From Candidatus Jettenia sp. (GTDB taxonomy: Bacteria; Planctomycetota; Brocadiia; Brocadiales; Brocadiaceae): a DNA stretch of 64,000 bases. Both the position numbers and the translations under genes were made by a program. A model generated the notes under the pieces. The model did not search any database, was not told where the DNA came from, and saw nothing but the letters and a program-made list of their open reading frames with translations. Of the stretch, positions 1 to 64,000 are shown in pieces (the first letter of the stretch is position 1; each line of letters starts with the position of its first letter). Location: positions 897,659 to 961,658 of the forward strand of contig CP091278.1 of NCBI GenBank assembly GCA_021650895.1, written 5' to 3'.

Positions 1-235
1 CGTTCACAATATCAGCATAATCGGCCGAAGTCCCTATATTGGCATTAACTTTTGTTTTAAGTCCTGCACCGATACCACAAACCTTTGTAGCCCTGCGTTT
101 GTGATTCACAGGAATAACAATCTTGCCTTCGGCAATACGCAGCTTTATATATTCAGGGTCAAGATCTTCCTCTTTTGCAACCTGTCTCATTTCCTGTGTT
201 ATTATATTTTGTCTAGCTTTTTGTAGCTGTGTCAT
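1..235 (-). CDS. thiC: Phosphomethylpyrimidine synthase ThiC, N-terminal part
   Basis: ThiC is the radical-SAM enzyme that converts aminoimidazole ribotide to the HMP-phosphate moiety of thiamine. Only about 78 N-terminal residues are in the window; the rest lies before position 1. The translated start (MTQLQKARQNIITQEM) followed by GIGAGLKTKVNANIGTS matches the strongly conserved ThiC N-terminus. The ATG at 235 is preceded by GAGGAAAAT, a usable ribosome-binding site. The start overlaps the end of the upstream pseudouridine synthase gene by 23 bases, so the two are probably co-transcribed. No thiamine riboswitch is visible ahead of the start; any such control would have to lie upstream of rluB. 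The catalytic Fe-S region is outside the window. Confidence 0.9.
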   Translation of the reverse strand, partial: MTQLQKARQNIITQEMRQVAKEEDLDPEYIKLRIAEGKIVIPVNHKRRATKVCGIGAGLKTKVNANIGTSADYADIVN

Positions 236-995
236 ATTTTCCTCGATCTTTATCCTTTGGTTGACCCTTCGTGTGTTCTCTTTCAGCAAATGCATAAAGC
301 TGAGCCACTTCGCGTCCGGTCAGTTTTCGATATTTACCGATTTTTAAATTATGATCGGACAGATTACCAATTTTTATCCTCCGTAAAATACGCACCTTAT
401 ATCCATGATCGGCGAGCATACGACGAATCTCTCTGTTTTTGCCTTCCTTTAACATCATCTCAAACCTACTTCTCAATTTTCCTTTATGTACGTTTTTAAT
501 TATTACTGGCCGCGTCTTGCCAAAGGAAAGCCAAACACCGGATTCCAATGACTTGATTGCCTGGTCCGTCAAATAGCCATCTACCTCTACAAAATACGTT
601 TTATTAACCTCATACCTCGGATGAGATAGTTTGTTAGCAAAATCGCCATCATTTGTTAAGACAATAAGACCTTCGCTTTCCTTATCCAGCCTTCCGACTG
701 TGTATATCCTTTGAGTTATATTATTCAGTATATCAATTGCCTTCAGACGATCAAGCTCGTCCCGATTTGTACATACATAACCTTTGGGCTTATTGAGTAA
801 ATAGTAAATCTTGGGTTGTTTCCGTACCAATATTCCATCACAATAAATCTTATCTTTTTCTGCATTAACAGACGTGCCCAGGGTCGTGATGGGCTGTCCA
901 TTCACAGTTACTCTTCCAGAAGTAATGATTTTTTCACATTCACGGCGTGAGCCAACCCCTGCCTCTGCTAATACCTTTTGCAATCGTTCTAGCAT
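213..995 (-). CDS. rluB: RsuA/RluB-family pseudouridine synthase
   Basis: 260-residue rRNA pseudouridine synthase. An N-terminal S4 RNA-binding domain (about residues 1-60, RLQKVLAEAGVGSRRECE) is followed by the catalytic domain with the family signature GRLDKESEGLIVLTNDGD near residues 100-118, whose Asp is the catalytic nucleophile. The C-terminal segment KEGKNREIRRML is the second conserved motif. Length and domain order fit RluB/RsuA enzymes that modify 23S or 16S rRNA; which subgroup cannot be settled by eye, so rluB is the most likely symbol. The hydrophilic C-terminal tail (GQPKDKDRGKYDTATKS) overlaps the thiC start by 23 bases. Confidence 0.9.
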   Translation of the reverse strand: MLERLQKVLAEAGVGSRRECEKIITSGRVTVNGQPITTLGTSVNAEKDKIYCDGILVRKQPKIYYLLNKPKGYVCTNRDELDRLKAIDILNNITQRIYTVGRLDKESEGLIVLTNDGDFANKLSHPRYEVNKTYFVEVDGYLTDQAIKSLESGVWLSFGKTRPVIIKNVHKGKLRSRFEMMLKEGKNREIRRMLADHGYKVRILRRIKIGNLSDHNLKIGKYRKLTGREVAQLYAFAEREHTKGQPKDKDRGKYDTATKS

Positions 996-1012
996 GAATA
1001 TTCCTTAAAAAT

Positions 1013-1238
1013 TAGCCACGAATAAACACGAATTATAGAATAAAAAAGGAGAATTCTTTCAGAATAAGTAATAAATATAAAACTTTTGTACCATTATACC
1101 TGTCAAGTTGTATTCTGTAAAATTCTATAACAACCCCTTGGCGTACTATTGATTAAGCGCCTTGTCTCCTTTTCTTACCTTAAGTGATCTTATGTCTTTT
1201 TTGTTTTATTCGCGTCTATTCGTGTTCATTCGTGGCTA
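1013..1238. repeat. Inverted-repeat pair between rluB and recN
   Basis: AGCCACGAATAAACACGAAT at 1014-1033 is repeated in inverted orientation as ATTCGTGTTCATTCGTGGCT at 1218-1237 with one mismatch, enclosing about 185 AT-rich bases. The arrangement looks like a small non-autonomous insertion (MITE-like) or dispersed palindromic repeat. No ORF inside looks like a transposase. The distal arm supplies the last codons and the stop of recN. Confidence 0.6.
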
Positions 1239-2967
1239 GATTATTCTTCATTACATTTTTACTTTTTATCTTCTTTTTCGCATCACGCAACATTTCCTGC
1301 GCTTGTTTTCTGGTAATATCTGTTTTTTCACTGCCTCTGATCATATCTGCGATTTCTTCAAGACGGGCATCGCTTGATAGGTTTTCAATAACAGAGTATG
1401 TTTTGTTATCCTTTACGAACTTATTTACCTTCCATTGTTCATCAGCATAGCAAGCAATTTGGGGAAGGTGGGTAATACAGATTACCTGATGAGACTTTGC
1501 TATACTACTCAATTTCTCACCAATTACTTCCCCCATCCTACCGCCGATATTAGCATCAATCTCATCAAAAACCAGCACCGATGTCTTATCTACTTTGGCT
1601 AACTGATGCTTCAAGGCAAGCATGACTCGTGATATTTCACCGCCGGAGGCAATTTTTCTGAGTGGTTTTAAATCTCCCCCAGGGTTGGGTGAAATGAGAA
1701 ATTCAATTTGATCAAAACCGTAGCTATGAGCATCTGAGGCTTGCGGATTTCCCCCATCAGGCAAGAAGGGAGATGTTATTTGAACAAGAAATTTGCCATG
1801 AGGCATACCCAATTCATGGAGTTCTTTATTTATTAAAGGGGCTAATTTATCAGCCGTTGCGACTCGCTTTCGAGTTAATTCACATCCCTTCTGTCTTAAG
1901 GAATCTGATAATACTCTTAACTCTTCATCAACCTGCTCAGCCGTTGTTTTTTCTTCAGAAAGTTGCTTCAGTTTTAATTGGATCTCATCATAATATGATA
2001 GAATCTCCTCTATCGTATTTCCATATTTCATCTTTAACTTTCGAATCGTATTTAAACGTTCTTCAATATATTCTAATCTTTGAGGGTCATAATTAAAACT
2101 ATCTCTAAATTTTCCTAAAGAAAAGGCCGCATCTTCTGTTTGATAAAGTAATTGATTACAGACATCGAATATCTTTAACAAGGTTTCATCAAGTCTTGCA
2201 ATGGATTGTAGTTCTTTGACAACGGATTTCAACCTTGAAACAACAGCATCAGGAGATTCATAGAGGTGCAAGTAACAAGAAGTTATTGTGGTATATATTT
2301 TTTCGGCATTATTTAAAATATTCTTCTCTTTTTCAAGCTCTTCTATCTCGCCTTCCCTAAGTTGTGCCTTATCAATCTCCTCAATCTGAAAGGCATATAA
2401 ATCCATTCTTTGCCTTCGTTCCTGCTGATTATTTCTCAGAACATCACGCATTTTTGTCTTTTCTATAACTTGTTGATGCACTTCTGAAAAATCTTCTCGT
2501 AATGAAGAAATCCCTCCAAGGTCATCTAAGATATAGAGTTGATTGATTCCGTGCAATAGGGTCTCATGCTCGTGCTGACCATGAATACTAACCAATATCT
2601 CTCCAATCTCTTTTAACATAGATACCGTTAAAGGAATACCATTTAAGCGACATCTACTCCGTCCACTGGTATCTATACTTCTTTGTATTAATAATTCCTC
2701 TTCAATAGCATTATTGCCGGAAACCCTTCTAATCTGCTTTAAAATACTCTCATCCTTGGCATGGAATTTCGCAATTACCGTAGCTTCATCTTTTCCACTC
2801 TGTACAATATCTGAAGTTGCACGTCCACCGAGGATAAAATTCAGGGCACCGATTACCAGTGATTTTCCCACCCCTGTTGCCCCACTAAACACGTTCAACC
2901 GTTCACAAAGTTTAATGGTAACTTTATCAATTAATACGAAATTAGTTATATATAGCTCTTGCAGCAC
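1216..2967 (-). CDS. recN: DNA repair ATPase RecN
   Basis: 583-residue SMC-like ATPase of recombinational double-strand break repair. It opens with the RecN N-terminus (MLQELYITNFVLIDKV), then Walker A GATGVGKS at about residues 29-36; the usual family form is GETGAGKS. A long coiled-coil-rich middle follows. The C-terminal half has the ABC signature (KIASGGEISRVMLALK) and Walker B (VLVFDEIDANIGG). Length is slightly above the usual 550-570. The last seven residues (LATNEHE) and the stop are encoded by an arm of a dispersed inverted repeat, so the original C-terminus was probably replaced or extended by repeat insertion. The ATPase core appears intact. Confidence 0.95.
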   Translation of the reverse strand: MLQELYITNFVLIDKVTIKLCERLNVFSGATGVGKSLVIGALNFILGGRATSDIVQSGKDEATVIAKFHAKDESILKQIRRVSGNNAIEEELLIQRSIDTSGRSRCRLNGIPLTVSMLKEIGEILVSIHGQHEHETLLHGINQLYILDDLGGISSLREDFSEVHQQVIEKTKMRDVLRNNQQERRQRMDLYAFQIEEIDKAQLREGEIEELEKEKNILNNAEKIYTTITSCYLHLYESPDAVVSRLKSVVKELQSIARLDETLLKIFDVCNQLLYQTEDAAFSLGKFRDSFNYDPQRLEYIEERLNTIRKLKMKYGNTIEEILSYYDEIQLKLKQLSEEKTTAEQVDEELRVLSDSLRQKGCELTRKRVATADKLAPLINKELHELGMPHGKFLVQITSPFLPDGGNPQASDAHSYGFDQIEFLISPNPGGDLKPLRKIASGGEISRVMLALKHQLAKVDKTSVLVFDEIDANIGGRMGEVIGEKLSSIAKSHQVICITHLPQIACYADEQWKVNKFVKDNKTYSVIENLSSDARLEEIADMIRGSEKTDITRKQAQEMLRDAKKKIKSKNVMKNNLATNEHE

Positions 2968-3011
2968 GGTGGTTATTTTACCATTTTCTGCAAATAAAGA
3001 TGTAACAACTT

Positions 3012-3338
3012 TTATTGTATTTTAGCACCTGATTTTATATCTTTTTCCGTTGTAAGAATTACTACCTGATCCCCATCCTTCGCAGCCAGTAGCATTCCCT
3101 GGCTCTCAACACCTCTGAGGGTCGCAGGAGCCAGGTTATTTACAATAATAATCCGTTTCCCAATAAGTTCTTCAGGTGTGTAATTTTTTCTGATCCCTGC
3201 AACAATTTGCCTACCTTCCACACCGTCTCCTGCATCAATCTTTAGGATAAGTAGCTTGTCAGCGTTTGGATGTGGCTCAGCATGCTTCACTTCAGCAACT
3301 CGCAAATCTATCTTCAAGAAATCTTCAATTGAAATCAT
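3012..3338 (-). CDS. tRNA-binding OB-fold protein (MetG C-terminal/Trbp111 type)
   Basis: Small stand-alone EMAP-II-type OB-fold protein, the domain that binds the corner of tRNA and is found as the C-terminal domain of many methionyl-tRNA synthetases or as free Trbp111/CsaA. Visible signatures are FLKIDLRVAEVKHAEPHPNADKL, split here by its two conserved blocks, then IVAGIRKNYTPEELIGK and LRGVESQGMLLAA. I start at ATG 3338 because AAAGG lies seven bases ahead of it; the ATG at 3353 adds only MKGFG and has no ribosome-binding site. It could be a detached MetRS beta subunit, but metG itself is not in the window. It lies 44 bases after recN starts, same strand. Confidence 0.85.
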   Translation of the reverse strand: MISIEDFLKIDLRVAEVKHAEPHPNADKLLILKIDAGDGVEGRQIVAGIRKNYTPEELIGKRIIIVNNLAPATLRGVESQGMLLAAKDGDQVVILTTEKDIKSGAKIQ

Positions 3339-3541
3339 ACCAAAACCTTTCATAAGGTGAAGAGTAAATAGGTCTTACATAATAATAGTACTCGTTGAGA
3401 GAATACTTTATTTTTGCATTAATTATCAATGCATATTCAATAGTAAAAAGGCTTATTTATTGTAATGAATATAACTATTTTTAAAAGATGTGTCAATGAA
3501 TTAAACCAAGGGCACATGGTTGTAATTTGGAACTCTTTAGA

Positions 3542-4048
3542 CTAATCAGATTCAGAATGATTAGGGGAAATGAGTCTTACCATACGTATGCCATGGTGAC
3601 CAGGACCATAATAATCAGCTAAATATTCCTGGTCAATAAAGCCAAGCTTGTAATAGAGGTTGATAGCTCCCTGATTTTTTGCATTGACTTCAAGAAAAAT
3701 ACGTTGGACACCACGTGCAGCGAGTGCATTTAGAATATGGCTAACCAATCTTTGTCCTATGTACTTTCCTTGTGCATCAGGATGCACAGCCACAGCATAT
3801 AATCGGCCAGAATTTGATTTGGAATGGCGACGTACTAGCCCTGCAGCCCATCCTAATACCCGCCCCTTACCTTCTGCTACTATCACAGTTGCGCGAGGAT
3901 TTGCAATCAAATGCTGAACCTGCCTTTGGTTAAACCTCTCCTCAATACGAGAAAAGCCAGCAGTCTCTAATTCAAGAATTGCTGCAATATCCTGAACTGT
4001 AGCAGAGCGAAGATGGATTGGAGCGATGTTATGACGATACTTGAGCAT
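3542..4048 (-). CDS. GNAT-family N-acetyltransferase (RimI-like)
   Basis: 168-residue GNAT acetyltransferase. The acetyl-CoA-binding motif A is visible as LYAVAVHPDAQGKYIGQRLV (about residues 83-102; the canonical form is Q/RxxGxG/A, here QGKYIG). Motif B is IFLEVNAKNQGAINLYYKLGF, split around the LYYKLGF core typical of RimI. RimI acetylates the N-terminus of ribosomal protein S18, but related enzymes have other substrates, so I do not assign the symbol. It is a single gene on the minus strand, with no adjacent partner that would define a substrate. Confidence 0.8.
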   Translation of the reverse strand: MLKYRHNIAPIHLRSATVQDIAAILELETAGFSRIEERFNQRQVQHLIANPRATVIVAEGKGRVLGWAAGLVRRHSKSNSGRLYAVAVHPDAQGKYIGQRLVSHILNALAARGVQRIFLEVNAKNQGAINLYYKLGFIDQEYLADYYGPGHHGIRMVRLISPNHSESD

Positions 4049-4088
4049 TGATATAATACTTCGTCAATAAATTTTACTCATAGCCAGT

Positions 4089-4202
4089 CTACTGACTGCT
4101 CTTTAAAATAAGTTCTCGCTCAAACAATTTCTGAATGGATTTGAGCTGTTTGATATTATTATGCTTACGCGATATAATACTGATGTCTAAATCAATATGC
4201 AT
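4089..4202 (-). CDS. Possible 37-residue ORF or gene remnant
   Basis: A short open frame begins MHIDLDISIISRKHNNIK and ends ERELILKSSQ. Its composition (mixed charged and hydrophobic residues, amphipathic look) reads like protein rather than random AT-rich sequence, but there is no convincing ribosome-binding site and no family is recognised. It may be the tail of a decayed gene upstream of the acetyltransferase. Confidence 0.2.
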   Translation of the reverse strand: MHIDLDISIISRKHNNIKQLKSIQKLFERELILKSSQ

Positions 4203-4383
4203 CTTTAGATCGTGTCATAGTATATATTTTATAAAATTTTATTTTGCAATATAATAGCATTTATAGGCTAAATCAAGGGAAAATAATGAAATCTATAGTA
4301 TGACAAACTATTTTATTAATTTCTTGATTTGTTGAATAATTTCAGGAAATTAACAACAGGAAGATATATTTTTATAAAAATAA

Positions 4384-4408
4384 AAGCCCTCACAATCTGT
4401 GAGGGCTT
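4384..4408 (-). terminator. Rho-independent terminator of the beta-helix gene
   Basis: A perfect 11-bp stem (AAGCCCTCACA / TGTGAGGGCTT) closes a 3-base loop. Read on the minus strand it is followed by TTTTATTTTTAT, a good U-tract. It lies about 33 bases past the stop of the minus-strand beta-helix gene. Confidence 0.85.
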
Positions 4409-4440
4409 CATGAATATTTCACAAGTAACTTTAAGGAAGA

Positions 4441-6335
4441 TTAACGCGGAGGTAGTGCTCCTCGATATCCTCCACCATCGAGACCAGGCCAACTAGATGG
4501 TAACGGTATAGCACCATTTGCCGCAGGGCCATCAGGATCAGGATAGTAATTTTTATCTAACTGAGGATTAGCTTCCGTTCCATTCTTCTCCCAGCCAGGT
4601 GCATAATATTTCTTGGAAGCATCAAAGAGTTTTGATGATTTAAACGCAGAAAGGTTTTTGAAATAGTATGAACTGCTTCCTAATTTCTCCTCCCATGATC
4701 TAAAAAAATAGTTCTTAGAATTCGCTCCTAAGCGATAGTAGATATTCCCATCACATATCTGTGAACCATCTGCTACCCTACAATCCCTCGCCAGCCAATG
4801 ATCCATCGTCTGAATGATGATGTTGTTATAGACCTCCTGGGGATACCCAGGATAAAAATTTTCGAGAATATATTCATGCCCTGACCCCTTACCATTCAAT
4901 TCCTTCCCAAAGATAATGGTGTTATGGTATATCTTCCATGGATCACCTCCGCCAAACTTAATACCCTGGTGCCGTCCAAATGGACGCGCCCACACCATCC
5001 CATCACCATTCGGACCATGATATTTTTCTGAAAGTAAATCATCCGGATCACGCCTTCCACCGAGCATGGGCTTACTGCAATCAATAATATTATGATGGAT
5101 ATACTTTGTCCCTGGTCTGAGTGGTGAACCTGAACCTTCCCGGGAAACCCCTTTTGAGACAAAAAGCAACTTGTTATGATTGAACTCAACATCAGAGCAG
5201 CCAGACCCTAACTGAACCACATCATCTCTAGTGCCCTTGAATACATTGTCATGGATGTGGAGATTGTATGCTGTTTCATTTGCATCAATTCCATCCCAGG
5301 TATTTTCGAATATACAATTCTTGATCTCTATATCATGCGCTGAATCTTCTATCGATATTGCAGTCCCTTGAAGACTATGCCCAGGTTTGGTGCCACATTT
5401 GACATCACTCCAGGCAATCCAGGAGGAACGTTATCAGAGACACGAATACCATCAAGAACAATATCACGAACATTGTCACGGATCATAATAGGTGTCCTCC
5501 CACCTGCTATTTCCATATTCTTAAGAGTAATATGATCTGACCCGGATTCAAATTCAAAGACATTATTCTGATATCTTGCGTTAATACCTTCAATGGTTAT
5601 ATAAGAACTTGATGGTCCAAAAGTGATAATCTCCTGGTCTGAAAAGATGTACATGGGTGTAGAACGAGGATCGGTGTTAGACGGGATATTGTACCCCATG
5701 GCAATTTCCTGCTTACTGGGCTTTAGTCTGACATAGATCTTTTTATTAGAACCATTCCAGAATATACCGGGGCCAATATAAATACCGCCAGACCTGGTAT
5801 AATCTTCGTTACTTGCCCGAAGATCATCATAATCTTCGTAAGGAACAAGGCGATAGTTATCGTTTCCGCTTCCAAAATACCCATAAATTTCCCTTGCGTT
5901 AGGGTATGTATTTACCGACCTGTATATTCCTTTTGAAGAATCGTATACCTCCCACAGAGAATTAGGGGTCGATCGAAATTCTTTGTAACAACCATCAATG
6001 GTAACCGATTCATCAGCATAATTTTTTATGGTAATCCAATTTGATTTTTCTCCATGGTTGTTAATTTCAATTTGACTTTCATAGTAAGTTCCACTCCTGA
6101 GATAGAGGGTATCGCCTGGTTGTAATTTTTCGATACTCTTTTCTATGGTCTTCCAGGGATTAGATGAACTTCCACTGTTTGAATCATTACCATTTGTTGC
6201 AACATAATACGTATCTGCCAGACATCTTTCGTTTGCTGATAAAAAAAGAGCCGAGATTAAAGCGGCGAAAGATAGAAAAATGGATAGAAAAAACTGAGAT
6301 TTGTTAAATAACTTCAAAATATAGGATGATAACAA
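4441..6335 (-). pseudogene. Secreted right-handed beta-helix protein, frameshifted
   Basis: Two minus-strand open frames (6335-5349 and 5348-4441) form one protein of about 631 residues. The first begins with a signal peptide (hydrophobic LSIFLSFAALISALFLSA, cleavage probably after CLA) and then YYVATNGNDSNSGSSSNPWK, the typical start of DUF1565/right-handed parallel beta-helix proteins, followed by repeated short beta-strand turns (WITIKNYADESVTIDG, ITIEGINARYQNNVFEF). The frame is lost at the CCC run at 5380-5382. One extra G there (minus strand GGG to GGGG) would restore NLGHSLQGTAISIEDSAHDI and continue openly to 4441. Related proteins bind or cleave polysaccharides outside the cell, but no catalytic residue set is evident. 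The break is a real frameshift or a sequencing error. A terminator follows at 4384-4408. Confidence 0.8.
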
Positions 6336-7439
6336 TATAACCCCTCCTTATAATTTAGCTGTAGAATACTAAATAACTACAAAGTGTTATAGTCTTTGGC
6401 AATTCTAAATTAGCCGCACAAATAATATAACGAAATGAAACTTAGTAACTTATATTAAGAACCTCCTTTCTTTAAAAATTTTAGATAAATGTGCCATGTC
6501 ACACTTTGTAATGACACATTCTGTGCCATGTCGCATGTTTACTCTATAGATATAAATAAATTATTCATGCTTTTATATCTTAAATGGCTTAATTTTACAG
6601 TAAAACACGTCATTTATTGCCTATTTCTATTCTCGGCATGCTTTTTGAGATATTCCAAAATACAATTACATTTGTAGCTAATTATTGGAACAAAGGATTA
6701 AACCTCTTACTGTTGAGTTAAAAATTTATGAAGTAACAATATAAAGGTATAATAGCGATAAACTTATGGATGAAAACTAATGTGTTGTAAAGATTTTTGA
6801 ATCTTATAGTCGCATAGCCGAGTGATAAAGGTAATTGAGGCTTACCCCTATGGGTTCCAGTATATCTGGAGATTTCTTAGATAAACTTGGATCAAAGGAG
6901 CAAGAGAGTATATATTGTATTTGTTGAGTTTATTGTAAAAACCAACGATAATCCCATATCTGACAATTCCAAGAATTTCTGAATTTATATGCGATAGGCT
7001 ATCAATAAACTAAAAATTTTATTTAAGAGCTAAGCGACACAGCTTTGTTTAGCAATAGGTCTGCCAGAAAACTTTCTCTCTGGAAATTTTGGTAAGGGTA
7101 ATACATAACTATAGTAAAAATGGTCTGTTACAATAGGTGAGTTTAATTCATTATTTTGTTTTATCTTGTATAAAAACAGAGTTTTATTATTATCTTTTGC
7201 ATGTTATTCATACAGTTATGAATTATTAATAGTATAAATACATTCAAAATTAAGTCTTATGTCACATCTTGTATGTTTTGAAATCATACAGTGCTGTACG
7301 TAATAACATACACCTTTGTTTTGCAATCAATTAAATTAAAAATCACTTAAGATAGTTATGATTGTAAGAACTTTTATAAATCTAAAAAGTGCAATAATCA
7401 TCTAATAATTTGTCTAGATTCTAGAATTTATATTCATGA
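6336..7439. other. 1.1-kb non-coding region upstream of the beta-helix gene
   Basis: No convincing ORF is present. The stretch is AT-rich, with direct repeats of TGTGCCATGTCACA near 6490 (listed separately), related motifs TATGTCACATC near 7259, and a potential structured patch at 6811-6880 with two small hairpins (CCCCTATGGG and CCAGTATATCTGG). It contains the promoter region of the beta-helix gene and the sequence downstream of truA. Confidence 0.5.
6490..6535. promoter_or_regulatory. Tandem TGTGCCATGTCRCA motifs upstream of the beta-helix gene
   Basis: TGTGCCATGTCACA at 6490-6503 and TGTGCCATGTCGCA at 6522-6535 are repeated 32 bases apart (about three helical turns), with an inverted TGACACAT between them. 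The spacing and position, 155-200 bases upstream of the beta-helix start, suggest regulator binding sites. The regulator is unknown; the half-sites resemble CRP/FNR-type TGTGA/TCACA. Confidence 0.35.
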
Positions 7440-8181
7440 TTAATCATCATATTTAACTTCCATAAGACATAGTCCTTTAGCCGGCACTGTTGGCCCTGCT
7501 ACCTTTCTATTCTTTGCATCCAAAATATCTTTTATATTCTCCACCATAATTTTTCCCCTTCCAATCTCTATAAGGGTGCCGACTATGGTTCTTACCATAT
7601 TGTATAAGAACCCGTCCGCCTCGATAGTAAAATAGATATACTTTCCTTCTTTTTTAACATCTAAACGTTTTATGGTACGTATCCTGTCCTTCTCATACCG
7701 TGCCTTTGTTGTAAATGATGTAAAATCATGGGTTCCTATAAGATGTCTCGCTGCCGTAACTATTTTATTCATATCCATTTGAAATCCGTACAGATAACAG
7801 AAATAACGATTAAGAGAAGTTCTTATCCAGTCGTTAAAAAGGGTATATTGATAGATCTTGGATTTAGCGCCGTATTGGGCATGAAATGATTCTGATACAT
7901 CTGTCACTTTTTTTACCGTAATATCGCAAGGTAAAGTAAAAATTTATTGCAAGAAGCAATCGCTCAGGAGGGATATCTGAAATAGTCTTAAAATTTGCAA
8001 CCTGACCAAAGGCATGGACCCCCGCATCGGTACGGCTGGCACCATAAAGCTTAATTTTTTCTTGAATAGCCTGTTCTATTGCCCCAGTAAGTGTCTCTTG
8101 AATTGTTTTTTCGTTTTTTTGCCATTGCCAACCTGCATAGTGTGTACCATCATACTCTATCAAAAGCTGTACATTACGCAT
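7440..8181 (-). pseudogene. truA: tRNA pseudouridine(38-40) synthase TruA, frameshifted
   Basis: TruA isomerises uridines 38-40 in the anticodon arm. The N-terminal half (8181 to about 7936) has the start [20 protein letters not shown] and the catalytic motif [15 protein letters not shown], whose Asp is the nucleophile. The C-terminal half (about 7932-7440) has [19 protein letters not shown] and GFLYNMVRTIVGTLIEIGRG, both conserved. The halves sit in different frames. Removing one A from the AAA at 7933-7935 (one T on the coding strand) joins them as [17 protein letters not shown], which fits TruA, giving about 246 residues. Because TruA is rarely lost, a sequencing indel is a serious alternative to true inactivation. 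Confidence 0.9.
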
Positions 8182-8611
8182 GAGTTACCTAAGAGATTTT
8201 ATATTAAATTCAAATAAAAAAATAAGGGATTTACACTAAATTTAGGCAGAAATAAAGACTTGAAACTGTAGAAAAATTCTTAATAATTACCATCTTCCAA
8301 AATCAATGAAGAATTTACCCATAAAAAAGTTAGAATACATGACCATAACAAATATTCATGAGACAAACACGAAAAATTGAAACAAAAAAAACCAGGGCAA
8401 TCAATGAAAAAACAGTATTACTTAAAAAAGGAGAAGAACAGCACCAATATAAAATTCTTAAAAATTCTCATGAAAATCAAGTAACGATTTATTTATAAAT
8501 TTAAGCTAAAGGTTGAAAGGTTATACACTCTTTTGTTATGATGGCAACCTATCATATACAAAATAATGTAAGCAATCCATGGTAATCATCATGAGAAAGA
8601 AAGGAGGAAAA
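8182..8611. promoter_or_regulatory. Divergent intergenic region between truA and ridA
   Basis: 430 AT-rich bases between divergent genes carry the promoters of both. No ORF, repeat or hairpin stands out. The only clear signal is the strong ribosome-binding site AAAGGAGG at 8600-8607 ahead of ridA. Confidence 0.4.
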
Positions 8612-8995
8612 ATGGAAAAATTCGTTATTTCAACAAACACTGCACCTGCAGTGATTGGACCATATTCTCAGGCAATCAAGATAGGTAATCTCATATTTTT
8701 ATCAGGGCAAATTCCTATAATACCTGCAACGGGAGAGATAGTACAAGGTGATATCAGACTTCAGACAAGACAGGTATTGGAAAATTTAAAACACATTCTG
8801 GAGGCAGGCGGTTCATCCTTAGACAAGGTAATAAAAACAACAGTCTTTATGAAAGATTTGAATGATTATGGAGCAATTAATGACATCTATAAAGAATTCT
8901 TTCTGCATAAACCACCTGCAAGGGCAGCAGTACAGGCTGCAAGGCTACCAAAAGATGTAGGTGTGGAGATCGAGGCCATTGCCTTTAGTGTTTAA
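8612..8995 (+). CDS. ridA: RidA-family reactive intermediate deaminase
   Basis: 127-residue RidA/YjgF/UK114 protein, which hydrolyses reactive enamine/imine intermediates released by PLP enzymes such as threonine dehydratase. Family blocks are visible: [25 protein letters not shown], read here in two parts, then [26 protein letters not shown] and the C-terminal [24 protein letters not shown], which contains the conserved Arg (PARAAV) and the terminal Glu-Ile-Glu-Ala. The start is ATG 8612 because AAAGGAGGAAAA directly precedes it; an upstream in-frame ATG at 8591 has nothing comparable. It stands alone on the plus strand. Confidence 0.92.
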
Positions 8996-9186
8996 AAAGA
9001 AAATTTGACTTGTACTCAAAAAACTGTTACCATTATTTACCATTTTATACTATAAGCACCCTATCATTAATGTAGGGCTTGTTATTATTTAGGACATTCA
9101 ATGTAAGATTCTTCAGTTATCTCTCTCCTTATTCAAGATGCTACTCTATTTGTGAAACGAAGAATCTGGTTTTCATTAGGTTATTT

Positions 9187-10932
9187 ATGTTAAATATTAC
9201 AACAAAAACAAAACATAGGGATATCTTCCCTGAGGTCGTAAATCTTCTTGACAATTCTAAAAAATTCTTTGAACGAATTGGCGCCTCAGATATGGAGAAA
9301 AAAGTTGTAGAAATGCGTGCTCAACTTAATGAACCCTTCTATCTCCTGGTAGCCGGAGAATATAATTCGGGCAAATCCAGTTTTATTAATGCTATGTGCG
9401 GTGAACGAGTCCTTACAGATGGTCCAACGCCTACAACCAATCGAATTACCCTCCTAACCTATGGCGATAAGGTCGAGATTAAAGAAGTTGGTGATCATCT
9501 ATGTCAGGCAACTTATCCTATGGAATCACTGAAGGATGTTACCCTGGTTGATACTCCTGGCACAAATTCAATTATTATAGAACATTCAGCCCTAACGGAA
9601 AGTTTTGTTCACAGGGCAGAACTCGTACTTTTTGTGACCTCTGCAGACCATCCGTTTACGGAGAGTGAACGTCAATTTCTACAATTCCTTAAAAATAAAT
9701 GGGGAAGGAAAGTGCTGTTTATTCTCAATAAGATAGATTTAAAAACACCAGAAGAACTCAACGAAATCATAAACTTTTTGGAAAAAAATTGCTATCGTCT
9801 GTTGGGTTTTGAGCCTAAAATTTTAGCGGTATCTGCCAGGGAGGCATACAGGGCAAAGGTTGAAGGAAATAAAGAGCTACTTGATAAAAGTAAAATCGTG
9901 GAAGTCGAAAATTTTATCTTTGATAAACTGGATCTGGATACAAAGATCGATTTTAAACTGGTCAGCCCTCTAAAATACCTCTTTAATGTCTTTACCGAGC
10001 TTCAGCACAATCTGTCTGAAAAGGTTAATAAATGTAATACAGACATTAAAAGTATTGAACGATTTGAGACACGACTTAAGAATAAAAAACACGACATGCA
10101 GGAATACACATTAAAGTATAAAGATGAGATTAAGCTGGTATTCTCACGATTAAAAGAAAAACTAGATAACTTCCTGAATTCATACGTTACGATAAAATCA
10201 GTAACTTTTTCTAAAGTAGGACGGGAAAAGATTGATGAAAAATTTAAGAGAGAAGTATATGGACTTTTGAATCCACAAGTTGACTTAGACCGAATTATTG
10301 ACGACGTAGTAGATTATGTGGCAAGAAACAATCGTGCATTATGGGATCTGGCAAGAGATCATATTGAAAAAGAAGTAGGATATGACCGTAGAGCTGGAAG
10401 CATTCTTGACGGACATGCCGAACGTCACTATGATGACCGAAAGCACGAAATAGAAATCGCCTTAAAATCCCGTTCCAAAGAATTCAGAGAATTGGATATC
10501 GACCGGGAATCAGAAAGGATAAATAGTTCTGTTCAGGGTGGATTTATTAGCTTTTTGGTGACCGAAGCGTTTGCTATTGGTATTGGAGTTAGTGCTGTTA
10601 TGATATTCTCATGGATTGTGCCTCCTCCGGTTACTATAGGAATTTCTGTGGCATTGGCAGCTATCGGATTTGCCATTCTTCCTAAACGGAGGAAAACCTT
10701 CCGTAACGAGTTTATTAAACGGACGGATGCAATTTGTGAGCGATTCGTAGAATTTATGAAGTTTGAAATAGATAAAGCTATTGACCGCGTAATTGAAGAC
10801 ATTAGCAATAATATTTCATCATACAGGGACCTTCGCTGGACAGAGAGGGAAGAAATAGTCAGGCAAGTGTCTGAGGTAAATATGTTATTAGAAAGCGTGA
10901 AAACCCTTATGCGAAAAAGTGGTCTTAGCTAA
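9187..10932 (+). CDS. Bacterial dynamin-like GTPase
   Basis: 581-residue dynamin-superfamily GTPase. G1 is GEYNSGKSS (about residues 57-65), G2 the Thr in GPTPTTN, G3 DTPG (122-125) and G4 NKID (181-184). A long helical stalk rich in Lys/Glu follows, then two adjacent hydrophobic helices (about 449-500, SFLVTEAFAIGIGVSAVMIF and VTIGISVALAAIGFAIL), the membrane paddle or anchor. This architecture is that of bacterial dynamin-like proteins, which remodel or fuse membranes. The ATG at 9187 has a weak TTAGG site; a TTG 108 bases upstream is open in frame but the added residues show no family similarity. The next gene follows at 10 bases. Confidence 0.85.
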   Translation: MLNITTKTKHRDIFPEVVNLLDNSKKFFERIGASDMEKKVVEMRAQLNEPFYLLVAGEYNSGKSSFINAMCGERVLTDGPTPTTNRITLLTYGDKVEIKEVGDHLCQATYPMESLKDVTLVDTPGTNSIIIEHSALTESFVHRAELVLFVTSADHPFTESERQFLQFLKNKWGRKVLFILNKIDLKTPEELNEIINFLEKNCYRLLGFEPKILAVSAREAYRAKVEGNKELLDKSKIVEVENFIFDKLDLDTKIDFKLVSPLKYLFNVFTELQHNLSEKVNKCNTDIKSIERFETRLKNKKHDMQEYTLKYKDEIKLVFSRLKEKLDNFLNSYVTIKSVTFSKVGREKIDEKFKREVYGLLNPQVDLDRIIDDVVDYVARNNRALWDLARDHIEKEVGYDRRAGSILDGHAERHYDDRKHEIEIALKSRSKEFRELDIDRESERINSSVQGGFISFLVTEAFAIGIGVSAVMIFSWIVPPPVTIGISVALAAIGFAILPKRRKTFRNEFIKRTDAICERFVEFMKFEIDKAIDRVIEDISNNISSYRDLRWTEREEIVRQVSEVNMLLESVKTLMRKSGLS

Positions 10933-10942
10933 GGAGAAATGC

Positions 10943-11722
10943 ATGAAAATAGTAAGAATGTTGCTTGTGACAGTATGCTTCATATTCGTCTCCTATACAG
11001 CATTTGGCGCAAACTATTGCCTGAATTGCTTTGATAATATTGATGAAAATGAGAAGTACTGCATTGTATGCAAAACAAAATTATCCGTTGATAAATTAAA
11101 GAATGAGGAAGATCAGTTAATTTATGCCGTTACCTTATCCCGACAAAATTACCGAAAGGCGCTTGATGAATTGAGAGAACATTATCAGAGTACCGGTAAT
11201 CAACTTCGTCTCCAAAAAGCTCGCAGGGAGCTTGATGCGTTGGATAAAGTACCACAACCTTTGTATACTAATGAAGGGTTGGGAGATGTGCAAACAGGAA
11301 TGGCCTTACGGGATATTGAGGGTGCAAATATACTCCTTAAAGATGGTTTGATGTATAAAAAATCACTCAGTAAAGAAAACCGTATTACAGCCATTAAGCG
11401 TCTGGAAAAGCTGCTACAGGAGTATCCTGATAGTGATAAAGTAGATGATGCCGCCTTTGCAATTGCAGAAATATATGCCAGTATTTATTTTAAGGATTAT
11501 GAGAGTGCAGCAAAATATTATATAAAGAGTTATCAGTTAAATCCAGGTATTAAGCAACCAGCACTTTTACATGCTGCTGAGATGTATGATAAAATGGCTG
11601 ATTATAACAGAGCCAAAGTAATTTATAAGCAAGCTGCCGTATATAGTCCTAATGCAAAATCATGCAAAAAAGCACAAAAAAGACTATCCATATTAGAACA
11701 AGAATCTTATGGTAAAAAGTAA
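10943..11722 (+). CDS. Exported TPR protein with a Cys4 zinc-ribbon-like N-terminus
   Basis: About 259 residues. The start at ATG 10943 is chosen because AAGGAG lies 6 bases ahead. A signal peptide (MKIVRMLLVTVCFIFVSYTA) is followed at once by CLNCFDNIDENEKYCIVCK, a Cys-x2-Cys / Cys-x2-Cys zinc-ribbon-like knuckle, then coiled coil and two or three tetratricopeptide repeats (about residues 140-250: AIKRLEKLLQEYPDSDKVDDA, AAKYYIKSYQLNPG, NRAKVIYKQAAVYSPNA). TPRs imply a scaffolding role in the envelope. It sits between the dynamin-like gene and ispF in a tight plus-strand group. No specific family recognised. Confidence 0.7.
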   Translation: MKIVRMLLVTVCFIFVSYTAFGANYCLNCFDNIDENEKYCIVCKTKLSVDKLKNEEDQLIYAVTLSRQNYRKALDELREHYQSTGNQLRLQKARRELDALDKVPQPLYTNEGLGDVQTGMALRDIEGANILLKDGLMYKKSLSKENRITAIKRLEKLLQEYPDSDKVDDAAFAIAEIYASIYFKDYESAAKYYIKSYQLNPGIKQPALLHAAEMYDKMADYNRAKVIYKQAAVYSPNAKSCKKAQKRLSILEQESYGKK

Positions 11723-11727
11723 GCCAT

Positions 11728-12204
11728 ATGCTCTTTGGGATTGGATACGATATTCATAAACTTGTTGAAAACCGCAAATTGGTGCTAGGAGGAGTAGAAT
11801 TTGATTATCATTTAGGTCTCCTTGGTCATTCAGATGCCGATGTGGTACTCCATGCAGTATGTGATGCCTTATTGGGAGCGGCAGCTCTTGGTGATATAGG
11901 AGAGCACTTTCCTGATACTGATCAAAAATGGAAAGGAGTCTCCAGTAAAATCCTTCTTTCAAGGGTTGCGGATCTTGTAAAAGAACAACGCTATATAATC
12001 AATAATATAGATGTAATGATCCTTGCTCAACAACCAAAAATTGGTATGAAAAAACTGGAAATGAAGAGAAATATAGCAGAATGTCTCCGTATGGATGTAA
12101 ACAGAGTCAACATAAAGGCGACAACAATGGAAGGGATAGATGCCATTGGCCGCGGTGAGGCTATCGCTACCCAAGCTATTGCAAGTTTATATGAAGATCT
12201 GTAA
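11728..12204 (+). CDS. ispF: 2-C-methyl-D-erythritol 2,4-cyclodiphosphate synthase IspF
   Basis: 158-residue IspF of the MEP isoprenoid pathway, forming the cyclic diphosphate from CDP-ME-2-phosphate. Metal ligands are in GYDIHK (residues 5-10) and GHSDADVVLHAV (about 33-44). The conserved GDIGEHFPDTD block and the C-terminal KATTMEGIDAIGRGEAIA (normally KATTTEGLGFxGRGEGI) are present. Length is standard. It starts five bases after the TPR gene, suggesting co-transcription from the dynamin-like gene onward. Confidence 0.96.
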   Translation: MLFGIGYDIHKLVENRKLVLGGVEFDYHLGLLGHSDADVVLHAVCDALLGAAALGDIGEHFPDTDQKWKGVSSKILLSRVADLVKEQRYIINNIDVMILAQQPKIGMKKLEMKRNIAECLRMDVNRVNIKATTMEGIDAIGRGEAIATQAIASLYEDL

Positions 12205-12229
12205 TTTTTAAAGGATAAGATGTTTCAAT

Positions 12230-12886
12230 ATGGCAATATGGAAAAGGAAAAAAAAGATAAAGGAATCTGAGGATACTCTTCAGAAGGTAGAAATTAAAGA
12301 ACTACCGGCAGATACTGTCTCTCCTGAGAAAAAAGAAATAAAGGAGATATCACAGGAAATACAGGTAAATAATGCTTTCTCAGAAAACATGGAGAAAAAA
12401 GAAATATCCCAGAAAACAACGGCAGATAATCCTTCCACAGTAACTGCAATAGAAGAGTCACCTGCAAAAGAACAACCTGAACAGGAAGAACCTATTTCTG
12501 AAAAAATGCCAGAATTTGAGCGTCCTGAAACAGCTCAAGAAGATATGAATAGTGGGGTAATACTGTTTGGAAAGAAGATTTCCGGCTTTATGGGTAAGGT
12601 ATTCTGGGGCACGTTATCTATCGCTATCCTGCCCCCTCTCTTCGCATTCGCTTTTGGTATCTTAACCATCGTATTCATGCTTATCTTCCCAATACTGGGT
12701 GTTGTACTCGTTGCATCGATACCTGTGGTGCTGGTAACACTCTTCATATTCCTTATTGCAATTCCTATACTATTTCCTTTACTCGTGATATTTTTACTCA
12801 TTACCGGCAAAGGAAAATTACTCATCGGTTCAGAAGGAAAATGGATTGGTATTGAGATATTTGGGAAGAGCTATTCCTTAAAATAA
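12230..12886 (+). CDS. Membrane protein with a charged N-terminal half
   Basis: 218 residues, no recognised family. Residues 1-110 are Lys/Glu-rich and low-complexity, with a partly repeated KKEIKEISQ / KKEISQKT motif, probably disordered. Residues 115-210 hold two or three hydrophobic segments (FWGTLSIAILPPLFAFAF, LIFPILGVVLVASIPVVLV, FLIAIPILFPLLVIFLL). It ends with a short soluble tail (GKGKLLIGSEGKWIGIEIFG). It is last in the plus-strand group after ispF, 25 bases downstream, and convergent with serS (11 bases apart). Confidence 0.65.
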   Translation: MAIWKRKKKIKESEDTLQKVEIKELPADTVSPEKKEIKEISQEIQVNNAFSENMEKKEISQKTTADNPSTVTAIEESPAKEQPEQEEPISEKMPEFERPETAQEDMNSGVILFGKKISGFMGKVFWGTLSIAILPPLFAFAFGILTIVFMLIFPILGVVLVASIPVVLVTLFIFLIAIPILFPLLVIFLLITGKGKLLIGSEGKWIGIEIFGKSYSLK

Positions 12887-12897
12887 AAAATCAGTAT

Positions 12898-14184
12898 TCA
12901 CTTAAATTCCTTTTTATCAATAACCTTAATACCACTCATATAGGGATAAAGCACATCCGGAATTACGATAGATCCATCCTTTTGCTGATAGGTCTCAAGA
13001 AGCGCAATAACCGTTCTTGGCAGAGCTAAGCCAGATCCGTTTAATGTATGCACAAATCCTATCTTTCCATCTTCATCCCGGAAACGCATATTAATACGTC
13101 TTGACTGGAAATCTTCAAAATTACTGCAGGAAGAAACCTCTAAAAATTTATCTAACCCAGGAGACCAAACCTCGATATCATAACACTTTGCGGCCGCAAA
13201 ACTCATATCCCCGGTACACAATTTTACTATCCTGTATTCAAGTCCTAAAAGTTGAAGCACCTTTTCTGCATTGCCAACGAGTAATTCCAGTTCATGATAA
13301 GATGTTTCCGGTCTCACCAGTTTAACCAGCTCTACTTTATTGAATTGATGAACTCGTATAATGCCTCTCGTATCCTTACCGTAAGAGCCTGCCTCACGCC
13401 GAAAGCAAGGGGTATAGGCTGTATAGTAAACAGGAAGATCTTTGTATGAGAATATTTCATCACGATGGATATTGGTAACAGGCACTTCTGCTGTAGGCAC
13501 GAGGAAAAGGTCATCAACAGCAGTCCGGTACATATCCTCTTCTAACTTCGGCAGCTGCCCTGTTCCTGTCATAGCTGTGCGGTTAACGAGAAACGGCGGA
13601 AATAATTCAGTATATCCATGCTCCCTGGTATGAAGATCCAGCATAAAACTAAATAAGGCGCGTTCAAGCTTTGCCCCAAGACCTTTTAATAGTATAAAGC
13701 CTGACCCTGAAATCTTCGATGATCGTTCTAAATCGAGAATGTCTAGAATACTTCCCAGTTCCCAATGTGGAAGAGGAGTAAAATCAAATACTTTCCGGTT
13801 TCCCCAGGTTTTGACAACGACATTATCCTTCTCATCCTTGCCAATAGGTGTGTCTGTAGAAGGAATATTTGGAATGCGGAGGAGAAGGTTGTTCATTTGA
13901 AATTCCAACCCTTTTAGTTTCTCTTCACTAGATTTTATTTCATCACCGATCTTCTTTGTTTCTTCAATAATTCCAGAAGCATCCTGCCCTTTTTTTTTCA
14001 GTTCATTGACAGCCTTTGATCTCTCGTTACGCTTACTCTTTAACTGTTCGCAGGCATAGATTGTAGACCTGCGCTGTACATCAAGCTCTAAAATTTCGTC
14101 AATACTGGCCGCATTTTCATGTTTATTGGCGATAGCCTGTTTGATCTTGTCAGGGTTATTCCTGATAAAATTTATATCAAGCAT
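12898..14184 (-). CDS. serS: Seryl-tRNA synthetase
   Basis: 428-residue class II synthetase. The N-terminal antiparallel coiled-coil tRNA-binding arm spans about residues 1-110 (ANKHENAASIDEIL to KSSEEKLKGLEFQ). The catalytic core follows with class II motif 2 (CFRREAGSYGKDTRGIIRVH) and motif 3 (LNGSGLALPRTVIALLE). Serine-specific residues lie in TAEVPVTNIH and EVSSCSNFEDFQSRR. Full length for bacterial SerRS; start at the ATG giving MLDINFIRNNPD, the usual family start. Single gene; no T-box or other leader motif seen upstream. Confidence 0.97.
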   Translation of the reverse strand: MLDINFIRNNPDKIKQAIANKHENAASIDEILELDVQRRSTIYACEQLKSKRNERSKAVNELKKKGQDASGIIEETKKIGDEIKSSEEKLKGLEFQMNNLLLRIPNIPSTDTPIGKDEKDNVVVKTWGNRKVFDFTPLPHWELGSILDILDLERSSKISGSGFILLKGLGAKLERALFSFMLDLHTREHGYTELFPPFLVNRTAMTGTGQLPKLEEDMYRTAVDDLFLVPTAEVPVTNIHRDEIFSYKDLPVYYTAYTPCFRREAGSYGKDTRGIIRVHQFNKVELVKLVRPETSYHELELLVGNAEKVLQLLGLEYRIVKLCTGDMSFAAAKCYDIEVWSPGLDKFLEVSSCSNFEDFQSRRINMRFRDEDGKIGFVHTLNGSGLALPRTVIALLETYQQKDGSIVIPDVLYPYMSGIKVIDKKEFK

Positions 14185-14596
14185 GTATTCAAAAAGCCTC
14201 CCATTATTTAACTAAATATATCAACGAAACACAAAAGTGTAAGGTTGATTTTTCTAAATATTTTTCTATGCGAATTATATGGAATCACTTTCGTGAATTC
14301 AATGGAATTCTATTTATACCATTAACACGCTAATGTTTATAGATCAGGAGAACAAACAGACAATAAGATTTACCATATGAATTGATTTTGTCAAACCCTT
14401 CTTTTAATCTCTACCAAAAAATCTAGCTTTTTATGATGATGTTTGAGATAATAAAAATGTTACAAAAACTTGGCAGAGTTAAAATATTACTTACAGACAG
14501 ACTGTTAGTTAGTTCAATCGTCTTCGACCGGATTAAAGCATTTCATATGATTATTTCACTATAGCGCAAACCCAAATTATTTATAAACCGACTGCT
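14185..14596. promoter_or_regulatory. Divergent intergenic region between serS and the DUF362 gene
   Basis: About 410 AT-rich bases between divergent genes, presumably holding both promoters. No ORF, tRNA, repeat family or strong hairpin was seen. Confidence 0.4.
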
Positions 14597-15589
14597 ATGA
14601 ACAGGCATGATAAAATCTCACGTAGGACATTTCTCAAGACTGGTATTACTGTAGGCGCTGGCTTATATGGGTTATCCTATTTGAGTACTACGAAGAAAAA
14701 ACCAACCTTAAAGAAACAAAAGGAACACCAATTAAAACCTGGATTGGTCGTTGCTTATGGGAATGTTACTGATCCTATCAATGAAGTCACTGTAATAAAA
14801 GAGATGGTACATCGTGCTATGAACGCTCTGGGCGGTATGAACAAACTTGTTTCCAAAGGTAATAGAGTTGTTATCAAGCCCAATATTGCATGGAATCAGA
14901 AACCAGAGTTCGCCGCCAATACCAATCCTTTTGTAGTAGCAGCCCTGGTGGAGTTATGTAGAGAAGCAGGAGCAAGCATGGTAAAGGTAATGGATCATAC
15001 CTGTTCGGCAAACCCTGAACCATCTTATGTTAACAGTGGTATTGCCACAGCAGCCCACCAGTCAGGGGCTGAGGTAATTTATCTTAATAAGAGCCGTTTC
15101 AAGGATTTTATTATCCCTGATGGCAAAGTCTTGAAATCGTGGTATTTTTATGAGGAAATGGTATACGCCAATGAAGTGGATGTTCTTATTAATGTCCCTA
15201 TTGCAAAACAGCATGGCACATCACGACTTTCTATGGGACTAAAAAATGTTTTCGGTATGATTGGTGGGGACCGGGGCAGCCTACATACCAATATTCATCC
15301 AAAAATTGCTGATCTTAATAAATTCGTTAAGATAGACCTTACCGTACTCGACGCCTTCCGTATTCTGAAAAATCACGGTCCTACCGGCGGAAGATTAGAT
15401 GACGTCGACAATTCTGTAGATCATGCACGGCGTATCATCATAGGCACTGACCCGGTTGCTGTTGATGCCTATGGCGCCAGCTTATTCAGTATCCAACCAA
15501 AAGATATAGGCTACATCCGTGAATCGCATGAGCAGAGGCTGGGAGAGATTGATTATCGATTAAAAGGTTTTGAGGAAATACGAGTGTAA
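14597..15589 (+). CDS. DUF362 protein with Tat signal
   Basis: 330 residues. The N-terminus SRRTFLKTGITVGAGLYGL is a twin-arginine signal, so the protein is exported folded. The body is DUF362: VVIKPNIAWNQKPEFAANTN, VKVMDHTCSANPEPSY, DVLINVPIAKQHGTSRLSMG-type block and GTDPVAVDAYGASLF near the C-terminus. DUF362 proteins often carry iron-sulfur or accompany redox enzymes; no ferredoxin-type Cys cluster is seen here. It stands alone between divergent serS and the Mut7-C gene, with no operon partner to point to a substrate. Confidence 0.85.
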   Translation: MNRHDKISRRTFLKTGITVGAGLYGLSYLSTTKKKPTLKKQKEHQLKPGLVVAYGNVTDPINEVTVIKEMVHRAMNALGGMNKLVSKGNRVVIKPNIAWNQKPEFAANTNPFVVAALVELCREAGASMVKVMDHTCSANPEPSYVNSGIATAAHQSGAEVIYLNKSRFKDFIIPDGKVLKSWYFYEEMVYANEVDVLINVPIAKQHGTSRLSMGLKNVFGMIGGDRGSLHTNIHPKIADLNKFVKIDLTVLDAFRILKNHGPTGGRLDDVDNSVDHARRIIIGTDPVAVDAYGASLFSIQPKDIGYIRESHEQRLGEIDYRLKGFEEIRV

Positions 15590-15701
15590 TTAAACTACAA
15601 TCTATTGTAGTCACTCAATACTCAAAAGATAAAAACAGAAAAAAACCTCCGCTCTTCTTATTCTCTCTGAAAAAGTATTCTACGAAGGCGGTATTCAATA
15701 T

Positions 15702-16190
15702 ATGACCTCAAAACCCTTAAAGTTTATTGCAGATGCTATGCTTGGCAGACTCGCAAAATGGTTACGCATACTAGGATATGATGTGGTATATGAACCTTTT
15801 ATTTCAGATGATGCTCTCATTGCCAGATCTCTTCGTGATGACCGTATAATACTATCCATGGATAAGAGATTAATAGAACGTATATCAGCAAAGAACTCCC
15901 TTTACATTAAAGACAGCAACTATAAAGAGCAACTCAAACAGGTAATCACTCATTACAACATTGATTACAAAACTAACATCTTTACAAGGTGTCTGGTCTG
16001 CAATAGATCGTTAGATACTATCCATAAGGAAAAGATCCAAGATAAAGTATTTCCGTATGTTTATTCAATACAAGATAAATTCTACATCTGCCAGCAATGC
16101 AATCGCATATATTGGGCTGGTACCCATAGAGTTAATATAGTAGAAATGCTGAATGAGATATTAAAAGATATAAATCTGGAGTGTATATGA
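15702..16190 (+). CDS. Mut7-C RNase-domain protein
   Basis: 162 residues matching the Mut7-C (DUF82) family: FIADAMLGRLAKWLRILGYD at the N-terminus, a PIN-like fold with acidic residues (DDALIARS, SMDKRL), then a zinc ribbon with CLVCNRS at about residue 105 and CQQCNRIYWAGTH at about 138. The family is predicted to be an RNase; activity is inferred from the PIN-like fold. No obvious toxin-antitoxin partner. Confidence 0.87.
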   Translation: MTSKPLKFIADAMLGRLAKWLRILGYDVVYEPFISDDALIARSLRDDRIILSMDKRLIERISAKNSLYIKDSNYKEQLKQVITHYNIDYKTNIFTRCLVCNRSLDTIHKEKIQDKVFPYVYSIQDKFYICQQCNRIYWAGTHRVNIVEMLNEILKDINLECI

Positions 16191-16346
16191 AAATCTCATC
16201 ATACTACCCTGTTTTCCTGGATATTTATTCAATTTGACAATTTTTGGATGGTTTTGTATAGTTAATTTTACGTAACTGATTGAAGCTGCTATTGAACCTA
16301 TGGAATTTTATTACAAAAAATCATATATATTTGGCAAGATAAGACA

Positions 16347-17258
16347 ATGAACAAACTCATAGTATCTTTACTCTATTTGGCTTTAACTTTATTTCAACAA
16401 ACTGCATTCTCCGCAGATAAAAAATATCAAAACGATGTTGTAGCAACGGTTAATGGTAAAAAAATATTACAAGAAGACATAAGTAACAGGCTCAGTAACT
16501 TTAAGGATGTAGATCCTGATACTCTGGATACTATCAAACAAGAAATCATAGATCAATTGATTACTGATATCCTGCTGGAAGAGTTCATTGATAAGCAAGG
16601 TTTAGTGATTGCACCGGAAGAGATTGAAAGGGAGATAGATCAGATAAGAGGCACTATTGGTGGTACCCAATCACTGGAACAAGTCCTTACATCTATTGGC
16701 TCTCATATGATGGAATTCAAAAAAAGTGTAAAACACTCTATTGCCCTTGAAAAATATTTTCATGATAAACTTGATGACAGGATGTTAGAGAAGTTTTTTG
16801 AGGAGAACAAAAATCTCTTTAATGGCGAATCGGTAAAGGTAAGTCACATCCTCGTAGATACAAGAAATATGAAGACACCGGAAGAATATACTCAAGCGCT
16901 TGAGCATATTAAAAATATTAAAAAGGAAATTGACCAGGGAAGTACCTTTGATGAAACCGCAAGAAAATATTCCAACTGCCCGTCTGCCCTCATTGGTGGA
17001 GATTTAGGGTTTATTCAGAGAAAGAGTAATCTTGCAAAGTCATTTTCAGACACTGCATTTGCCTTACAGGTGGATCAAATGGGTGGACCAATTCGGACAG
17101 AATATGGATATCATCTCATAAAGGTTACTGATAAGAAAGAAGGTTCTCGTATTCAATTTACAAGCGTTAAGGAGAAAGTGCGTTTAGAAGTACTTGATGC
17201 TGAAATCCTTAAACTACTCGATCGCCTTCGGAAGGAAGCTCAGATTGTAGCCAACTAA
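16347..17258 (+). CDS. Periplasmic parvulin-type peptidyl-prolyl isomerase (SurA/PrsA-like)
   Basis: 303 residues: signal peptide (MNKLIVSLLYLALTLFQQTAFSA), a SurA-type N-terminal chaperone domain (VVATVNGKKILQEDI to about residue 150), one PpiC rotamase domain (VKVSHILVDTRN to GYHLIKVTDKKEG, about 168-275) with the family GGDLGFI block, and a short C-terminal helix. It should assist outer-membrane or periplasmic protein folding. One parvulin domain rather than the two of E. coli SurA. Convergent with the following lipoprotein gene. Confidence 0.9.
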   Translation: MNKLIVSLLYLALTLFQQTAFSADKKYQNDVVATVNGKKILQEDISNRLSNFKDVDPDTLDTIKQEIIDQLITDILLEEFIDKQGLVIAPEEIEREIDQIRGTIGGTQSLEQVLTSIGSHMMEFKKSVKHSIALEKYFHDKLDDRMLEKFFEENKNLFNGESVKVSHILVDTRNMKTPEEYTQALEHIKNIKKEIDQGSTFDETARKYSNCPSALIGGDLGFIQRKSNLAKSFSDTAFALQVDQMGGPIRTEYGYHLIKVTDKKEGSRIQFTSVKEKVRLEVLDAEILKLLDRLRKEAQIVAN

Positions 17259-17322
17259 AAGAAACCAATAATACAATCCCCATAGTTGTTGATTTTATTT
17301 GATCAAAGATATTTCTCTATAC

Positions 17323-18024
17323 TTATTGTTTCTCTTTGTAGATATAATCAGATATCTCTTCTGAGGCAACAATTTTCTGGGCAAGCGCATAGGTAAGCTT
17401 TTGAATAGCATCATCCACCGCCGGAGCAAAATTAGGACCTGTAGTCATCCACCACTCATACTCTACCTTAGAAGTTACAAAATCAAGCCCTTTTCCTTCC
17501 ACAGAAATATCCGAATCCCATACTTTATTGAGGTTTGGATCTAAAAAAGATGCCGTTACCGAAAGGTTATGTTTTCCAACAGCTCTCCATACAGATTCTT
17601 CAATATAAAGTTCAATTTCTGAATCCTTTAAACTAACAGATAAAATGCCATCCAGACCTTTTTTACTCAAATATTCCTTACTTTGCAGATCACCTATTGG
17701 TATTACATTCTTAAAGACAGCCTTTGACATTTCCTCTAATTTCGAAGAGAGAGATTTTCCGATGGGAAAAACAAAATTCGGAAAAACATAGCGAGGTGAA
17801 CCAGCTTCATATTGCCTTAGTGGCGCTTCTTGAACAAAATTACGCAAATGAGGCTCAATGTACAAACCTACAGTAATAGGTAATGGAGTTATTTGATAAA
17901 GTCTTTTATCAAGATCGGGAGAAAGTCTTACTGGCGGTCTTTGCCCACTTAAACATCCTGTCAAGACAAGAAAAGAAAGCAAAGCAACCCAATATTTATA
18001 TGAGATAGATTTCATGAAATACAT
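17323..18024 (-). CDS. Outer-envelope lipoprotein of unknown function
   Basis: 233 residues with a lipoprotein signal peptide whose lipobox is VLTGC (Cys near residue 24); a second start three codons in gives MKSISYKYW and would also work. The rest is soluble (VGLYIEPHLRNF, GLDGILSVSLKDSEIELYI, SVTASFLDPNLNKVWDSDIS), similar in style to lipoproteins that gather at the outer membrane, but no named family is recognised. Solitary minus-strand gene. Confidence 0.7.
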   Translation of the reverse strand: MYFMKSISYKYWVALLSFLVLTGCLSGQRPPVRLSPDLDKRLYQITPLPITVGLYIEPHLRNFVQEAPLRQYEAGSPRYVFPNFVFPIGKSLSSKLEEMSKAVFKNVIPIGDLQSKEYLSKKGLDGILSVSLKDSEIELYIEESVWRAVGKHNLSVTASFLDPNLNKVWDSDISVEGKGLDFVTSKVEYEWWMTTGPNFAPAVDDAIQKLTYALAQKIVASEEISDYIYKEKQ

Positions 18025-18147
18025 AGAACAAACAAATACCTTTCATGCGATTGATATGTATGTGCTATAATGGTATCCTTTGAAAGGGCAGTAACAGAGA
18101 CTTATTTACCAGACATTACACAAAATCAGCAATATTTGTCAAGATTT

Positions 18148-18612
18148 TTATCTTTTCCACTTTACCGGTATGTCACTACTTTCTCTGCCAACCATAACAA
18201 CACCCTTTATCTTTCTCAATCGGGTATATACAGGATATGTTTTTAAAAGAATAGGGTCGCCACTTTTGGGACTTAATATTTCACTCGTTGCTGTTACTCC
18301 AGTCTTCAGTGTCTGCCATATTGGACAATCCTTACAAGCTAGTGCGAACTTATGCTTTATTAGGAAGCATTTTTTTCCTAGTGGCCGCCCCGTGAAAAAA
18401 TGCCTTGCTGCCTTATTGAGATTTACCACCTTAAACTCTGTATCAAATACCACTATAGGGTCTGTTATCATATCGAAAATACGGTCAAATTCTCCCCATC
18501 TTTTCTTTTTCCTCACAGAAGATGCATGCTTCTTGCTAATGTTTCCGTGAGCCTGTATATCAGCATTCAAATGCGTTGACCCTGATTTTGGATTATATCT
18601 TTTTGCAAACAA
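18148..18612 (-). CDS. Single-domain PAS protein
   Basis: 154 residues. A basic N-terminal stretch (about 1-38) is followed by one PAS domain (FDRIFDMITDPIVVFDTEFKVVNLNKAARHFF). A Cys/His-rich insert (GKKCFLIKHKFALACKDCPIW) of a type often seen in PAS sensors of redox or metal regulators sits in the middle. No kinase, HTH or GGDEF output is attached, so it may act with a partner in trans. The insert could bind a metal or Fe-S centre, which is inference. Confidence 0.75.
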   Translation of the reverse strand: MFAKRYNPKSGSTHLNADIQAHGNISKKHASSVRKKKRWGEFDRIFDMITDPIVVFDTEFKVVNLNKAARHFFTGRPLGKKCFLIKHKFALACKDCPIWQTLKTGVTATSEILSPKSGDPILLKTYPVYTRLRKIKGVVMVGRESSDIPVKWKR

Positions 18613-18885
18613 GTTTTGATCTCTTAATAATAATTTTTATTTACTTCTTCACCACAATAAAACGATGCTTATAGATGTGTTATCAAAATCAAGCAATTAG
18701 CATACCGCAAAATACTTGTAAGCAATGCATAATAACTATATTTACACAAGTGTTTAAGTAATTACTATATAAGGAAACACCGTTATAGATAATAGTTTAT
18801 TTTGCAGAGAAAGAAGTACTTTACGTGCAGGTAATTTTGGTGGTAATCAACCAGTGTTTGAAAATAGGTAGTTGTGAGCAAATAT

Positions 18886-19347
18886 CTACGGCATGGAAAA
18901 CAATTGCTCTGGAAGTCTTATGCTTAATACAGGACAAGGGGCCTTTTGTATAACCCTTTCAGCAACACTTCCAATTAATATATGCTTTAGTCCAGTTCTG
19001 CCATGCGTACCCATAATTATTAAATCTACTTGCTTGTCTTTAGCGGCCTTTATTATCTCAACAAATGGAATGCCCTTAACAATAAAAGTATCTACATAAA
19101 TTTTTTCTCGTGTTTTACCAGGTATCAGGTTTATAAGCCGTATTTTGAGATTATCTGTCTGTTGATCTTCTAAAGAGAGGTCAATTTGTTTTACTACATC
19201 TCCCACATTGTTTATGTGCGTTTCTATAACATATATAAGATACAACGATGCCTGATCTTTCATTGATAAGTCAATTGCATAGTTTAATGCATAGGTAGAA
19301 CAGGGGGAAAAGTCAATAGGGCAAAGTATTTTCTTTAATGTAGTCAT
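18886..19347 (-). CDS. Universal stress protein UspA family
   Basis: 153 residues with the Usp fold: ILCPIDFSPCSTYALNYAID at the N-terminus and the ATP-binding signature GTHGRTGLKHILIGSVAERV near residues 115-134 (G-2x-G-9x-G-S). It is therefore of the ATP-binding class. A terminator upstream (19364-19400) separates it from the preceding small-protein gene, so it should have its own promoter. Confidence 0.9.
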   Translation of the reverse strand: MTTLKKILCPIDFSPCSTYALNYAIDLSMKDQASLYLIYVIETHINNVGDVVKQIDLSLEDQQTDNLKIRLINLIPGKTREKIYVDTFIVKGIPFVEIIKAAKDKQVDLIIMGTHGRTGLKHILIGSVAERVIQKAPCPVLSIRLPEQLFSMP

Positions 19348-19363
19348 ATTTCAATAATAAAAA

Positions 19364-19400
19364 AAGGCAGTTGTTAAGAGAAGCAGATAACAACTGCCTT
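19364..19400 (-). terminator. Rho-independent terminator
   Basis: A perfect 13-bp stem (AAGGCAGTTGTTA / TAACAACTGCCTT) surrounds an 11-base loop. On the minus strand it is followed by a run of seven T. It lies about 45 bases beyond the stop of the minus-strand 114-residue gene. Confidence 0.85.
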
Positions 19401-19445
19401 TATATGAGGATATTACTTAAAATCTTTTGTGTAATAATATCACGA

Positions 19446-19790
19446 TTAGTGCTGTCCGCTTGGATGAAGCGCACTGGCACCTAAATCCAGGGATATAAAC
19501 CGAATATCTTTCTCTTCGAGGTAAACCTTTGTATGAGCAGTTGCACCACCATGTTCATGAACTGAGATTTCATACATTCCAGGCTTTAATTCAAATACAC
19601 AGGTACCGTTCTGCCCTGTTGTGCAAGTATTATCGCCAACCTTAATCTCTGCCCCTTCAATAGGCGTACCGATAGCAATTGCAGTAACCCATAACTTTGC
19701 AGGTTTAACTGTATAAGCCTGAGCTGTTGTCATACCAATTCCTGTGGCCAATGCCACACCCATTAACCCTGCAAATATTTTTTTAAACAT
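19446..19790 (-). CDS. Small exported carboxypeptidase-regulatory-like protein
   Basis: 114 residues with a signal peptide (FKKIFAGLMGVALATGIGM, cleavage after AQA), then a single beta-sandwich domain: LWVTAIAIGTPIEGAEIKVG, TGQNGTCVFELKPGMYEISV, ending in SALHPSGQH. This pattern (variable loop, Gly-rich turn, G-Y/M-Y-x-I-x-V) is that of carboxypeptidase regulatory-like/transthyretin-like domains. The two Cys (CTTGQNGTC) may form a disulfide. A strong GGAGAAAG ribosome-binding site precedes the start. Periplasmic role unknown. Confidence 0.65.
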   Translation of the reverse strand: MFKKIFAGLMGVALATGIGMTTAQAYTVKPAKLWVTAIAIGTPIEGAEIKVGDNTCTTGQNGTCVFELKPGMYEISVHEHGGATAHTKVYLEEKDIRFISLDLGASALHPSGQH

Positions 19791-20085
19791 AACTACTTTC
19801 TCCTTTCTTATTGATTTGATAGTAAAATTTATTTAGATACCATAAAAGCATATAATAGTTCCCCCTCTTTTCCACCCCCTTTCGCCATATTTATTATACT
19901 TTTACCAATAAATATTGTCCCATTATACACCTTAAAATATCTTCGTCAAGATATATATTTGCTTAGGAAACTTGTGGCAAAGGGAATTTGAGAAGACAAT
20001 GATACCTCATAAGTGTATAATATTTTTGTTACTATCTTTAAGTTCAGTCTCTCAACAATTCAGAAATACATCCAGGCACAGAGAA

Positions 20086-20589
20086 TTATTTCTCCTTTGT
20101 CTGATTAATTTTTACGATAAGTTCTCCCTTATTATCCTTAAATCCTTTACCGTAAAGCCCGATTATATCATCGTTCATGGATAGATATAAGAACTCACCA
20201 TCTTCACTAGGAAGGATACGAATAGACCCGGAAATTCCCATAGGAAATATTCTGCCATAATCTCCAATTCTGCCAAAAAGCTTTCCAATAGGTTGCCCCG
20301 GTTGCACATAATCCTTCAAAGCATCGATGGGAATACCATCGGCAGTATGTCCATTTGGAAATAATTTGGGATTAAAAGACCATACATCATCCTTTTCCAC
20401 TTTCCAGCATAAGCTTGTATTCTCCTGTACTACAACATCGGTCATTTCCCATACTACATTAGCATGAGCAATTACCGTTTCGGCTCGTGCAGAAGCAAAT
20501 GCCATGAACAGAATATTGCCCGCAAACAAGATCCCTATAAGTATTTTTCCTGTTAACAGAGTTCTTAATTGTAGAACGGTACAGATCAT
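20086..20589 (-). CDS. Exported PA-IL-like lectin domain protein
   Basis: 167 residues. An N-terminal signal peptide (ILIGILFAGNILFMAFA, cleavage after ARA) precedes a galactose-binding-like domain. Key stretches resemble the LecA/PA-IL family: LCWKVEKDDVWSFNP, QPGQPIGKLFGRIGDYG, and LYLSMNDDIIGLYGKGFKDN with ND/DN residues typical of calcium and sugar binding. It overlaps the FmdE-like gene by 4 bases (ATGA), so they are translationally coupled in an operon behind acetyl-CoA synthetase. The ligand is unknown and the lectin call is by motif only. Confidence 0.6.
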   Translation of the reverse strand: MICTVLQLRTLLTGKILIGILFAGNILFMAFASARAETVIAHANVVWEMTDVVVQENTSLCWKVEKDDVWSFNPKLFPNGHTADGIPIDALKDYVQPGQPIGKLFGRIGDYGRIFPMGISGSIRILPSEDGEFLYLSMNDDIIGLYGKGFKDNKGELIVKINQTKEK

Positions 20590-21233
20590 TTCAATTCCCT
20601 TATAACAAACATTCCGTCTGGTGGATTCATCAGGACAACTTTAATCCTATCGTGCCATAATTCGCCAAACTCTTTTATTTCTGCATCAGTCCCCTTGCCT
20701 GTTACTGCTAATGGCATCAAATCTCCCATTTTGGGATTGGCAGGAAGCATATAATTGCTATAGCTAATCTCTATTCTTTTTTTATTATCCAATCTTTCAA
20801 ATATTACCGTACACACTGCATCCTCATCCGCTTCTTGTGTTTCATCAAAAGATAATAAATTTTGTCTGTTATATCTACCGCCGCCCAATCCTTTAAAACC
20901 ACTTTCTCCTGCGGCACCGGTAACTAAGGTAACGACTTGTGATATCGGACCATTTACCTTATAGTCTATTCCCCCTTTAAATATTACCCTCATTTGTCCA
21001 CGTATCGGGATCTCATTACCGTACAGACTCTTCAAGGCCAATTGTGTTAGTTTATATGCACCAGAAACTGCCGGACATGAATGTCCTGCAAATTTTACAG
21101 CGTCGGTATAAGTAAAAACAAAAGCCTCATTTCTATCCATTGCACCTAATGCTATGGCGAGTGGATCTTTAATCTTGATAGGTTCTACTGTATTAAAAAA
21201 AGGTTTATTAAATTTCGTTTGTTCCATTGACAT
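20586..21233 (-). CDS. FmdE-like domain protein
   Basis: 215 residues, starting at ATG 21233 with GAAGGAG six bases ahead. The GHSCPAVSGAY block near residue 56 is the FmdE signature (GHxCPxxxxGY), in which Cys and His can bind metal. FmdE domains occur in formylmethanofuran dehydrogenases and in many stand-alone bacterial proteins of unknown role. The C-terminal zinc ribbon of classical FmdE is absent. It lies between acetyl-CoA synthetase (63 bases upstream) and the lectin gene (4-base overlap), all minus strand. Confidence 0.7.
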   Translation of the reverse strand: MSMEQTKFNKPFFNTVEPIKIKDPLAIALGAMDRNEAFVFTYTDAVKFAGHSCPAVSGAYKLTQLALKSLYGNEIPIRGQMRVIFKGGIDYKVNGPISQVVTLVTGAAGESGFKGLGGGRYNRQNLLSFDETQEADEDAVCTVIFERLDNKKRIEISYSNYMLPANPKMGDLMPLAVTGKGTDAEIKEFGELWHDRIKVVLMNPPDGMFVIRELK

Positions 21234-21295
21234 ACATTTCTCCTTCATGAAAAATTTTCTGCTCCACAACAATGCTTCTATTAATCTCAGTCATA

Positions 21296-23026
21296 TTAAT
21301 CTTCGAGAGTAGATATATCTCCTGTGGGTAATCCCAGATCTTTTGCTTTCAGTAATCGGCGCATAATTTTACCACTGCGGGTTTTTGGTAAGTTGGCACA
21401 AAACTCTATCTCTTTTGGATATGCATGTGCTGCCAAGCGGTGCCTTATAAATATCTTGAGTTCTTCCTCTAATTCATGCGATGGCTTGTAACCTTCCCGA
21501 AGCACTACGAAGGCCTTGATAATTTCTCCCCGCTCAGCATCAGGTTTACCAATTACACCAGACTCTGCTACGGCCCTATGCTCAAGCAAGGCACTCTCTA
21601 CCTCAAAGGGACCTACTCTATGACCGGACGTGTTAATTACATCATCAGCCCTTCCTACGAACCAGAAATAGCCATCCTCATCTTTATATGCCGTGTCGCC
21701 GGTTGCATACCATCCATTAATATTGAAATACTCTTTAAATCGCTTCTCATCACCCCATACGGCCCTTAACATGGATGGCCAGCCAGGTTTTAAAGCCAAC
21801 AGTCCATGCTGCCCCGCAGATAACTTACTCCCTGTACCATCGATAATAGCCGCTTCAATACCCGGAAAAGGTTTTCCCATTGAGCCAGGCTTTATAGGTA
21901 AACACGGATAATTTGCGATCATAATAGACCCCGTTTCCGTCTGCCACCAATTATCATGGATTGGTAAACCATAGACCTTTAAACCCCACTTTATTACCTC
22001 TGGGTTAAGTGGTTCACCCACACTACAAATATACCGCAAGCTGCTTAAATCGTATTCTTTTACAAGATCATCACCGGCTTTCATTAACATTCGTAAAGCC
22101 GTCGGTGCAGTATACCATACAGTAACTTTATAATTCTGAATAATTTCATACCACTTGGCAGCATCAAACCGGCCGTCAAAAACATAAAAGGAGATGCCGT
22201 TCAGCCACGGCCCCCATAAGCCGTATACTGTTCCTGTTACCCACCCTGGATCAGCCGTACACCAATAGACATCGTCATCTCTCAAATCTAACACCCATTG
22301 TGTAGTAATGTAATGTGAGACCATATCATTATGTACATGCGTTACTCCCTTGGGTCTTCCCGTAGTCCCTGAAGTATACAGGATGTAAAGCGGGTCTTCC
22401 AGTTCCACCCATTCCATTTCAAATGTATCGGATGCATCCCTCATTAATGTCTTATAACATACATTCCCCTCTTCGAGTTCTTCATCCTCTTTATGATTGA
22501 CGAGCACAATGTGTTCTAATTTTGGTAATTCCCATAATACGGCATCAACACGCTCTTTTAGCTCAGGCGTGGTAATTAATACCTTGGCCTCACTATTCTG
22601 TAACCGATCACGAACGGCATCTGGTCCAAAAGCAGAAAACATCGGTCCGGCAATAGCACCAAGTTTTGCGATTGCTACCATACCAACATAAAGCTCCGGT
22701 AAACGGGGTAGAAATATAAAAACGCGATCTCCTCTTTTTACCCCCAACGCCCGGAGCATATTTGCGCATTTGTCAGAAAGTTTTTTCATTTCCAGAAATG
22801 TATACTTCTGACAAGTACCATCAGCGCCTTCCCAATATAATGCGACTTTGTTCTTCCGCCAGGTTTTAGCATGCTTATCAATTGCTTCGTAGGCAATATT
22901 TACCTTATCATCATCTATATCAAATTCTCTCTTAATAATCTCCCAGGAAAATTCCTTATGGATCTTCTCATAATCCACAAGACCTGCAGTTACAGGTTTT
23001 TTATTAATAATTTCCACATTTTTCAT
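21296..23026 (-). CDS. acsA: Acetyl-CoA synthetase
   Basis: 576-residue ANL-superfamily AMP-forming ligase, activating acetate to acetyl-CoA. Motifs: P-loop YTSGTTGRPKGVTHVH, aromatic block DNWWQTETGSIMIANYP (the WWQTE motif of acetate-specific enzymes), hinge YATGDTAYKDEDGYFWFVGR, RADDVINTSGHRVGPFEVE and the C-terminal catalytic Lys in LPKTRSGKIMRRLLK. Length matches the shorter Bacillus AcsA type rather than the 650-residue Acs. The Lys is a possible acetylation site, as in related enzymes. First gene of the minus-strand cluster with the FmdE-like and lectin genes. Confidence 0.92.
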   Translation of the reverse strand: MKNVEIINKKPVTAGLVDYEKIHKEFSWEIIKREFDIDDDKVNIAYEAIDKHAKTWRKNKVALYWEGADGTCQKYTFLEMKKLSDKCANMLRALGVKRGDRVFIFLPRLPELYVGMVAIAKLGAIAGPMFSAFGPDAVRDRLQNSEAKVLITTPELKERVDAVLWELPKLEHIVLVNHKEDEELEEGNVCYKTLMRDASDTFEMEWVELEDPLYILYTSGTTGRPKGVTHVHNDMVSHYITTQWVLDLRDDDVYWCTADPGWVTGTVYGLWGPWLNGISFYVFDGRFDAAKWYEIIQNYKVTVWYTAPTALRMLMKAGDDLVKEYDLSSLRYICSVGEPLNPEVIKWGLKVYGLPIHDNWWQTETGSIMIANYPCLPIKPGSMGKPFPGIEAAIIDGTGSKLSAGQHGLLALKPGWPSMLRAVWGDEKRFKEYFNINGWYATGDTAYKDEDGYFWFVGRADDVINTSGHRVGPFEVESALLEHRAVAESGVIGKPDAERGEIIKAFVVLREGYKPSHELEEELKIFIRHRLAAHAYPKEIEFCANLPKTRSGKIMRRLLKAKDLGLPTGDISTLED

Positions 23027-23669
23027 ACGTATAAGCCCGATTATCGTAATGCTAAAATAACACGAAAACTCTAAATTCTCGTATACTCAAGAAAATTTAA
23101 GATTTCAATATACAAATCTATATTTTATATCACCTGCTATTTTACAAGTCAACCAGAAAGGTCTTCGATACATAAATTTATAGCATCTAATATATGAATC
23201 AAACAGAATGGGCAAAAGTTGAGTCTTTGGTTGTATGTAGCGTATGGAACTATGGAGCCCTTAAAAATGTCATTACAAGGAGTGAGCGATGAAGCAATCT
23301 CTTCTGAAACATTCAAAGGATTGCTTCGGACAAGACCCTCGCAATGACCGGCGGGGTAGTCTTTCCTCTATTGAGGATATATTCGGTTTCATCTTTGGAA
23401 TACTATAATTAATGGGAAATTCAAATTAAAAAATGAATTCGGTTGGTGATCTTAAGAAAACCATAAACTCTTCTCCTTCTTTGGTAATCATTTCATGTAT
23501 TTTTATTCCTACAATTGATATAATTATCTTTAAGAAAATTGTTACACTAATATTTAAGTAACACTTAAAAATTTTTCAGGTCATTGTAACTATCTTGTAA
23601 GAATTCCATAGACTGCTCATAATACCACATTACCAGATATATTTTGATCTGATTATTACGAAAGAACTC
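23027..23669. promoter_or_regulatory. Intergenic region with acsA and dehydratase-gene promoters
   Basis: About 640 bases between divergent genes. They hold a dispersed inverted repeat at 23269-23349 (listed separately) and otherwise AT-rich sequence. No small ORF is convincing. Confidence 0.4.
23269..23349. repeat. Dispersed 'gtcattgcgag' palindromic repeat
   Basis: An imperfect 81-base palindrome runs from GTCATTACAAGGAGTGAGCG to CCCTCGCAATGAC, with GAAGCAATC / GATTGCTTC as inner inverted arms. It is the familiar dispersed 'GTCATTGCGAGgagcgaagcg' repeat of many AT-rich environmental bacteria; only this copy was seen in the window. Confidence 0.6.
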
Positions 23670-24773
23670 ATGAATCTAAAATTTAACGACCATGTACTCC
23701 CTACACTCCCTGTTATGGAAGAACTTCCAATAGACAGGATTATTGGGATTACATCAACAATACCTGTTGAAATCATCTTTGCCGCAGGATATATACCGAT
23801 AGATCTAAATAATATCTTTATCGGCGATAAACTTCCTTTTAAAATGGTTGAAGATGCCGAATCTGCAGGATTACCAAGAAATACCTGTGCCTGGATAAAA
23901 GGCATCTATTCGGCTGTAAGGAAATATCACATAAAAAAAGTCGTTAGTGTAATTCAGGGCGATTGCAGCAACAATCAGGCATTGATGGAGATATTTCAAT
24001 CGGAAGGTATTCAAACTATTCCCTTTGCATATCCACATTCTAACATGGATAAGGATTTTTTGTATAATCAACTTATAAAACTTGCCAATAGCCTCGGAGT
24101 AGATTATAAAAAATCGGAAGAAATGAAAAAACGCCTTGATACAGTTCGGGCACACGTACACGAGATCGACAGACTCACCTGGGCTGAAAATACAGTAACA
24201 GGAGAGGAAAACCACATTTGGACGGTATCCACGAGCGATTTAATGGGAGATTATATCATCTTTGAGGAACGCGCCAGGAGGTTTTTAAAACTCGCCAGAG
24301 ATCGGGGCCCCATTCAACAGGATCTTCGGATAGGAATTATCGGAATACCTCCTATAGGTGAAGACCTTTATTCATTCCTTTCTTCCATAGGCGCCCACGT
24401 TGTATTTAATGAAATTCAAAGGCAATTTAGTATGCCCTACCACACAAAAAACTTACTTGAACAGTATAGTCAATACACCTATCCCTATGATATCTTTTCA
24501 CGCTTAAAAGACATTCAACAGGAGGTAAAGCATCGGAATGTCAGAGGACTTATCCATTATGTCCAGAGTTTTTGTCATCGGCATATCCACGATGTTGTTA
24601 TCAGAAAGCACATCCAACTCCCTATCCTCACACTCGATTGTGATCGTCCCGGACGCCTGGATGGAGCCATGAAAACCAGACTTGAAGCCTTTATTGAGAT
24701 GTTAAAAAGCAACGGGTACGAAGAAGCCGTTAAATTTGGCAATGGTGAACAAAACTACGATTTATGTCGTTGA
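23670..24773 (+). CDS. 2-hydroxyacyl-CoA dehydratase D-family protein (HgdB/BcrC-like)
   Basis: 367 residues of the 2-hydroxyglutaryl-CoA dehydratase component D/BcrC/BzdN family. N-terminal GITSTIPVEIIFAAGYIPID, NTCAWIKGIYSA, VIQGDCSNNQAL and C-terminal SFCHRHIHD place conserved Cys (C75 and others) where the [4Fe-4S] ligands sit. The C-terminal RLDGAMKTRLEAFIEML fits the family ending (GQxRTRxEAFxEM). In anaerobes such subunits catalyse radical dehydration or benzoyl-CoA-type reductions, often with an activator ATPase; none is adjacent here, so the reaction is not defined. Its 3' end overlaps the convergent downstream gene by 19 bases. Confidence 0.8.
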   Translation: MNLKFNDHVLPTLPVMEELPIDRIIGITSTIPVEIIFAAGYIPIDLNNIFIGDKLPFKMVEDAESAGLPRNTCAWIKGIYSAVRKYHIKKVVSVIQGDCSNNQALMEIFQSEGIQTIPFAYPHSNMDKDFLYNQLIKLANSLGVDYKKSEEMKKRLDTVRAHVHEIDRLTWAENTVTGEENHIWTVSTSDLMGDYIIFEERARRFLKLARDRGPIQQDLRIGIIGIPPIGEDLYSFLSSIGAHVVFNEIQRQFSMPYHTKNLLEQYSQYTYPYDIFSRLKDIQQEVKHRNVRGLIHYVQSFCHRHIHDVVIRKHIQLPILTLDCDRPGRLDGAMKTRLEAFIEMLKSNGYEEAVKFGNGEQNYDLCR

Positions 24774-25285
24774 GTTTTATAATTATCACCAAATCTTCTA
24801 CCTTTTAAATATTTTTGATACCGTTCTTCTCCAACACACTTACTTCCTACAGGACACTTCTCAATGCAGCTTTCAGGTATATCACGCTGCATCATTTTCC
24901 CACAATTTTCACAAGCAAACTCATATTCAAAGCCTGCTATCGATGCGGTGACTTTCGTATGACAGTGCGGACATAGTACATCAATAATCTCTACCCTTTT
25001 GATCCTCTCAGCACCTGGACATTGCAAGATACCTGGTTTTTTAAATTCCTCTGTGGGTCGCGGAGGAATCGTTTTTACTTTTGAAATGGTTTGGGCAGCT
25101 AAAATACGGAGAGGCATTTGCTTTTCCTTTTTTAAGAATTCCTGAAGTGCCTTCATGACTTCATGATTTCCTTTTCCAACTTTGCCAATTTCTTCAAGGG
25201 TTTGCCTCACCTTCTCAGTGCTCTCATGATATAAGTTCTGCAAAAGCAATGGAATATTCGTAGTGTTGGAGATATGGTCGTTCAT
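24755..25285 (-). CDS. HEAT-like protein with zinc ribbon and Cys-rich tail
   Basis: 176 residues, no recognised family. Residues 1-70 are helical and HEAT-repeat-like (QTLEEIGKVGKGNHEVMKAL, MPLRILAAQTISKVK). Residues 95-135 form a zinc ribbon (CPHCHTKVTA, CENCGKMMQ), followed by a second cluster ESCIEKCPVGSKCVGEERY. The convergent 3' end overlaps the 2-hydroxyacyl-CoA dehydratase-like gene by 19 bases. The two Cys pairs suggest zinc; the last trio could be a separate metal site. Its function is unknown. Confidence 0.6.
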   Translation of the reverse strand: MNDHISNTTNIPLLLQNLYHESTEKVRQTLEEIGKVGKGNHEVMKALQEFLKKEKQMPLRILAAQTISKVKTIPPRPTEEFKKPGILQCPGAERIKRVEIIDVLCPHCHTKVTASIAGFEYEFACENCGKMMQRDIPESCIEKCPVGSKCVGEERYQKYLKGRRFGDNYKTQRHKS

Positions 25286-25756
25286 TATGAAAATAGAGAT
25301 TACTGTGTAAAAACTTCTCTTTTTAGTAAGCCTTTTGTCTTCCCTTTATTCCCTCCTCACGAAGAAGTGGAAAAAGAGATAATTGTCTTGGAGTGCAGCT
25401 AACTCGTATTATAATAGCATACCTTTTTTAAGGTGATTTACCTTTGACATTACCTCGTATACCACATCATTTCTTTGCATATTCTCTGACCAGCAGAAAG
25501 CAGTATCTCTACTCATCTCTTCTCTTCTATCAGAATAGCCGGATGAAGAAAAAATCTTGAAGGCGCAAAATAGCTAATAAAACAGAATTGCCCTGCAGAA
25601 CTGGATTTCGCATTGCGATACATTTACGTCGCAATTGCCCTTGCGTGGTAAATATATGCTGGCTAAAATCAGAGGTGTATTGTAAATATCAAAACATATA
25701 AAACCTACTCAAAAGTTGTTTCTCTATTCTCAGTCTGTTGCAGGGTAGTAGCCTGA
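25286..25756. other. AT-rich intergenic region before selA
   Basis: About 470 bases with no ORF. I looked for a tRNA-Sec (selC), which often neighbours selA-selB, and saw none. Confidence 0.4.
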
Positions 25757-25871
25757 ATAGACCCGTGGGTACAGCAGAACTCTCTCACTGAGTCAACACA
25801 TGTTCAGCGACAATTCCATCGGTGCAGCAAACTTCTCGAATCAGCCGGAACTGTTGCCCGGTTGATCCAGT
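25757..25871 (+). other. Disrupted and partly duplicated 5' end of selA
   Basis: Three reading frames each carry part of a SelA N-terminus. Frame a has TIPSVQQ (25810-25830), frame b has LLESAGTVARLIQ (25832-25870) and frame c has MYPRQLIVGTIRG (25872 onward). Joined, they read IPSVQQLLESAGTVARLIQMYPRQLIV, which fits SelA (E. coli LPAIDRLL then YGHTRVV). A degenerate copy precedes it: 25757-25808 encodes a similar WVQQNSLTESTHVQR. In the frame of the ATG at 25872 there is a TGA at 25863-25865. This points to small indels plus a short tandem duplication, or to sequence errors. Confidence 0.55.
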
Positions 25872-27311
25872 ATGTATCCGCGACAACTTATTGTTGGTAC
25901 CATAAGAGGGGTTTGCGAAGATATCCGGCAAGCACATGCCGGCAAAACAGGCGTACCACAACCAGATCGCATCCAATTGCCCTTTCTGATATTTCTCTCT
26001 TCAAAGGAGGAAAAAGGTATAAGAGCTTACATTCGAACCATGATATCGCCCCAAAGAATTTGTCAATTAGTCCGGATATCTCTTCAGCAGAGGTTATGTA
26101 GTATTGAGCATGCTATTAATGCAACGGGTATTATCCTCCATACGGGACTTGGCAGGGCACCGCTTACGGATAAGGCTGCAAAACAGTTAGAACATGCATT
26201 AAAAAGTTACTGTACCCTCGAAATCGAACGGTTTACCGGAAGAAGGGGTTCCCGGTACCATAGTATTGAACAGCTCATCTGCATGATTACAGGAGCAGAG
26301 TCGGCATTTGTCGTCAACAACAATGCTGCAGCTGTTTTATTGACCTTAGATACCGTAGCCAAAAATAAGGAAGTCATTGTTTCTCGTTCCCAGCTTGTTG
26401 AAATTGGTGGGTCATTCCGAATGCCTGATGTTATGACAAGAAGTGGAGCTCTCCTGGTCGAAGTTGGGACTACCAATAAGACCTACCTGAGCGATTATAG
26501 CAATGCTATTACTGAGCATACAGGACTTATTCTTAAAGTGCATCAAAGCAATTTTAAAATCGTTGGTTTTACTGAGTCTGTAGATATAAAAGATCTTGTT
26601 TCCTTAGGTCAGGCCCGCACTATTCCTATTGCTTATGACCTTGGAAGTGGAGCATTAATCGATCTTCAAAAATTTGGGCTACCGCATGAGCCAACCGTAC
26701 AGGAGGCCATAAAGGCAGGAGTAGATATCGTAACGTTTAGTACCGATAAGTTATTAGGAGGTCCACAGGGTGGTATCATTGCAGGTAAGAAAAAATGGGT
26801 TGATCTGCTGAAAAAAAATCCATTAACCCGTGCACTTCGTGTAGGAAAACTAACCATTGCTGCACTGGAAGCGACGTTAAGGCTTTACCTTGAAGAGGAT
26901 CTTGCTTTACAGGAAATTCCAACTCTCAAGATAATTTTAGCGCCACTTGGAGCTGTTGAAGAGAGAGGCAAAAGATTACGAAACATCATACATCAGGAAA
27001 CAAAGATTTCTCTGAGTAGCTCACTTATAGACGGTGTTTCAGAAATGGGAGGAGGAACATTGCCAGGTGAAACAATTCCAACAAAACTTGTTTCTCTCTA
27101 TTCAGAAAAAATACCTGCTGAAGAATTAGCTGCACTACTCAGGGGCAATACCCCCCCTATCTTTGCAAGGATTGAACAAGGCCGGGTTCTCTTAGATATG
27201 CGTACGGTATATGATACAGAAGTCGATACGATTGCTACAGCATTAGAAAAGATATCCTCAGGCTTTATAAAAAACAAGCCCACAGATTACGCAGGTAAAG
27301 AGGATAAATAA
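25872..27311 (+). CDS. selA: L-seryl-tRNA(Sec) selenium transferase SelA (N-terminus doubtful)
   Basis: SelA converts Ser-tRNA(Sec) to Sec-tRNA(Sec) with selenophosphate, using PLP. 479 residues from ATG 25872. Family blocks are clear: INATGIILHTGLGRAPL, RRGSRYHSIEQLICMITGAE, VNNNAAAVLLTLDT, SRSQLVEIGGSFRMPDVM and the PLP-lysine region FSTDKLLGGPQGGIIAGKK. The C-terminal MGGGTLPGETIPTKLVSL block also matches. ATG 25872 has no clear ribosome-binding site and starts inside the conserved N-terminal domain; the true start is probably upstream in a disrupted stretch (25757-25871). The added N-terminal loop (about residues 25-65) is longer than in E. coli. selB follows after 40 bases. Confidence 0.9.
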   Translation: MYPRQLIVGTIRGVCEDIRQAHAGKTGVPQPDRIQLPFLIFLSSKEEKGIRAYIRTMISPQRICQLVRISLQQRLCSIEHAINATGIILHTGLGRAPLTDKAAKQLEHALKSYCTLEIERFTGRRGSRYHSIEQLICMITGAESAFVVNNNAAAVLLTLDTVAKNKEVIVSRSQLVEIGGSFRMPDVMTRSGALLVEVGTTNKTYLSDYSNAITEHTGLILKVHQSNFKIVGFTESVDIKDLVSLGQARTIPIAYDLGSGALIDLQKFGLPHEPTVQEAIKAGVDIVTFSTDKLLGGPQGGIIAGKKKWVDLLKKNPLTRALRVGKLTIAALEATLRLYLEEDLALQEIPTLKIILAPLGAVEERGKRLRNIIHQETKISLSSSLIDGVSEMGGGTLPGETIPTKLVSLYSEKIPAEELAALLRGNTPPIFARIEQGRVLLDMRTVYDTEVDTIATALEKISSGFIKNKPTDYAGKEDK

Positions 27312-27351
27312 TTTGAAAATTCGAGACAGCGATATAAAAAGTACATAACTT

Positions 27352-29277
27352 ATGGAACAATCCACGAATGCCCTCCATACAGAACATATAATCATTGGCA
27401 CTGCAGGACATATCGATCACGGGAAAACATCCCTGGTTAAGGCGTTGACGGGTATTGATGCTGACAGATTACCTGAAGAAAAACAGCGTGGGCTAACCAT
27501 AGACATAGGCTTTGCTTATCTGGATCTCAATTCAGATTACAGAATTAGCATTGTAGATGTACCCGGACATGAGCGTTTCGTTAAAAATATGCTGGCAGGT
27601 GCAACAAGCATCAATCTTGTGTTATTTGTCATTGCAGCCGATGATGGCGTTATGCCACAAACAGTTGAACATCTTGAGATTATAAACCTTCTAGGCATTC
27701 AACACGGGATTGTTGTAGTAACGAAAAAAGATCTTGTGACAGATGAATGGCTAGAGGTAGTACAGGATGACATCAAAAGAATTTTGACTGGCACCACTTT
27801 AGAGCATGCCCCTATTCTGCCCGTCTCCACAATTACTGGTGAAGGGATAGAATCCTGTAAGGCAATGATAAAAAAACTCATTACTCAGGTAAAGGTCCGT
27901 GGGAGTAATCGTGTATTTCGATTGCCAATCGATAGGTCTTTCACTATCTCAGGATATGGATGTGTTGTCACCGGCCCTATCCTTGGCGGTCAAATCTCTG
28001 TAGATAACGAAGTAGAAATATTACCTCTTAAAAAGACCTTGCGGGTAAGGGGAATCGAGGTAACGGGAGAGCAAGTCCATACCGCCTTTGCAGGGCAACG
28101 GGCAGCAATCAATCTCACCGGTATTAAATCGAGTGAGGTAAAGCGTGGTTATGAACTTTCTATTCCAGGATACCTGGAACCTACAAACCTCATCGATGTT
28201 ACACTGAAATTGGTTAAGAGTATAAAAAATCCCTTAAAAAACAGGACTCGCATACGGTTTCATATTAATACTTCAGAAGTAATGGGCCGTGTTATATTAC
28301 TCGATAGAGATATCTTGAAACCGGGTGAAGAATCATGTATACAAATCTTTTTGGAAAATCTCATTACTACTGAAAGGAATGATCGATTTATTATCCGGTC
28401 ATATTCACCTGCTTACACAATTGGTGGAGGCGTGGTTTTAAGATCAAATACAACCCGGCTAAAACGTTTTAAAGAAGAAACACTAAAAATCCTAAAAACT
28501 TTAGCAAGTGGAAATCTTGCCGATATTGTAGAGCAAATCTACTCGAATAATAGTCACGCTGTCCTTACATCTGATGATATCTCCAGACAGGCCAATATTC
28601 ATCCTTCAATTGCTGCTGATATTACAGCAGAATTGGTAAAAAAGGGCTCCCTTTTAAAATTTGATATCGATAGCAAAGGTGTTGTTTTTCATCGTAACAC
28701 CATTGCTGCTTTACGGGAAGAGATTCTACACATACTCAGAACATTTCATAAAGAAAACCCATTGAAAGCAGGTATTGAAGAAACGTATCTCAAAACACTT
28801 CTCCGGAAAGATACTCATCCCCTATCTATCGCTGCGTCACTCTCTACGTTAAAAAGGGAAAAAACCATCAAGGTAATTGATGGTAAATTATCACTCAAGG
28901 ATTTTGAGATCGAACTATCAGCACAGGATAAAAGTAAGGCAAACAAGATCGAAGAGTTTTTTCTTCATGCGGGATTCACACCTCCTTCAATAGAGGAGGT
29001 GTATACAAAATTTGGCACCTCTAGTAAGTCTACCATTTCATTGCTTGTAGAACAAAAAAAAATCATTGCACTGGAAAATGATCTGTATTTTCATACAACA
29101 ACACTTGATACATTGAAAGGGATTATTAAGGAATATATCAAGAAACACGGTTCTATCAACGTGGCACAATTCAGGGATTTAACCAAAACTTCTCGTAAAT
29201 TTGCAATTCCTTTAATGGAATATTTCGATGCCATTCGTTTTACCAGACGAACCGGAGATGTACGGATATTACTTTAA
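27352..29277 (+). CDS. selB: Selenocysteine-specific elongation factor SelB
   Basis: 641-residue EF-Tu-like GTPase delivering Sec-tRNA(Sec) to UGA codons with a SECIS element. G1 GHIDHGKT (19-26), the effector loop [16 protein letters not shown]3 [15 protein letters not shown] (from 69) and G4 TKKD (124-127) are all present. Domains II and III follow ([31 protein letters not shown]). The C-terminal half holds the winged-helix domains that bind SECIS RNA ([41 protein letters not shown]). Standard SelB length. With selA it shows that the organism makes selenoproteins, although none was found in this window. Confidence 0.97.
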
Positions 29278-29301
29278 GGCTTTAAATTAAGTTGAGGAAA
29301 T

Positions 29302-29835
29302 ATGGACAAGGAAAAATTATTTGCGATTTATGATGAAATTTATGCAACAAATTTTGGCTTCATGCCGTGTATAGAAAAGTGTGACGGACGGTGTGAACAA
29401 AAACCGTTATCCGTACTATTGCCTTATGAGGACGAATTTATTTTTAAACGGAGTGGTAAACATATATGCAACGAAAGGCTTACATTACCAGGAGGAACTC
29501 TCGAAATTATCGGAAGTACCTGTAATTTTACCGATGGTGTGCAGTGCTTCATCCACGAACATCGCCCTATTGCCTGCCGGCTGTATCCGTTCTATCCTAA
29601 TTTAACACCTGAAGGCACATTGGAACTACTCATCGATGAGACTTGTCCACTTACCGATTCATTAATTAAAGATGAGATGTATATATCTCATATCAAATCG
29701 GCATTAGATAAGCTTATACCACTCATTGATAAGAATTATTGGGAAATGCTGGGACATATACCGCCAGATCTCTGGGATAAGACCTGTAAGGAAAAGTACA
29801 TATGTACATTACCAAAAGGAGTAAAAAAAAGCTAA
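29302..29835 (+). CDS. YkgJ-family Cys-cluster protein
   Basis: 177 residues. The Cys pattern is that of YkgJ proteins, thought to hold zinc or iron: CIEKCDGRCEQ near the N-terminus and CFIHEHRPIACRLYPFYPN near residue 92, which contains the family hallmark RPxxCRLYPF. It follows selB by 24 bases on the same strand, so it is likely co-transcribed with it, but a role in selenium metabolism is not known. The spacing of the Cys is slightly unusual for the family, with CDGRC in place of the CxxCC triplet. Confidence 0.75.
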   Translation: MDKEKLFAIYDEIYATNFGFMPCIEKCDGRCEQKPLSVLLPYEDEFIFKRSGKHICNERLTLPGGTLEIIGSTCNFTDGVQCFIHEHRPIACRLYPFYPNLTPEGTLELLIDETCPLTDSLIKDEMYISHIKSALDKLIPLIDKNYWEMLGHIPPDLWDKTCKEKYICTLPKGVKKS

Positions 29836-29855
29836 GCAAACCCTGTGCGATATGA

Positions 29856-31121
29856 TTACACCAGAAAATGAGAACTCGTGTTGTAATCATGAAGTGCATT
29901 ATAGCAAATAACACCAGCAACCATGGTGAATATATTCTTTGAGGAAACATCAAAGAGTTGGTTATACATATTTCCAGTATGAAAATCGGGTAACTTGATA
30001 GCACAGAGGTCTGCCTCAAAACCCTCCTTGATTTGTCCTGTTCTCGACTCCAAGCCTAAGGCCCTTGCACCATGTATCGTAGCCATAGCAAGTAATGTTT
30101 TTGGTAACATGGAGTAATGATGAGAGAGGAATTTCATCTCATCCAGAATGCTTAAAGTATCATTACTGGCCAGACTATCAGTGCCCAGCCCAACATTGAT
30201 CTCCGCATGTAATAATTTTTGTATAGGATAGTCTGTATGACCAAAGAAATGATGACTCCTGGGACAGAAAGCAATACTTGCACCAGAGGACTTAATCACA
30301 GAAATTTCCTCATCGGTAATATAATTACCGTGAATAAGAATGGGATTCATATCCAGAATTCCGGTTTCCCTGAGATAATGAATAGGAGTAAGACCTGGCG
30401 GATGCCAATTATCTGGCAGTGCCCGTAGCTGTCGCAATAAAATGGGAAAGTTACCGGTGCCTTTTAGCAGAAACTCAATTTCGTCCCGCGTCTCTGCTAT
30501 GTGAGTACAAACAGGAATATGCATATCATGAGCAAGTTGAACTATCGTCTGATACAACTCCTTTGAAGCCGAATAAGGTGCGTGGGGAGATAGTCCTATA
30601 TTGAATAAATCATCTGTTATAATCGAAGATAATTCCGATTGAATTTTTTTCACAACGTCCCTTACACGGTCAGGATTCAGGTCAATAACTTCCTTATAAA
30701 CGACCTTGCGTAAAGGGCTCTTTTTTAATACCGAGAAAGAATGTCCCGTGTTCGTGATATCCGCAACCGTTGTTGTACCTGACTCAATACAGAATCTAAT
30801 TCCTTTTTCTATAGAAGAATTATAGTCTTCATCTTTCCACCGTATCCTTGCCCCTATCAGTTGAAAGATCCAATGGGTAAAATTATTGGTGGGTTTAATA
30901 CGATGGTGTAAATTCGTTAAGTCAAGATGGGTATGCACATTTATCAGACCAGGCAGGATAACAGCATTTCCTAAATCAATAATCCTCTCAATTTCAGCAA
31001 CGTTCTTAACCTTATCGAATGTACTAACGTGGTGTATCCTTGTATCTTTTACAGCTACAACACCATGTTCAATACAAGTCTCTGGATCTGTAATAAGGTA
31101 TTTAGCTTTGACAAGTATCAT
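29856..31121 (-). CDS. Amidohydrolase (ATZ/TRZ, SAH/MTA-deaminase-like)
   Basis: 421-residue metal-dependent amidohydrolase. Metal-binding motifs: VHTHLDLTN (the HxH), GLSPHAPYSAS, CTHIAETRDEIEFL and GLGTDSLASNDTL with the final Asp. The arrangement is that of the ATZ/TRZ chlorohydrolase and S-adenosylhomocysteine/methylthioadenosine deaminase group. The exact substrate cannot be named from sequence; a deaminase is the best general guess. It is convergent with the YkgJ gene (20 bases apart). Confidence 0.82.
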   Translation of the reverse strand: MILVKAKYLITDPETCIEHGVVAVKDTRIHHVSTFDKVKNVAEIERIIDLGNAVILPGLINVHTHLDLTNLHHRIKPTNNFTHWIFQLIGARIRWKDEDYNSSIEKGIRFCIESGTTTVADITNTGHSFSVLKKSPLRKVVYKEVIDLNPDRVRDVVKKIQSELSSIITDDLFNIGLSPHAPYSASKELYQTIVQLAHDMHIPVCTHIAETRDEIEFLLKGTGNFPILLRQLRALPDNWHPPGLTPIHYLRETGILDMNPILIHGNYITDEEISVIKSSGASIAFCPRSHHFFGHTDYPIQKLLHAEINVGLGTDSLASNDTLSILDEMKFLSHHYSMLPKTLLAMATIHGARALGLESRTGQIKEGFEADLCAIKLPDFHTGNMYNQLFDVSSKNIFTMVAGVICYNALHDYNTSSHFLV

Positions 31122-31266
31122 GTAAAATTAACGAGAATGAACTTTTTTACAATCCTCAATTATAAAAATTACAAATATTATATTTAGGCTAACTATAAAA
31201 AAGCAAATTAATTGTAAGGAAAAACACTATGGATACTCTTTATATTCTGCTTAAAGAAAGAAATCG

Positions 31267-31323
31267 TTATAATCCATCGAATAGGTCCCTTGTTTTAACC
31301 TCTGGTTTAAAATTTGTGTAAGT
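31267..31323 (-). pseudogene. Relic C-terminus of an adenine methylase
   Basis: On the minus strand this encodes TYTNFKPEVKTRDLFDGL then stop. It matches the end of the element's adenine methylase (LYTNFKPKLRTRSLFNEL at 33364-33420), 11 of 17 aligned residues identical. It lies outside the left direct repeat, so it appears to be left from an earlier related element. Confidence 0.6.
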
Positions 31324-31343
31324 ATTTATTCGTTCAACATAAG

Positions 31344-31469
31344 TAAACACAAACAAGAATTAAATTCCCTTGAAAGCCCTGTGATTGCTGATAGAATAAG
31401 AGAACTTCAATAAACATCAAAATACTTAAAAAGAGATAAAAGAGGCTATTATGTTACATGGTATAATAT
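31344..31469. repeat. Left copy of the 126-bp direct repeat (attL candidate)
   Basis: This copy matches 39610-39735 with only four mismatches over 126 bases. It contains the upstream region, AGAGG ribosome-binding site and first six codons of the HAD phosphatase gene (ATG at 31451), after which the reading frame runs to a stop after 21 codons. It is therefore a truncated duplicate of the target gene's 5' end. Confidence 0.85.
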
Positions 31470-31534
31470 GCAGCATTTCCATAAGTCACATAATAGTAAC
31501 AACATATATCACATAGCATTTCCTCATGTCGTAC

Positions 31535-32704
31535 TTACGCAGTACCGTTTTGAGCAACTAAGGGTAATATCTTCTCTTTACTCATGTCTAAGATATGATC
31601 TGTCATTCGTTCAATCGCATTCCTTTTTGTATCCAATTGCTTATGGCTATATCTCATGGTCATACTAACATCTGAATGACCTAATAACTCTTTGGTGGTA
31701 ACAATGTCTGATCCTGTATCGCTGGATATTGAGGCAAAGCAATGTCTCAGGCTATGGAATGAGAAGTTATTGATTCCGATATCTTTAAATAGTGCGCTGA
31801 AATGCTGGCTATAGTTCGTTACGATTGCCCTTGTTATAGTTCTATCCTCAAAGATGGTACTATTACATTGGCTTTCTTTATAACTCTGGAATTCCCCTAC
31901 CAGAAAGCTTGATAGTGGAATTGCCACAAGCTTGCCTGTCTTACTCTGGACGAAGGTAATTAAGCTTTTAGCAAAATCAATATCCTGCCACCTGAGACGT
32001 AAGACCTCACCTAGACGCATGCCAGTAAATAAACTGGACAACACCATTAGGCGATCTTTACCTGTTAGCCTATCAAAGACCAAGCCAACTTCTGACTCCG
32101 ACAATATCCTATCTCTTTGCTGTGTGATCTTAAATCTCTTTACCTCTTTGCATGGATTCTTATCTATAAGCCCTGCCTTGATAGCTGTATTAAAGATATG
32201 CGTAAGGATAATAACGTCCAGATTGATGCTAGATTCTTTAACACCATCTATCTTTTTACGGTCAATCCTATACTTTTCAATGATAAAGGGTGTTATCTTA
32301 TCAAGCCTAAGTTCTCCGATATGCCGAATAATAGCATTTACTGACGTTCGTTTTGATACCAATGTGTTTTCTTTAGCCGTCTTGTGTAACTCCAGATAGG
32401 TCTTAGAGTATTCTACTAAGGTAGGAATGGCTTTCTTCTTAGGCAAGTTTAGTTGTCCTCTCTCACGGTCTGAAATGAATAAAGTAAGCCGCTTTTCTGC
32501 ATCCGTCTTATTCCGTATATCCTTGAAGGTAAGAGACTGCCATTCCTTGTTATCGTCAAAGAACTCAATACACCATACGCCACAGGTCTTGTATTCACCG
32601 TTAGACCTCTTTGGCCGATCACCTGGACAATAGCTCTTGCCTGGCCTACCATTGCATGGGATAGCCTTACATTGCTGGAAATATTTCCGATACCTTACCG
32701 CCAC
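31535..32704 (-). CDS. Tyrosine recombinase (integrase)
   Basis: 389-residue phage-type integrase. The catalytic residues are visible: Arg in MRLGEVLRLRWQD, HSLRH (317-321), LLGH with His at 343 and Tyr at about 352 in TMRYSH. An N-terminal Cys-containing region (CNGRPGKSYC, KTCGVWC) resembles a small zinc or DNA-contact domain, then a core-binding domain (about 90-180). It lies 65 bases inside the left direct repeat, the usual position for an integrase next to its attachment site. The protein is complete and probably active, supporting a recent insertion. Confidence 0.95.
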   Translation of the reverse strand: MAVRYRKYFQQCKAIPCNGRPGKSYCPGDRPKRSNGEYKTCGVWCIEFFDDNKEWQSLTFKDIRNKTDAEKRLTLFISDRERGQLNLPKKKAIPTLVEYSKTYLELHKTAKENTLVSKRTSVNAIIRHIGELRLDKITPFIIEKYRIDRKKIDGVKESSINLDVIILTHIFNTAIKAGLIDKNPCKEVKRFKITQQRDRILSESEVGLVFDRLTGKDRLMVLSSLFTGMRLGEVLRLRWQDIDFAKSLITFVQSKTGKLVAIPLSSFLVGEFQSYKESQCNSTIFEDRTITRAIVTNYSQHFSALFKDIGINNFSFHSLRHCFASISSDTGSDIVTTKELLGHSDVSMTMRYSHKQLDTKRNAIERMTDHILDMSKEKILPLVAQNGTA

Positions 32705-32840
32705 AATTACCCCCTTTTCTAAAACACAAAAGGCAACAAACCAAGAAGTGGGACAGCACCTCTAGCCGTTGCCTCTTTGTCGCTTGAGTATTACCCCAAG
32801 CATATCTTATTAGCGTCTGTCCACGCCCTTGATTTATTGG

Positions 32841-32852
32841 TAGTACGTACTA
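32841..32852. promoter_or_regulatory. Perfect 12-bp palindrome TAGTACGTACTA
   Basis: A perfect palindrome between the divergent integrase and DUF1640 genes, about 75-85 bases upstream of the predicted -35 of the latter. A small operator is the simplest reading; no regulator is identified. Confidence 0.35.
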
Positions 32853-32926
32853 TCGTACTTTTCGTAATGATTCAAGGATATTCTTGATTTATTCTTATCT
32901 CTCTTTACCTATTACGCTTTATTGTT

Positions 32927-32955
32927 TTGACGTATGTAAGGGTATTTGATAAGAT
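32927..32955 (+). promoter_or_regulatory. Predicted promoter of the DUF1640 gene
   Basis: TTGACG and TAAGAT are separated by 17 bases. The expected start of transcription falls at or next to the A of the ATG at 32962, and there is no Shine-Dalgarno sequence, so a leaderless mRNA is possible. Confidence 0.45.
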
Positions 32956-32961
32956 ATTCTC

Positions 32962-33297
32962 ATGCCTATAACGAAAGAACTAGAAAACATCCGTAAATTT
33001 GAATCTGTTGGCTTTACTCATGAGCAAGCCGAAATCCTGGCTGAAGCCCTTGAGCAATCCCACATTGACGGACAGCAAAGCCTAAAGGATTTCATTACCA
33101 CCCAATTCAAAGAGATTGATGTTAAGTTTAAAAACCTTCATAGCGAACTTGACAACAAATTTAAAGATGTCCGTAATGAAATTAACAGCCTGGAACTCCG
33201 TATTAAAGCATCTCATACCGATTTACTCATGAAGACATTCGGCATTGTTGTTGGATGTACCAGCATTGCTATTGCCATATCAAAGGTATGGGATTAG
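32962..33297 (+). CDS. DUF1640/CCDC90-like coiled-coil protein
   Basis: 111 residues: an N-terminal FESVGFTHEQAEILAEALEQ block typical of DUF1640 (CCDC90/mitochondrial MCUR1-like) proteins, a long coiled coil (about 45-90, FKEIDVKFKNLHSELDNKF), and a C-terminal transmembrane helix (TFGIVVGCTSIAIAISKVW). Predicted inner-membrane protein; its function in bacteria is unknown. It is the only plus-strand gene in the element, with its own probable promoter. A chromosomal cargo gene or a membrane-associated defence or stability factor are both possible. Confidence 0.75.
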   Translation: MPITKELENIRKFESVGFTHEQAEILAEALEQSHIDGQQSLKDFITTQFKEIDVKFKNLHSELDNKFKDVRNEINSLELRIKASHTDLLMKTFGIVVGCTSIAIAISKVWD

Positions 33298-33363
33298 CAT
33301 GACCAATACAGACCAAAGCACACTAGCCGCACAAGCTCCAAAGAAACATACCATATAACGAAA

Positions 33364-34406
33364 TCATTGTAATTCATTGAATAGACTCCTTGTTCTAAGT
33401 TTAGGCTTAAAGTTTGTGTACAATACTTCTATAGTTCCTGGCTTCTCTTCTCCTGCATCTGCCTTGTGGCTGCCTTTGAAGCTTTCATACTCATGCCTTT
33501 GCCAGCCTTTGTATAGCTCGCCATATAAGCCATTCTGGTAATGCGTGACCATAACATGACCCTTTACTTCGCAAGGTCTTGGTGGTCATCTAGTGCAAAG
33601 TTTTTCTTACTATAATACCCTTCTGCATCCAAATATGGGGGATCAATGAAGAATAACGTATCTGGACTATCATACCTCTGGATACATTCCCGATAATCAA
33701 GGCATTCAATCGTTACCCCCTGCAATCTCCTGGCAACATCATGAAAGCTATCGATACTATTGTAGTAACTCTGTGCGGGATTACGGCCAGTGACAGAAGG
33801 TAATGCAAAGCCACCCGACTGCATATCACCACCGAAGCAAGTCCGATTGAGGTAATACCATTCTGCCGCTCTTTGAATATCGGCCAACTGTGTAATTTGT
33901 GAATCAACTGTGTAATTTGCTGTGTAATTTGTTTTTCTTATTACGCTCACTGTTTTATTACTTACTCCCAGTTCTCTTGCAATCTGTCTATCGGATAGTT
34001 CAGGGCATTCCTTTAGCATGGACACTATCTTTTGATACTTCTGGCCTTTCCCTCTTCCTTTTTTAACTGATATGTTAACTGTTGCCACGTCTGTTGTCAC
34101 ATCTTGGCCTCGCATCTTATCCCGCATCTCCTGCCACAACTGCCGTGAGTATGGCATGTGCTGGAGCACCTCAACTAACTTCCCCCGTTTCTCCGGATGC
34201 TGGAGCACACGGAAAAAGTTAATCAAGTGACCGTCAATATCATTCAAGATCTCGACACGGCTAGGCGTCTTGGTAAAGAGTAAATGTCCCGCATCGCTAA
34301 ACACCTCACAATAAAGTGTATGCTGTGGTATATGCTGAGCTAGCCAGTCCTTTAAGAAATACTTTCCACCTATGCGATTGATTGGCGATTTAAGATTTAT
34401 GCTCAT
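33364..34406 (-). pseudogene. D12-class DNA adenine methylase with inserted HTH, frameshifted
   Basis: The N-terminal segment (34406-33564) begins INRIGGKYFLKDWLAQHIP, the start of D12-class N6-adenine methylases. Motif I, usually EVFGGxGxxL, is here EVFSDAGHLL, so a SAM-contact Gly is lost. A resolvase-like HTH is inserted near residues 125-160 (ELSDRQIARELGVSNKTVSV). The catalytic motif FFIDPPYLD is intact (DPPY about 255-258). After residue DDHQDLAK the frame ends in TAA; the remainder, MVTHYQNGLYGELYKGWQ to YTNFKPKLRTRSLFNELQ, continues in another frame to 33364. Joining the two needs one inserted base, or about ten if the family spacing is respected. The start is placed at ATG 34406 by homology. 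Probably inactive. Confidence 0.8.
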
Positions 34407-34534
34407 ATTTTTTATTCCTATTCTCCTGTCTTCAAATGACATCCGCCAGGTGGATGTCACATGTTGATAATGTCAAAGGATACGAATTCAATTCTCCCCC
34501 TTACAAAGAATAGCAAACGGATACTACTCCCGAT

Positions 34535-34606
34535 GGTGTCGGTTAAAGCTACGTCATCACGATGCCCTCGCCAATAGCCAGGTCAAAGGGTGTCGTTTAA
34601 AGCTAC
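34535..34606. repeat. 18-bp direct repeat with 54-bp period
   Basis: GGTGTCGGTTAAAGCTAC at 34535-34552 and GGTGTCGTTTAAAGCTAC at 34589-34606, one mismatch, just beyond the 3' end of the excisionase-like gene. They could be recombination-accessory or regulator sites for the element. Confidence 0.45.
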
Positions 34607-34611
34607 ACCCT

Positions 34612-34815
34612 TTAATCCTGCCCACAGGGTCTCACCTTCATGCTTTCCATGTGTGCAATCAGGTCACCCCGCTTAAACTTCAACAATTTGCCTAGCTTGT
34701 AATGCGGTATAGTCCTGCGCATTGTCCATGAATAAATGGTATCGGGTGATACGCCTAAGAATGTTGCAGCCTCTCTTACGTTGAGATATTCGCTATCGTT
34801 CTTTACTATTTCCAT
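34612..34815 (-). CDS. Excisionase/AlpA-like HTH protein
   Basis: 67 residues with a single MerR-type winged helix: YLNVREAATFLGVSPDTIYSW and IPHYKLGKLLKFKRGDLIAH. This is the helix_turn_helix_17 pattern of element excisionases and AlpA-type regulators that direct or activate excision. Located between the methylase and the unknown 132-residue gene on the minus strand. It is the natural partner of the integrase, although not adjacent to it. Confidence 0.8.
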   Translation of the reverse strand: MEIVKNDSEYLNVREAATFLGVSPDTIYSWTMRRTIPHYKLGKLLKFKRGDLIAHMESMKVRPCGQD

Positions 34816-34933
34816 TGTTGTGTTCTCCTAAAAAGAATTGTTTTATTTACCTACCCTATTGCCTAATTTTGCGGCTATAAACACAGGCTTGAATCACGCT
34901 CAGAAGCCTATAGGCTGTAGAGATTTACACCCC

Positions 34934-35332
34934 CTATAGCCGAACTGAAGGCATTGCCAGGGGGTTAATACTATCAAGATAATCAGGGTGTGTATATTTT
35001 TCGATTAAATCGCACCTGCCTAACTCTTTCAAAGTGGCGCATATAGATTGGCCGCCAGGCTTCCAGTAATGATATTTCGGATCACTATTAAAAGGAATCA
35101 CCAGAACACCAAAATTAGTAATGTAAGGCTTCACTTGGTCAGGCTCGCAATTCTCACCCATGATAGCCATTCGTTCGGCTAATTCGTATGGTATGGCCTG
35201 CAGCTCGATCTTGCCCGCCTCGATTAACTTTTGTGCTATCTTCTCTGGAAGCTTAACTGTTTGATCTTTTTTTAATTCCAGATCACCGCTTACCGTTTTT
35301 ATCAATACATCGTTAATTACCCGATAGGTCAT
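34934..35332 (-). CDS. Unknown element protein
   Basis: 132 residues, no recognised family and no motif. Contains VKLPEKIAQKLIEAGKIEL (like a short fragment of phage-type DUF domains) and GVLVIPFNSDPKYHYWKPGGQ. It ends SINPLAMPSVRL. It is directly beside the small 35334-35546 frame (1 base apart), suggesting co-transcription with the primase region. Confidence 0.55.
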   Translation of the reverse strand: MTYRVINDVLIKTVSGDLELKKDQTVKLPEKIAQKLIEAGKIELQAIPYELAERMAIMGENCEPDQVKPYITNFGVLVIPFNSDPKYHYWKPGGQSICATLKELGRCDLIEKYTHPDYLDSINPLAMPSVRL

Positions 35333-35333
35333 T

Positions 35334-35546
35334 TTATTGAATCTCCAAAAATTCTAAATCCGCTATACCTGTTAAATCGATAACATCAGTTTGAGTTTTC
35401 GCATCATCCTTTAAGGTGGTATCGGCAGCTATTTTTTCTGGTTCCTGAGGTAAAGATTGTTGTTCCCGCAATCCTTCGTTTTTTTGGGGAAGTGTAAAAT
35501 CTTGGGAACAAGAATACGCCCTAGAGCCGTGCGGGTTTGCGGTCAT
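35334..35546 (-). CDS. Small ORF, possibly the displaced end of the primase/helicase
   Basis: About 70 residues from ATG 35546, in a different frame from the primase/helicase gene and overlapping its end by 26 bases. The sequence (KNEGLREQQSLPQEPEKI, DDAKTQTDVIDLTGIADLEF) is hydrophilic, with coding-like composition. It is either a small gene or a piece of the primase C-terminus displaced by a further indel. Confidence 0.4.
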   Translation of the reverse strand: MTANPHGSRAYSCSQDFTLPQKNEGLREQQSLPQEPEKIAADTTLKDDAKTQTDVIDLTGIADLEFLEIQ

Positions 35547-37340
35547 TTTTGGATTCTTGTTCCCTGTATATAGTGGGAACAAGAAAACAAGAATATTTAA
35601 ACGGATCACCCTTGCCCCCTTTCCCGTCCCTTTTAACCTTCTCATTTTTGACTAAATCTCTTAATGCTTTTCTCTTTAATGTTGTTTTTCCTTCAATCTC
35701 ACTGTTGATAATTGCCTCTGTAACCGATTCGCTTTGTGTTGACAAAAAATCAATAATTGCATTCCCCATTATATTGGCATCTTCATCTTGTTTGCTACCA
35801 CCCAAAGAAGTGCTCCTGGTGTCTCTATCGTAAGCTAAGATTGTCTCTGGCAGGTCATCCCCATACCGTTGTATAGTTTGTAAGGTACGGTAGTGCTCAT
35901 GCCGTTTCATAATCATTAGGGTGTCAACACTTCCGAAGATAGCCTGGCTTCCTAAAAAGCTGTCTTCCGCAGCACTTTCCCCTTTCCGTGAATGGTGTAC
36001 ACATAAGACATGTGTCCCTGTATCCCGTGCAAGCCTCAATAACGGCTCTAAGACATTCGTAACCTGGTGGTAGTCGTTACCATCTTTGACCTTTGCGAAT
36101 CTGAATAGCGGATCAATAATCAACAATACTGGCTTTATCTTCTCGACGACATCCTAATCTGATTGATAGCATTCGCAGGAGCACCGCCAACATAGATATG
36201 AATCTCCTCGTTTCCCGCAGCCCCCATATCTTGAAAATGTTTCTTTATCTCAGACCGCTTTTCCTCTAAGGCCAGATAGATAACTACACCTTTTGAGACC
36301 TCTTTCCCAAGAAACAATTCACCTGTAGCAATATTTAATGCCAATCCTCTAGCAAGGGTAGACTTCCCAACTTTTGGCTTAGCCACAACAATAGAAAATC
36401 CACCTGTTGGAAGTAGTCCATCAACTAGCCATTTTGTTTGCTCCTCTGGCTCCTGGAATAAATCGCTCAGCTTTGTAAATACCATTGATTCTTTTTCTTT
36501 TTGGACTTCTTCCTTTGTTGGTATCCACACAGAAGTACCCCTAATAAGCTCTATAAGCCTTTCTTTGGTGTTCCCTGATACCTTTACCCAATTGATAATA
36601 TCCTCAGACTCCTGGAGTCCTGGAAGCTCAACTACCTTTAATTCTTTCACCTTGCCGTGTAAGGCATTGGCGATCTTGCCAGCATAGCTCTTGCCTGGCT
36701 TATCATTGTCAGGTAAGATCACTACCTTTTCCATATTAGAGAGTATTTCGATGCACCCGTCACGAATGGATGAATTCGCTCCACTATCCAAGCATGTTGC
36801 AGGCAATCCCCAGCTAGAGAGTAAATCCGCTTTAGCTTCGCCTTCTACGATAAAGGCATATTTTGACTTAACAAGCTCTGGTAAACGGTATAGAACAGGG
36901 TCACCGCCACGCCCAAGCACCCATTTGTTGCTTTCCAGGTGTTTGAATACGAATTCTTTAGAACGGCCATTACGTCCAGGCTCGATCCTCTCTTTGACGT
37001 AAAGCACCTGGCCGTTAACGTCTTTATACTCAAATTTAGCGACAACTGTTGGCTTAACATTTGTTTCTGTCGTACCTGCAAATTCTCCGACCTCCCTTAG
37101 TGCCGTTAAAAAATCCACGCCTGTCAACTCCTGGTAGAAGGTAAATACATCTCCTTTAGCATCACAAGAGAAGCACCTGTAAAGCCCTGACTCGATATTA
37201 ACACTTAAGCTGGCATTATGGTCATCATGGAATGGGCACAATCCCAATGCCTCTGTCCTTCCGTTGACCTTCAAAGAGGGTACAAGGGATTTATAGAAAT
37301 GTGCTAAGTCAAGACGGCTAAGGATTTGGTCTTTATTCAT
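35521..37340 (-). pseudogene. CHC2-Toprim-RecA-like primase/helicase, frameshifted
   Basis: One protein of about 600 residues in two frames. A CHC2 zinc finger (C35, H38, C56, C59: CPFHDDH and RCFSCD), a Toprim domain (AFIVEGEAKADLLSSWG and VVILPDNDKPGK) and a RecA/RepA-like ATPase with Walker A VVAKPKVGKST and YLALEEKRSEI form the first frame (37340-36135). It then fails at the CC at 36153-36154: one more G on the minus strand restores INQIRDVVEKIKPVLLIIDP and leads to LLIIDPLFRFAKVKDG (Walker B) and VLCVHHSRKG. The start is ATG 37340, with GGGGG seven bases ahead. Such proteins replicate satellites and integrative elements. Confidence 0.85.
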
Positions 37341-37512
37341 CGTTAGCACCCCCCTGTTGTCTCTCTGTACAATCAAGGATATGGTCGATTGAATCAAGCA
37401 GCGAAGAAAGTTTTGGCGTGTAGTGATTCTCAATAATTTGCTCACGAAGACATTCGAGACAAGCTCGTGCCTTCTTGGGTAGGTAGAAAGAAGATGATTT
37501 TTGCATACGCAT
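37333..37512 (-). CDS. Small element ORF, 59 residues, overlapping the primase start
   Basis: MRMQKSSSFYLPKKARACLE to the end GGANDE, 59 residues. GGGG lies eight bases ahead of the second ATG (37506), so the protein may begin MQKSSS. Its stop overlaps the primase start (ATG 37340) in the ATGAATAA arrangement, typical of coupled genes. Two Cys in ARACLECLRE; no family recognised. Plausible small regulator of the primase operon. Confidence 0.5.
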   Translation of the reverse strand: MRMQKSSSFYLPKKARACLECLREQIIENHYTPKLSSLLDSIDHILDCTERQQGGANDE

Positions 37513-37556
37513 TACCCCAGAAAAGGTTAAGGAGATAAATTTTCTGAAAGCAATGC

Positions 37557-37595
37557 GTAACTTTTAAGGTTACAAAATGTAACTTTTGAGGTTAC
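37557..37595. promoter_or_regulatory. Two tandem palindromes GTAAC-N7-GTTAC
   Basis: GTAACTTTTAAGGTTAC at 37557-37573 and GTAACTTTTGAGGTTAC at 37579-37595 are 22 bases apart (two helical turns). They sit just upstream of the small ORF and primase operon (minus strand). Each is a dyad with 5-base arms. Likely operator sites or replication iterons. Confidence 0.5.
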
Positions 37596-37607
37596 GGAAT
37601 GAGTTTA

Positions 37608-38729
37608 TCAGGTTATCCAAGTAGTATTAGACAGACAGAGACAATCAAATCCTGTTTCTATGCTACTTTCCAAGTGTTCGGATAGTTCCTTATTTTGTTC
37701 TTTAATTTTAGATAATGTGTTGCTTATGCTTTTTTTTATTAAAACTCTATCGGCATCATGTTTATCGCCAAGTTTGCGTGACCTTCCCTTTATATTGGTA
37801 TTTAATTGTAGTTCTTTTAGAATATAATCATACTCGCCTTGTAGTTCTTTGCGCTCTAATTCGCTTCCTCTGTTTTCTGCATCTTTTATTTTTTCCTGTA
37901 GCTCAGTAAGTCTTTCCCGATATTCTTTCTTTGCCCTATCGTCAAGTACACTATAACCAATATCATGTGATACCTCGCTAAATTCAACGTTTGAGACTTT
38001 TTCTTTTAAAATCCTTGTATTTTCTGAATTTGCAACCACTTCTCTTAAATCGCTTACGTGGATTTTCTTTCCCTTGTGTTGTATTAAATGATGAATATAG
38101 CGAAAGCCGTCTGTATCCTTAAAGAACTTTTCTTCTCCATTGTAAACCGTTTGCCAAACATTTCCATTTAAACGGAAGATGTTGCCCTGTTTCCCTGAAG
38201 TCTCACCTTGCGGTATACTCACAGATATATCTTGCCCATTGGCTTGCCCCTGCATCTCTGGTGTGTTCTGTGGCTTTTGTCTTAACCTCTCCAGGTGTTC
38301 TTCATGTTGAATCCTGAGATAATCCTTGACCCTGGATACCTCAAAATCATGCTTCTCCTTGAATAGATCAGACATCCAGTTTTTACCCCATACAACAGGT
38401 TCGCCAGGTTTACGTGGTGGGTGTGGCATGTTGTTAAGAATAAGTTCAACTGAATATCGTTGCCTGGCATCAAGACCAAGAGCACCTCGCCATACCCTCT
38501 CGGCATTGGATTTACAGTCGATAGGCAATGTGTACATCGGTCTGCCATCGCCGTCTTTGACGTGTAATAACAAATCGGAAGGTAATTTTTCTGTATACTT
38601 TCTAATATCGTCATAATACTCGTTATCAAAACATAGACTATCCGAAACTAAGGGGTTGGTATTTGTAACATAGTTGTAATATTCTAGATATATATCGGTA
38701 AGGCTACATTCTTTTGCGGGTTCTGGCAT
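37608..38729 (-). CDS. Element protein ending in an ATPase-regulator-type domain
   Basis: 373 residues. The N-terminal half (about 1-190) is unrecognised. The C-terminal half (about 190-365) matches a domain widely attached to LuxR/AfsR-type ATPase regulators: FRLNGNVWQTVYNGEEKFF, KDTDGFRYIHHLIQHKGKKI, SVLDDRAKKEYRERLTELQE, LERKELQGEYDYILKELQL and the terminal LSKIKEQNKELSEHLESSI. The same pattern (a short Trp-containing strand, D-x-GLRYL-type motif, a paired helix with E/R-rich repeat, E-x-LSExL end) is seen there. In this gene it is fused to an element-specific N-terminal domain. AGGAGA precedes the start at good spacing. Function unknown; a DNA-binding or signal-coupling role is conceivable. 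Confidence 0.65.
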   Translation of the reverse strand: MPEPAKECSLTDIYLEYYNYVTNTNPLVSDSLCFDNEYYDDIRKYTEKLPSDLLLHVKDGDGRPMYTLPIDCKSNAERVWRGALGLDARQRYSVELILNNMPHPPRKPGEPVVWGKNWMSDLFKEKHDFEVSRVKDYLRIQHEEHLERLRQKPQNTPEMQGQANGQDISVSIPQGETSGKQGNIFRLNGNVWQTVYNGEEKFFKDTDGFRYIHHLIQHKGKKIHVSDLREVVANSENTRILKEKVSNVEFSEVSHDIGYSVLDDRAKKEYRERLTELQEKIKDAENRGSELERKELQGEYDYILKELQLNTNIKGRSRKLGDKHDADRVLIKKSISNTLSKIKEQNKELSEHLESSIETGFDCLCLSNTTWIT

Positions 38730-38823
38730 AGATCATTTCTCCTAATGATTCTCCAAGAATGAATTAAAGGCAGGCCGTTGGAGTTACGGCTTTTCGCTGA
38801 TCAGGCTAGCCGTTAATTGTTTC

Positions 38824-39198
38824 CTAAACTGCTATTTCCAAATTTATCTTATTATAATCTACGATAGGCATTGATTCCTTTCGCCCTGCTCTTTTCCGTT
38901 TCATGTCTACTAAGCCTAATTCCTCTAATATAGAAATATCGGTTACAATGCTTTTTATATCTCTTCCAGATAGTCTTGCAAGCTCTTGAAGGCTTTTAGG
39001 TTGTTTCTCCTTAATTACGTGAAGGAGTTCAATTCTCTTTGGAGTAATAGCCTTTCTAAACCCTTTAATACTCTCAAAGTAAAGCCCTTTTTCAGATTTA
39101 ACCTTCTCTCCTCGTTCAAGTTTTTTCATAGCCTCTTTTGTATCATTAAGGACATCCTGAAGGCTTTTTATTCCTATTTTTACCTTTTTAACTCTCAT
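38824..39198 (-). CDS. HTH antitoxin candidate (HVO_A0114-like)
   Basis: 124 residues: an N-terminal dimer segment (VKIGIKSLQDVLNDTKEAMK) and a MarR-like winged helix (RIELLHVIKEKQPKSLQELA and SGRDIKSIVTDISILEELGL), ending RAGRKESMPIVDY. This is the HVO_A0114-like pattern often found beside DUF6516 toxins. It overlaps the upstream gene by 11 bases, in toxin-first order. Predicted to bind the promoter of the pair. Confidence 0.6.
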   Translation of the reverse strand: MRVKKVKIGIKSLQDVLNDTKEAMKKLERGEKVKSEKGLYFESIKGFRKAITPKRIELLHVIKEKQPKSLQELARLSGRDIKSIVTDISILEELGLVDMKRKRAGRKESMPIVDYNKINLEIAV

Positions 39199-39475
39199 AT
39201 TTTTTAACCCTTTTTATATCGTTATAGAAATCTTCAAAAAGCTTGTCTATACTCTTAAATGCGTACACTTCCTCTTTATCTCTATAATGCCTATGGTCTC
39301 CTTTGCCTTCTGCATTATCATAACCAATAACCCGCTTACCCTTCACAATATAAACAAGGGAGTATTTATAACCATGCGGTTTATCAATAGAAGGATTTAC
39401 TTGCCATAGTTTTACCTCGACAATATTACCGGTATCCTCTCTAACCTTGATATGTCGTATGAGTTTACTTTTCAC
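39188..39475 (-). CDS. DUF6516-like toxin candidate
   Basis: 95 residues, upstream partner of the HTH gene (11-base overlap). HIKVREDTGNIVEVKLWQVN, YKYSLVYIVKGKRVIGYDNA and GDHRHYRDKEEVYAFKSIDK are reminiscent of DUF6516, including the ID/GDH-type acidic-His stretch; that family is a predicted type II toxin. The pair lies at the right edge of the element next to the attachment repeat, where addiction modules are common. Toxicity is inferred from pairing and size. Confidence 0.55.
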   Translation of the reverse strand: MKSKLIRHIKVREDTGNIVEVKLWQVNPSIDKPHGYKYSLVYIVKGKRVIGYDNAEGKGDHRHYRDKEEVYAFKSIDKLFEDFYNDIKRVKKYES

Positions 39476-39609
39476 TATTGGTATAATACACCATTAAGTA
39501 TTTTATTGTCAAGACTCTATCCCCGCCATGCTCTCTTTCTCCTTTGTGTATAGTTAAAACTCATGTCGTACTTATGTCGTACCTAATCATAAAAACATAT
39601 CAAAAATGA

Positions 39610-39735
39610 TAAACACAAACAAGAATTAAATTCCCTTGAAAGCCTTGTGATTACTGATAGAATAAGAGAACTTCAATAAACATCAAAATACTTAAAAAGA
39701 GATAAAAGAGGCTATTATGTTACGTGGAATAATAT
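39610..39735. repeat. Right copy of the 126-bp direct repeat (attR candidate)
   Basis: Matches 31344-31469 at 122 of 126 bases. It contains the upstream region, the AGAGG ribosome-binding site and the first codons of the intact HAD gene (ATG 39717). Confidence 0.85.
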
Positions 39736-40334
39736 TTGATATGGATGGAACACTTACGAAACCGAATGTAGACTTTGCAGCTATCGAAAGAGAGATTGGT
39801 GCAAAAGTCGGGTTTATTATTGATTATGCAGAAAGGTCGAGTCCTGAAGAGCGTGCAAGAGCATTAGAAATCCTCGAACGTTATGAGGCACAATCAGCAA
39901 GTGAATCAGAACTGAACGAAGGGGTACTAGAAATGCTTGAGTATATCTCTAAAAAGCGGTTAAAAAAGGCGCTTTTAACCCGTAATTCCCGTAAATCGGT
40001 AGAAACCGTTCTTCACAAACATAAATTGCATTTTGAATTTATCGTCAGCCGTGAGGATACGAAGCCAAAACCCGCCCCTGATCCCATTTTTTTACTGAGT
40101 AAGAGGATGAATATCCATACTGACCATTTGTTAATGGTTGGTGACTATAAATACGATATTATGTGTGGCAAATCTGCCGGAACGAAGACAGTCCTGCTCC
40201 GTTATAAAGAGTATGAGTATAGAGAAACAGAGGTAGTCCCTGACTTTGAAATAGGCACCATTCGTGAAATTATCCATGTTATTGAGCATTTTGAAAAAAT
40301 GGAGTTAGGCCTCCGTGGAGAGCATCATGTATAA
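39717..40334 (+). CDS. HAD-family phosphatase
   Basis: 205 residues of the HAD superfamily, phosphoglycolate-phosphatase-like. Motif I FDMDGTL (residues 7-13) has the Asp nucleophile, motif II LTRNSRKS, motif III Lys in TKPKPAPDP and motif IV GDYKYDI. The upper cap is of the small C1 kind. Its promoter and first codons lie in the 126-bp direct repeat: the left repeat copy (31344) holds a truncated version, so the element integrated at this gene's 5' end and supplies or keeps an intact promoter on the right. It overlaps the LolA-like gene by 8 bases. Confidence 0.9.
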   Translation: MLRGIIFDMDGTLTKPNVDFAAIEREIGAKVGFIIDYAERSSPEERARALEILERYEAQSASESELNEGVLEMLEYISKKRLKKALLTRNSRKSVETVLHKHKLHFEFIVSREDTKPKPAPDPIFLLSKRMNIHTDHLLMVGDYKYDIMCGKSAGTKTVLLRYKEYEYRETEVVPDFEIGTIREIIHVIEHFEKMELGLRGEHHV

Positions 40335-41028
40335 AAACAAATTGATTGTGTTTATCTTCCTCATGATAAGCCTTTATCTTTTTCATACAGAGGTCTTGTC
40401 CAAAGAAATTCCTGCAGGAAAAAATATAACAGAAGTCCTTGACGATATGGAGAAGGCCAATTCGGCATTTAAGACTCTTAAGGCAGATATAGTATATACC
40501 CGTACCATTGTCCTGCTTGAATCCACAGAAACCTCTCAAGGTGAAATGAGTTACAAGAAACCTAAAAAACTGTATCTGAAATTTTATCCACCCCGTAATG
40601 AAGTAAATATTGTAGATGGAAGACATATATGGGTATATCATCCATCAGAAAAACAGGTCGAAAAATATGAGATTGGAGACAAACAATCTTCACAAGGTAT
40701 GGGGTTTTTTGAATTTGGTTACGGAGAATCGGTGGAGGCGGCAAAAAAGAATTATAAGATCACCTTATTAGATACAAAAGAAGAGGGGAAAAAACGAATC
40801 TACATACTCGACCTGTTGCCAAAAGATCCAAAGTCCCAATACACTAACATTCGATTATGGGTAGAAGAGGGATTCTGGTTGCCAGGCAAGATAGAACTTC
40901 GCGAAAGTGAAGGTGAGGTAGTTAATACTATCGAATTTAAAAATATAAGGCTTAACAAGAACATATCTGATAAGCTCTTCACATTTAATGTTCCTAGAGG
41001 GGTCGAAGTCATTGAACCTTTTAAGTAA
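40327..41028 (+). CDS. LolA-like periplasmic lipoprotein carrier
   Basis: 233 residues from ATG 40327 (GGAGAG upstream), with a signal peptide (MYKNKLIVFIFLMISLYLF). The rest matches the LolA/LolB-like half-barrel: VLDDMEKANSAFKTLKADIV, GEMSYKKPKKLYLKFYP, DGRHIWVYHPSEKQVEKYEI and FWLPGKIELRESEGEVVNTI. LolA carries lipoproteins to the outer membrane. It is longer than E. coli LolA and may be a DUF4292/LolA relative. Coupled to the HAD gene by an 8-base overlap. Confidence 0.8.
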   Translation: MYKNKLIVFIFLMISLYLFHTEVLSKEIPAGKNITEVLDDMEKANSAFKTLKADIVYTRTIVLLESTETSQGEMSYKKPKKLYLKFYPPRNEVNIVDGRHIWVYHPSEKQVEKYEIGDKQSSQGMGFFEFGYGESVEAAKKNYKITLLDTKEEGKKRIYILDLLPKDPKSQYTNIRLWVEEGFWLPGKIELRESEGEVVNTIEFKNIRLNKNISDKLFTFNVPRGVEVIEPFK

Positions 41029-41147
41029 GGTCAACAAAAGCATACGATATACTACCACCTAAAAATTGCAATTGGACACTGAAGAATACAGATAAACACG
41101 GATTTTTCAGCAGGAAAAAGAAGTACTGTTAATCATCTATCGGGTGT

Positions 41148-41200
41148 GCCTGCATCTTGAGTTTATTGGTACGTACGGTGTTCATCTGTGTCTCATTGCA
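41148..41200. repeat. Direct repeat copy 1
   Basis: Starts GCCTGCATCTTGAGTTTA and ends CTCATTGCA. It matches 41742-41795 with several mismatches and a one-base gap, 594 bases apart. A second part, CTATCGGGT, precedes both copies. Confidence 0.6.
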
Positions 41201-41400
41201 GGATTTATGTCCCATCTTATATCTTTTTTGACTCTTCTTCTCTTTGTATGGGTAAATTTTCAGTACATTTCTTTCTCAGGATCAATCACAATAGGGTTTT
41301 CAGAATAACAGAGAGTTCTAAAAAGTTGTCACGCATAGATCTACTCCTGCCCCCCTGCCCGTATGCATCAAGCTAAAATGTGGAAACGGTGAAGAATAAC

Positions 41401-41480
41401 CTAATCCCCCTTAATCCCCCTTTAGAAAAGGGGGAAATCCCTCTTTCCCCCTTTTTTAAAGGGGGGTTAGGGGGGATTAG
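41401..41480. repeat. Long hairpin with ~30-base arms
   Basis: CTAATCCCCCTTAATCCCCC pairs with the reverse complement of GGGGGGTTAGGGGGGATTAG, enclosing GGGGAAATCCCTCTTTCCCC, which itself folds. This forms a near-perfect 80-base stem-loop. It could act as a bidirectional transcription block or be a mobile repeat. Confidence 0.65.
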
Positions 41481-41741
41481 AGGGAAATATGAACATATAG
41501 TGCTCTTTTTCCAGGGGAATACCTCCTTTTTTATGAAACAATATTCTTAGCTTGATGCATATGCCCTCCTGCCTCCGCCTGCGGGGGGACAGTACCATTC
41601 TTGCCATCCATGCGGCAAAAGGTTGTTGGAAACACAGTACTATAGTTTTTTACCCGCACACACCGAAGAAGACCCTCTTGTTTTAGTAAACAGCAGGAGA
41701 GCAGCATCGTTAACCACCTATCGGGTAAGTTACATAACAAT

Positions 41742-41795
41742 GCCTGCATCTTGAGTTTACTTGTACATATCGGTGTTCATCTGTGTCCCATTGCA
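41742..41795. repeat. Direct repeat copy 2
   Basis: Matches 41148-41200 apart from a few substitutions and one extra base. Together with the hairpin it suggests nested repeat insertions upstream of the exporter gene. Confidence 0.6.
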
Positions 41796-41960
41796 AAATT
41801 TTTGATCCATTTTTCAAGGTAAATCTTCGATAGAATTTCCTCACAATACTTTACTCTTAAGGTAATAGAAAAAGTAAAAAAAGGTTGATTATTAAAGGCG
41901 ATTAATGTTTAATATCGAAAATTTTTTCCCGTAAATTGCCTTTAAAATCAAGGAGAGAGA

Positions 41961-44288
41961 ATGAGAAGCAGGATTTTTACTATTTCCTTTTTTATTTTCA
42001 TGATAATAATGTGGATACATGATCCACTCTTAGCTCAGGTTAAAACCTCACAATTACCACGCATTCCATCGACACTTAGAATGCTCGATGAAAAAAGATA
42101 TTTAACGAACTCACAAACAGCAAGCCCATTAGCACCTGGCGCCACACAGGCGCTACCCCCATCGCCCGGTCTTCCTTCTACCGGAAGCCCAAATGCTTAT
42201 CAAAGTGGTTCGTCTTTTACACAATCATCTATATTATCGCAACAAGGAGGGGTAAGCACGCAGGGATCTGATGTTTCTCAACCTACTATGAACCCGCAAG
42301 ATTCTGCACAACAAGAATCTCAAAGTACAACTTCTACGCTAAATTCTGAAGCTGCTCAAATCCCGGATGCTGGTTTACAACCTGAAGCATTATCTTCTAT
42401 TGAATCTGCGTTTCAGGATATATCGCTCGCACATTCGCCAGCAGATGGGGGCACTCCACTTATGGCTCTCCACCAGTTTGGATACTCTATCTTCAATCGC
42501 AATGTTTCAACATTTGCTCCGATAGATAACGTCCCTGTAGGATCAGATTATGTTTTAGGGCCTGGAGACGAATTACGAATCACCATATGGGGATCTTTGG
42601 AAAATACGTATGTCCAAACTGTTGATCATTATGGGCGGATATATTTACCTACTATAGGACCCGTGAGGGTATGGGGCCTCAACTTTTCTCAGGCAGAAAA
42701 ATTGATTCTTGCGCATCTTTCACGGTATTACAAGGATTTTCAATCGAGTGTAACTATGGGGCACCTTAGGACCATCAGAGTCTATATTGTAGGAGAGGTC
42801 GCCCAACCCGGCGCTTACAACATCAGCGCACTCTCTACAATAACGAATGCACTCTTTGCCGCAGGAGGTCCGAATAAGACAGGGTCACTCAGGAATATCC
42901 AGCTAAAACGAAACCAGCACATGGTTGAATATTTTGATTTCTATGATTTCCTTCTTCATGGTGATAAGAGCAGGGATCTGCGTTTAGAAGCAGGAGATGT
43001 AATTTTTGTCCCACCTATAGGTTCAATCGCAGGAATAATGGGTAAAATAAAACGATCCGCTATCTATGAGCTAAAAGAACCAATCCGTATAAACGATCTT
43101 ATTACTATGGCCGGTGGTTTGACGCCACAAAGTTATCTTAAGCGTGTACAGATTATCCGAACAAAACCAAATGCAGAACGAGAGGTCATTGATCTTGATC
43201 TTACCCATGCGGAAAAAGATGGAACTACACCGAAAGGCATTGAGTTACAAAACGGTGATCTGGTTATAATTTATCCAACTGATCCACGTATCTATAACAC
43301 TTTTAGCCTTAATGGAAGTGTCAAATACCCTGGCGAATACGAGGTTAAGCCAGGAATAACAATAAGGCAAGTACTTCCACCAGAATCTCTCCTACCCGAG
43401 GCTTATCTGGAGAACGTGGAAATTATTCGCTTTAAAGATGATATGACGACCGAGGTTATTCATATAAATCTAAAGAAACTTTGGGAAGATGAACATGCAC
43501 AAGACATATTCATTCAGCCTCACGATCTCATTACGGTAAGAAGTGAGTTTAAGGCTCCCGAGTCTATAACTCTCACAGGAGAATTTAAACGCCCGGGAAC
43601 TTACACGATACAGCCTGGAGAACGCCTAAGTTCTGTAATCCGACGCGCCGGTAATTTTACCAATATGGCTTATTTAAAGGGAGCTGTATTTACCCGAAAA
43701 GCAGTACAGGTAAGAGAAAAAGAAATGTTAGATCAATTTGTAAAGCAATATGAGGAGAGCCTTCTAGCCGAGGGACAAGCGCTTCTCAGCTACAGCGCAG
43801 AAAATAGGAGTATTCGAGAACTTGAAATAGCACAGAGACGTCAGCAACTAAAGCTAATAGCTTCAAGAGTTACCTTAGGTCGAATTGTTATCCATCTGGA
43901 TACTATTGAGAAATTTGAGGGATCACAAAATGACTTGATCCTCCAGGATGGAGACATCTTAACAATACCCCGGGAGCCAGTAGAGGTTATGGTTTTAGGC
44001 AGCGTGAGAAACCCAACTTCTTTTGTTTACAAAAACGGTAAGAATATTCAATACTACCTGAATCGTGGAGGTGGTTTTTCAAAGGCTGCCGATAAAAAAG
44101 AAATATATCTGCTCAAAGCTGATGGTTCCGCCCTTATAGGGTTCTTAAAATTAAGGAATATCGGCCCTGGCGATGCAATCATTGTACCACCAAAGATTGA
44201 AATAAGGGATTGGACATGGATAAGGGATATTGCTACTATAGCTGGTCAAACTGCTCTTACTTTTGCTGCATTGTCAATTTTGCTTTAA
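41961..44288 (+). CDS. Wza-like polysaccharide export protein with several SLBB domains
   Basis: 775 residues. Signal peptide (FTISFFIFMIIMWIHDPLLA), then a Ser/Pro/Gln-rich linker (about 45-170). The poly_export domain begins near residue 190: SDYVLGPGDELRITIWGSL and VDHYGRIYLPTIGPVRVWG. It is followed by about five SLBB modules (VYIVGEVAQPGAYNISALST, FSLNGSVKYPGEYEVKPGI, ITLTGEFKRPGTYTIQPGER, VMVLGSVRNPTSFVYKNG) and a terminal transmembrane-like helix (TIAGQTALTFAALSILL). It is longer than E. coli Wza and of the type found in Wzx/Wzy export loci. It starts the plus-strand run that continues with the Wzz-like and Wzi-like genes. Confidence 0.9.
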   Translation: MRSRIFTISFFIFMIIMWIHDPLLAQVKTSQLPRIPSTLRMLDEKRYLTNSQTASPLAPGATQALPPSPGLPSTGSPNAYQSGSSFTQSSILSQQGGVSTQGSDVSQPTMNPQDSAQQESQSTTSTLNSEAAQIPDAGLQPEALSSIESAFQDISLAHSPADGGTPLMALHQFGYSIFNRNVSTFAPIDNVPVGSDYVLGPGDELRITIWGSLENTYVQTVDHYGRIYLPTIGPVRVWGLNFSQAEKLILAHLSRYYKDFQSSVTMGHLRTIRVYIVGEVAQPGAYNISALSTITNALFAAGGPNKTGSLRNIQLKRNQHMVEYFDFYDFLLHGDKSRDLRLEAGDVIFVPPIGSIAGIMGKIKRSAIYELKEPIRINDLITMAGGLTPQSYLKRVQIIRTKPNAEREVIDLDLTHAEKDGTTPKGIELQNGDLVIIYPTDPRIYNTFSLNGSVKYPGEYEVKPGITIRQVLPPESLLPEAYLENVEIIRFKDDMTTEVIHINLKKLWEDEHAQDIFIQPHDLITVRSEFKAPESITLTGEFKRPGTYTIQPGERLSSVIRRAGNFTNMAYLKGAVFTRKAVQVREKEMLDQFVKQYEESLLAEGQALLSYSAENRSIRELEIAQRRQQLKLIASRVTLGRIVIHLDTIEKFEGSQNDLILQDGDILTIPREPVEVMVLGSVRNPTSFVYKNGKNIQYYLNRGGGFSKAADKKEIYLLKADGSALIGFLKLRNIGPGDAIIVPPKIEIRDWTWIRDIATIAGQTALTFAALSILL

Positions 44289-44300
44289 GGAGAATTTTTC

Positions 44301-45533
44301 ATGGCAGAGCAACAATACCAGCAGCAACAAGCTGAAGATGAAATTAATCTGCTTGAATACTGGTATGTAATTTGGAAACATAAAATATTACTTGGAATCA
44401 TCTTCTTAACCTCAGTTGTAGGCGCATTGATATTTTGTTTACTCTCTCCAAAGATCTATCAATCTACTGCATCAATCCTTACTCCGGCTGAAACATCAGA
44501 CGATCTTATGAGCAATCTTGGAAGTGCGGCTAACCTTGCTCAAGCCGCTGGAATTTCAATACCTTCTTTAACGCAAAATCGGGATATCTATTTAAGTATT
44601 TTAAAAAGCCGAACCATGAAAGATTATATTATCACCCAGTTTAAACTTAAGGAATATTACGATAAATTATATATTGAAGATGTGCTCGAATGTTTGGATG
44701 ACGTTACAAACATTTCCGAAACAGAAGAAGAAGGCGCAATCTCTATTACTGTAGAAGATAAGAACCCTCAAATGGCAGCGGATATTGCTAATACATACGT
44801 AGACTATCTGGATCGTCTTGTAGCACAGTTTGGAACTGGTGCTGCGAGTCGGCAACGCCATTTTATTGCAGAGCAATTATTAAAAACGGAAAGTAATCTA
44901 CAAATGGCAGAAGAAGCTTTAAAACAATTCAAGGAAAAACATCGTACCATCGCCCTTGAAGAACAGGCAAAGGGAGCTATCGAGGCAGGGGCTACTCTCA
45001 AGGGAGAAATAATGGCCGCTGAAGTGCAATTACAAGTAATGCAGGATTTTGCTAAAGCAAATCATCCGGAGGTCATTAAACTGAAGCGCAGAATTGAAGA
45101 ATTAAAGCACCAACTTGCCAAATCGCAATATAGTAGTGGTTTAGACCTGCCTTCAAGCACAAACAATCCTAACCATTACCAAAAAGAAATTTATCTTCCG
45201 GTAGCCAATGTCCCTCAGGTAACCTTAGAGCTTGTCAGATTAATGCGTAATGTAAAGATAGAGGAAACGCTCTATACCTTTCTGAAACAGGAATTAGAGG
45301 AAGCCAAGATCGCTGAAGTAAAAGATACGCCATCAGTCCAAATCTTAGATCGAGCCGTTCCTGCAGAAAAAAAATCGAAACCCAAGACGAAGATCTTTAT
45401 CGCTGTTGCAGGGTTCATGAGCCTCATATTGGGTATCTTTGGTATCTTCTCAAAAGAATACATTGAGAAGCAGAGGTTAAGGATAGCTGAATCTGTAGAA
45501 ATTAATCAAAGAAAATCCATGGCCAATGTTTAA
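44301..45533 (+). CDS. Wzz-type chain-length determinant
   Basis: 410 residues: a transmembrane helix near residues 32-52 (ILLGIIFLTSVVGALIFCLL), a periplasmic coiled-coil region (GNVR-like; ANTYVDYLDRLVAQFGTGAA) and a second transmembrane helix near 365-385 (IFIAVAGFMSLILGIFGIF). No cytoplasmic Tyr-kinase domain, so it is a polysaccharide co-polymerase of the non-kinase type. It begins 12 bases after the Wza-like gene and overlaps the Wzi-like gene by 8 bases. It should set chain length of the polymer together with the Wzy-like protein. Confidence 0.88.
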   Translation: MAEQQYQQQQAEDEINLLEYWYVIWKHKILLGIIFLTSVVGALIFCLLSPKIYQSTASILTPAETSDDLMSNLGSAANLAQAAGISIPSLTQNRDIYLSILKSRTMKDYIITQFKLKEYYDKLYIEDVLECLDDVTNISETEEEGAISITVEDKNPQMAADIANTYVDYLDRLVAQFGTGAASRQRHFIAEQLLKTESNLQMAEEALKQFKEKHRTIALEEQAKGAIEAGATLKGEIMAAEVQLQVMQDFAKANHPEVIKLKRRIEELKHQLAKSQYSSGLDLPSSTNNPNHYQKEIYLPVANVPQVTLELVRLMRNVKIEETLYTFLKQELEEAKIAEVKDTPSVQILDRAVPAEKKSKPKTKIFIAVAGFMSLILGIFGIFSKEYIEKQRLRIAESVEINQRKSMANV

Positions 45534-47172
45534 TAATCAAACCACAATGTTTCTCCGGCAAAGATGGAAAGTATGCTACCTGGTAATCTTACCGTACCTT
45601 TTATTTGCTGTTTATTCTGTCGCATTCATTCCGCCACTTCAAGCAGGTGATAGAACTAACGTTCCGTTAAAAAACTGGGGTGGATTTTCTTTATTTCGTT
45701 CATGGGTTTATGACGCACTGGAAAAGATTGTGCTTGCAGGATTAGCAGACCAGGCGCTCCTCAATACCAAGCCGCTGAGCCGAATGGAAGCAGCCAGGAT
45801 TGTTGCACAGGCAATACATAAACTGGAACAAGACTATGGTGATTATAATGACCGCAATTATTTAGAAGATTTGCTTTACAAGCTTATAGAAGAATTTGGC
45901 AGTGAATTGGCAGAAATGGGGGTAAAAACACCACTCAATTATGAGGCACAACCAAAATTTTTGAATCTCAAACCTGTGGATAATATTCAATTCGGAAATG
46001 CTCTGGCTAACAATTCGCAGAAGCCCGTTAACAATTTTGGACAACGCTTTAGTGAAGGAATAAATACAGACTTTACTTTTGACGGAAGGAACCAATTAGG
46101 GGACTTTCTGTCACTGTATTATCAGCCAGAGTTTTTTTTGAATAAAGATGGCTCTCAGGGTCGATTACAAATCGGTTATGCAAAACTCACACTCTGGAAT
46201 ACAGAGCTTGAAGTGGGACGTGACAGTCTCTGGTGGGGACCTGGATATCATGGCTCAATGCTTTTTTCTAATAACGCCCCTCCGCTTGATCAGATACGGC
46301 TTGGCTCAGCGGAGCCTTTCAGACTTCCCTGGATTTTTCGTCATATCGGCCCAATCAAGGCGACAACATTTGTAGGAAAACTCGATGGTAATCAAATACC
46401 TTCTCATCCTCTTGTAGGTGGCTATCGCATTAGCTTAGCTCCTTCCCGCTTTGTGGAGATAGGTCATGGTCGTGCTTACCAATTTGCTGGTGACGGACGT
46501 GGCTATACGATAAAAGACTTTCCCGGAACCATCTTCCAAACCACCACATCAGAAGGTGTTGATGACCCGGATAGTAACAGAAATGTTAACAATCTGTTAT
46601 CTCTTGATATCACAGTAAGAATACCCAATGTAGATCGCTATATTTTTATTGCCCGGGATATATCTCTCTATGGTGAGATGGGATGGGATGACACCCGAAA
46701 GGGTTGGATTTACCCTAAGCAACCAGGCGGAATTGTGGGTACTTATCTCACGGGCTTTTTAGGAGATCCAAAACTCGATTTTCGGCTCGAATATGCCAAG
46801 AGTACCTCTATCATGTTTACCCATAATAATATTTATGAAAACGGATTTATATACAGAGACTCTGTTCTTTCTCATTTTATTGGAACTGATGGAAGTGAGC
46901 TTTATGCGCGTCTTAGCCGATGGATTAATGAGGACATCCTTTTAGGATTTCAGGCGAGCCGGGCTGAGATTGGCACCACACAACATGACCTTGTTGGAAA
47001 ATTACCGCATGAAAAGCGCTATTCGTTTGGATTAGATGTCTCTTACCAGGTCTCAGACCGTTCCTCTATTTTTCTGGAATACGACTTTTCCCGCATTACC
47101 AATCATGACTTTGTCAGTGGGGAAAGACAGAACGATCACCTCTTTAGATTCGAATTTACCTACTCATTATAA
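45526..47172 (+). CDS. Wzi-like outer-membrane beta-barrel
   Basis: 548 residues. A signal-anchor (YLVILPYLLFAVYSVAFIP) is followed by an SLH-like region (GLADQALLNTKPLSRMEAAR, about 60-110) and then a capsule-assembly Wzi-like beta-barrel: LEVGRDSLWWGPGYHGSMLF, MGWDDTRKGWIYPKQPGGIV and a terminal aromatic strand (LFRFEFTYSL). Wzi helps hold polymer at the cell surface. The fused SLH-like part is an extra, suggesting anchoring to cell-envelope polymer. It overlaps the Wzz-like gene by 8 bases. Confidence 0.8.
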   Translation: MFNNQTTMFLRQRWKVCYLVILPYLLFAVYSVAFIPPLQAGDRTNVPLKNWGGFSLFRSWVYDALEKIVLAGLADQALLNTKPLSRMEAARIVAQAIHKLEQDYGDYNDRNYLEDLLYKLIEEFGSELAEMGVKTPLNYEAQPKFLNLKPVDNIQFGNALANNSQKPVNNFGQRFSEGINTDFTFDGRNQLGDFLSLYYQPEFFLNKDGSQGRLQIGYAKLTLWNTELEVGRDSLWWGPGYHGSMLFSNNAPPLDQIRLGSAEPFRLPWIFRHIGPIKATTFVGKLDGNQIPSHPLVGGYRISLAPSRFVEIGHGRAYQFAGDGRGYTIKDFPGTIFQTTTSEGVDDPDSNRNVNNLLSLDITVRIPNVDRYIFIARDISLYGEMGWDDTRKGWIYPKQPGGIVGTYLTGFLGDPKLDFRLEYAKSTSIMFTHNNIYENGFIYRDSVLSHFIGTDGSELYARLSRWINEDILLGFQASRAEIGTTQHDLVGKLPHEKRYSFGLDVSYQVSDRSSIFLEYDFSRITNHDFVSGERQNDHLFRFEFTYSL

Positions 47173-47440
47173 AAAACATTGCTTTGCTTTAAAAAAACAT
47201 TTATTTCTCCATTCTCTCCTCTATACTTGTGAGTAAAGATGAGCTCCTAAAGGGGAAATAAGGGGATTATCAAGAGATTAACAACCCCCGCGTCTCTTTT
47301 ATAATGAGGATTAAGTGCTTCAGTCGCTCCTCCTTTGCAATGATATAATATTACCTTTTTGAACAGCCCTTATCTGTAATACCCTTACGATCCAATAGTA
47401 TTTTGAGTAACTACCTTTAATTTATCCGCAAAAATGCACA

Positions 47441-48466
47441 TTATATATCATAGTACATTCGATACCACTTCACAAATTCTTCGATTCCCTTTTCAATCGG
47501 AGTCGATGGTTTAAAACCTACGTCCGCTACCAAATCGTCAATATCAGCATACGTAGCATGTACATCTCCTTTTTGCATGGGTAAGAAATTTTTTTCTGCC
47601 TTTTTACCAAGACATGCCTCCACTACTTCAATAAACCTCATCAACTCGACAGGATTATTATTGCCGATATTATAAAGCCTATAGGGCGCATAGCTTGATG
47701 CTGAATCGGGATTGTCTCCACTCCACTGAGCATTAGGTTCAGGGGTCTTATTTATTACCCTGACTACGCCCTCTATAATGTCATCGATGTAGGTAAAATC
47801 CCTTTTCATTTTTCCATAGTTAAATACGTCTATCGGCTTCTCTTCTGTGATAGCCTTTGTGAATAAAAAGTATGCCATATCAGGTCTACCCCACGGGCCA
47901 TAGACAGTGAAGAATCTGAGTCCTGTACAGGGGATGTTGTAGAGATTTGCATAGGTATGCGCCATAAGTTCATTTGCTTTTTTAGTCGCTGCATAAAGAG
48001 AAACGGGATGGTCTACATTATGATGCACGGAAAATGGCATCTTTGTGTTGGCACCGTACACTGAACTCGATGAGGCGAAAACAAGATGTTTGATATGGTT
48101 ATGTCTGCAGCCTTCGAGGATATTCAGGAATCCACAAATATTACTGTCGACATACGCATAAGGATTTTTTAATGAATATCTCACACCAGCCTGTGCCGCG
48201 AGGTTTACCACCACATGAAATCCTTTTTCAGAGAAGAGCTTTATAATCCTATCCTTGTCTGAGAGATCCATTCTGATAAACTCGAAGTTCTTTCTTCTTT
48301 CAAGTTGCTTTAATCTGTTGAGTTTCAAATTAACATCGTAGTAATTATTAATATTATCAATACCAATAACGTCATCACTACATTCAATAAGTTTTTTACA
48401 GAGATGGAAACCGATAAAACCGGCTGCACCGGTTACTAAAATCCGCGTTGGGTGTCGGGTAGTCAA
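47441..48466 (-). CDS. NAD-dependent epimerase, UDP-glucuronate 4-epimerase type
   Basis: 341-residue extended SDR. The NAD motif [14 protein letters not shown] is at residue 13 and the catalytic YAATK (Tyr-x3-Lys) at about 155. The conserved blocks [20 protein letters not shown] and [18 protein letters not shown] are those of UDP-glucuronate epimerases (LspL/CapI), which make UDP-galacturonate. A general UDP-glucose epimerase cannot be excluded. It starts 17 bases after the ManC/AlgA-type gene, same strand, and should feed the polysaccharide locus with uronic-acid nucleotides. Confidence 0.88.
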
Positions 48467-48483
48467 TGAATAATTCTCCCTAT

Positions 48484-49881
48484 TTAATCAGTTTTTGTTC
48501 TGCCATATACATCTTCCATTCTCACAATATCATCTTCTTCGACATATTCTCCATTTTGAACTTCTATCATCTCGAGTTGTATTTTACCGGGGTTTTCAAG
48601 CCTATGGGGCATTGATTTTGGTATATAGATACTCTCATTCTCATGCATGAACGTTTCTTCGCCACCAACAATTACTTTTGCTGCGCCTTTGATAACTACC
48701 CAGTGTTCAGACCTGTGATGGTGCATCTGCATGCTCAGTTTTTCATTTGGATTTACCACTATCCGTTTGATTTTATACCTTAGTCCTTCTTCAAGAACCG
48801 TATAGCTTCCCCACGGCCTGTAGGTTGTAACATGTTCTTCTCCTTCACTTCTTGCATTTTCTTTTAATTTATTTACAATATCCTTTACCTTCTGAGCTTC
48901 GCCTTTTTTTGCAACGAGTATGGCATCGTCAGTCTCAATGATTAAACAATCTTCCAATCCTATAGTTGATATCAATCTCTTATTGCCAAGAATAAGCGTT
49001 CCTTTCGTATTAATAGATATAACATCACCTATTTTAACATTTCCGCTCTCATCTTTGTCCAGGACATCAAATAATGAATCCCATGAGCCTATATCATTCC
49101 AGTATAAGTCGAGAGGCAGTGTTATTACCTTATCTGACTTTTCCATTACCGCATAATCTATCGATATATCAGGCATTTGGATAAAGGTTGATAATATTTC
49201 ATCAAAGCCCTTATCAAGTTCCTTATGTATCCGGGGCGCATGTTTTTTGAATTCTTCCATTATAGTCCCTATGGTAAAGGCAAACATACCTGAATTCCAG
49301 TAATAATTGCCTTCGTTAAGATAACATTGTGCCGTTTCTCTATCGGGCTTCTCGGTAAATTTCTCCACGTTAAAATATCTTTGTTTATCATGAAGACCCT
49401 GTCTGTTGCATTTGATGTATCCGTATCCGGTTTCCGGTTTTGTGGGCTGAATTCCAAAGGTAACGATAAAACCATCCTTTGCAATCTCCTCTGCTTCCTT
49501 CAGATATTCCCTGAACTTCTCAACCGGTTTGATTATATGGTCAGAGGGTGATACGAAAATTACTTCATCTTTATCACACCCCAATTTATCTATACAGTAC
49601 TTAATTCCAAGAGCTATTGCAGGTGCTGTATTCCTGCTTCCCGGTTCAAGTATTGAATGAGTAACAGATAAAGCGCTTAATTCAGATATAACATAAAATT
49701 TATAATCGCTTTTTGTCATGATAATAATATCGCCTGGTGGAATACTGGTCATTAACCTTTCCACAGTTTGTTTCAAAAGGGATTTGTCTTCATTCAATTT
49801 GAGAAATTGCTTTGGAAAATTTTGCCTACTTAGTGGCCAAAGCCTTGTACCAGAGCCCCCTGCAAGGATTAACGCCTTCAT
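48484..49881 (-). CDS. Mannose-1-phosphate guanylyltransferase/mannose-6-phosphate isomerase
   Basis: 465 residues. N-terminal nucleotidyltransferase domain: [48 protein letters not shown]-terminal cupin (type II PMI): [53 protein letters not shown]. This bifunctional form (ManC/AlgA/XanB) makes GDP-mannose from mannose-6-phosphate. Domain order and length are standard. First gene of the minus-strand pair with the epimerase. Confidence 0.93.
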
Positions 49882-50594
49882 TGTACCTCCGGAGTTTATC
49901 GAGAAAATAGGAATTACTGCTAGGTATTTTCTAAGAAAAGATTATGGCTAAAGATGGTATTGCTTTTGAAAATAAAATCCTAAACCAGGCGAAGTATATC
50001 ATAATTGAATGGATACGCAAATAGATTTTTGTTCTTTTGACCTCTAAAGAAAAAACCCTTTTATCACATTTTTCAAAAACATTAAATTCTGTATTTGTTT
50101 CGTTACATTAAAAATTTATCTCAAATGACGAGCTTAAAATAATTTGAGTATTTTCGGCAAAAATATTTTTTTATTTTCCTTGACATAGAAACCAATCAAT
50201 GTTATATAGAGTGCCAAATTTCAGCAGCAAGTAGGAATACAATGATGATCTGTCTGAGAGATTATGCAAATTGAAGTGAGGAGTTTTAAGAGTTCTTTGA
50301 AGTGTTGTTAAAAAGTATCATCTTACCATCGAACTGTTTACTGTTTGAGGAATTGTGTCTTCAGAATGAGGGTTTTTATCTTTCAGTATCTTGCAAGATG
50401 CTTGTGCATAGTTATTTTGCCTCAAAATAATCAAGCAGTTTACTTCTGTAGCTTACTCATGAAACATTTATCATTTATCCGGGAAAAGAGGTTAATCATG
50501 GTGTGAATATCTATGAGGAAAGTGTTGATGTGCAGTAAATTGAGCTTACCTTTTATTATACCTTAAAACATTTTCTATGATATTTTAACAAACA
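49882..50594. other. Non-coding region with promoter and long leader of the WecA-type gene
   Basis: About 710 AT-rich bases between divergent genes with no ORF. A strong promoter lies at 50180-50208, so the downstream gene would carry a leader of about 380 bases. Hairpins in the leader are weak and no known riboswitch pattern is seen. Confidence 0.5.
50180..50208 (+). promoter_or_regulatory. Strong sigma-70-type promoter
   Basis: TTGACA and TATATA are separated by exactly 17 bases. The predicted start of transcription is near 50215, giving a leader of about 380 bases ahead of the WecA-type gene. Confidence 0.6.
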
Positions 50595-51653
50595 ATGATA
50601 TTTTTAATTTCCTTGACTTCGCTCGTTATAACTCTCGTTATCCTGCCAGGCCTTTCCAATGTCGCTTCTAAAATAGGGTTAATGGATTTACCTCATAAGA
50701 GAAAAATCCACAAGAGCCCTAAGCCTCTTGTCGGTGGGCTTGGAATCTTCATAGCCTTTTTTATTTGTTCCCTCCTATTTATTTCCCTTTCAAACCTGAG
50801 AGGATTTTATGTAGGCCTTGTAGTCCTTGTTATTACCGGATTTATCGATGATTTTAAAGGATTGAATCATCGATGGAAGTTTGCAGCACAAATATTTTCA
50901 GCAATTCTTATGATGTATTTTAGTAAAACGGTTCTTGTTTCTTGCGGGAACCTCTTTTCTCTCGGACCAATCCATTTCGGCATTCTCGCAATACCCATTA
51001 CCATATTTTGTGTAGTCGGTGTTATAAACGCAATGAACATGATCGATGGTATCGATGGCCTTGCAGGTGGCATTTCCTTTATAACCCTTATATCATTTGC
51101 CATTCTCTCTTACATAAACCACCAGAAAGAGTTGATGTTGCTGAGTATAGCCTTAAGTGGTGCTGTTATTGGTTTCCTGAAATACAATTGGCATCCTTCT
51201 AAACTGTTTATGGGAGACATAGGAAGCGGTTCTCTTGGTTTCACTACCGCTTTTCTCGCCATAGCCATAACACAGAAACACCACACCCATGTTTCACCTA
51301 TGGTTCCCATACTTATATTGGCCGTACCGATCGTTGATACCTTAACGGTTATGATTAAACGAAAGTTAAAAAACAAAAGCCCATTTCATGCAGGCAAAGA
51401 TCATATTCATCATATCCTGTTAAGGATGGGTTTTCAGAAAAGGACAACCGTTAAGATAATCCTTTTCGTATCATCTCTCTTTTCTATCCTGGGGATTTTA
51501 TGTGCAATCATGAAAATCCCGGACTACTACCTATTCTTCATATTCTTCACCTATTTCATCCTCTATTTCTCATCTTCGTTCTTTGTAAAAGAACTTTATA
51601 TATACAAAATGAAATTCACAAAGAGAATTGGCTTAGCTCATGGCTCAAAATGA
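50595..51653 (+). CDS. WecA/TagO-type undecaprenyl-phosphate sugar-1-phosphate transferase
   Basis: 352-residue integral-membrane protein of the MraY/WecA family. Ten or more hydrophobic segments. The conserved cytoplasmic motifs MIDGIDGLAGG (second DDxxD-like region) and FMGDIGSGSLGF are present, and HAGKDHIHHILLRMG is the usual HIHH C-terminal motif. FIDDFKGLNHRWKF provides the first Asp-rich motif. It should start lipid-linked repeat synthesis by moving a HexNAc-1-phosphate to undecaprenyl phosphate. Convergent with GH20 copy 1. Confidence 0.92.
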   Translation: MIFLISLTSLVITLVILPGLSNVASKIGLMDLPHKRKIHKSPKPLVGGLGIFIAFFICSLLFISLSNLRGFYVGLVVLVITGFIDDFKGLNHRWKFAAQIFSAILMMYFSKTVLVSCGNLFSLGPIHFGILAIPITIFCVVGVINAMNMIDGIDGLAGGISFITLISFAILSYINHQKELMLLSIALSGAVIGFLKYNWHPSKLFMGDIGSGSLGFTTAFLAIAITQKHHTHVSPMVPILILAVPIVDTLTVMIKRKLKNKSPFHAGKDHIHHILLRMGFQKRTTVKIILFVSSLFSILGILCAIMKIPDYYLFFIFFTYFILYFSSSFFVKELYIYKMKFTKRIGLAHGSK

Positions 51654-51679
51654 TAACGAAATCAGCAATATATACTTTC

Positions 51680-53077
51680 CTAAAATTCGTTATATATTTG
51701 GTATTCTGACGATTGTGTTTTGTATTTCGCATTCCAAAAGATATTAGCCGATGTTTGTATTATTTTGTTTAAAGCATCTATATCCTTTTTTAATGCACTG
51801 AACCACGTCGTAGCAATCATACCTTTAACATTTTTGGGTATCTTTGCGACATAACGGCTAAAATTTTTTGTTGTCCTCTCCTTCTTCCAAGTAGCGCCAA
51901 GTACTTTATGCCCAGCTTTAGCAAAGGATAAAGTTGATGGAAAATCAAATTGTTCATCGAAATAATGCCAATCACAAATGACTATACCTTTGGGAATTTT
52001 ATTTCTTAAAGAACTATAACCTTTGATACCATGTAAGTGACCGGCAAACATACCAGGAAATTCCTTTGGAGCTATTAACATATCTCCCCACATCCATGTT
52101 TCAATGCCACGATCTTTGAGATACTTGTGTAAATATTTTACATCTGCAAGAAAAAGATCGCGAGGTAACGACTCTTCACCATCACGAAGCCATTTTTTTT
52201 TCGATTTTAAGCTGAGACCCGCTACTTCATCATGTCCTATATGGAATGCTCTCGGATTAATGGAATCTATGACCTCATCTATCATTGGTAAAACGATACT
52301 ATAGGTTTCCCTTTTTGGATGATATGTTACTTTATTATACATAACTTGAGGGTAAATATTTTTTAATTGTGCCTGCTGATGGGTAAGTAATTTTATTTCC
52401 GGTATGACATCCAACCCATTTTCTCTCGCAAACTGTACTACATCTAAAAATTCCTCTTTTGTCCAAGCGTCAATACCTGCTATTTCTTCCATTGTATTGA
52501 ATCGAACATCATCTTTCATTTGAATTATTAAAGTATTATAATGACCAAAGCGGGCTAATTGAATTTGCCGTTTGATCTCAGATGGTTTTTGATATCGTAA
52601 AACTATATGAAGAGCGCGAGTCTTTAAGTCAGGCCAATCCGCTATTTTCCCTTCTCTCATCTTTCCTTCATTGTTTCTCATCAACGCTTCAAAAGAGGTT
52701 AAACCGTGCAATGCACCTAAATAATCCTTCCCTGTGATTACTATTTTATTAGAGAATATCTCTATTGTATAGCCCTCGTGCTGCCTTAGTGCTTTTATTC
52801 GTTGATTTGGTAATATTTTAACCACGATATCTATGATATTTACTTTTTGATCTAAACTTTTTAAGTAATTTTCAACCTCCAATACCGTGGATTGAAAACG
52901 ATTTCTAAAGTGGATGGGGATAATTAGTCTGCTATCTGAGCCGACGATAATATAATTACTTTTAAAATTACTTTGTTTCGGAGATGGAACAATGATTTGT
53001 TCAGATAACGCAATACCGTTCCATAAGAATAAGGATAAGAACAAAGAGGAAAAAAAGCTTATTCCCTTATAATTCAT
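51680..53077 (-). CDS. Secreted GH20-type beta-N-acetylhexosaminidase, copy 1
   Basis: 465 residues. Signal peptide (FFSSLFLSLFLWNGIALSE), then a GH20b-like domain (about 30-150, ending LGALHGLTSFEALMRNNEG) and the GH20 catalytic barrel. The catalytic pair is FHIGHDEVAG (Asp-Glu near 273-274). Sugar-contact residues such as TWMWGDMLI and VICDWHYFDE also fit. GAGGTGAT precedes the start. It is closely similar to copy 2 at 54878. The terminal tail after KYKTQSSEYQ is specific to this copy. It should trim or degrade N-acetylhexosamine-containing polymer outside the cell. Confidence 0.85.
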   Translation of the reverse strand: MNYKGISFFSSLFLSLFLWNGIALSEQIIVPSPKQSNFKSNYIIVGSDSRLIIPIHFRNRFQSTVLEVENYLKSLDQKVNIIDIVVKILPNQRIKALRQHEGYTIEIFSNKIVITGKDYLGALHGLTSFEALMRNNEGKMREGKIADWPDLKTRALHIVLRYQKPSEIKRQIQLARFGHYNTLIIQMKDDVRFNTMEEIAGIDAWTKEEFLDVVQFARENGLDVIPEIKLLTHQQAQLKNIYPQVMYNKVTYHPKRETYSIVLPMIDEVIDSINPRAFHIGHDEVAGLSLKSKKKWLRDGEESLPRDLFLADVKYLHKYLKDRGIETWMWGDMLIAPKEFPGMFAGHLHGIKGYSSLRNKIPKGIVICDWHYFDEQFDFPSTLSFAKAGHKVLGATWKKERTTKNFSRYVAKIPKNVKGMIATTWFSALKKDIDALNKIIQTSANIFWNAKYKTQSSEYQIYNEF

Positions 53078-53856
53078 ATATCACCTCGTAATTATACTTT
53101 TAGATGAAATTCAGTAAAATTGATATATACTTTATGAATTAACTTTCCTTATTCTGATGAACAAATAATCTTTTCTGTAAAATTATTGGCATTGCTCAGA
53201 GTAATTGAAACATACACTTAAGGCAAAAACTTCTTTAGTCTCATTTGCTTAATTCAAGCTTGACTTTAAACAGTGTTTATATTTAGTTTCTATCTTAACA
53301 AAATCAAAAAGCATGCCATGAGATTGAATTGCATTTTATCTAGTGTATAGTTATAAAGTTTAATTAAGTTATGGAGTTACGGACGTTTAAGCTTAGAAAT
53401 ATCAACGTTCCAACATATTTTGTTAAAAATTGTTTCTTATAATTAAACATAACCTAAGTATTTATAATTACTATAGTTAAATTAATTTATCTATGTCTTT
53501 AATAAAACATAAATTATCAAGGCAGGAAGAAAATAAAAGTTAGTTAAATAAAATAGTAAAATGTGAAATATCACATAAGTGTGTCGTTACAAAAATGTGA
53601 CATGCTACAGTGTGTTATACGCGAGTATAAGGGAGTGGGTTTTTTGGCCGGTTAGTTAAGGGTCATATTTGGTAAAATAAGCAATGACAGGAGGAACGTT
53701 TTAATTCAGCATTTATGTCAAAGTTTGCATTGGAGGTAATAGAAAGGGAGGAGATGGTAGCAAGATTATCATCAGAAGATCAAATTTAGATTACTGAATG
53801 CCCTCAAGCCAGTCAGCAATATCCACTATAATTATTGAAATGATATGCTGGTACCA
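53078..53856. other. 780-bp non-coding region upstream of GH20 copy 1
   Basis: Very AT-rich. It holds a dyad ATGTGAAATATCACAT at 53561-53576 (listed separately), a TGTGACATG motif near 53596 and, on the minus strand at 53791-53826, VDIADWLEGIQ then stop, which resembles the ending MPDWLHGI of the sulfotransferase at 56247. No other ORF is convincing. Confidence 0.5.
53561..53576. promoter_or_regulatory. Dyad ATGTGA-N4-TCACAT
   Basis: Six-base arms pair perfectly around a 4-base centre, with a TGTGACATG half-site nearby. The half-sites resemble CRP/FNR-family TGTGA/TCACA but the spacer is four rather than six. It is about 480 bases upstream of GH20 copy 1; the TGTGCCATGTCACA repeats at 6490 are related. 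Confidence 0.35.
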
Positions 53857-54858
53857 TCATGTAGTATACCCCAATAAATTCATAGTTTTTTCAAAAGAAA
53901 GATACAAAGAAGGGTGAATGGTAAAATGTTTTTTTGGTGGAGTTGGAAACAAGATTTTTTTCCCATATTCTAAAAATTTGATATCTACAGATAATTCACA
54001 AAATTCTGCAATTGTAGATAAAACCTCTTCCGGATTTGTTACTAAATCTTCATATTTAACCATAAGAATATCTTTTGGAAAATTTTCTATGAATTTTAAT
54101 CCCTCTTTCATGGTAACAATCCATTCTGCAGCCGCCATATCCCGGTGATTATCAAATTTTCTCACATCGTTCATAATTGCTTTTAAATCTTCATCGCGAG
54201 AGATAATCTGGTCTACCAATAGATTCCATTTGCGGTTATTGATACCCCACCAATCATGAACTTCACCACTAACACACATGCCAAGTTCCTTTGACCATAC
54301 TTCGATAGATTTGCAGGTATCCCAGCCATTACGTACCAAAAACAGAAATTTCGCATCTGGAAAAATAGCTTTTACAAAAGGCACTCTAAATATTAATTCA
54401 GGATATTTATCAACAACTCTTTTTGAACAAGTAACTGCTAGATAGGTTCCGTAAAGGCGATATGCAGTGCGCTTTATTTCTTCAGTTACTTGCTTAGCAT
54501 CAAGGCGATAGTATGCATTGCGAGCATGAGCATAACTACCAATTAAATCTTCATCCTGGTATATGAAATGCCATAGTGCCTTAGGCTCATTCAGAAATCC
54601 AATATCTTTGTGCATTGACAATACTTTTCCCAATATTGTCGTTCCGCTTCTTCCTGTCCCTAAAATAAAAATAGGTTTCTCTACCTTTTTCAGTTGCGGT
54701 AATTTTTTTTCTACTGAAAAAAGAGAAAAAATTAACGTATTTATCCATCTTCCTTTTGTAGTTAAGGGACGTCCCTCAAACAAAGCGTATCCTATTAAAC
54801 GCTTTATTACTTTGGCAGGTCGTATTTTAATATAAATTGGATCTAATTGCGCAATCAT
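53857..54858 (-). CDS. Sulfotransferase
   Basis: 333 residues; I start at ATG 54858, nine bases inside the longest frame. The PAPS 5'-phosphosulfate loop is FILGTGRSGTTILGKVLSMH (about residues 53-72) and the 3'-phosphate region is FLVRNGWDTCKSIEVW (about 165-180). The C-terminal KYEDLVTNPEEVLSTIAEF is also typical. It is of a different subgroup from the three other sulfotransferases in the locus. It lies between the two GH20 genes, on the same strand. It should transfer sulfate from PAPS to a sugar hydroxyl or amino group of the polymer or its repeat unit. Confidence 0.82.
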   Translation of the reverse strand: MIAQLDPIYIKIRPAKVIKRLIGYALFEGRPLTTKGRWINTLIFSLFSVEKKLPQLKKVEKPIFILGTGRSGTTILGKVLSMHKDIGFLNEPKALWHFIYQDEDLIGSYAHARNAYYRLDAKQVTEEIKRTAYRLYGTYLAVTCSKRVVDKYPELIFRVPFVKAIFPDAKFLFLVRNGWDTCKSIEVWSKELGMCVSGEVHDWWGINNRKWNLLVDQIISRDEDLKAIMNDVRKFDNHRDMAAAEWIVTMKEGLKFIENFPKDILMVKYEDLVTNPEEVLSTIAEFCELSVDIKFLEYGKKILFPTPPKKHFTIHPSLYLSFEKTMNLLGYTT

Positions 54859-54877
54859 AATTCTCACGTATTATAAT

Positions 54878-56257
54878 TTACTTTGCATTCCAGAATGCTT
54901 CAGCAGATACTTGTATTATTCTATGTAAGGCGCCTCTATCTCCTTTCAGCGCGCCAAACCATGTTGAAGCAATCATACCTTCACCGTTTATTGGCATATG
55001 AGCAATATAACGGCTGAAATTTTTTATTGTAACTTCTTTCTTCCAGGTAACACCAAGTACCTTATGCCCTGCCTTAGCAAATGATAAAGCTGATGGAAAA
55101 TCAACTTGCTGATCTAAATAATGCCAATCACAAATTACAATATCTTTGGGAATCTTTTCTCTGATATTTGAATATCCGTAGGTCCCGTGTAAATGCTTAT
55201 TTAACATCGTGGGAAACTCATTGGAGGTTATGAGCATATCCCCCCACATCCATGTCTCAACTCCACGGTTTTTAAGGTGTTTATGTAAGCGTTGAACATC
55301 TGCAAGGAAAAGATCGGGCGGTAGCATGTCCTCACCTTTACGGAGCCATTTTTCTCTCGTTTTCTGGTTAAGACCCGCTACTTCATCATGTCCTATATGG
55401 AATGCTCTTGGATGTATAAGGTCTATTACTTCATCAATCATAGGCAAAACGACTTTATACGTTTCTTCTTTTCTCGGGTCATAGGTTGCCTTATTATACA
55501 TGAGATGAGGATACATATCTTTCATCTGCGTCTTTTGATGAGTAAGGAGCCTTATCTCTGGTATAACATCTAATCCATTTTCCCTGGCAAATTGCACTAC
55601 ATCTAAAAATTCCTCTTTTGTCCATGCAGTAGCATTTGCTATCTTCTCCATTGTTTTGAATCGAACATCATCTTTCATTTGTATTATTAAGGTATTGTAA
55701 TGCCCAAAACGGGCTAGTTGAATCTGTTGTTTGATCTCAGATGGTCTTTGCTTTCGTAAAACTATATGAAGAGCGCGTATTTTCAAATCAGGCCAATCCG
55801 CTATTTCTCCTTCTCTCATCTTTCCTTCATTGTTTCTCATCAACGCTTCGAAAGAGGTTAAACCGTGCAATGCACCTAAAATATCTCTGCTCGTTATTAC
55901 AATTGTATTAGGGGATACGGTTATCGTATAGCCTTCGTTGTGCAGTAATGCTTCTATAAACTTATTAGTGCCTTGATTTTTCAATATTTTTACTACGATA
56001 GTAACAATATCTCTTTGTAGTTTTAGGCTTTTTAGGTAGTTTTCTATTGCATGTACCGTTGATTTATACCGATTCCTAAAGCTATCAGGAACAATCAATT
56101 GGCTATTTGAACCTATAGCAATATGGCTATTGCCACATTTACTATATTTTGAAGATGGAACAGAAGTTTGGCCTGATAATGCTACGCCGGTCCATAACAG
56201 AATTGATAAAAAGATAAAAAAACTTATTCTTTGTGTAATAGGTAGTTTACCTTCCAT
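54878..56257 (-). CDS. Secreted GH20-type beta-N-acetylhexosaminidase, copy 2
   Basis: 459 residues, a tandem paralogue of copy 1. Signal peptide (IFLSILLWTGVALSG), a GH20b-like domain and the catalytic barrel with FHIGHDEVAGLNQ (Asp-Glu pair), TWMWGDMLITSNEF and VICDWHYLDQQVDFPSALSF. Shared blocks with copy 1 (FEALMRNNEGKMREG, RALHIVLR, GHYNTLIIQMKDDVRF) show a recent duplication; differences are concentrated in the loop regions and the N-terminal domain. It overlaps the downstream sulfotransferase gene (ending at 56247) by 11 bases. Confidence 0.85.
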   Translation of the reverse strand: MEGKLPITQRISFFIFLSILLWTGVALSGQTSVPSSKYSKCGNSHIAIGSNSQLIVPDSFRNRYKSTVHAIENYLKSLKLQRDIVTIVVKILKNQGTNKFIEALLHNEGYTITVSPNTIVITSRDILGALHGLTSFEALMRNNEGKMREGEIADWPDLKIRALHIVLRKQRPSEIKQQIQLARFGHYNTLIIQMKDDVRFKTMEKIANATAWTKEEFLDVVQFARENGLDVIPEIRLLTHQKTQMKDMYPHLMYNKATYDPRKEETYKVVLPMIDEVIDLIHPRAFHIGHDEVAGLNQKTREKWLRKGEDMLPPDLFLADVQRLHKHLKNRGVETWMWGDMLITSNEFPTMLNKHLHGTYGYSNIREKIPKDIVICDWHYLDQQVDFPSALSFAKAGHKVLGVTWKKEVTIKNFSRYIAHMPINGEGMIASTWFGALKGDRGALHRIIQVSAEAFWNAK

Positions 56258-57164
56258 TTATTCCATGTAACCAATCTGGCATTTCTTTATAACCTTTTTT
56301 ACTCAGCATATTTAATAAATTCTCGTTATGAGGTGCGTATAAAGACTCAAGAGATGAACGTGTATCTGGTAATATTCCTTCTTCAAAAGAAGATTCATTT
56401 ACAGAATAATATAGTCCTCTTAAAACTGGTTTTAGTCCCGGTAATTTTCTGAATAATAATTCTAATTTTTTATTAGTATATATCCCTATTTTATGGAGAA
56501 ATTTATTTCTATAAAAAGCAGATCTATTTTCAACAGTAAATTGCTCGGAAGGATATATATGTGAATCAATCTCAAGCCAATCACATAATTCTCTCATAAA
56601 CAATAGAGGATTATCCTTTAAATGTTCAAAAAATACTATTTTTAAGGAATCTCCAAAATACGCATACCAATCCTCTAAATAGTTGGAATAAAAACCCTCC
56701 TTAATCCCCCTATATAGAGTGTCCTTCTCTATAGGAGAACTCTTACCCATCTCTATATGGTCCTTACATAAACCAACATACTCATCAAATAACATTTCTT
56801 TAGGTATAAGCATTATCCCTTTGGAGGCTTTATAGAATGAGAATAGCCTGCTAACTGGTTCACGAAAAATAATAATTATCTTTACTTTCCCTAATTCCTT
56901 ATAAATTCTTTGAGGGATAGTTTTACTTCCGTAGAAATACCCAGGGGTTGCTTCTAATATATATTTTTCATTCTTATAGTGTTTAAAATATCTGAGATAT
57001 TCATCAATAGGAGATAGTTCATTTCCATATCTTAAGGGAAGAAAATAGCAAGTCTCTTTTATATGAGAAGAACAAATTTCCGGATGACGAGACAGATATG
57101 AGAAGAGAGATGTTGTACCCCCTTTTGTAACTCCGGCAATTATTACATTTGGTTTTTTTCCCAT
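56247..57164 (-). CDS. Sulfotransferase, NDST-like subgroup
   Basis: 305 residues, starting at ATG 57164 (AAAGG five bases upstream). Motifs: IIAGVTKGGTTSLFSYLSRH (PAPS loop), SHIKETCYFLP, and IFREPVSRLFSFYKASKG (3'-phosphate binding). Related to the heparan-sulfate-type Sulfotransfer_1 group. The C-terminal YKEMPDWLHGI is a small extra tail. It overlaps GH20 copy 2 by 11 bases, so it is part of that unit. Confidence 0.85.
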   Translation of the reverse strand: MGKKPNVIIAGVTKGGTTSLFSYLSRHPEICSSHIKETCYFLPLRYGNELSPIDEYLRYFKHYKNEKYILEATPGYFYGSKTIPQRIYKELGKVKIIIIFREPVSRLFSFYKASKGIMLIPKEMLFDEYVGLCKDHIEMGKSSPIEKDTLYRGIKEGFYSNYLEDWYAYFGDSLKIVFFEHLKDNPLLFMRELCDWLEIDSHIYPSEQFTVENRSAFYRNKFLHKIGIYTNKKLELLFRKLPGLKPVLRGLYYSVNESSFEEGILPDTRSSLESLYAPHNENLLNMLSKKGYKEMPDWLHGINGR

Positions 57165-57369
57165 AATCACCTTTAACTCATACTACTTTTAATAGCTGCA
57201 AATAAATTGCGTTCCTTTTTATAATTTCTCATTATATTAAATGATGCATTATCTCTGAAAAATTCTACAAAATCAATATTTTTCATAGTGTTCATTGTGA
57301 TATTCAAATTTCACCTTGAAGATTATCGCTCACCAATATAAATAAATCCTTGATGAAAAATTTCATCTG

Positions 57370-58794
57370 TTATTTAGCAATTAATGTATTTATATTTTCA
57401 ACCGGAAACTTTGCCATAAAAAAATTCTTGTTTTGTTTCAATCGAAAATATTCCAAGACTACTAAACCCGCTAATAACCAAAAACAGAACCCAAATGCTC
57501 TTAGTTCAAAAGAACGTTCCAGGAATGTTGCAGGAATAGTTATAATTATAAGTACACGAAAAATTACACCTATTTGTTTTGAAAAATCATCTAATGAGCT
57601 TGACACCTGTTTTGATATCCTGTAGAGGCGAAAAAGAATCCACATATATATTGAAAAGCCAATGATTCCATAATAAATCAACATTGCAACCCAATATACA
57701 TCGTCGAAAGCATTGTAACTAGCCAATTTTCCAAACGATCCACCTTTTTTTGCAAGTGTTTCCTTTGCAGAAGTTTCATCAGGACTATAACCTAATAATT
57801 TTCCTGAAGAAATAGCGGAAACACCAACCTCCCGAATAAACCACCCACGAGAAACACTCATAGTCTTTTCCCAATAAGATTCTGAAATTAATTGCATAAG
57901 TGAATGTGCAGGATTAATATAACTAGTTTTTTCATCAAGGGTCTTACTATACCATTTTGATGCTGCAAGAAGAATCGTTAAACAAATGATTACTGGCGCT
58001 ACAAATATAATTAAAACCTTTAACTTAGTCAGTTGATGCCGTTCTGAATAAAGAAAAATTATGATAGGAATTATTAAAAGGCCAATTAATAATGCTCCTC
58101 GCTTATAGGTTACAAATAAACCAAGTATAAGTATAATTACCCAAAAAAGTGTTTTATTTAGGAGCAATCTCTTTGTTCTCAAATAACAACTAGACCCTAG
58201 TAATATTATTGATATCAAAAGGAAATATGCCATTGCAGCAGGTTTACCAAAAGTGCCAAATACCGACCCGATCTTCAGCGTATTAGAAAATAAACTTAGT
58301 TGCAAATTGGCAAATTCCAAATCTACCTCTCTTGGGGCAAAGAAATTGATAACCCTTTCACCACAAAAATATTCAGCAAGTCCTAAAAAAGACTCAGCAA
58401 TCCCAATTATAACGATAATCTTTAACAACATCATTGATTGCTTTCTGCTTATACCGATGTTAACGATAATATAATAAACTGTAATATATCGTAATAACAA
58501 TCGTATGCTTACTAACCCTCCCAATAAGGAAGCACCGTTAGAAAAAATAGATATTATTGCAATAAAAATAAAGACTAATAATGGTATATCAATTGGAGTT
58601 CGTTTTAAATTTTTACCATGTATCATTCGATATGATAATACAGCAATTAATAACAAATAAAGAATAGCTTCAGTAGCAAGCCGTGCAAGCGAATAAATAT
58701 CATCCGATACAGGAAGCCATTTCAAAATAAAGTCCTCAAACGGTAGATATAATATTAGACCATATATAATCCAATAGGGATAAATTTTCATCAT
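57370..58794 (-). CDS. Wzy/O-antigen-ligase-like polymerase
   Basis: 474 residues with about twelve hydrophobic segments (LLLIAVLSYRMI, IFIAIISIFSNGASLLGGL, ILLLKIIVIIGIAESFLGLA and others). The long periplasmic loop between the hydrophobic segments (about residues 275-335) and the GALLIGLLIIP block resemble O-antigen ligase/Wzy polymerases. There is no universal catalytic motif; the call rests on topology and on the locus. It should polymerise the lipid-linked repeats at the periplasmic side. It starts 4 bases before the NDST-like sulfotransferase region end at 58799. Confidence 0.75.
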   Translation of the reverse strand: MMKIYPYWIIYGLILYLPFEDFILKWLPVSDDIYSLARLATEAILYLLLIAVLSYRMIHGKNLKRTPIDIPLLVFIFIAIISIFSNGASLLGGLVSIRLLLRYITVYYIIVNIGISRKQSMMLLKIIVIIGIAESFLGLAEYFCGERVINFFAPREVDLEFANLQLSLFSNTLKIGSVFGTFGKPAAMAYFLLISIILLGSSCYLRTKRLLLNKTLFWVIILILGLFVTYKRGALLIGLLIIPIIIFLYSERHQLTKLKVLIIFVAPVIICLTILLAASKWYSKTLDEKTSYINPAHSLMQLISESYWEKTMSVSRGWFIREVGVSAISSGKLLGYSPDETSAKETLAKKGGSFGKLASYNAFDDVYWVAMLIYYGIIGFSIYMWILFRLYRISKQVSSSLDDFSKQIGVIFRVLIIITIPATFLERSFELRAFGFCFWLLAGLVVLEYFRLKQNKNFFMAKFPVENINTLIAK

Positions 58795-58798
58795 AAAA

Positions 58799-59743
58799 TT
58801 AAAATATATTAGCTTTCCACGGAATAGTCTTCCCGATTAGCTTTTCTATAGATTGGCGTTCTCCTTTATAATAATCTCTAAGAAAATTTTCTGTTGATGA
58901 AAAGATCTTTACGTCTTCAGGAGAACGGACATTTAAATATAGATAAAGTGGTTCAAACATCGATCTCAGGCGCTTAAAAATAAAATGGATATACGGCTTA
59001 TTATGGGAATGTGTACGTATATTAACACGAAGTTTAATATAAAGAGAGTGTATTTTTGAACTTTTTAGAGTTTCGGTACGATTAAATACTTTAAAATCGT
59101 AATTATTATAAAATTCTGGAGCAATACCTACAAACGAGCATATCTCTTTCAATACCGACATCGGATTATTTGAAAGATCTTCATAAAAAACTACAAGAAT
59201 TCTATTATTACCAAATAAGTTAATGTAAGAATTAAGATAAACAGAGTATCTCCCTTGCTCAAGGGCAAGCAGATACTGATCTTTTTTATCTTTTCCATCA
59301 TATTCTAATTGCAGTTTAATATATTTATCAAAGGTTATCTTCTCTGGAAGAAAGTTATTCTGCTTTGCAAATTTATACCAAGAAATAAGCCTTGAGGCAG
59401 GTTCTCTCAGTATAAAAACTATTTTTGCTTCCGGAAGCGACTGTTTTATCTTTTGAGGAGTACCCTGAGAATAAAGATAATCAGGAGTCGCTTCCATCCG
59501 TACATTCATATTAGTACAATGAATATAAAATTGCTCGTATTTATCCAAACCATCCTCAAATCGGTATTTTGATCTTGAGGGTACGGGATAATCAGCATCG
59601 AGAAAAAAACGTGTCTCCTTCCTGTTAGCAGCACAAATTTGAGGATGATCTTTAAGATAAAAGAATAATGAAGTTGTAGCTGCTTTCGTTGTTCCCCCAA
59701 TAATCAAGTAACGATAATCCTTAACATTTAATTCTGTTTTCAT
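58799..59743 (-). CDS. Sulfotransferase, NDST-like subgroup
   Basis: 314 residues. LIIGGTTKAATTSLFFYLKD (PAPS loop with the A-A variant), AANRKETRFFLDADYP, IVFILREPASRLISWYKFAK and FYEDLSNNPMSVLKEICSFV are visible. It is very similar in length and motif layout to the sulfotransferase at 61911, so the two probably arose by duplication and may act on different positions of the repeat. Followed by the Wzy-like gene four bases on. Confidence 0.87.
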   Translation of the reverse strand: MKTELNVKDYRYLIIGGTTKAATTSLFFYLKDHPQICAANRKETRFFLDADYPVPSRSKYRFEDGLDKYEQFYIHCTNMNVRMEATPDYLYSQGTPQKIKQSLPEAKIVFILREPASRLISWYKFAKQNNFLPEKITFDKYIKLQLEYDGKDKKDQYLLALEQGRYSVYLNSYINLFGNNRILVVFYEDLSNNPMSVLKEICSFVGIAPEFYNNYDFKVFNRTETLKSSKIHSLYIKLRVNIRTHSHNKPYIHFIFKRLRSMFEPLYLYLNVRSPEDVKIFSSTENFLRDYYKGERQSIEKLIGKTIPWKANIF

Positions 59744-59802
59744 AATCTGCCACTATAGAACTTTCTTTATGGTAAAATAAGATAGCAAATTTATTCACTT
59801 CT

Positions 59803-61035
59803 TTATCGACAAACATTCAAGGTTATTTCATTATAAACTTCTATCAATTTTTTATAATAAATTCCCTTATCAAAATGCGTTTCTGCATATCCTCTGGCTG
59901 CATATGATAGTTCTTTATATTCGTCTTCAGAAACAGCTTCTGCTAATTTAACAGTTTCTATTAAAGAATTGATGTTTTTACTTTCAAAAAGAAATCCATT
60001 TATTTTATCCTGCACTAATTCTGGTATTGCACCAATTTTTGATGCCAAAACTGGTCTTCCGCATGCAAAACCCTCTACGATATTTAAACCGAATGTCTCG
60101 TACCATTCCGATGGGATTATTACATATTTAGAATCTCTAATTACTTCAAATAACTCTTGACCCGTTAAATAACCGACTAATTCTGCATTAATATTATTTT
60201 CTTGTATATATTTTATTATTTCATTTTTAAGATCACCATTTCCTACTATCTTAAGTTTAATATTTGGAAGATATTTCCAGGCTTTCAATAAGGTTAAAAT
60301 ACCTTTTTCCCTTGATAGTCTTCCAAAATACAGATAGTAATCTCCCTGCAAATACATGGGAGTATATTTCTCCATATTTACAAAGTTATATATTTGGATA
60401 GTTTTATCCCTTAGCTGAGGTTTATACTGTAAGTGTTTCTCCATAAGAAATTTACTTACCATAATAAATTTATCTATATATCTCTCATAAGGAAAGTACT
60501 TATCTCGTATATAACATTCTAAGGCAGAAATAGAACTATAGGTTAAATTACTTCTATTGCATTTCCTTACAACACCGTGATAATAATTACCCGTCGCACA
60601 TTTTTCACAAATCTTACCTTCATCATTAAGAAAAGTATACATCGGACAAAGCATTTTATATTCATGAATAGTCATTACTGCCGGTACATTATATCTTTTT
60701 AATACCGGAAGGATCGACGAAGTAAGCCTCCCATAAAATATATGAAGGTGTGCAATATCAGGTTTTTCTTTTTTTATTAAATCTTCTAATTTATATTTTG
60801 CTTCCTTTGAATAGATAAATTTGTAGATAAAATTATTTTGGATAAAATTTCTCCCAAAGTAATTTGATGGCTCAATGAAATATTCTTTACAAGGACTTTC
60901 CAGGGCCTCCTTATCATTGACACTAAAATGGATGACTTTATGCCCATTTTCCTCTAATAATCTTGAGGTCTCAAAATATACTCTCTCTGAACCCCCTTTT
61001 ACATAATGATAATTATTAATTTGCAAGACCTTCAT
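59803..61035 (-). CDS. GT4-family glycosyltransferase
   Basis: 410 residues. N-terminal glycosyltransferase domain (MKVLQINNYHYVKGGSERVY), a Cys-rich insert (KICEKCATGNYYHGVVRKC), and a C-terminal GT4 domain with the E-x7-E motif in SEWYETFGLNIVEGFACGRP, the NDP-sugar binding region. Sugar and linkage cannot be read from sequence. It sits between the sulfotransferase at 58799 and the methyltransferase at 61231 on the minus strand. It is the only clear glycosyltransferase in the window, so others probably lie beyond its end. Confidence 0.87.
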   Translation of the reverse strand: MKVLQINNYHYVKGGSERVYFETSRLLEENGHKVIHFSVNDKEALESPCKEYFIEPSNYFGRNFIQNNFIYKFIYSKEAKYKLEDLIKKEKPDIAHLHIFYGRLTSSILPVLKRYNVPAVMTIHEYKMLCPMYTFLNDEGKICEKCATGNYYHGVVRKCNRSNLTYSSISALECYIRDKYFPYERYIDKFIMVSKFLMEKHLQYKPQLRDKTIQIYNFVNMEKYTPMYLQGDYYLYFGRLSREKGILTLLKAWKYLPNIKLKIVGNGDLKNEIIKYIQENNINAELVGYLTGQELFEVIRDSKYVIIPSEWYETFGLNIVEGFACGRPVLASKIGAIPELVQDKINGFLFESKNINSLIETVKLAEAVSEDEYKELSYAARGYAETHFDKGIYYKKLIEVYNEITLNVCR

Positions 61036-61230
61036 TCAAAATTAACTACCCTTAAACAATAATGAAAGACCTTTCTCATGAAAATGTAATTATCTATAGA
61101 TCACTTTATCAGAATTACGGTATATCCTGATTACTCTCGGCAAGGCTAAAGCCTCGCCCTACATATGATCTATGTAACTACAGAGTAAGAGAACAATAAC
61201 CAGGAGTGTTTCTATTTAAGATATCTATAT

Positions 61231-61914
61231 CTACCGCATATGCTTTTCAAACCGAAAAATTGTTACCTGTTGATACTCTCCTATCTTACGAATATTCTGA
61301 GCCCCTGCTGATTGGAGCGTCTTACTTAAAGGCTCGTGAAAAAAAGTAATCTGAGCGCCTTTCGCAGGCACAGATTCATAACCTGAGATAATTCCATATC
61401 TCATTGCCAGAGCAACTATTTTCTGGACAAACGCTTTGTATTCATTACAGGATGGTAAATGAATCAATACGTCAAATGATATGGCAATATCTGCTGGTGA
61501 TAGATCCATTTCCAAAAAATTTCCTGAAATAAAATTTCTGTTAGAATAAGCAACACGATTATGTTCTATCACTACCTTTGAAATATCCAGACCAGTATAA
61601 TTTTTAGCAGGCAATACAGAACTTACTTCCATATCGCCACAACCTATATCTAATACAGATTCAGGTTTAATCTGATCAACAATCTGCTGCAAAAGTTCTC
61701 GTTTGTATTTCTTCGTCTCACCACGAGAACCAATTCCTGAACCAAGTTCTTTATTTTTTAAATAACGATGGTCCCAAAAATCTCTGTTATTAAAATTTCT
61801 TCGTACTAAACCTGTTTTTATTTTAAATTCCATTACAATATCTTTTACCATATTACGTAACCAATTTGTCTTATTATGAGATCCCTCTTTCTGATGTAAT
61901 TCTATCATAATCAC
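61231..61914 (-). CDS. Class I SAM-dependent methyltransferase
   Basis: 227 residues with motif I VLDIGCGDMEVSSVLP (about 85-100) and motif post-I YTGLDISKVVIEHN. The Rossmann core is complete. It overlaps the sulfotransferase at 61911 by 4 bases, so the two are coupled and methylation of a sugar near a sulfated position is plausible. The substrate is not defined. Confidence 0.8.
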   Translation of the reverse strand: MIMIELHQKEGSHNKTNWLRNMVKDIVMEFKIKTGLVRRNFNNRDFWDHRYLKNKELGSGIGSRGETKKYKRELLQQIVDQIKPESVLDIGCGDMEVSSVLPAKNYTGLDISKVVIEHNRVAYSNRNFISGNFLEMDLSPADIAISFDVLIHLPSCNEYKAFVQKIVALAMRYGIISGYESVPAKGAQITFFHEPLSKTLQSAGAQNIRKIGEYQQVTIFRFEKHMR

Positions 61915-62882
61915 GTTTTCCTTTCTTCATCCATCATTCTAGAAGATACATTATCGCAATGCCACGGGGTTGATCTACCAATCAATTTCTCTAATTTATC
62001 AATTTCTTCCTTATAATAATCCTTGATAAATATTTTAATTTTTGGAGGAATTACAATCTTATCGGGGAAATTCTTATTTAAGGAAAAATACAAAGGTTCT
62101 ATAAGCAGCCGAAATCTTCGTAGATTTTTGTGAATTATCGGCTTATTATGAGTATAACTGCGTACATAAAATCGAAGTCTCTTATATATTCCATGCAATT
62201 TAGGATTCTTCATCGATTCGGTACGGTTGAATACTTTAAAATCATAATCTTCATAAAATTCAGGACTGATTTCAGCAAAAGAACTAACAGACTTAACAAC
62301 AGTCAACGGATCTTTCACCAACTCCTCGTAAAAAATAATCTGAATTCGATCTCTACCAAATAAATCAAAATAAGGATTCAAATAGACGGAGTATCGTCCC
62401 TGCTCAAGAGAGCGCATATGTTGTTCTCCTTTTTCACTGGTATTCGTGTGAAGCTGCTTCTCTATATATTCTTCAAGGGTAACATCTCCAGAAATTTGCC
62501 CATTCTGCTGAGCAAATTTATACCATGAAATAATTCTTGAAAAAGGCTCACGTAAAACAAATACAAGTTTAACTTTCGGGAGGGAGTCTTTAATTTTCTG
62601 CGAAGTACCTGATGAGTATAAATAATCTGGGGTAGCTTCTAATTGTAATTTCGAATCATCACCATGATTGAAATACTCTCCGTATTTATCCATTCCATCC
62701 TCATATCGGTATTTAGACTTTACGGGATAGTCCCGATCTAAAAAAAATCGTGTTTCTTTCGCACTTGCAGCACAAATATCAGGATGGTCCGCAAGATATC
62801 TGAATAATGATGTTGTTGCGGCTTTGGTTGTACCACCAATAATGAGGAAGTGGCGATCTCTTATATTGAGTTTTACTTTCAT
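61911..62882 (-). CDS. Sulfotransferase, NDST-like subgroup
   Basis: 323 residues. LIIGGTTKAATTSLFRYLAD, SAKETRFFLDRDYP, LVFVLREPFSRIISWYKFAQ and FYEELVKDPLTVVKSVSSFA match the sulfotransferase at 58799 block by block. Coupled to the flippase (4-base overlap) and methyltransferase (4-base overlap), so all three are made from one transcript. Likely a site-specific sulfotransferase of the polymer. Confidence 0.87.
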   Translation of the reverse strand: MKVKLNIRDRHFLIIGGTTKAATTSLFRYLADHPDICAASAKETRFFLDRDYPVKSKYRYEDGMDKYGEYFNHGDDSKLQLEATPDYLYSSGTSQKIKDSLPKVKLVFVLREPFSRIISWYKFAQQNGQISGDVTLEEYIEKQLHTNTSEKGEQHMRSLEQGRYSVYLNPYFDLFGRDRIQIIFYEELVKDPLTVVKSVSSFAEISPEFYEDYDFKVFNRTESMKNPKLHGIYKRLRFYVRSYTHNKPIIHKNLRRFRLLIEPLYFSLNKNFPDKIVIPPKIKIFIKDYYKEEIDKLEKLIGRSTPWHCDNVSSRMMDEERKT

Positions 62883-64000
62883 ATCTTAAACTTATTCTTA
62901 TTTATATTTGGAATATACAAAGTAACTATATTCATATATGATTTAATATATACCACTGAGCTTAAATTCCAAAAGATTACAGCAATCATACTTGCGAAGG
63001 CCGCTCCGTTTATTCCATACCTTGGTATTAAAATAGCATTCAAAACAATATTAAGTACTGTAGCTATTAGCATTATATTTTGAAAAACTTTTTGCTTTCC
63101 TGTCATTTGGAGAACAAATCCTACTGAACCAGAAATAGCATTTATAAATTGTCCTATAGTTATAAATAATAAAACATGTGAACCTGTTTTGAACTCTTCT
63201 CCAAAAAAACCAAGAATAAATGATGGGAAAAGAAGAATAACGAGCAAAATAGGGAAAGAAGTCCAGAATATAAGTTTTGTCGATTGTTTTACTACTCTAC
63301 TAAGACCTTTTATATCTCCCCTTCCATAGAATTCTGCAAACTTTGGCGCTGCTATGCTATTGATAGCAAATAAAGTAATAGCTGTAAAGTTTGCAATTTT
63401 TAAGGCGACGTTATAAATCCCAACTTCAATTTCTGTTCTAAAAATTCCCAGCATCACAGTATCAGTCCATTGTATAACTAATAACATTGAGCTTGATAAT
63501 AACATCGGGAGAGAGATACTCAGTATATTATTATATTTAATTGAATTTGCCATCTTATACTTAAAGATATCTACATGCTTAAACCATACAATTATACTTA
63601 TAACAGATAGAATTATTATTCCTATGACATGGGCAATAACAGGCACTCGCATGTCTTTCGAAAAAAAAATGGCAATACCTATGATCATAGACGCAAAAAG
63701 TGGTATGGCCATATTTTTGAAAATTGTATAAGCAACTATTTTTTTTAATCCTCTCAAACTTTCTGCATGTAAAAAAAGTATAGCAAACGGAAGAATTGCT
63801 AAGGAAATTATCTGGAAGTATGATGATAAATGTGGTTTTCTAAAAATATAATGAGATAGAAAAGGTGAGAAACAAAAAAGTAAGAGGCTGAGGATAAGAG
63901 ATACAGGAATTAAAAGCCTTAAAGTTTTCACATACACTTCTTTTACAAGATCCCATTGATTCTTCGATGAGTATTCTGCTACAAATTTTAAAGATACGGT
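62879..64000 (-). CDS. Wzx-like oligosaccharide flippase, partial
   Basis: At least 373 residues; the gene runs past the window's end, so its N-terminus is missing. The frame stays open to 64000 through VSLKFVAEYSSKNQWDLVKEVYVK before the first GTG-start candidate. Many hydrophobic helices (LRLLIPVSLILSLLLFCFSP, LSISLPMLLSSSMLLVIQW, NIMLIATVLNIVLNAILIP) and the TDTVMLGIFRTEIEVGIYNVA block are typical of the MATE/MVF-type polysaccharide_synt (Wzx) family. It should flip lipid-linked repeat units across the inner membrane. 4-base overlap with the sulfotransferase. Confidence 0.85.
   Translation of the reverse strand, partial: TVSLKFVAEYSSKNQWDLVKEVYVKTLRLLIPVSLILSLLLFCFSPFLSHYIFRKPHLSSYFQIISLAILPFAILFLHAESLRGLKKIVAYTIFKNMAIPLFASMIIGIAIFFSKDMRVPVIAHVIGIIILSVISIIVWFKHVDIFKYKMANSIKYNNILSISLPMLLSSSMLLVIQWTDTVMLGIFRTEIEVGIYNVALKIANFTAITLFAINSIAAPKFAEFYGRGDIKGLSRVVKQSTKLIFWTSFPILLVILLFPSFILGFFGEEFKTGSHVLLFITIGQFINAISGSVGFVLQMTGKQKVFQNIMLIATVLNIVLNAILIPRYGINGAAFASMIAVIFWNLSSVVYIKSYMNIVTLYIPNINKNKFKI

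Follow-up and report, generated by a model that had tools for sequence, protein, structure and literature searches.

The window, by which we mean the whole 64,000-nucleotide stretch of DNA that was analysed, carries the genes and features listed here. Its host is a Candidatus Jettenia species, an anammox bacterium.

41961..47172, forward strand: export module, with a Wza-like gene at 41961, a Wzz-like gene at 44301 and Wzi at 45526; 95-98% identical in genome G002
50595..51653, forward strand: WecA-like initiating sugar-phosphate transferase (PF00953, 152 bits), left edge of the variable cassette
51680..53077, reverse strand: GH20 copy A, 465 aa; signal-like segment, then GH20b domain and GH20 barrel; D283-E284
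52434..52715, reverse strand: copy-B-like gene-conversion patch in copy A (CDS nt 363-644, ~0.28 kb)
53455..53618, reverse strand: conserved non-coding block 5' of copy A that contains the dyad TGTGATATTTCACA (53562-53575); possibly a control region
53857..54867, reverse strand: ST1, PAPS-type sulfotransferase (Sulfotransfer_3, 96.6 bits, cut-off 27) with a GTGRSGTT motif
54878..56257, reverse strand: GH20 copy B, 459 aa; Asp-Glu pair kept
56247..57170, reverse strand: ST2, sulfotransferase by profile match; its 75% identical Loosdrechtia orthologue adjoins a GH20 gene
57370..58794, reverse strand: probable Wzy polymerase (Wzy_C, 26.7 bits, under the cut-off of 31.7)
58799..59743, reverse strand: ST3, sulfotransferase by profile match
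59803..61035, reverse strand: GT4-type glycosyltransferase; in other genomes, relatives immediately precede ST1
61231..61914, reverse strand: methyltransferase
61911..62882, reverse strand: ST4, sulfotransferase by profile match
62879..63937, reverse strand: Wzx/MATE-like flippase; the full ORF extends past the window, to 64282

Both GH20 genes lie inside a hypervariable Wzx/Wzy cassette, the flanks of which are 94-98% identical across Jettenia species; the WecA-like protein is 95-97% identical in two other Jettenia species. The parts of a Wzx/Wzy locus found here comprise the initiating transferase, the flippase, chain-length and export proteins and the sulfotransferases, together with the sub-cut-off polymerase match, which is 44% identical to its J. 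ecosi counterpart. A cysQ gene (282 bits, cut-off 228.8) sits immediately beyond the cassette, and the genome encodes two APS kinases. We conclude that the gene cluster probably builds a sulfated slime polysaccharide in this bacterium.

The first-pass annotation had described two secreted GH20 genes at the outer ends of 51680..56257 with a sulfotransferase between them, and this is what we find. In profile searches, copies A and B matched Pfam GH20 with 49.5 and 51.7 bits (cut-off 22.3) and the GH20b domain with 39.3 and 38.8 bits (cut-off 26.1), and both begin with a hydrophobic, signal-peptide-like N-terminus, as read by eye from the sequence. Copy B shares its first 11 bases with the end of ST2. 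Consistent with their designation as paralogues, the two proteins align over 451 residues with 71% identity (E = 0, far above chance), and for each of them the best solved relatives are 8BAL and 9FYL/9FYM, where unrelated relatives would have counted against common descent. Both contain the motif HIGHDEVAG with the Asp-Glu pair (D283-E284 in copy A numbering), which aligns to the HxGxDE motif of solved GH20 enzymes, e.g. HMGADE in B. bifidum lacto-N-biosidase, so that the earlier claim of a catalytic pair kept in both copies stands, and both possess all residues that are invariant across the GH20 subfamily. At position 253, copy A has His where the other 12 members have Asp. The AlphaFold model of copy A (pLDDT 85.9, pTM 0.87) is a predicted (beta/alpha)8 barrel that matches GH20 structures with Z ~30. 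With a dN/dS of ~0.17 between the copies, purifying selection appears to act on both, and their putative action on differently sulfated HexNAc, as first suggested, is plausible. In a profile search of the genome, these were the only GH20 genes; a third match of 19 bits was below the cut-off, sits in a radical-SAM-like protein and was dropped.

The arrangement had been read as a duplication in which a middle gene was inserted or retained. In its simplest form, GH20 would have been duplicated in tandem in this species and the sulfotransferase inserted later, leaving redundant copies, and the 71% identity and the identical runs of up to 41 bases fit such a history. However, the most conserved block common to the two copies is the gene-conversion patch. 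None of 500 permutations reached the clustering observed in this patch, the tree from the conversion tract differs from the non-tract tree, and dS between copies A and B is 0.46 within the patch versus 1.51 outside, while dS between copy A and the J. ecosi gene is 2.48 within versus 0.87 outside. Outside the patch, copy B clusters with the Loosdrechtia gene (98% bootstrap), which likewise adjoins ST2, whereas copy A is equally close to the J. ecosi gene and to copy B, and its counterparts adjoin wecA in two other Jettenia species at a conserved position. Because copies A and B each keep a conserved neighbour of their own and have relatives in other species, and because copy A carries a copy-B-like patch, the copies do not represent a recent duplication with an insertion; tree, neighbours and dS largely refute a recent tandem event, and we consider the simple duplication scenario highly improbable.

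The cassette has four sulfotransferase genes, among them the one between the copies, ST1, which is therefore not an isolated insert. By comparison with its homologues, ST1 probably begins at the ATG at 54858, and its GTGRSGTT motif, the 5'-phosphosulfate-binding motif, aligns with the corresponding loop of tyrosine sulfotransferases. In six genomes from other phyla (L012, L016, L017, L018, L019 and G907), ST1 orthologues (47-60% identical) lie directly 5' of a member of this GH20 subfamily, often followed by a DUF1972 glycosyltransferase; in a seventh genome (L014) ST1 and GH20 are parted by one glycosyltransferase. A sulfotransferase was present in the neighbourhood of 15/15 subfamily loci versus 0/7 other GH20 loci (Fisher p = 6e-6). 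Most of the loci were retrieved with a GH20 query, which biases the count towards the pairing, and the sulfotransferase profiles were partly trained on the same loci. Because its orthologues adjoin the same GH20 subfamily in other phyla, ST1 is no bystander; on the conserved adjacency an accidental insert is rejected, and the description of ST1 as otherwise unrelated gives way to one of conserved neighbours in several phyla. The bond is not exclusive, as ST1 occurs without a GH20 gene in the locus in G1301, G882 and G586, and the Loosdrechtia genes for ST1 and GH20 lie on separate contigs.

The slot next to ST1 can also hold a different hydrolase. The gene order is ST1-GT-GH20-DUF1972 in L014 and ST1-GT-secreted GH5-DUF1972 in G1301; between these two genomes ST1 is 71% and the glycosyltransferase 58% identical, while the GH20 and GH5 proteins are unrelated. 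In G586, a sulfotransferase likewise has an adjacent GH5 gene. In G882, a hydrolase was sought between ST1 and DUF1972 and not found, and a nearby secreted protein of 536 residues gave no Pfam match.

Because the same type of enzyme adjoins the matching sulfotransferase in unrelated bacteria, GH20 looks like a built-in cutter of the polymer, and on balance we favour the view that both GH20 proteins are cognate hydrolases of the locus's own sulfated exopolysaccharide that act after its export. Gene content, the catalytic pair, the predicted fold, the conserved pairing, the variable cassette and the gene conversion are read from the sequence itself; the activity, substrate, cellular location and purpose that we infer for them are as follows. 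A WecA-type enzyme would begin a lipid-linked repeat with an N-acetylated sugar, a glycosyltransferase would lengthen it, and up to four PAPS sulfotransferases would add sulfate in the cytoplasm, after which the repeat would be flipped and polymerised by the Wzx/Wzy system and the polymer exported via Wza/Wzz/Wzi. The GH20 proteins, for which the signal-like N-terminus is the sole basis for predicting secretion, would be secreted to the periplasm or cell surface and cut beta-HexNAc linkages of the polymer by the substrate-assisted Asp-Glu mechanism, and chains would thereby be cleared, trimmed or released. The variable part of the locus would behave as a serotype-like cassette that differs from species to species and brings a hydrolase suited to its polymer. 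The GH20 fold and catalytic pair, the conserved association with synthesis genes including the ST1 adjacency, the replacement by GH5 in the same slot, the PAPS genes and the purifying selection argue for this role, as do sulfated GAG-like polymers reported for anammox granules in work cited in PMC10483923. The loci in which ST1 lacks a GH20 partner argue against it. In addition, the catalytic Asp is altered in divergent members (HIGHSEV in G656 and HIGHEE in L016) and, therefore, not all members of the subfamily need be active.

A 779-bp gap parts copy A from the operon, while copy B is embedded in it. In two other Jettenia species the non-coding block in this gap is conserved at 81% and 79% identity, above the 73-76% of the copy A coding sequence, and it is a possible control region. 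The block had no Rfam match above the gathering score; as candidates for the gap, a known RNA gave only snoRNA matches, all sub-threshold, and a decayed gene of this locus was rejected, as the locus proteins gave no match. With a conserved upstream region of its own, copy A might be a separately regulated dispersal enzyme, and the GH20 pair might serve by the same chemistry in extracellular matrix breakdown (dispersal or granule remodelling) rather than in export quality control. The gap with its block and dyad fits this idea, and PslG has been reported to aid biofilm dispersal (PMC9894940), but two-mismatch occurrences of the operator-like dyad are not rare and we consider a dispersal role unlikely.

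Still less probable, in our judgement, is that the GH20 proteins do not hydrolyse the polymer but bind or transglycosylate it and so aid its assembly, anchoring or export. The divergent members with an altered Asp are consistent with this, as is the position two residues after the last Trp of the barrel (W425+2), which would correspond to Glu332 of DspB in a register taken from 9FYM and not from DspB: it is S, G, A, H, P, I or F, and never acidic, in 13/13 members, and in dispersins the residue contacts O4/O6 (PMC11883664). Yet neither window copy has lost the catalytic Asp or Glu or any of the subfamily-invariant residues, and in another genome an unrelated GH5 hydrolase occupies the same slot. 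Typical GH20 enzymes are catabolic, and in line with this the pair could be nutritional scavengers of foreign HexNAc glycans that came to lie here by chance; that several Jettenia species have such genes inside a variable synthesis cassette, that other phyla have them in synthesis loci and that this genome lacks any other GH20 gene makes this very improbable.

A trimming role inside a synthesis locus had been thought unusual, but exopolysaccharide operons commonly include a gene for a hydrolase or lyase (PMC9894940), so the cognate hydrolases proposed here are of a known kind. Apparently new are the GH20 branch, its pairing with sulfotransferases and, for anammox bacteria, a candidate locus for a sulfated polymer. 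Anammox and other granular sludges reportedly contain sulfated GAG-like polymers, but few matching sulfotransferase genes were found in the abundant sludge bacteria (PMC10483923). The window supplies a specific candidate: an anammox locus that combines four sulfotransferases with hydrolases of its own and has a PAP phosphatase gene close by. Should the GH20 enzymes prove active, they would serve directly as reagents to find and cut the polymer that holds granules together. More tentatively, and with less confidence than in the cognate role itself, we speculate that this GH20 branch is the dedicated hydrolase of a bacterial sulfated GAG-like polymer, possibly freeing sulfated disaccharides, that across phyla it moves together with ST1 and two glycosyltransferases, occupying a slot open to GH5 as well, and that it marks the anammox locus for the sulfated polymers of granules.

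Among known systems, PelA (GH166), PslG, PgaB and AlgL are likewise secreted glycosidases or lyases encoded with exopolysaccharide machinery (PMC9894940, PMC5933820), but they belong to other enzyme families, and the partners here are sulfotransferases and a Wzx/Wzy system. The xss cluster for synechan in Synechocystis is, as here, a Wzx/Wzy exopolysaccharide cluster with several sulfotransferases, and it was stated in 2021 that no other bacterial exopolysaccharide cluster was known to include sulfotransferases (PMC8205485); xss is cyanobacterial and has eight glycosyltransferases versus very few here, and the text of that paper does not mention a glycoside hydrolase. Dispersins share the GH20 pair and the link to a biofilm polymer (PMC11883664), but cut poly-beta-1,6-GlcNAc, whereas the window proteins have an extra GH20b domain and a locus of the Wzx/Wzy rather than the pga/ica type. 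The best solved relatives by sequence, 8BAL (Niako3494) and 9FYL/9FYM (Treponema denticola lacto-N-biosidase), also stand at the head of the structural list, where they are tied with many others at Z ~30, and have LxHQ, HxGxDE, WMWGDxLI and CDWHY-type motifs in common with copies A and B. Their identity to the window proteins is only 21-24%, the window proteins differ in carrying the GH20b domain and in being encoded within a synthesis locus, and the likeness to the T. denticola enzyme is one of sequence and fold only. GH20 sulfoglycosidases of the BT4394 type have the fold and HexNAc chemistry in common with copies A and B (7DVA/7DVB are among the structural matches) and, unlike them, lie outside synthesis loci.

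The two GH20 genes belong to a polysaccharide locus with these components:

left of the cassette: Wza-, Wzz- and Wzi-like export proteins
left of the cassette: epimerase, ManC and a WecA-like transferase
51680 to ~64282, past the window end: cassette, i.e. GH20A, ST1, GH20B, ST2, a probable polymerase, ST3, one GT4 glycosyltransferase, a methyltransferase, ST4 and a flippase
51680-53077, minus strand: GH20A (copy A)
53455-53618: non-coding block upstream of GH20A, 79-81% identical to its counterparts in two other Jettenia species
53857-54867, minus strand: sulfotransferase ST1
54878-56257, minus strand: GH20B (copy B)
56247-57170, minus strand: sulfotransferase ST2
L045:499-1410, just right of the window and adjoining the sulfotransferase cassette: cysQ (TIGR01331, 282 bits versus 228.8)
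right of the cassette: rmlC and rmlA

From this gene set we predict a sulfated Wzx/Wzy polysaccharide, with a repeat unit that is probably short because, apart from the initiating enzyme, a single glycosyltransferase is encoded in the cassette. PAP, which sulfotransferases release as a by-product, is recycled by CysQ, and two APS kinase genes lie elsewhere in the same genome. In the Loosdrechtia locus (L044), an Inositol_P-family protein, probably also CysQ, adjoins a glycosyltransferase (GT)-ST1 pair; at L079:2074-5438, a CysN/APS-kinase fusion and a CysD-like PAPS-reductase-domain protein lie near a GT-ST1-DUF1972 array, which fits a supply of PAPS near the locus.

Both genes were confirmed in the window, and the first-pass annotation of them as GH20 genes flanking a sulfotransferase and retaining the catalytic Asp-Glu pair was borne out. 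Specifically, both proteins score above cut-off for Pfam GH20 and GH20b, ST1 matches Sulfotransfer_3 (96.6 bits), and D283-E284 (copy A numbering) lies in the motif HIGHDEVAG, which aligns with the HxGxDE of solved GH20 enzymes in both copies. The 3.82-Mb genome, from an anammox bacterium in the genus of Candidatus Jettenia ecosi, holds no other true GH20 gene. The subfamily has 53 invariant columns, including R154, H233, E284, W328, W330, D332, W370, Y372 and W425, and each copy departs at a single otherwise near-invariant position (D253 to H in copy A, T423 to S in copy B). The predicted structure of copy A (13 input sequences) has a pLDDT of 85.9 and a pTM of 0.87; its closest solved structures by sequence, T. 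denticola lacto-N-biosidase (9FYM/9FYL) and Niako3494 (8BAL), also top the structural list (Z ~30, a score shared by many GH20 and GH84 enzymes), and copy B has the same best solved relatives. In dispersins a Glu contacts O4 and O6 (PMC11883664), whereas the subfamily appears to lack this Glu at W425+2 in the register inferred from the 9FYM alignment, which suggests an altered -1 pocket. A divergent relative (L055:7959-9407) reads HIGHSEV instead of HIGHDEV, with Ser for the catalytic Asp, and thus some subfamily members may be inactive.

The pair had initially been read as a duplication with an inserted or retained middle gene, and the data argue against this. Copy A shares 72% identity with the J. 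ecosi gene on the wecA side and 71% with copy B (451 residues aligned). In the tree for the sequence outside codons ~121-215, copy B and the Loosdrechtia gene form a group (98%); within this tract, copy A joins copy B (69%) and the J. ecosi and G002 (third Jettenia species) genes group together (97%). Clustering of sites shared by both copies in the tract was reached in 0 of 500 permutations. Relative to the rest of the gene, dS in the tract is lower between the copies (0.46 versus 1.51) and higher between copy A and J. ecosi (2.48 versus 0.87), so copy A is likely the recipient of the converted patch. Moreover, the Loosdrechtia relative of copy B adjoins an ST2 orthologue (75% identity), just as copy B adjoins ST2. 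Together, these data indicate two older lineages plus a conversion patch, with the placement of copy A relative to copy B at 58-88% support only; the tract trees, dS and the conserved neighbour of copy B speak against a recent duplication into which a gene was inserted. The dN/dS between the copies (~0.17) is as expected if both work.

Among the three Jettenia species, flank proteins are mostly 94-98% identical to those of the window species, whereas those of the cassette are either missing or share 26-73% identity; by this comparison the cassette is serotype-like, hypervariable between conserved flanks. Each cassette carries a distinct set of sulfotransferases, glycosyltransferases and GH20 genes; the window species and J. 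ecosi have two GH20 genes apiece and G002 has one, and the wecA-side GH20 sits in the same position in all three. Just left of the export genes, an integrase, a Dam-type methyltransferase and primase/AAA genes (31535-38729) suggest an integrated mobile element; for the genes nearest the locus (38824-39475), no counterpart was found in the stretch of G002 that was compared.

ST1 had been described as otherwise unrelated to its neighbours, yet its adjacency to GH20 is conserved: ST1 orthologues (47-60% identity) directly precede a subfamily GH20 in L012, L016, L017, L018 and L019 and lie one gene away in L014, the order in G907, from a separate genome sample, is GT-(two genes)-ST1-GH20-DUF1972, and the DUF1972 glycosyltransferase is often the next gene after GH20. 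A sulfotransferase lies nearby in 15/15 subfamily loci versus 0/7 other GH20 loci of Planctomycetota (Fisher p = 6e-6), a comparison in which the GH20 query gave most loci, the same loci contributed to the sulfotransferase profiles, and the controls all come from a single phylum, with some of them on short contigs. Members of the subfamily are rare (3/78, 2/349 and 2/345 genomes in three samples, seed genomes counted in each), and within Planctomycetota they were detected in Jettenia and Loosdrechtia only, which suggests horizontal gain.

Searching by ST1 in place of GH20 recovered three genomes with ST1 but without GH20 (G1301, G882 and G586). In G1301, the order is ST1-GT-X-DUF1972, with identities to the L014 counterparts of 71% for ST1 and 58% for GT; X (L078:5772-6905; 377 residues, signal-like N-terminus) scores 45.5 bits against the GH5 cellulase profile (cut-off 23.5) and is unrelated to the slot GH20 of L014. 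A GH5 gene with a signal-like N-terminus (L058:5988-7064) adjoins an ST2-like sulfotransferase in the polysaccharide locus of G586; in G882, ST1 and DUF1972 have no hydrolase gene between them. That an unrelated hydrolase can replace GH20 suggests that the function of the slot would be hydrolysis of the locus polymer. We consider it most likely, with moderate confidence, that both GH20 proteins cut the polymer of their own locus after export, at beta-HexNAc linkages; this could clear or trim chains during export, or release or remodel polymer outside. It is possible that the proteins are instead non-catalytic or transglycosylating, as the few subfamily members with an altered Asp might indicate; both window copies have the Asp-Glu pair, and we favor cutting of the polymer.

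A hydrolase in a synthesis locus was at first thought unusual; exopolysaccharide operons, however, commonly carry hydrolases and lyases (PMC9894940), and the general kind is therefore already known. Anammox granules are reported to contain sulfated GAG-like polymers (PMC10483923). Sulfotransferases in exopolysaccharide clusters were held to be a cyanobacterial feature in 2021 (PMC8205485), although there are later reports, one of them on a Vibrio capsule (PMC11641403). As far as the literature covered here shows, the sulfotransferase-tied GH20 branch, the slot with its exchangeable hydrolases and the locus in an anammox genome are new.

The block at 53455-53618 is more conserved among Jettenia species than the GH20A gene and contains the dyad TGTGATATTTCACA and a second dyad, GTCACA-TTTT-TGTAAC, both similar to operators bound by CRP/FNR-type regulators. 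Because copy A has its own upstream gap with this conserved block, it is possible that it is under separate control.
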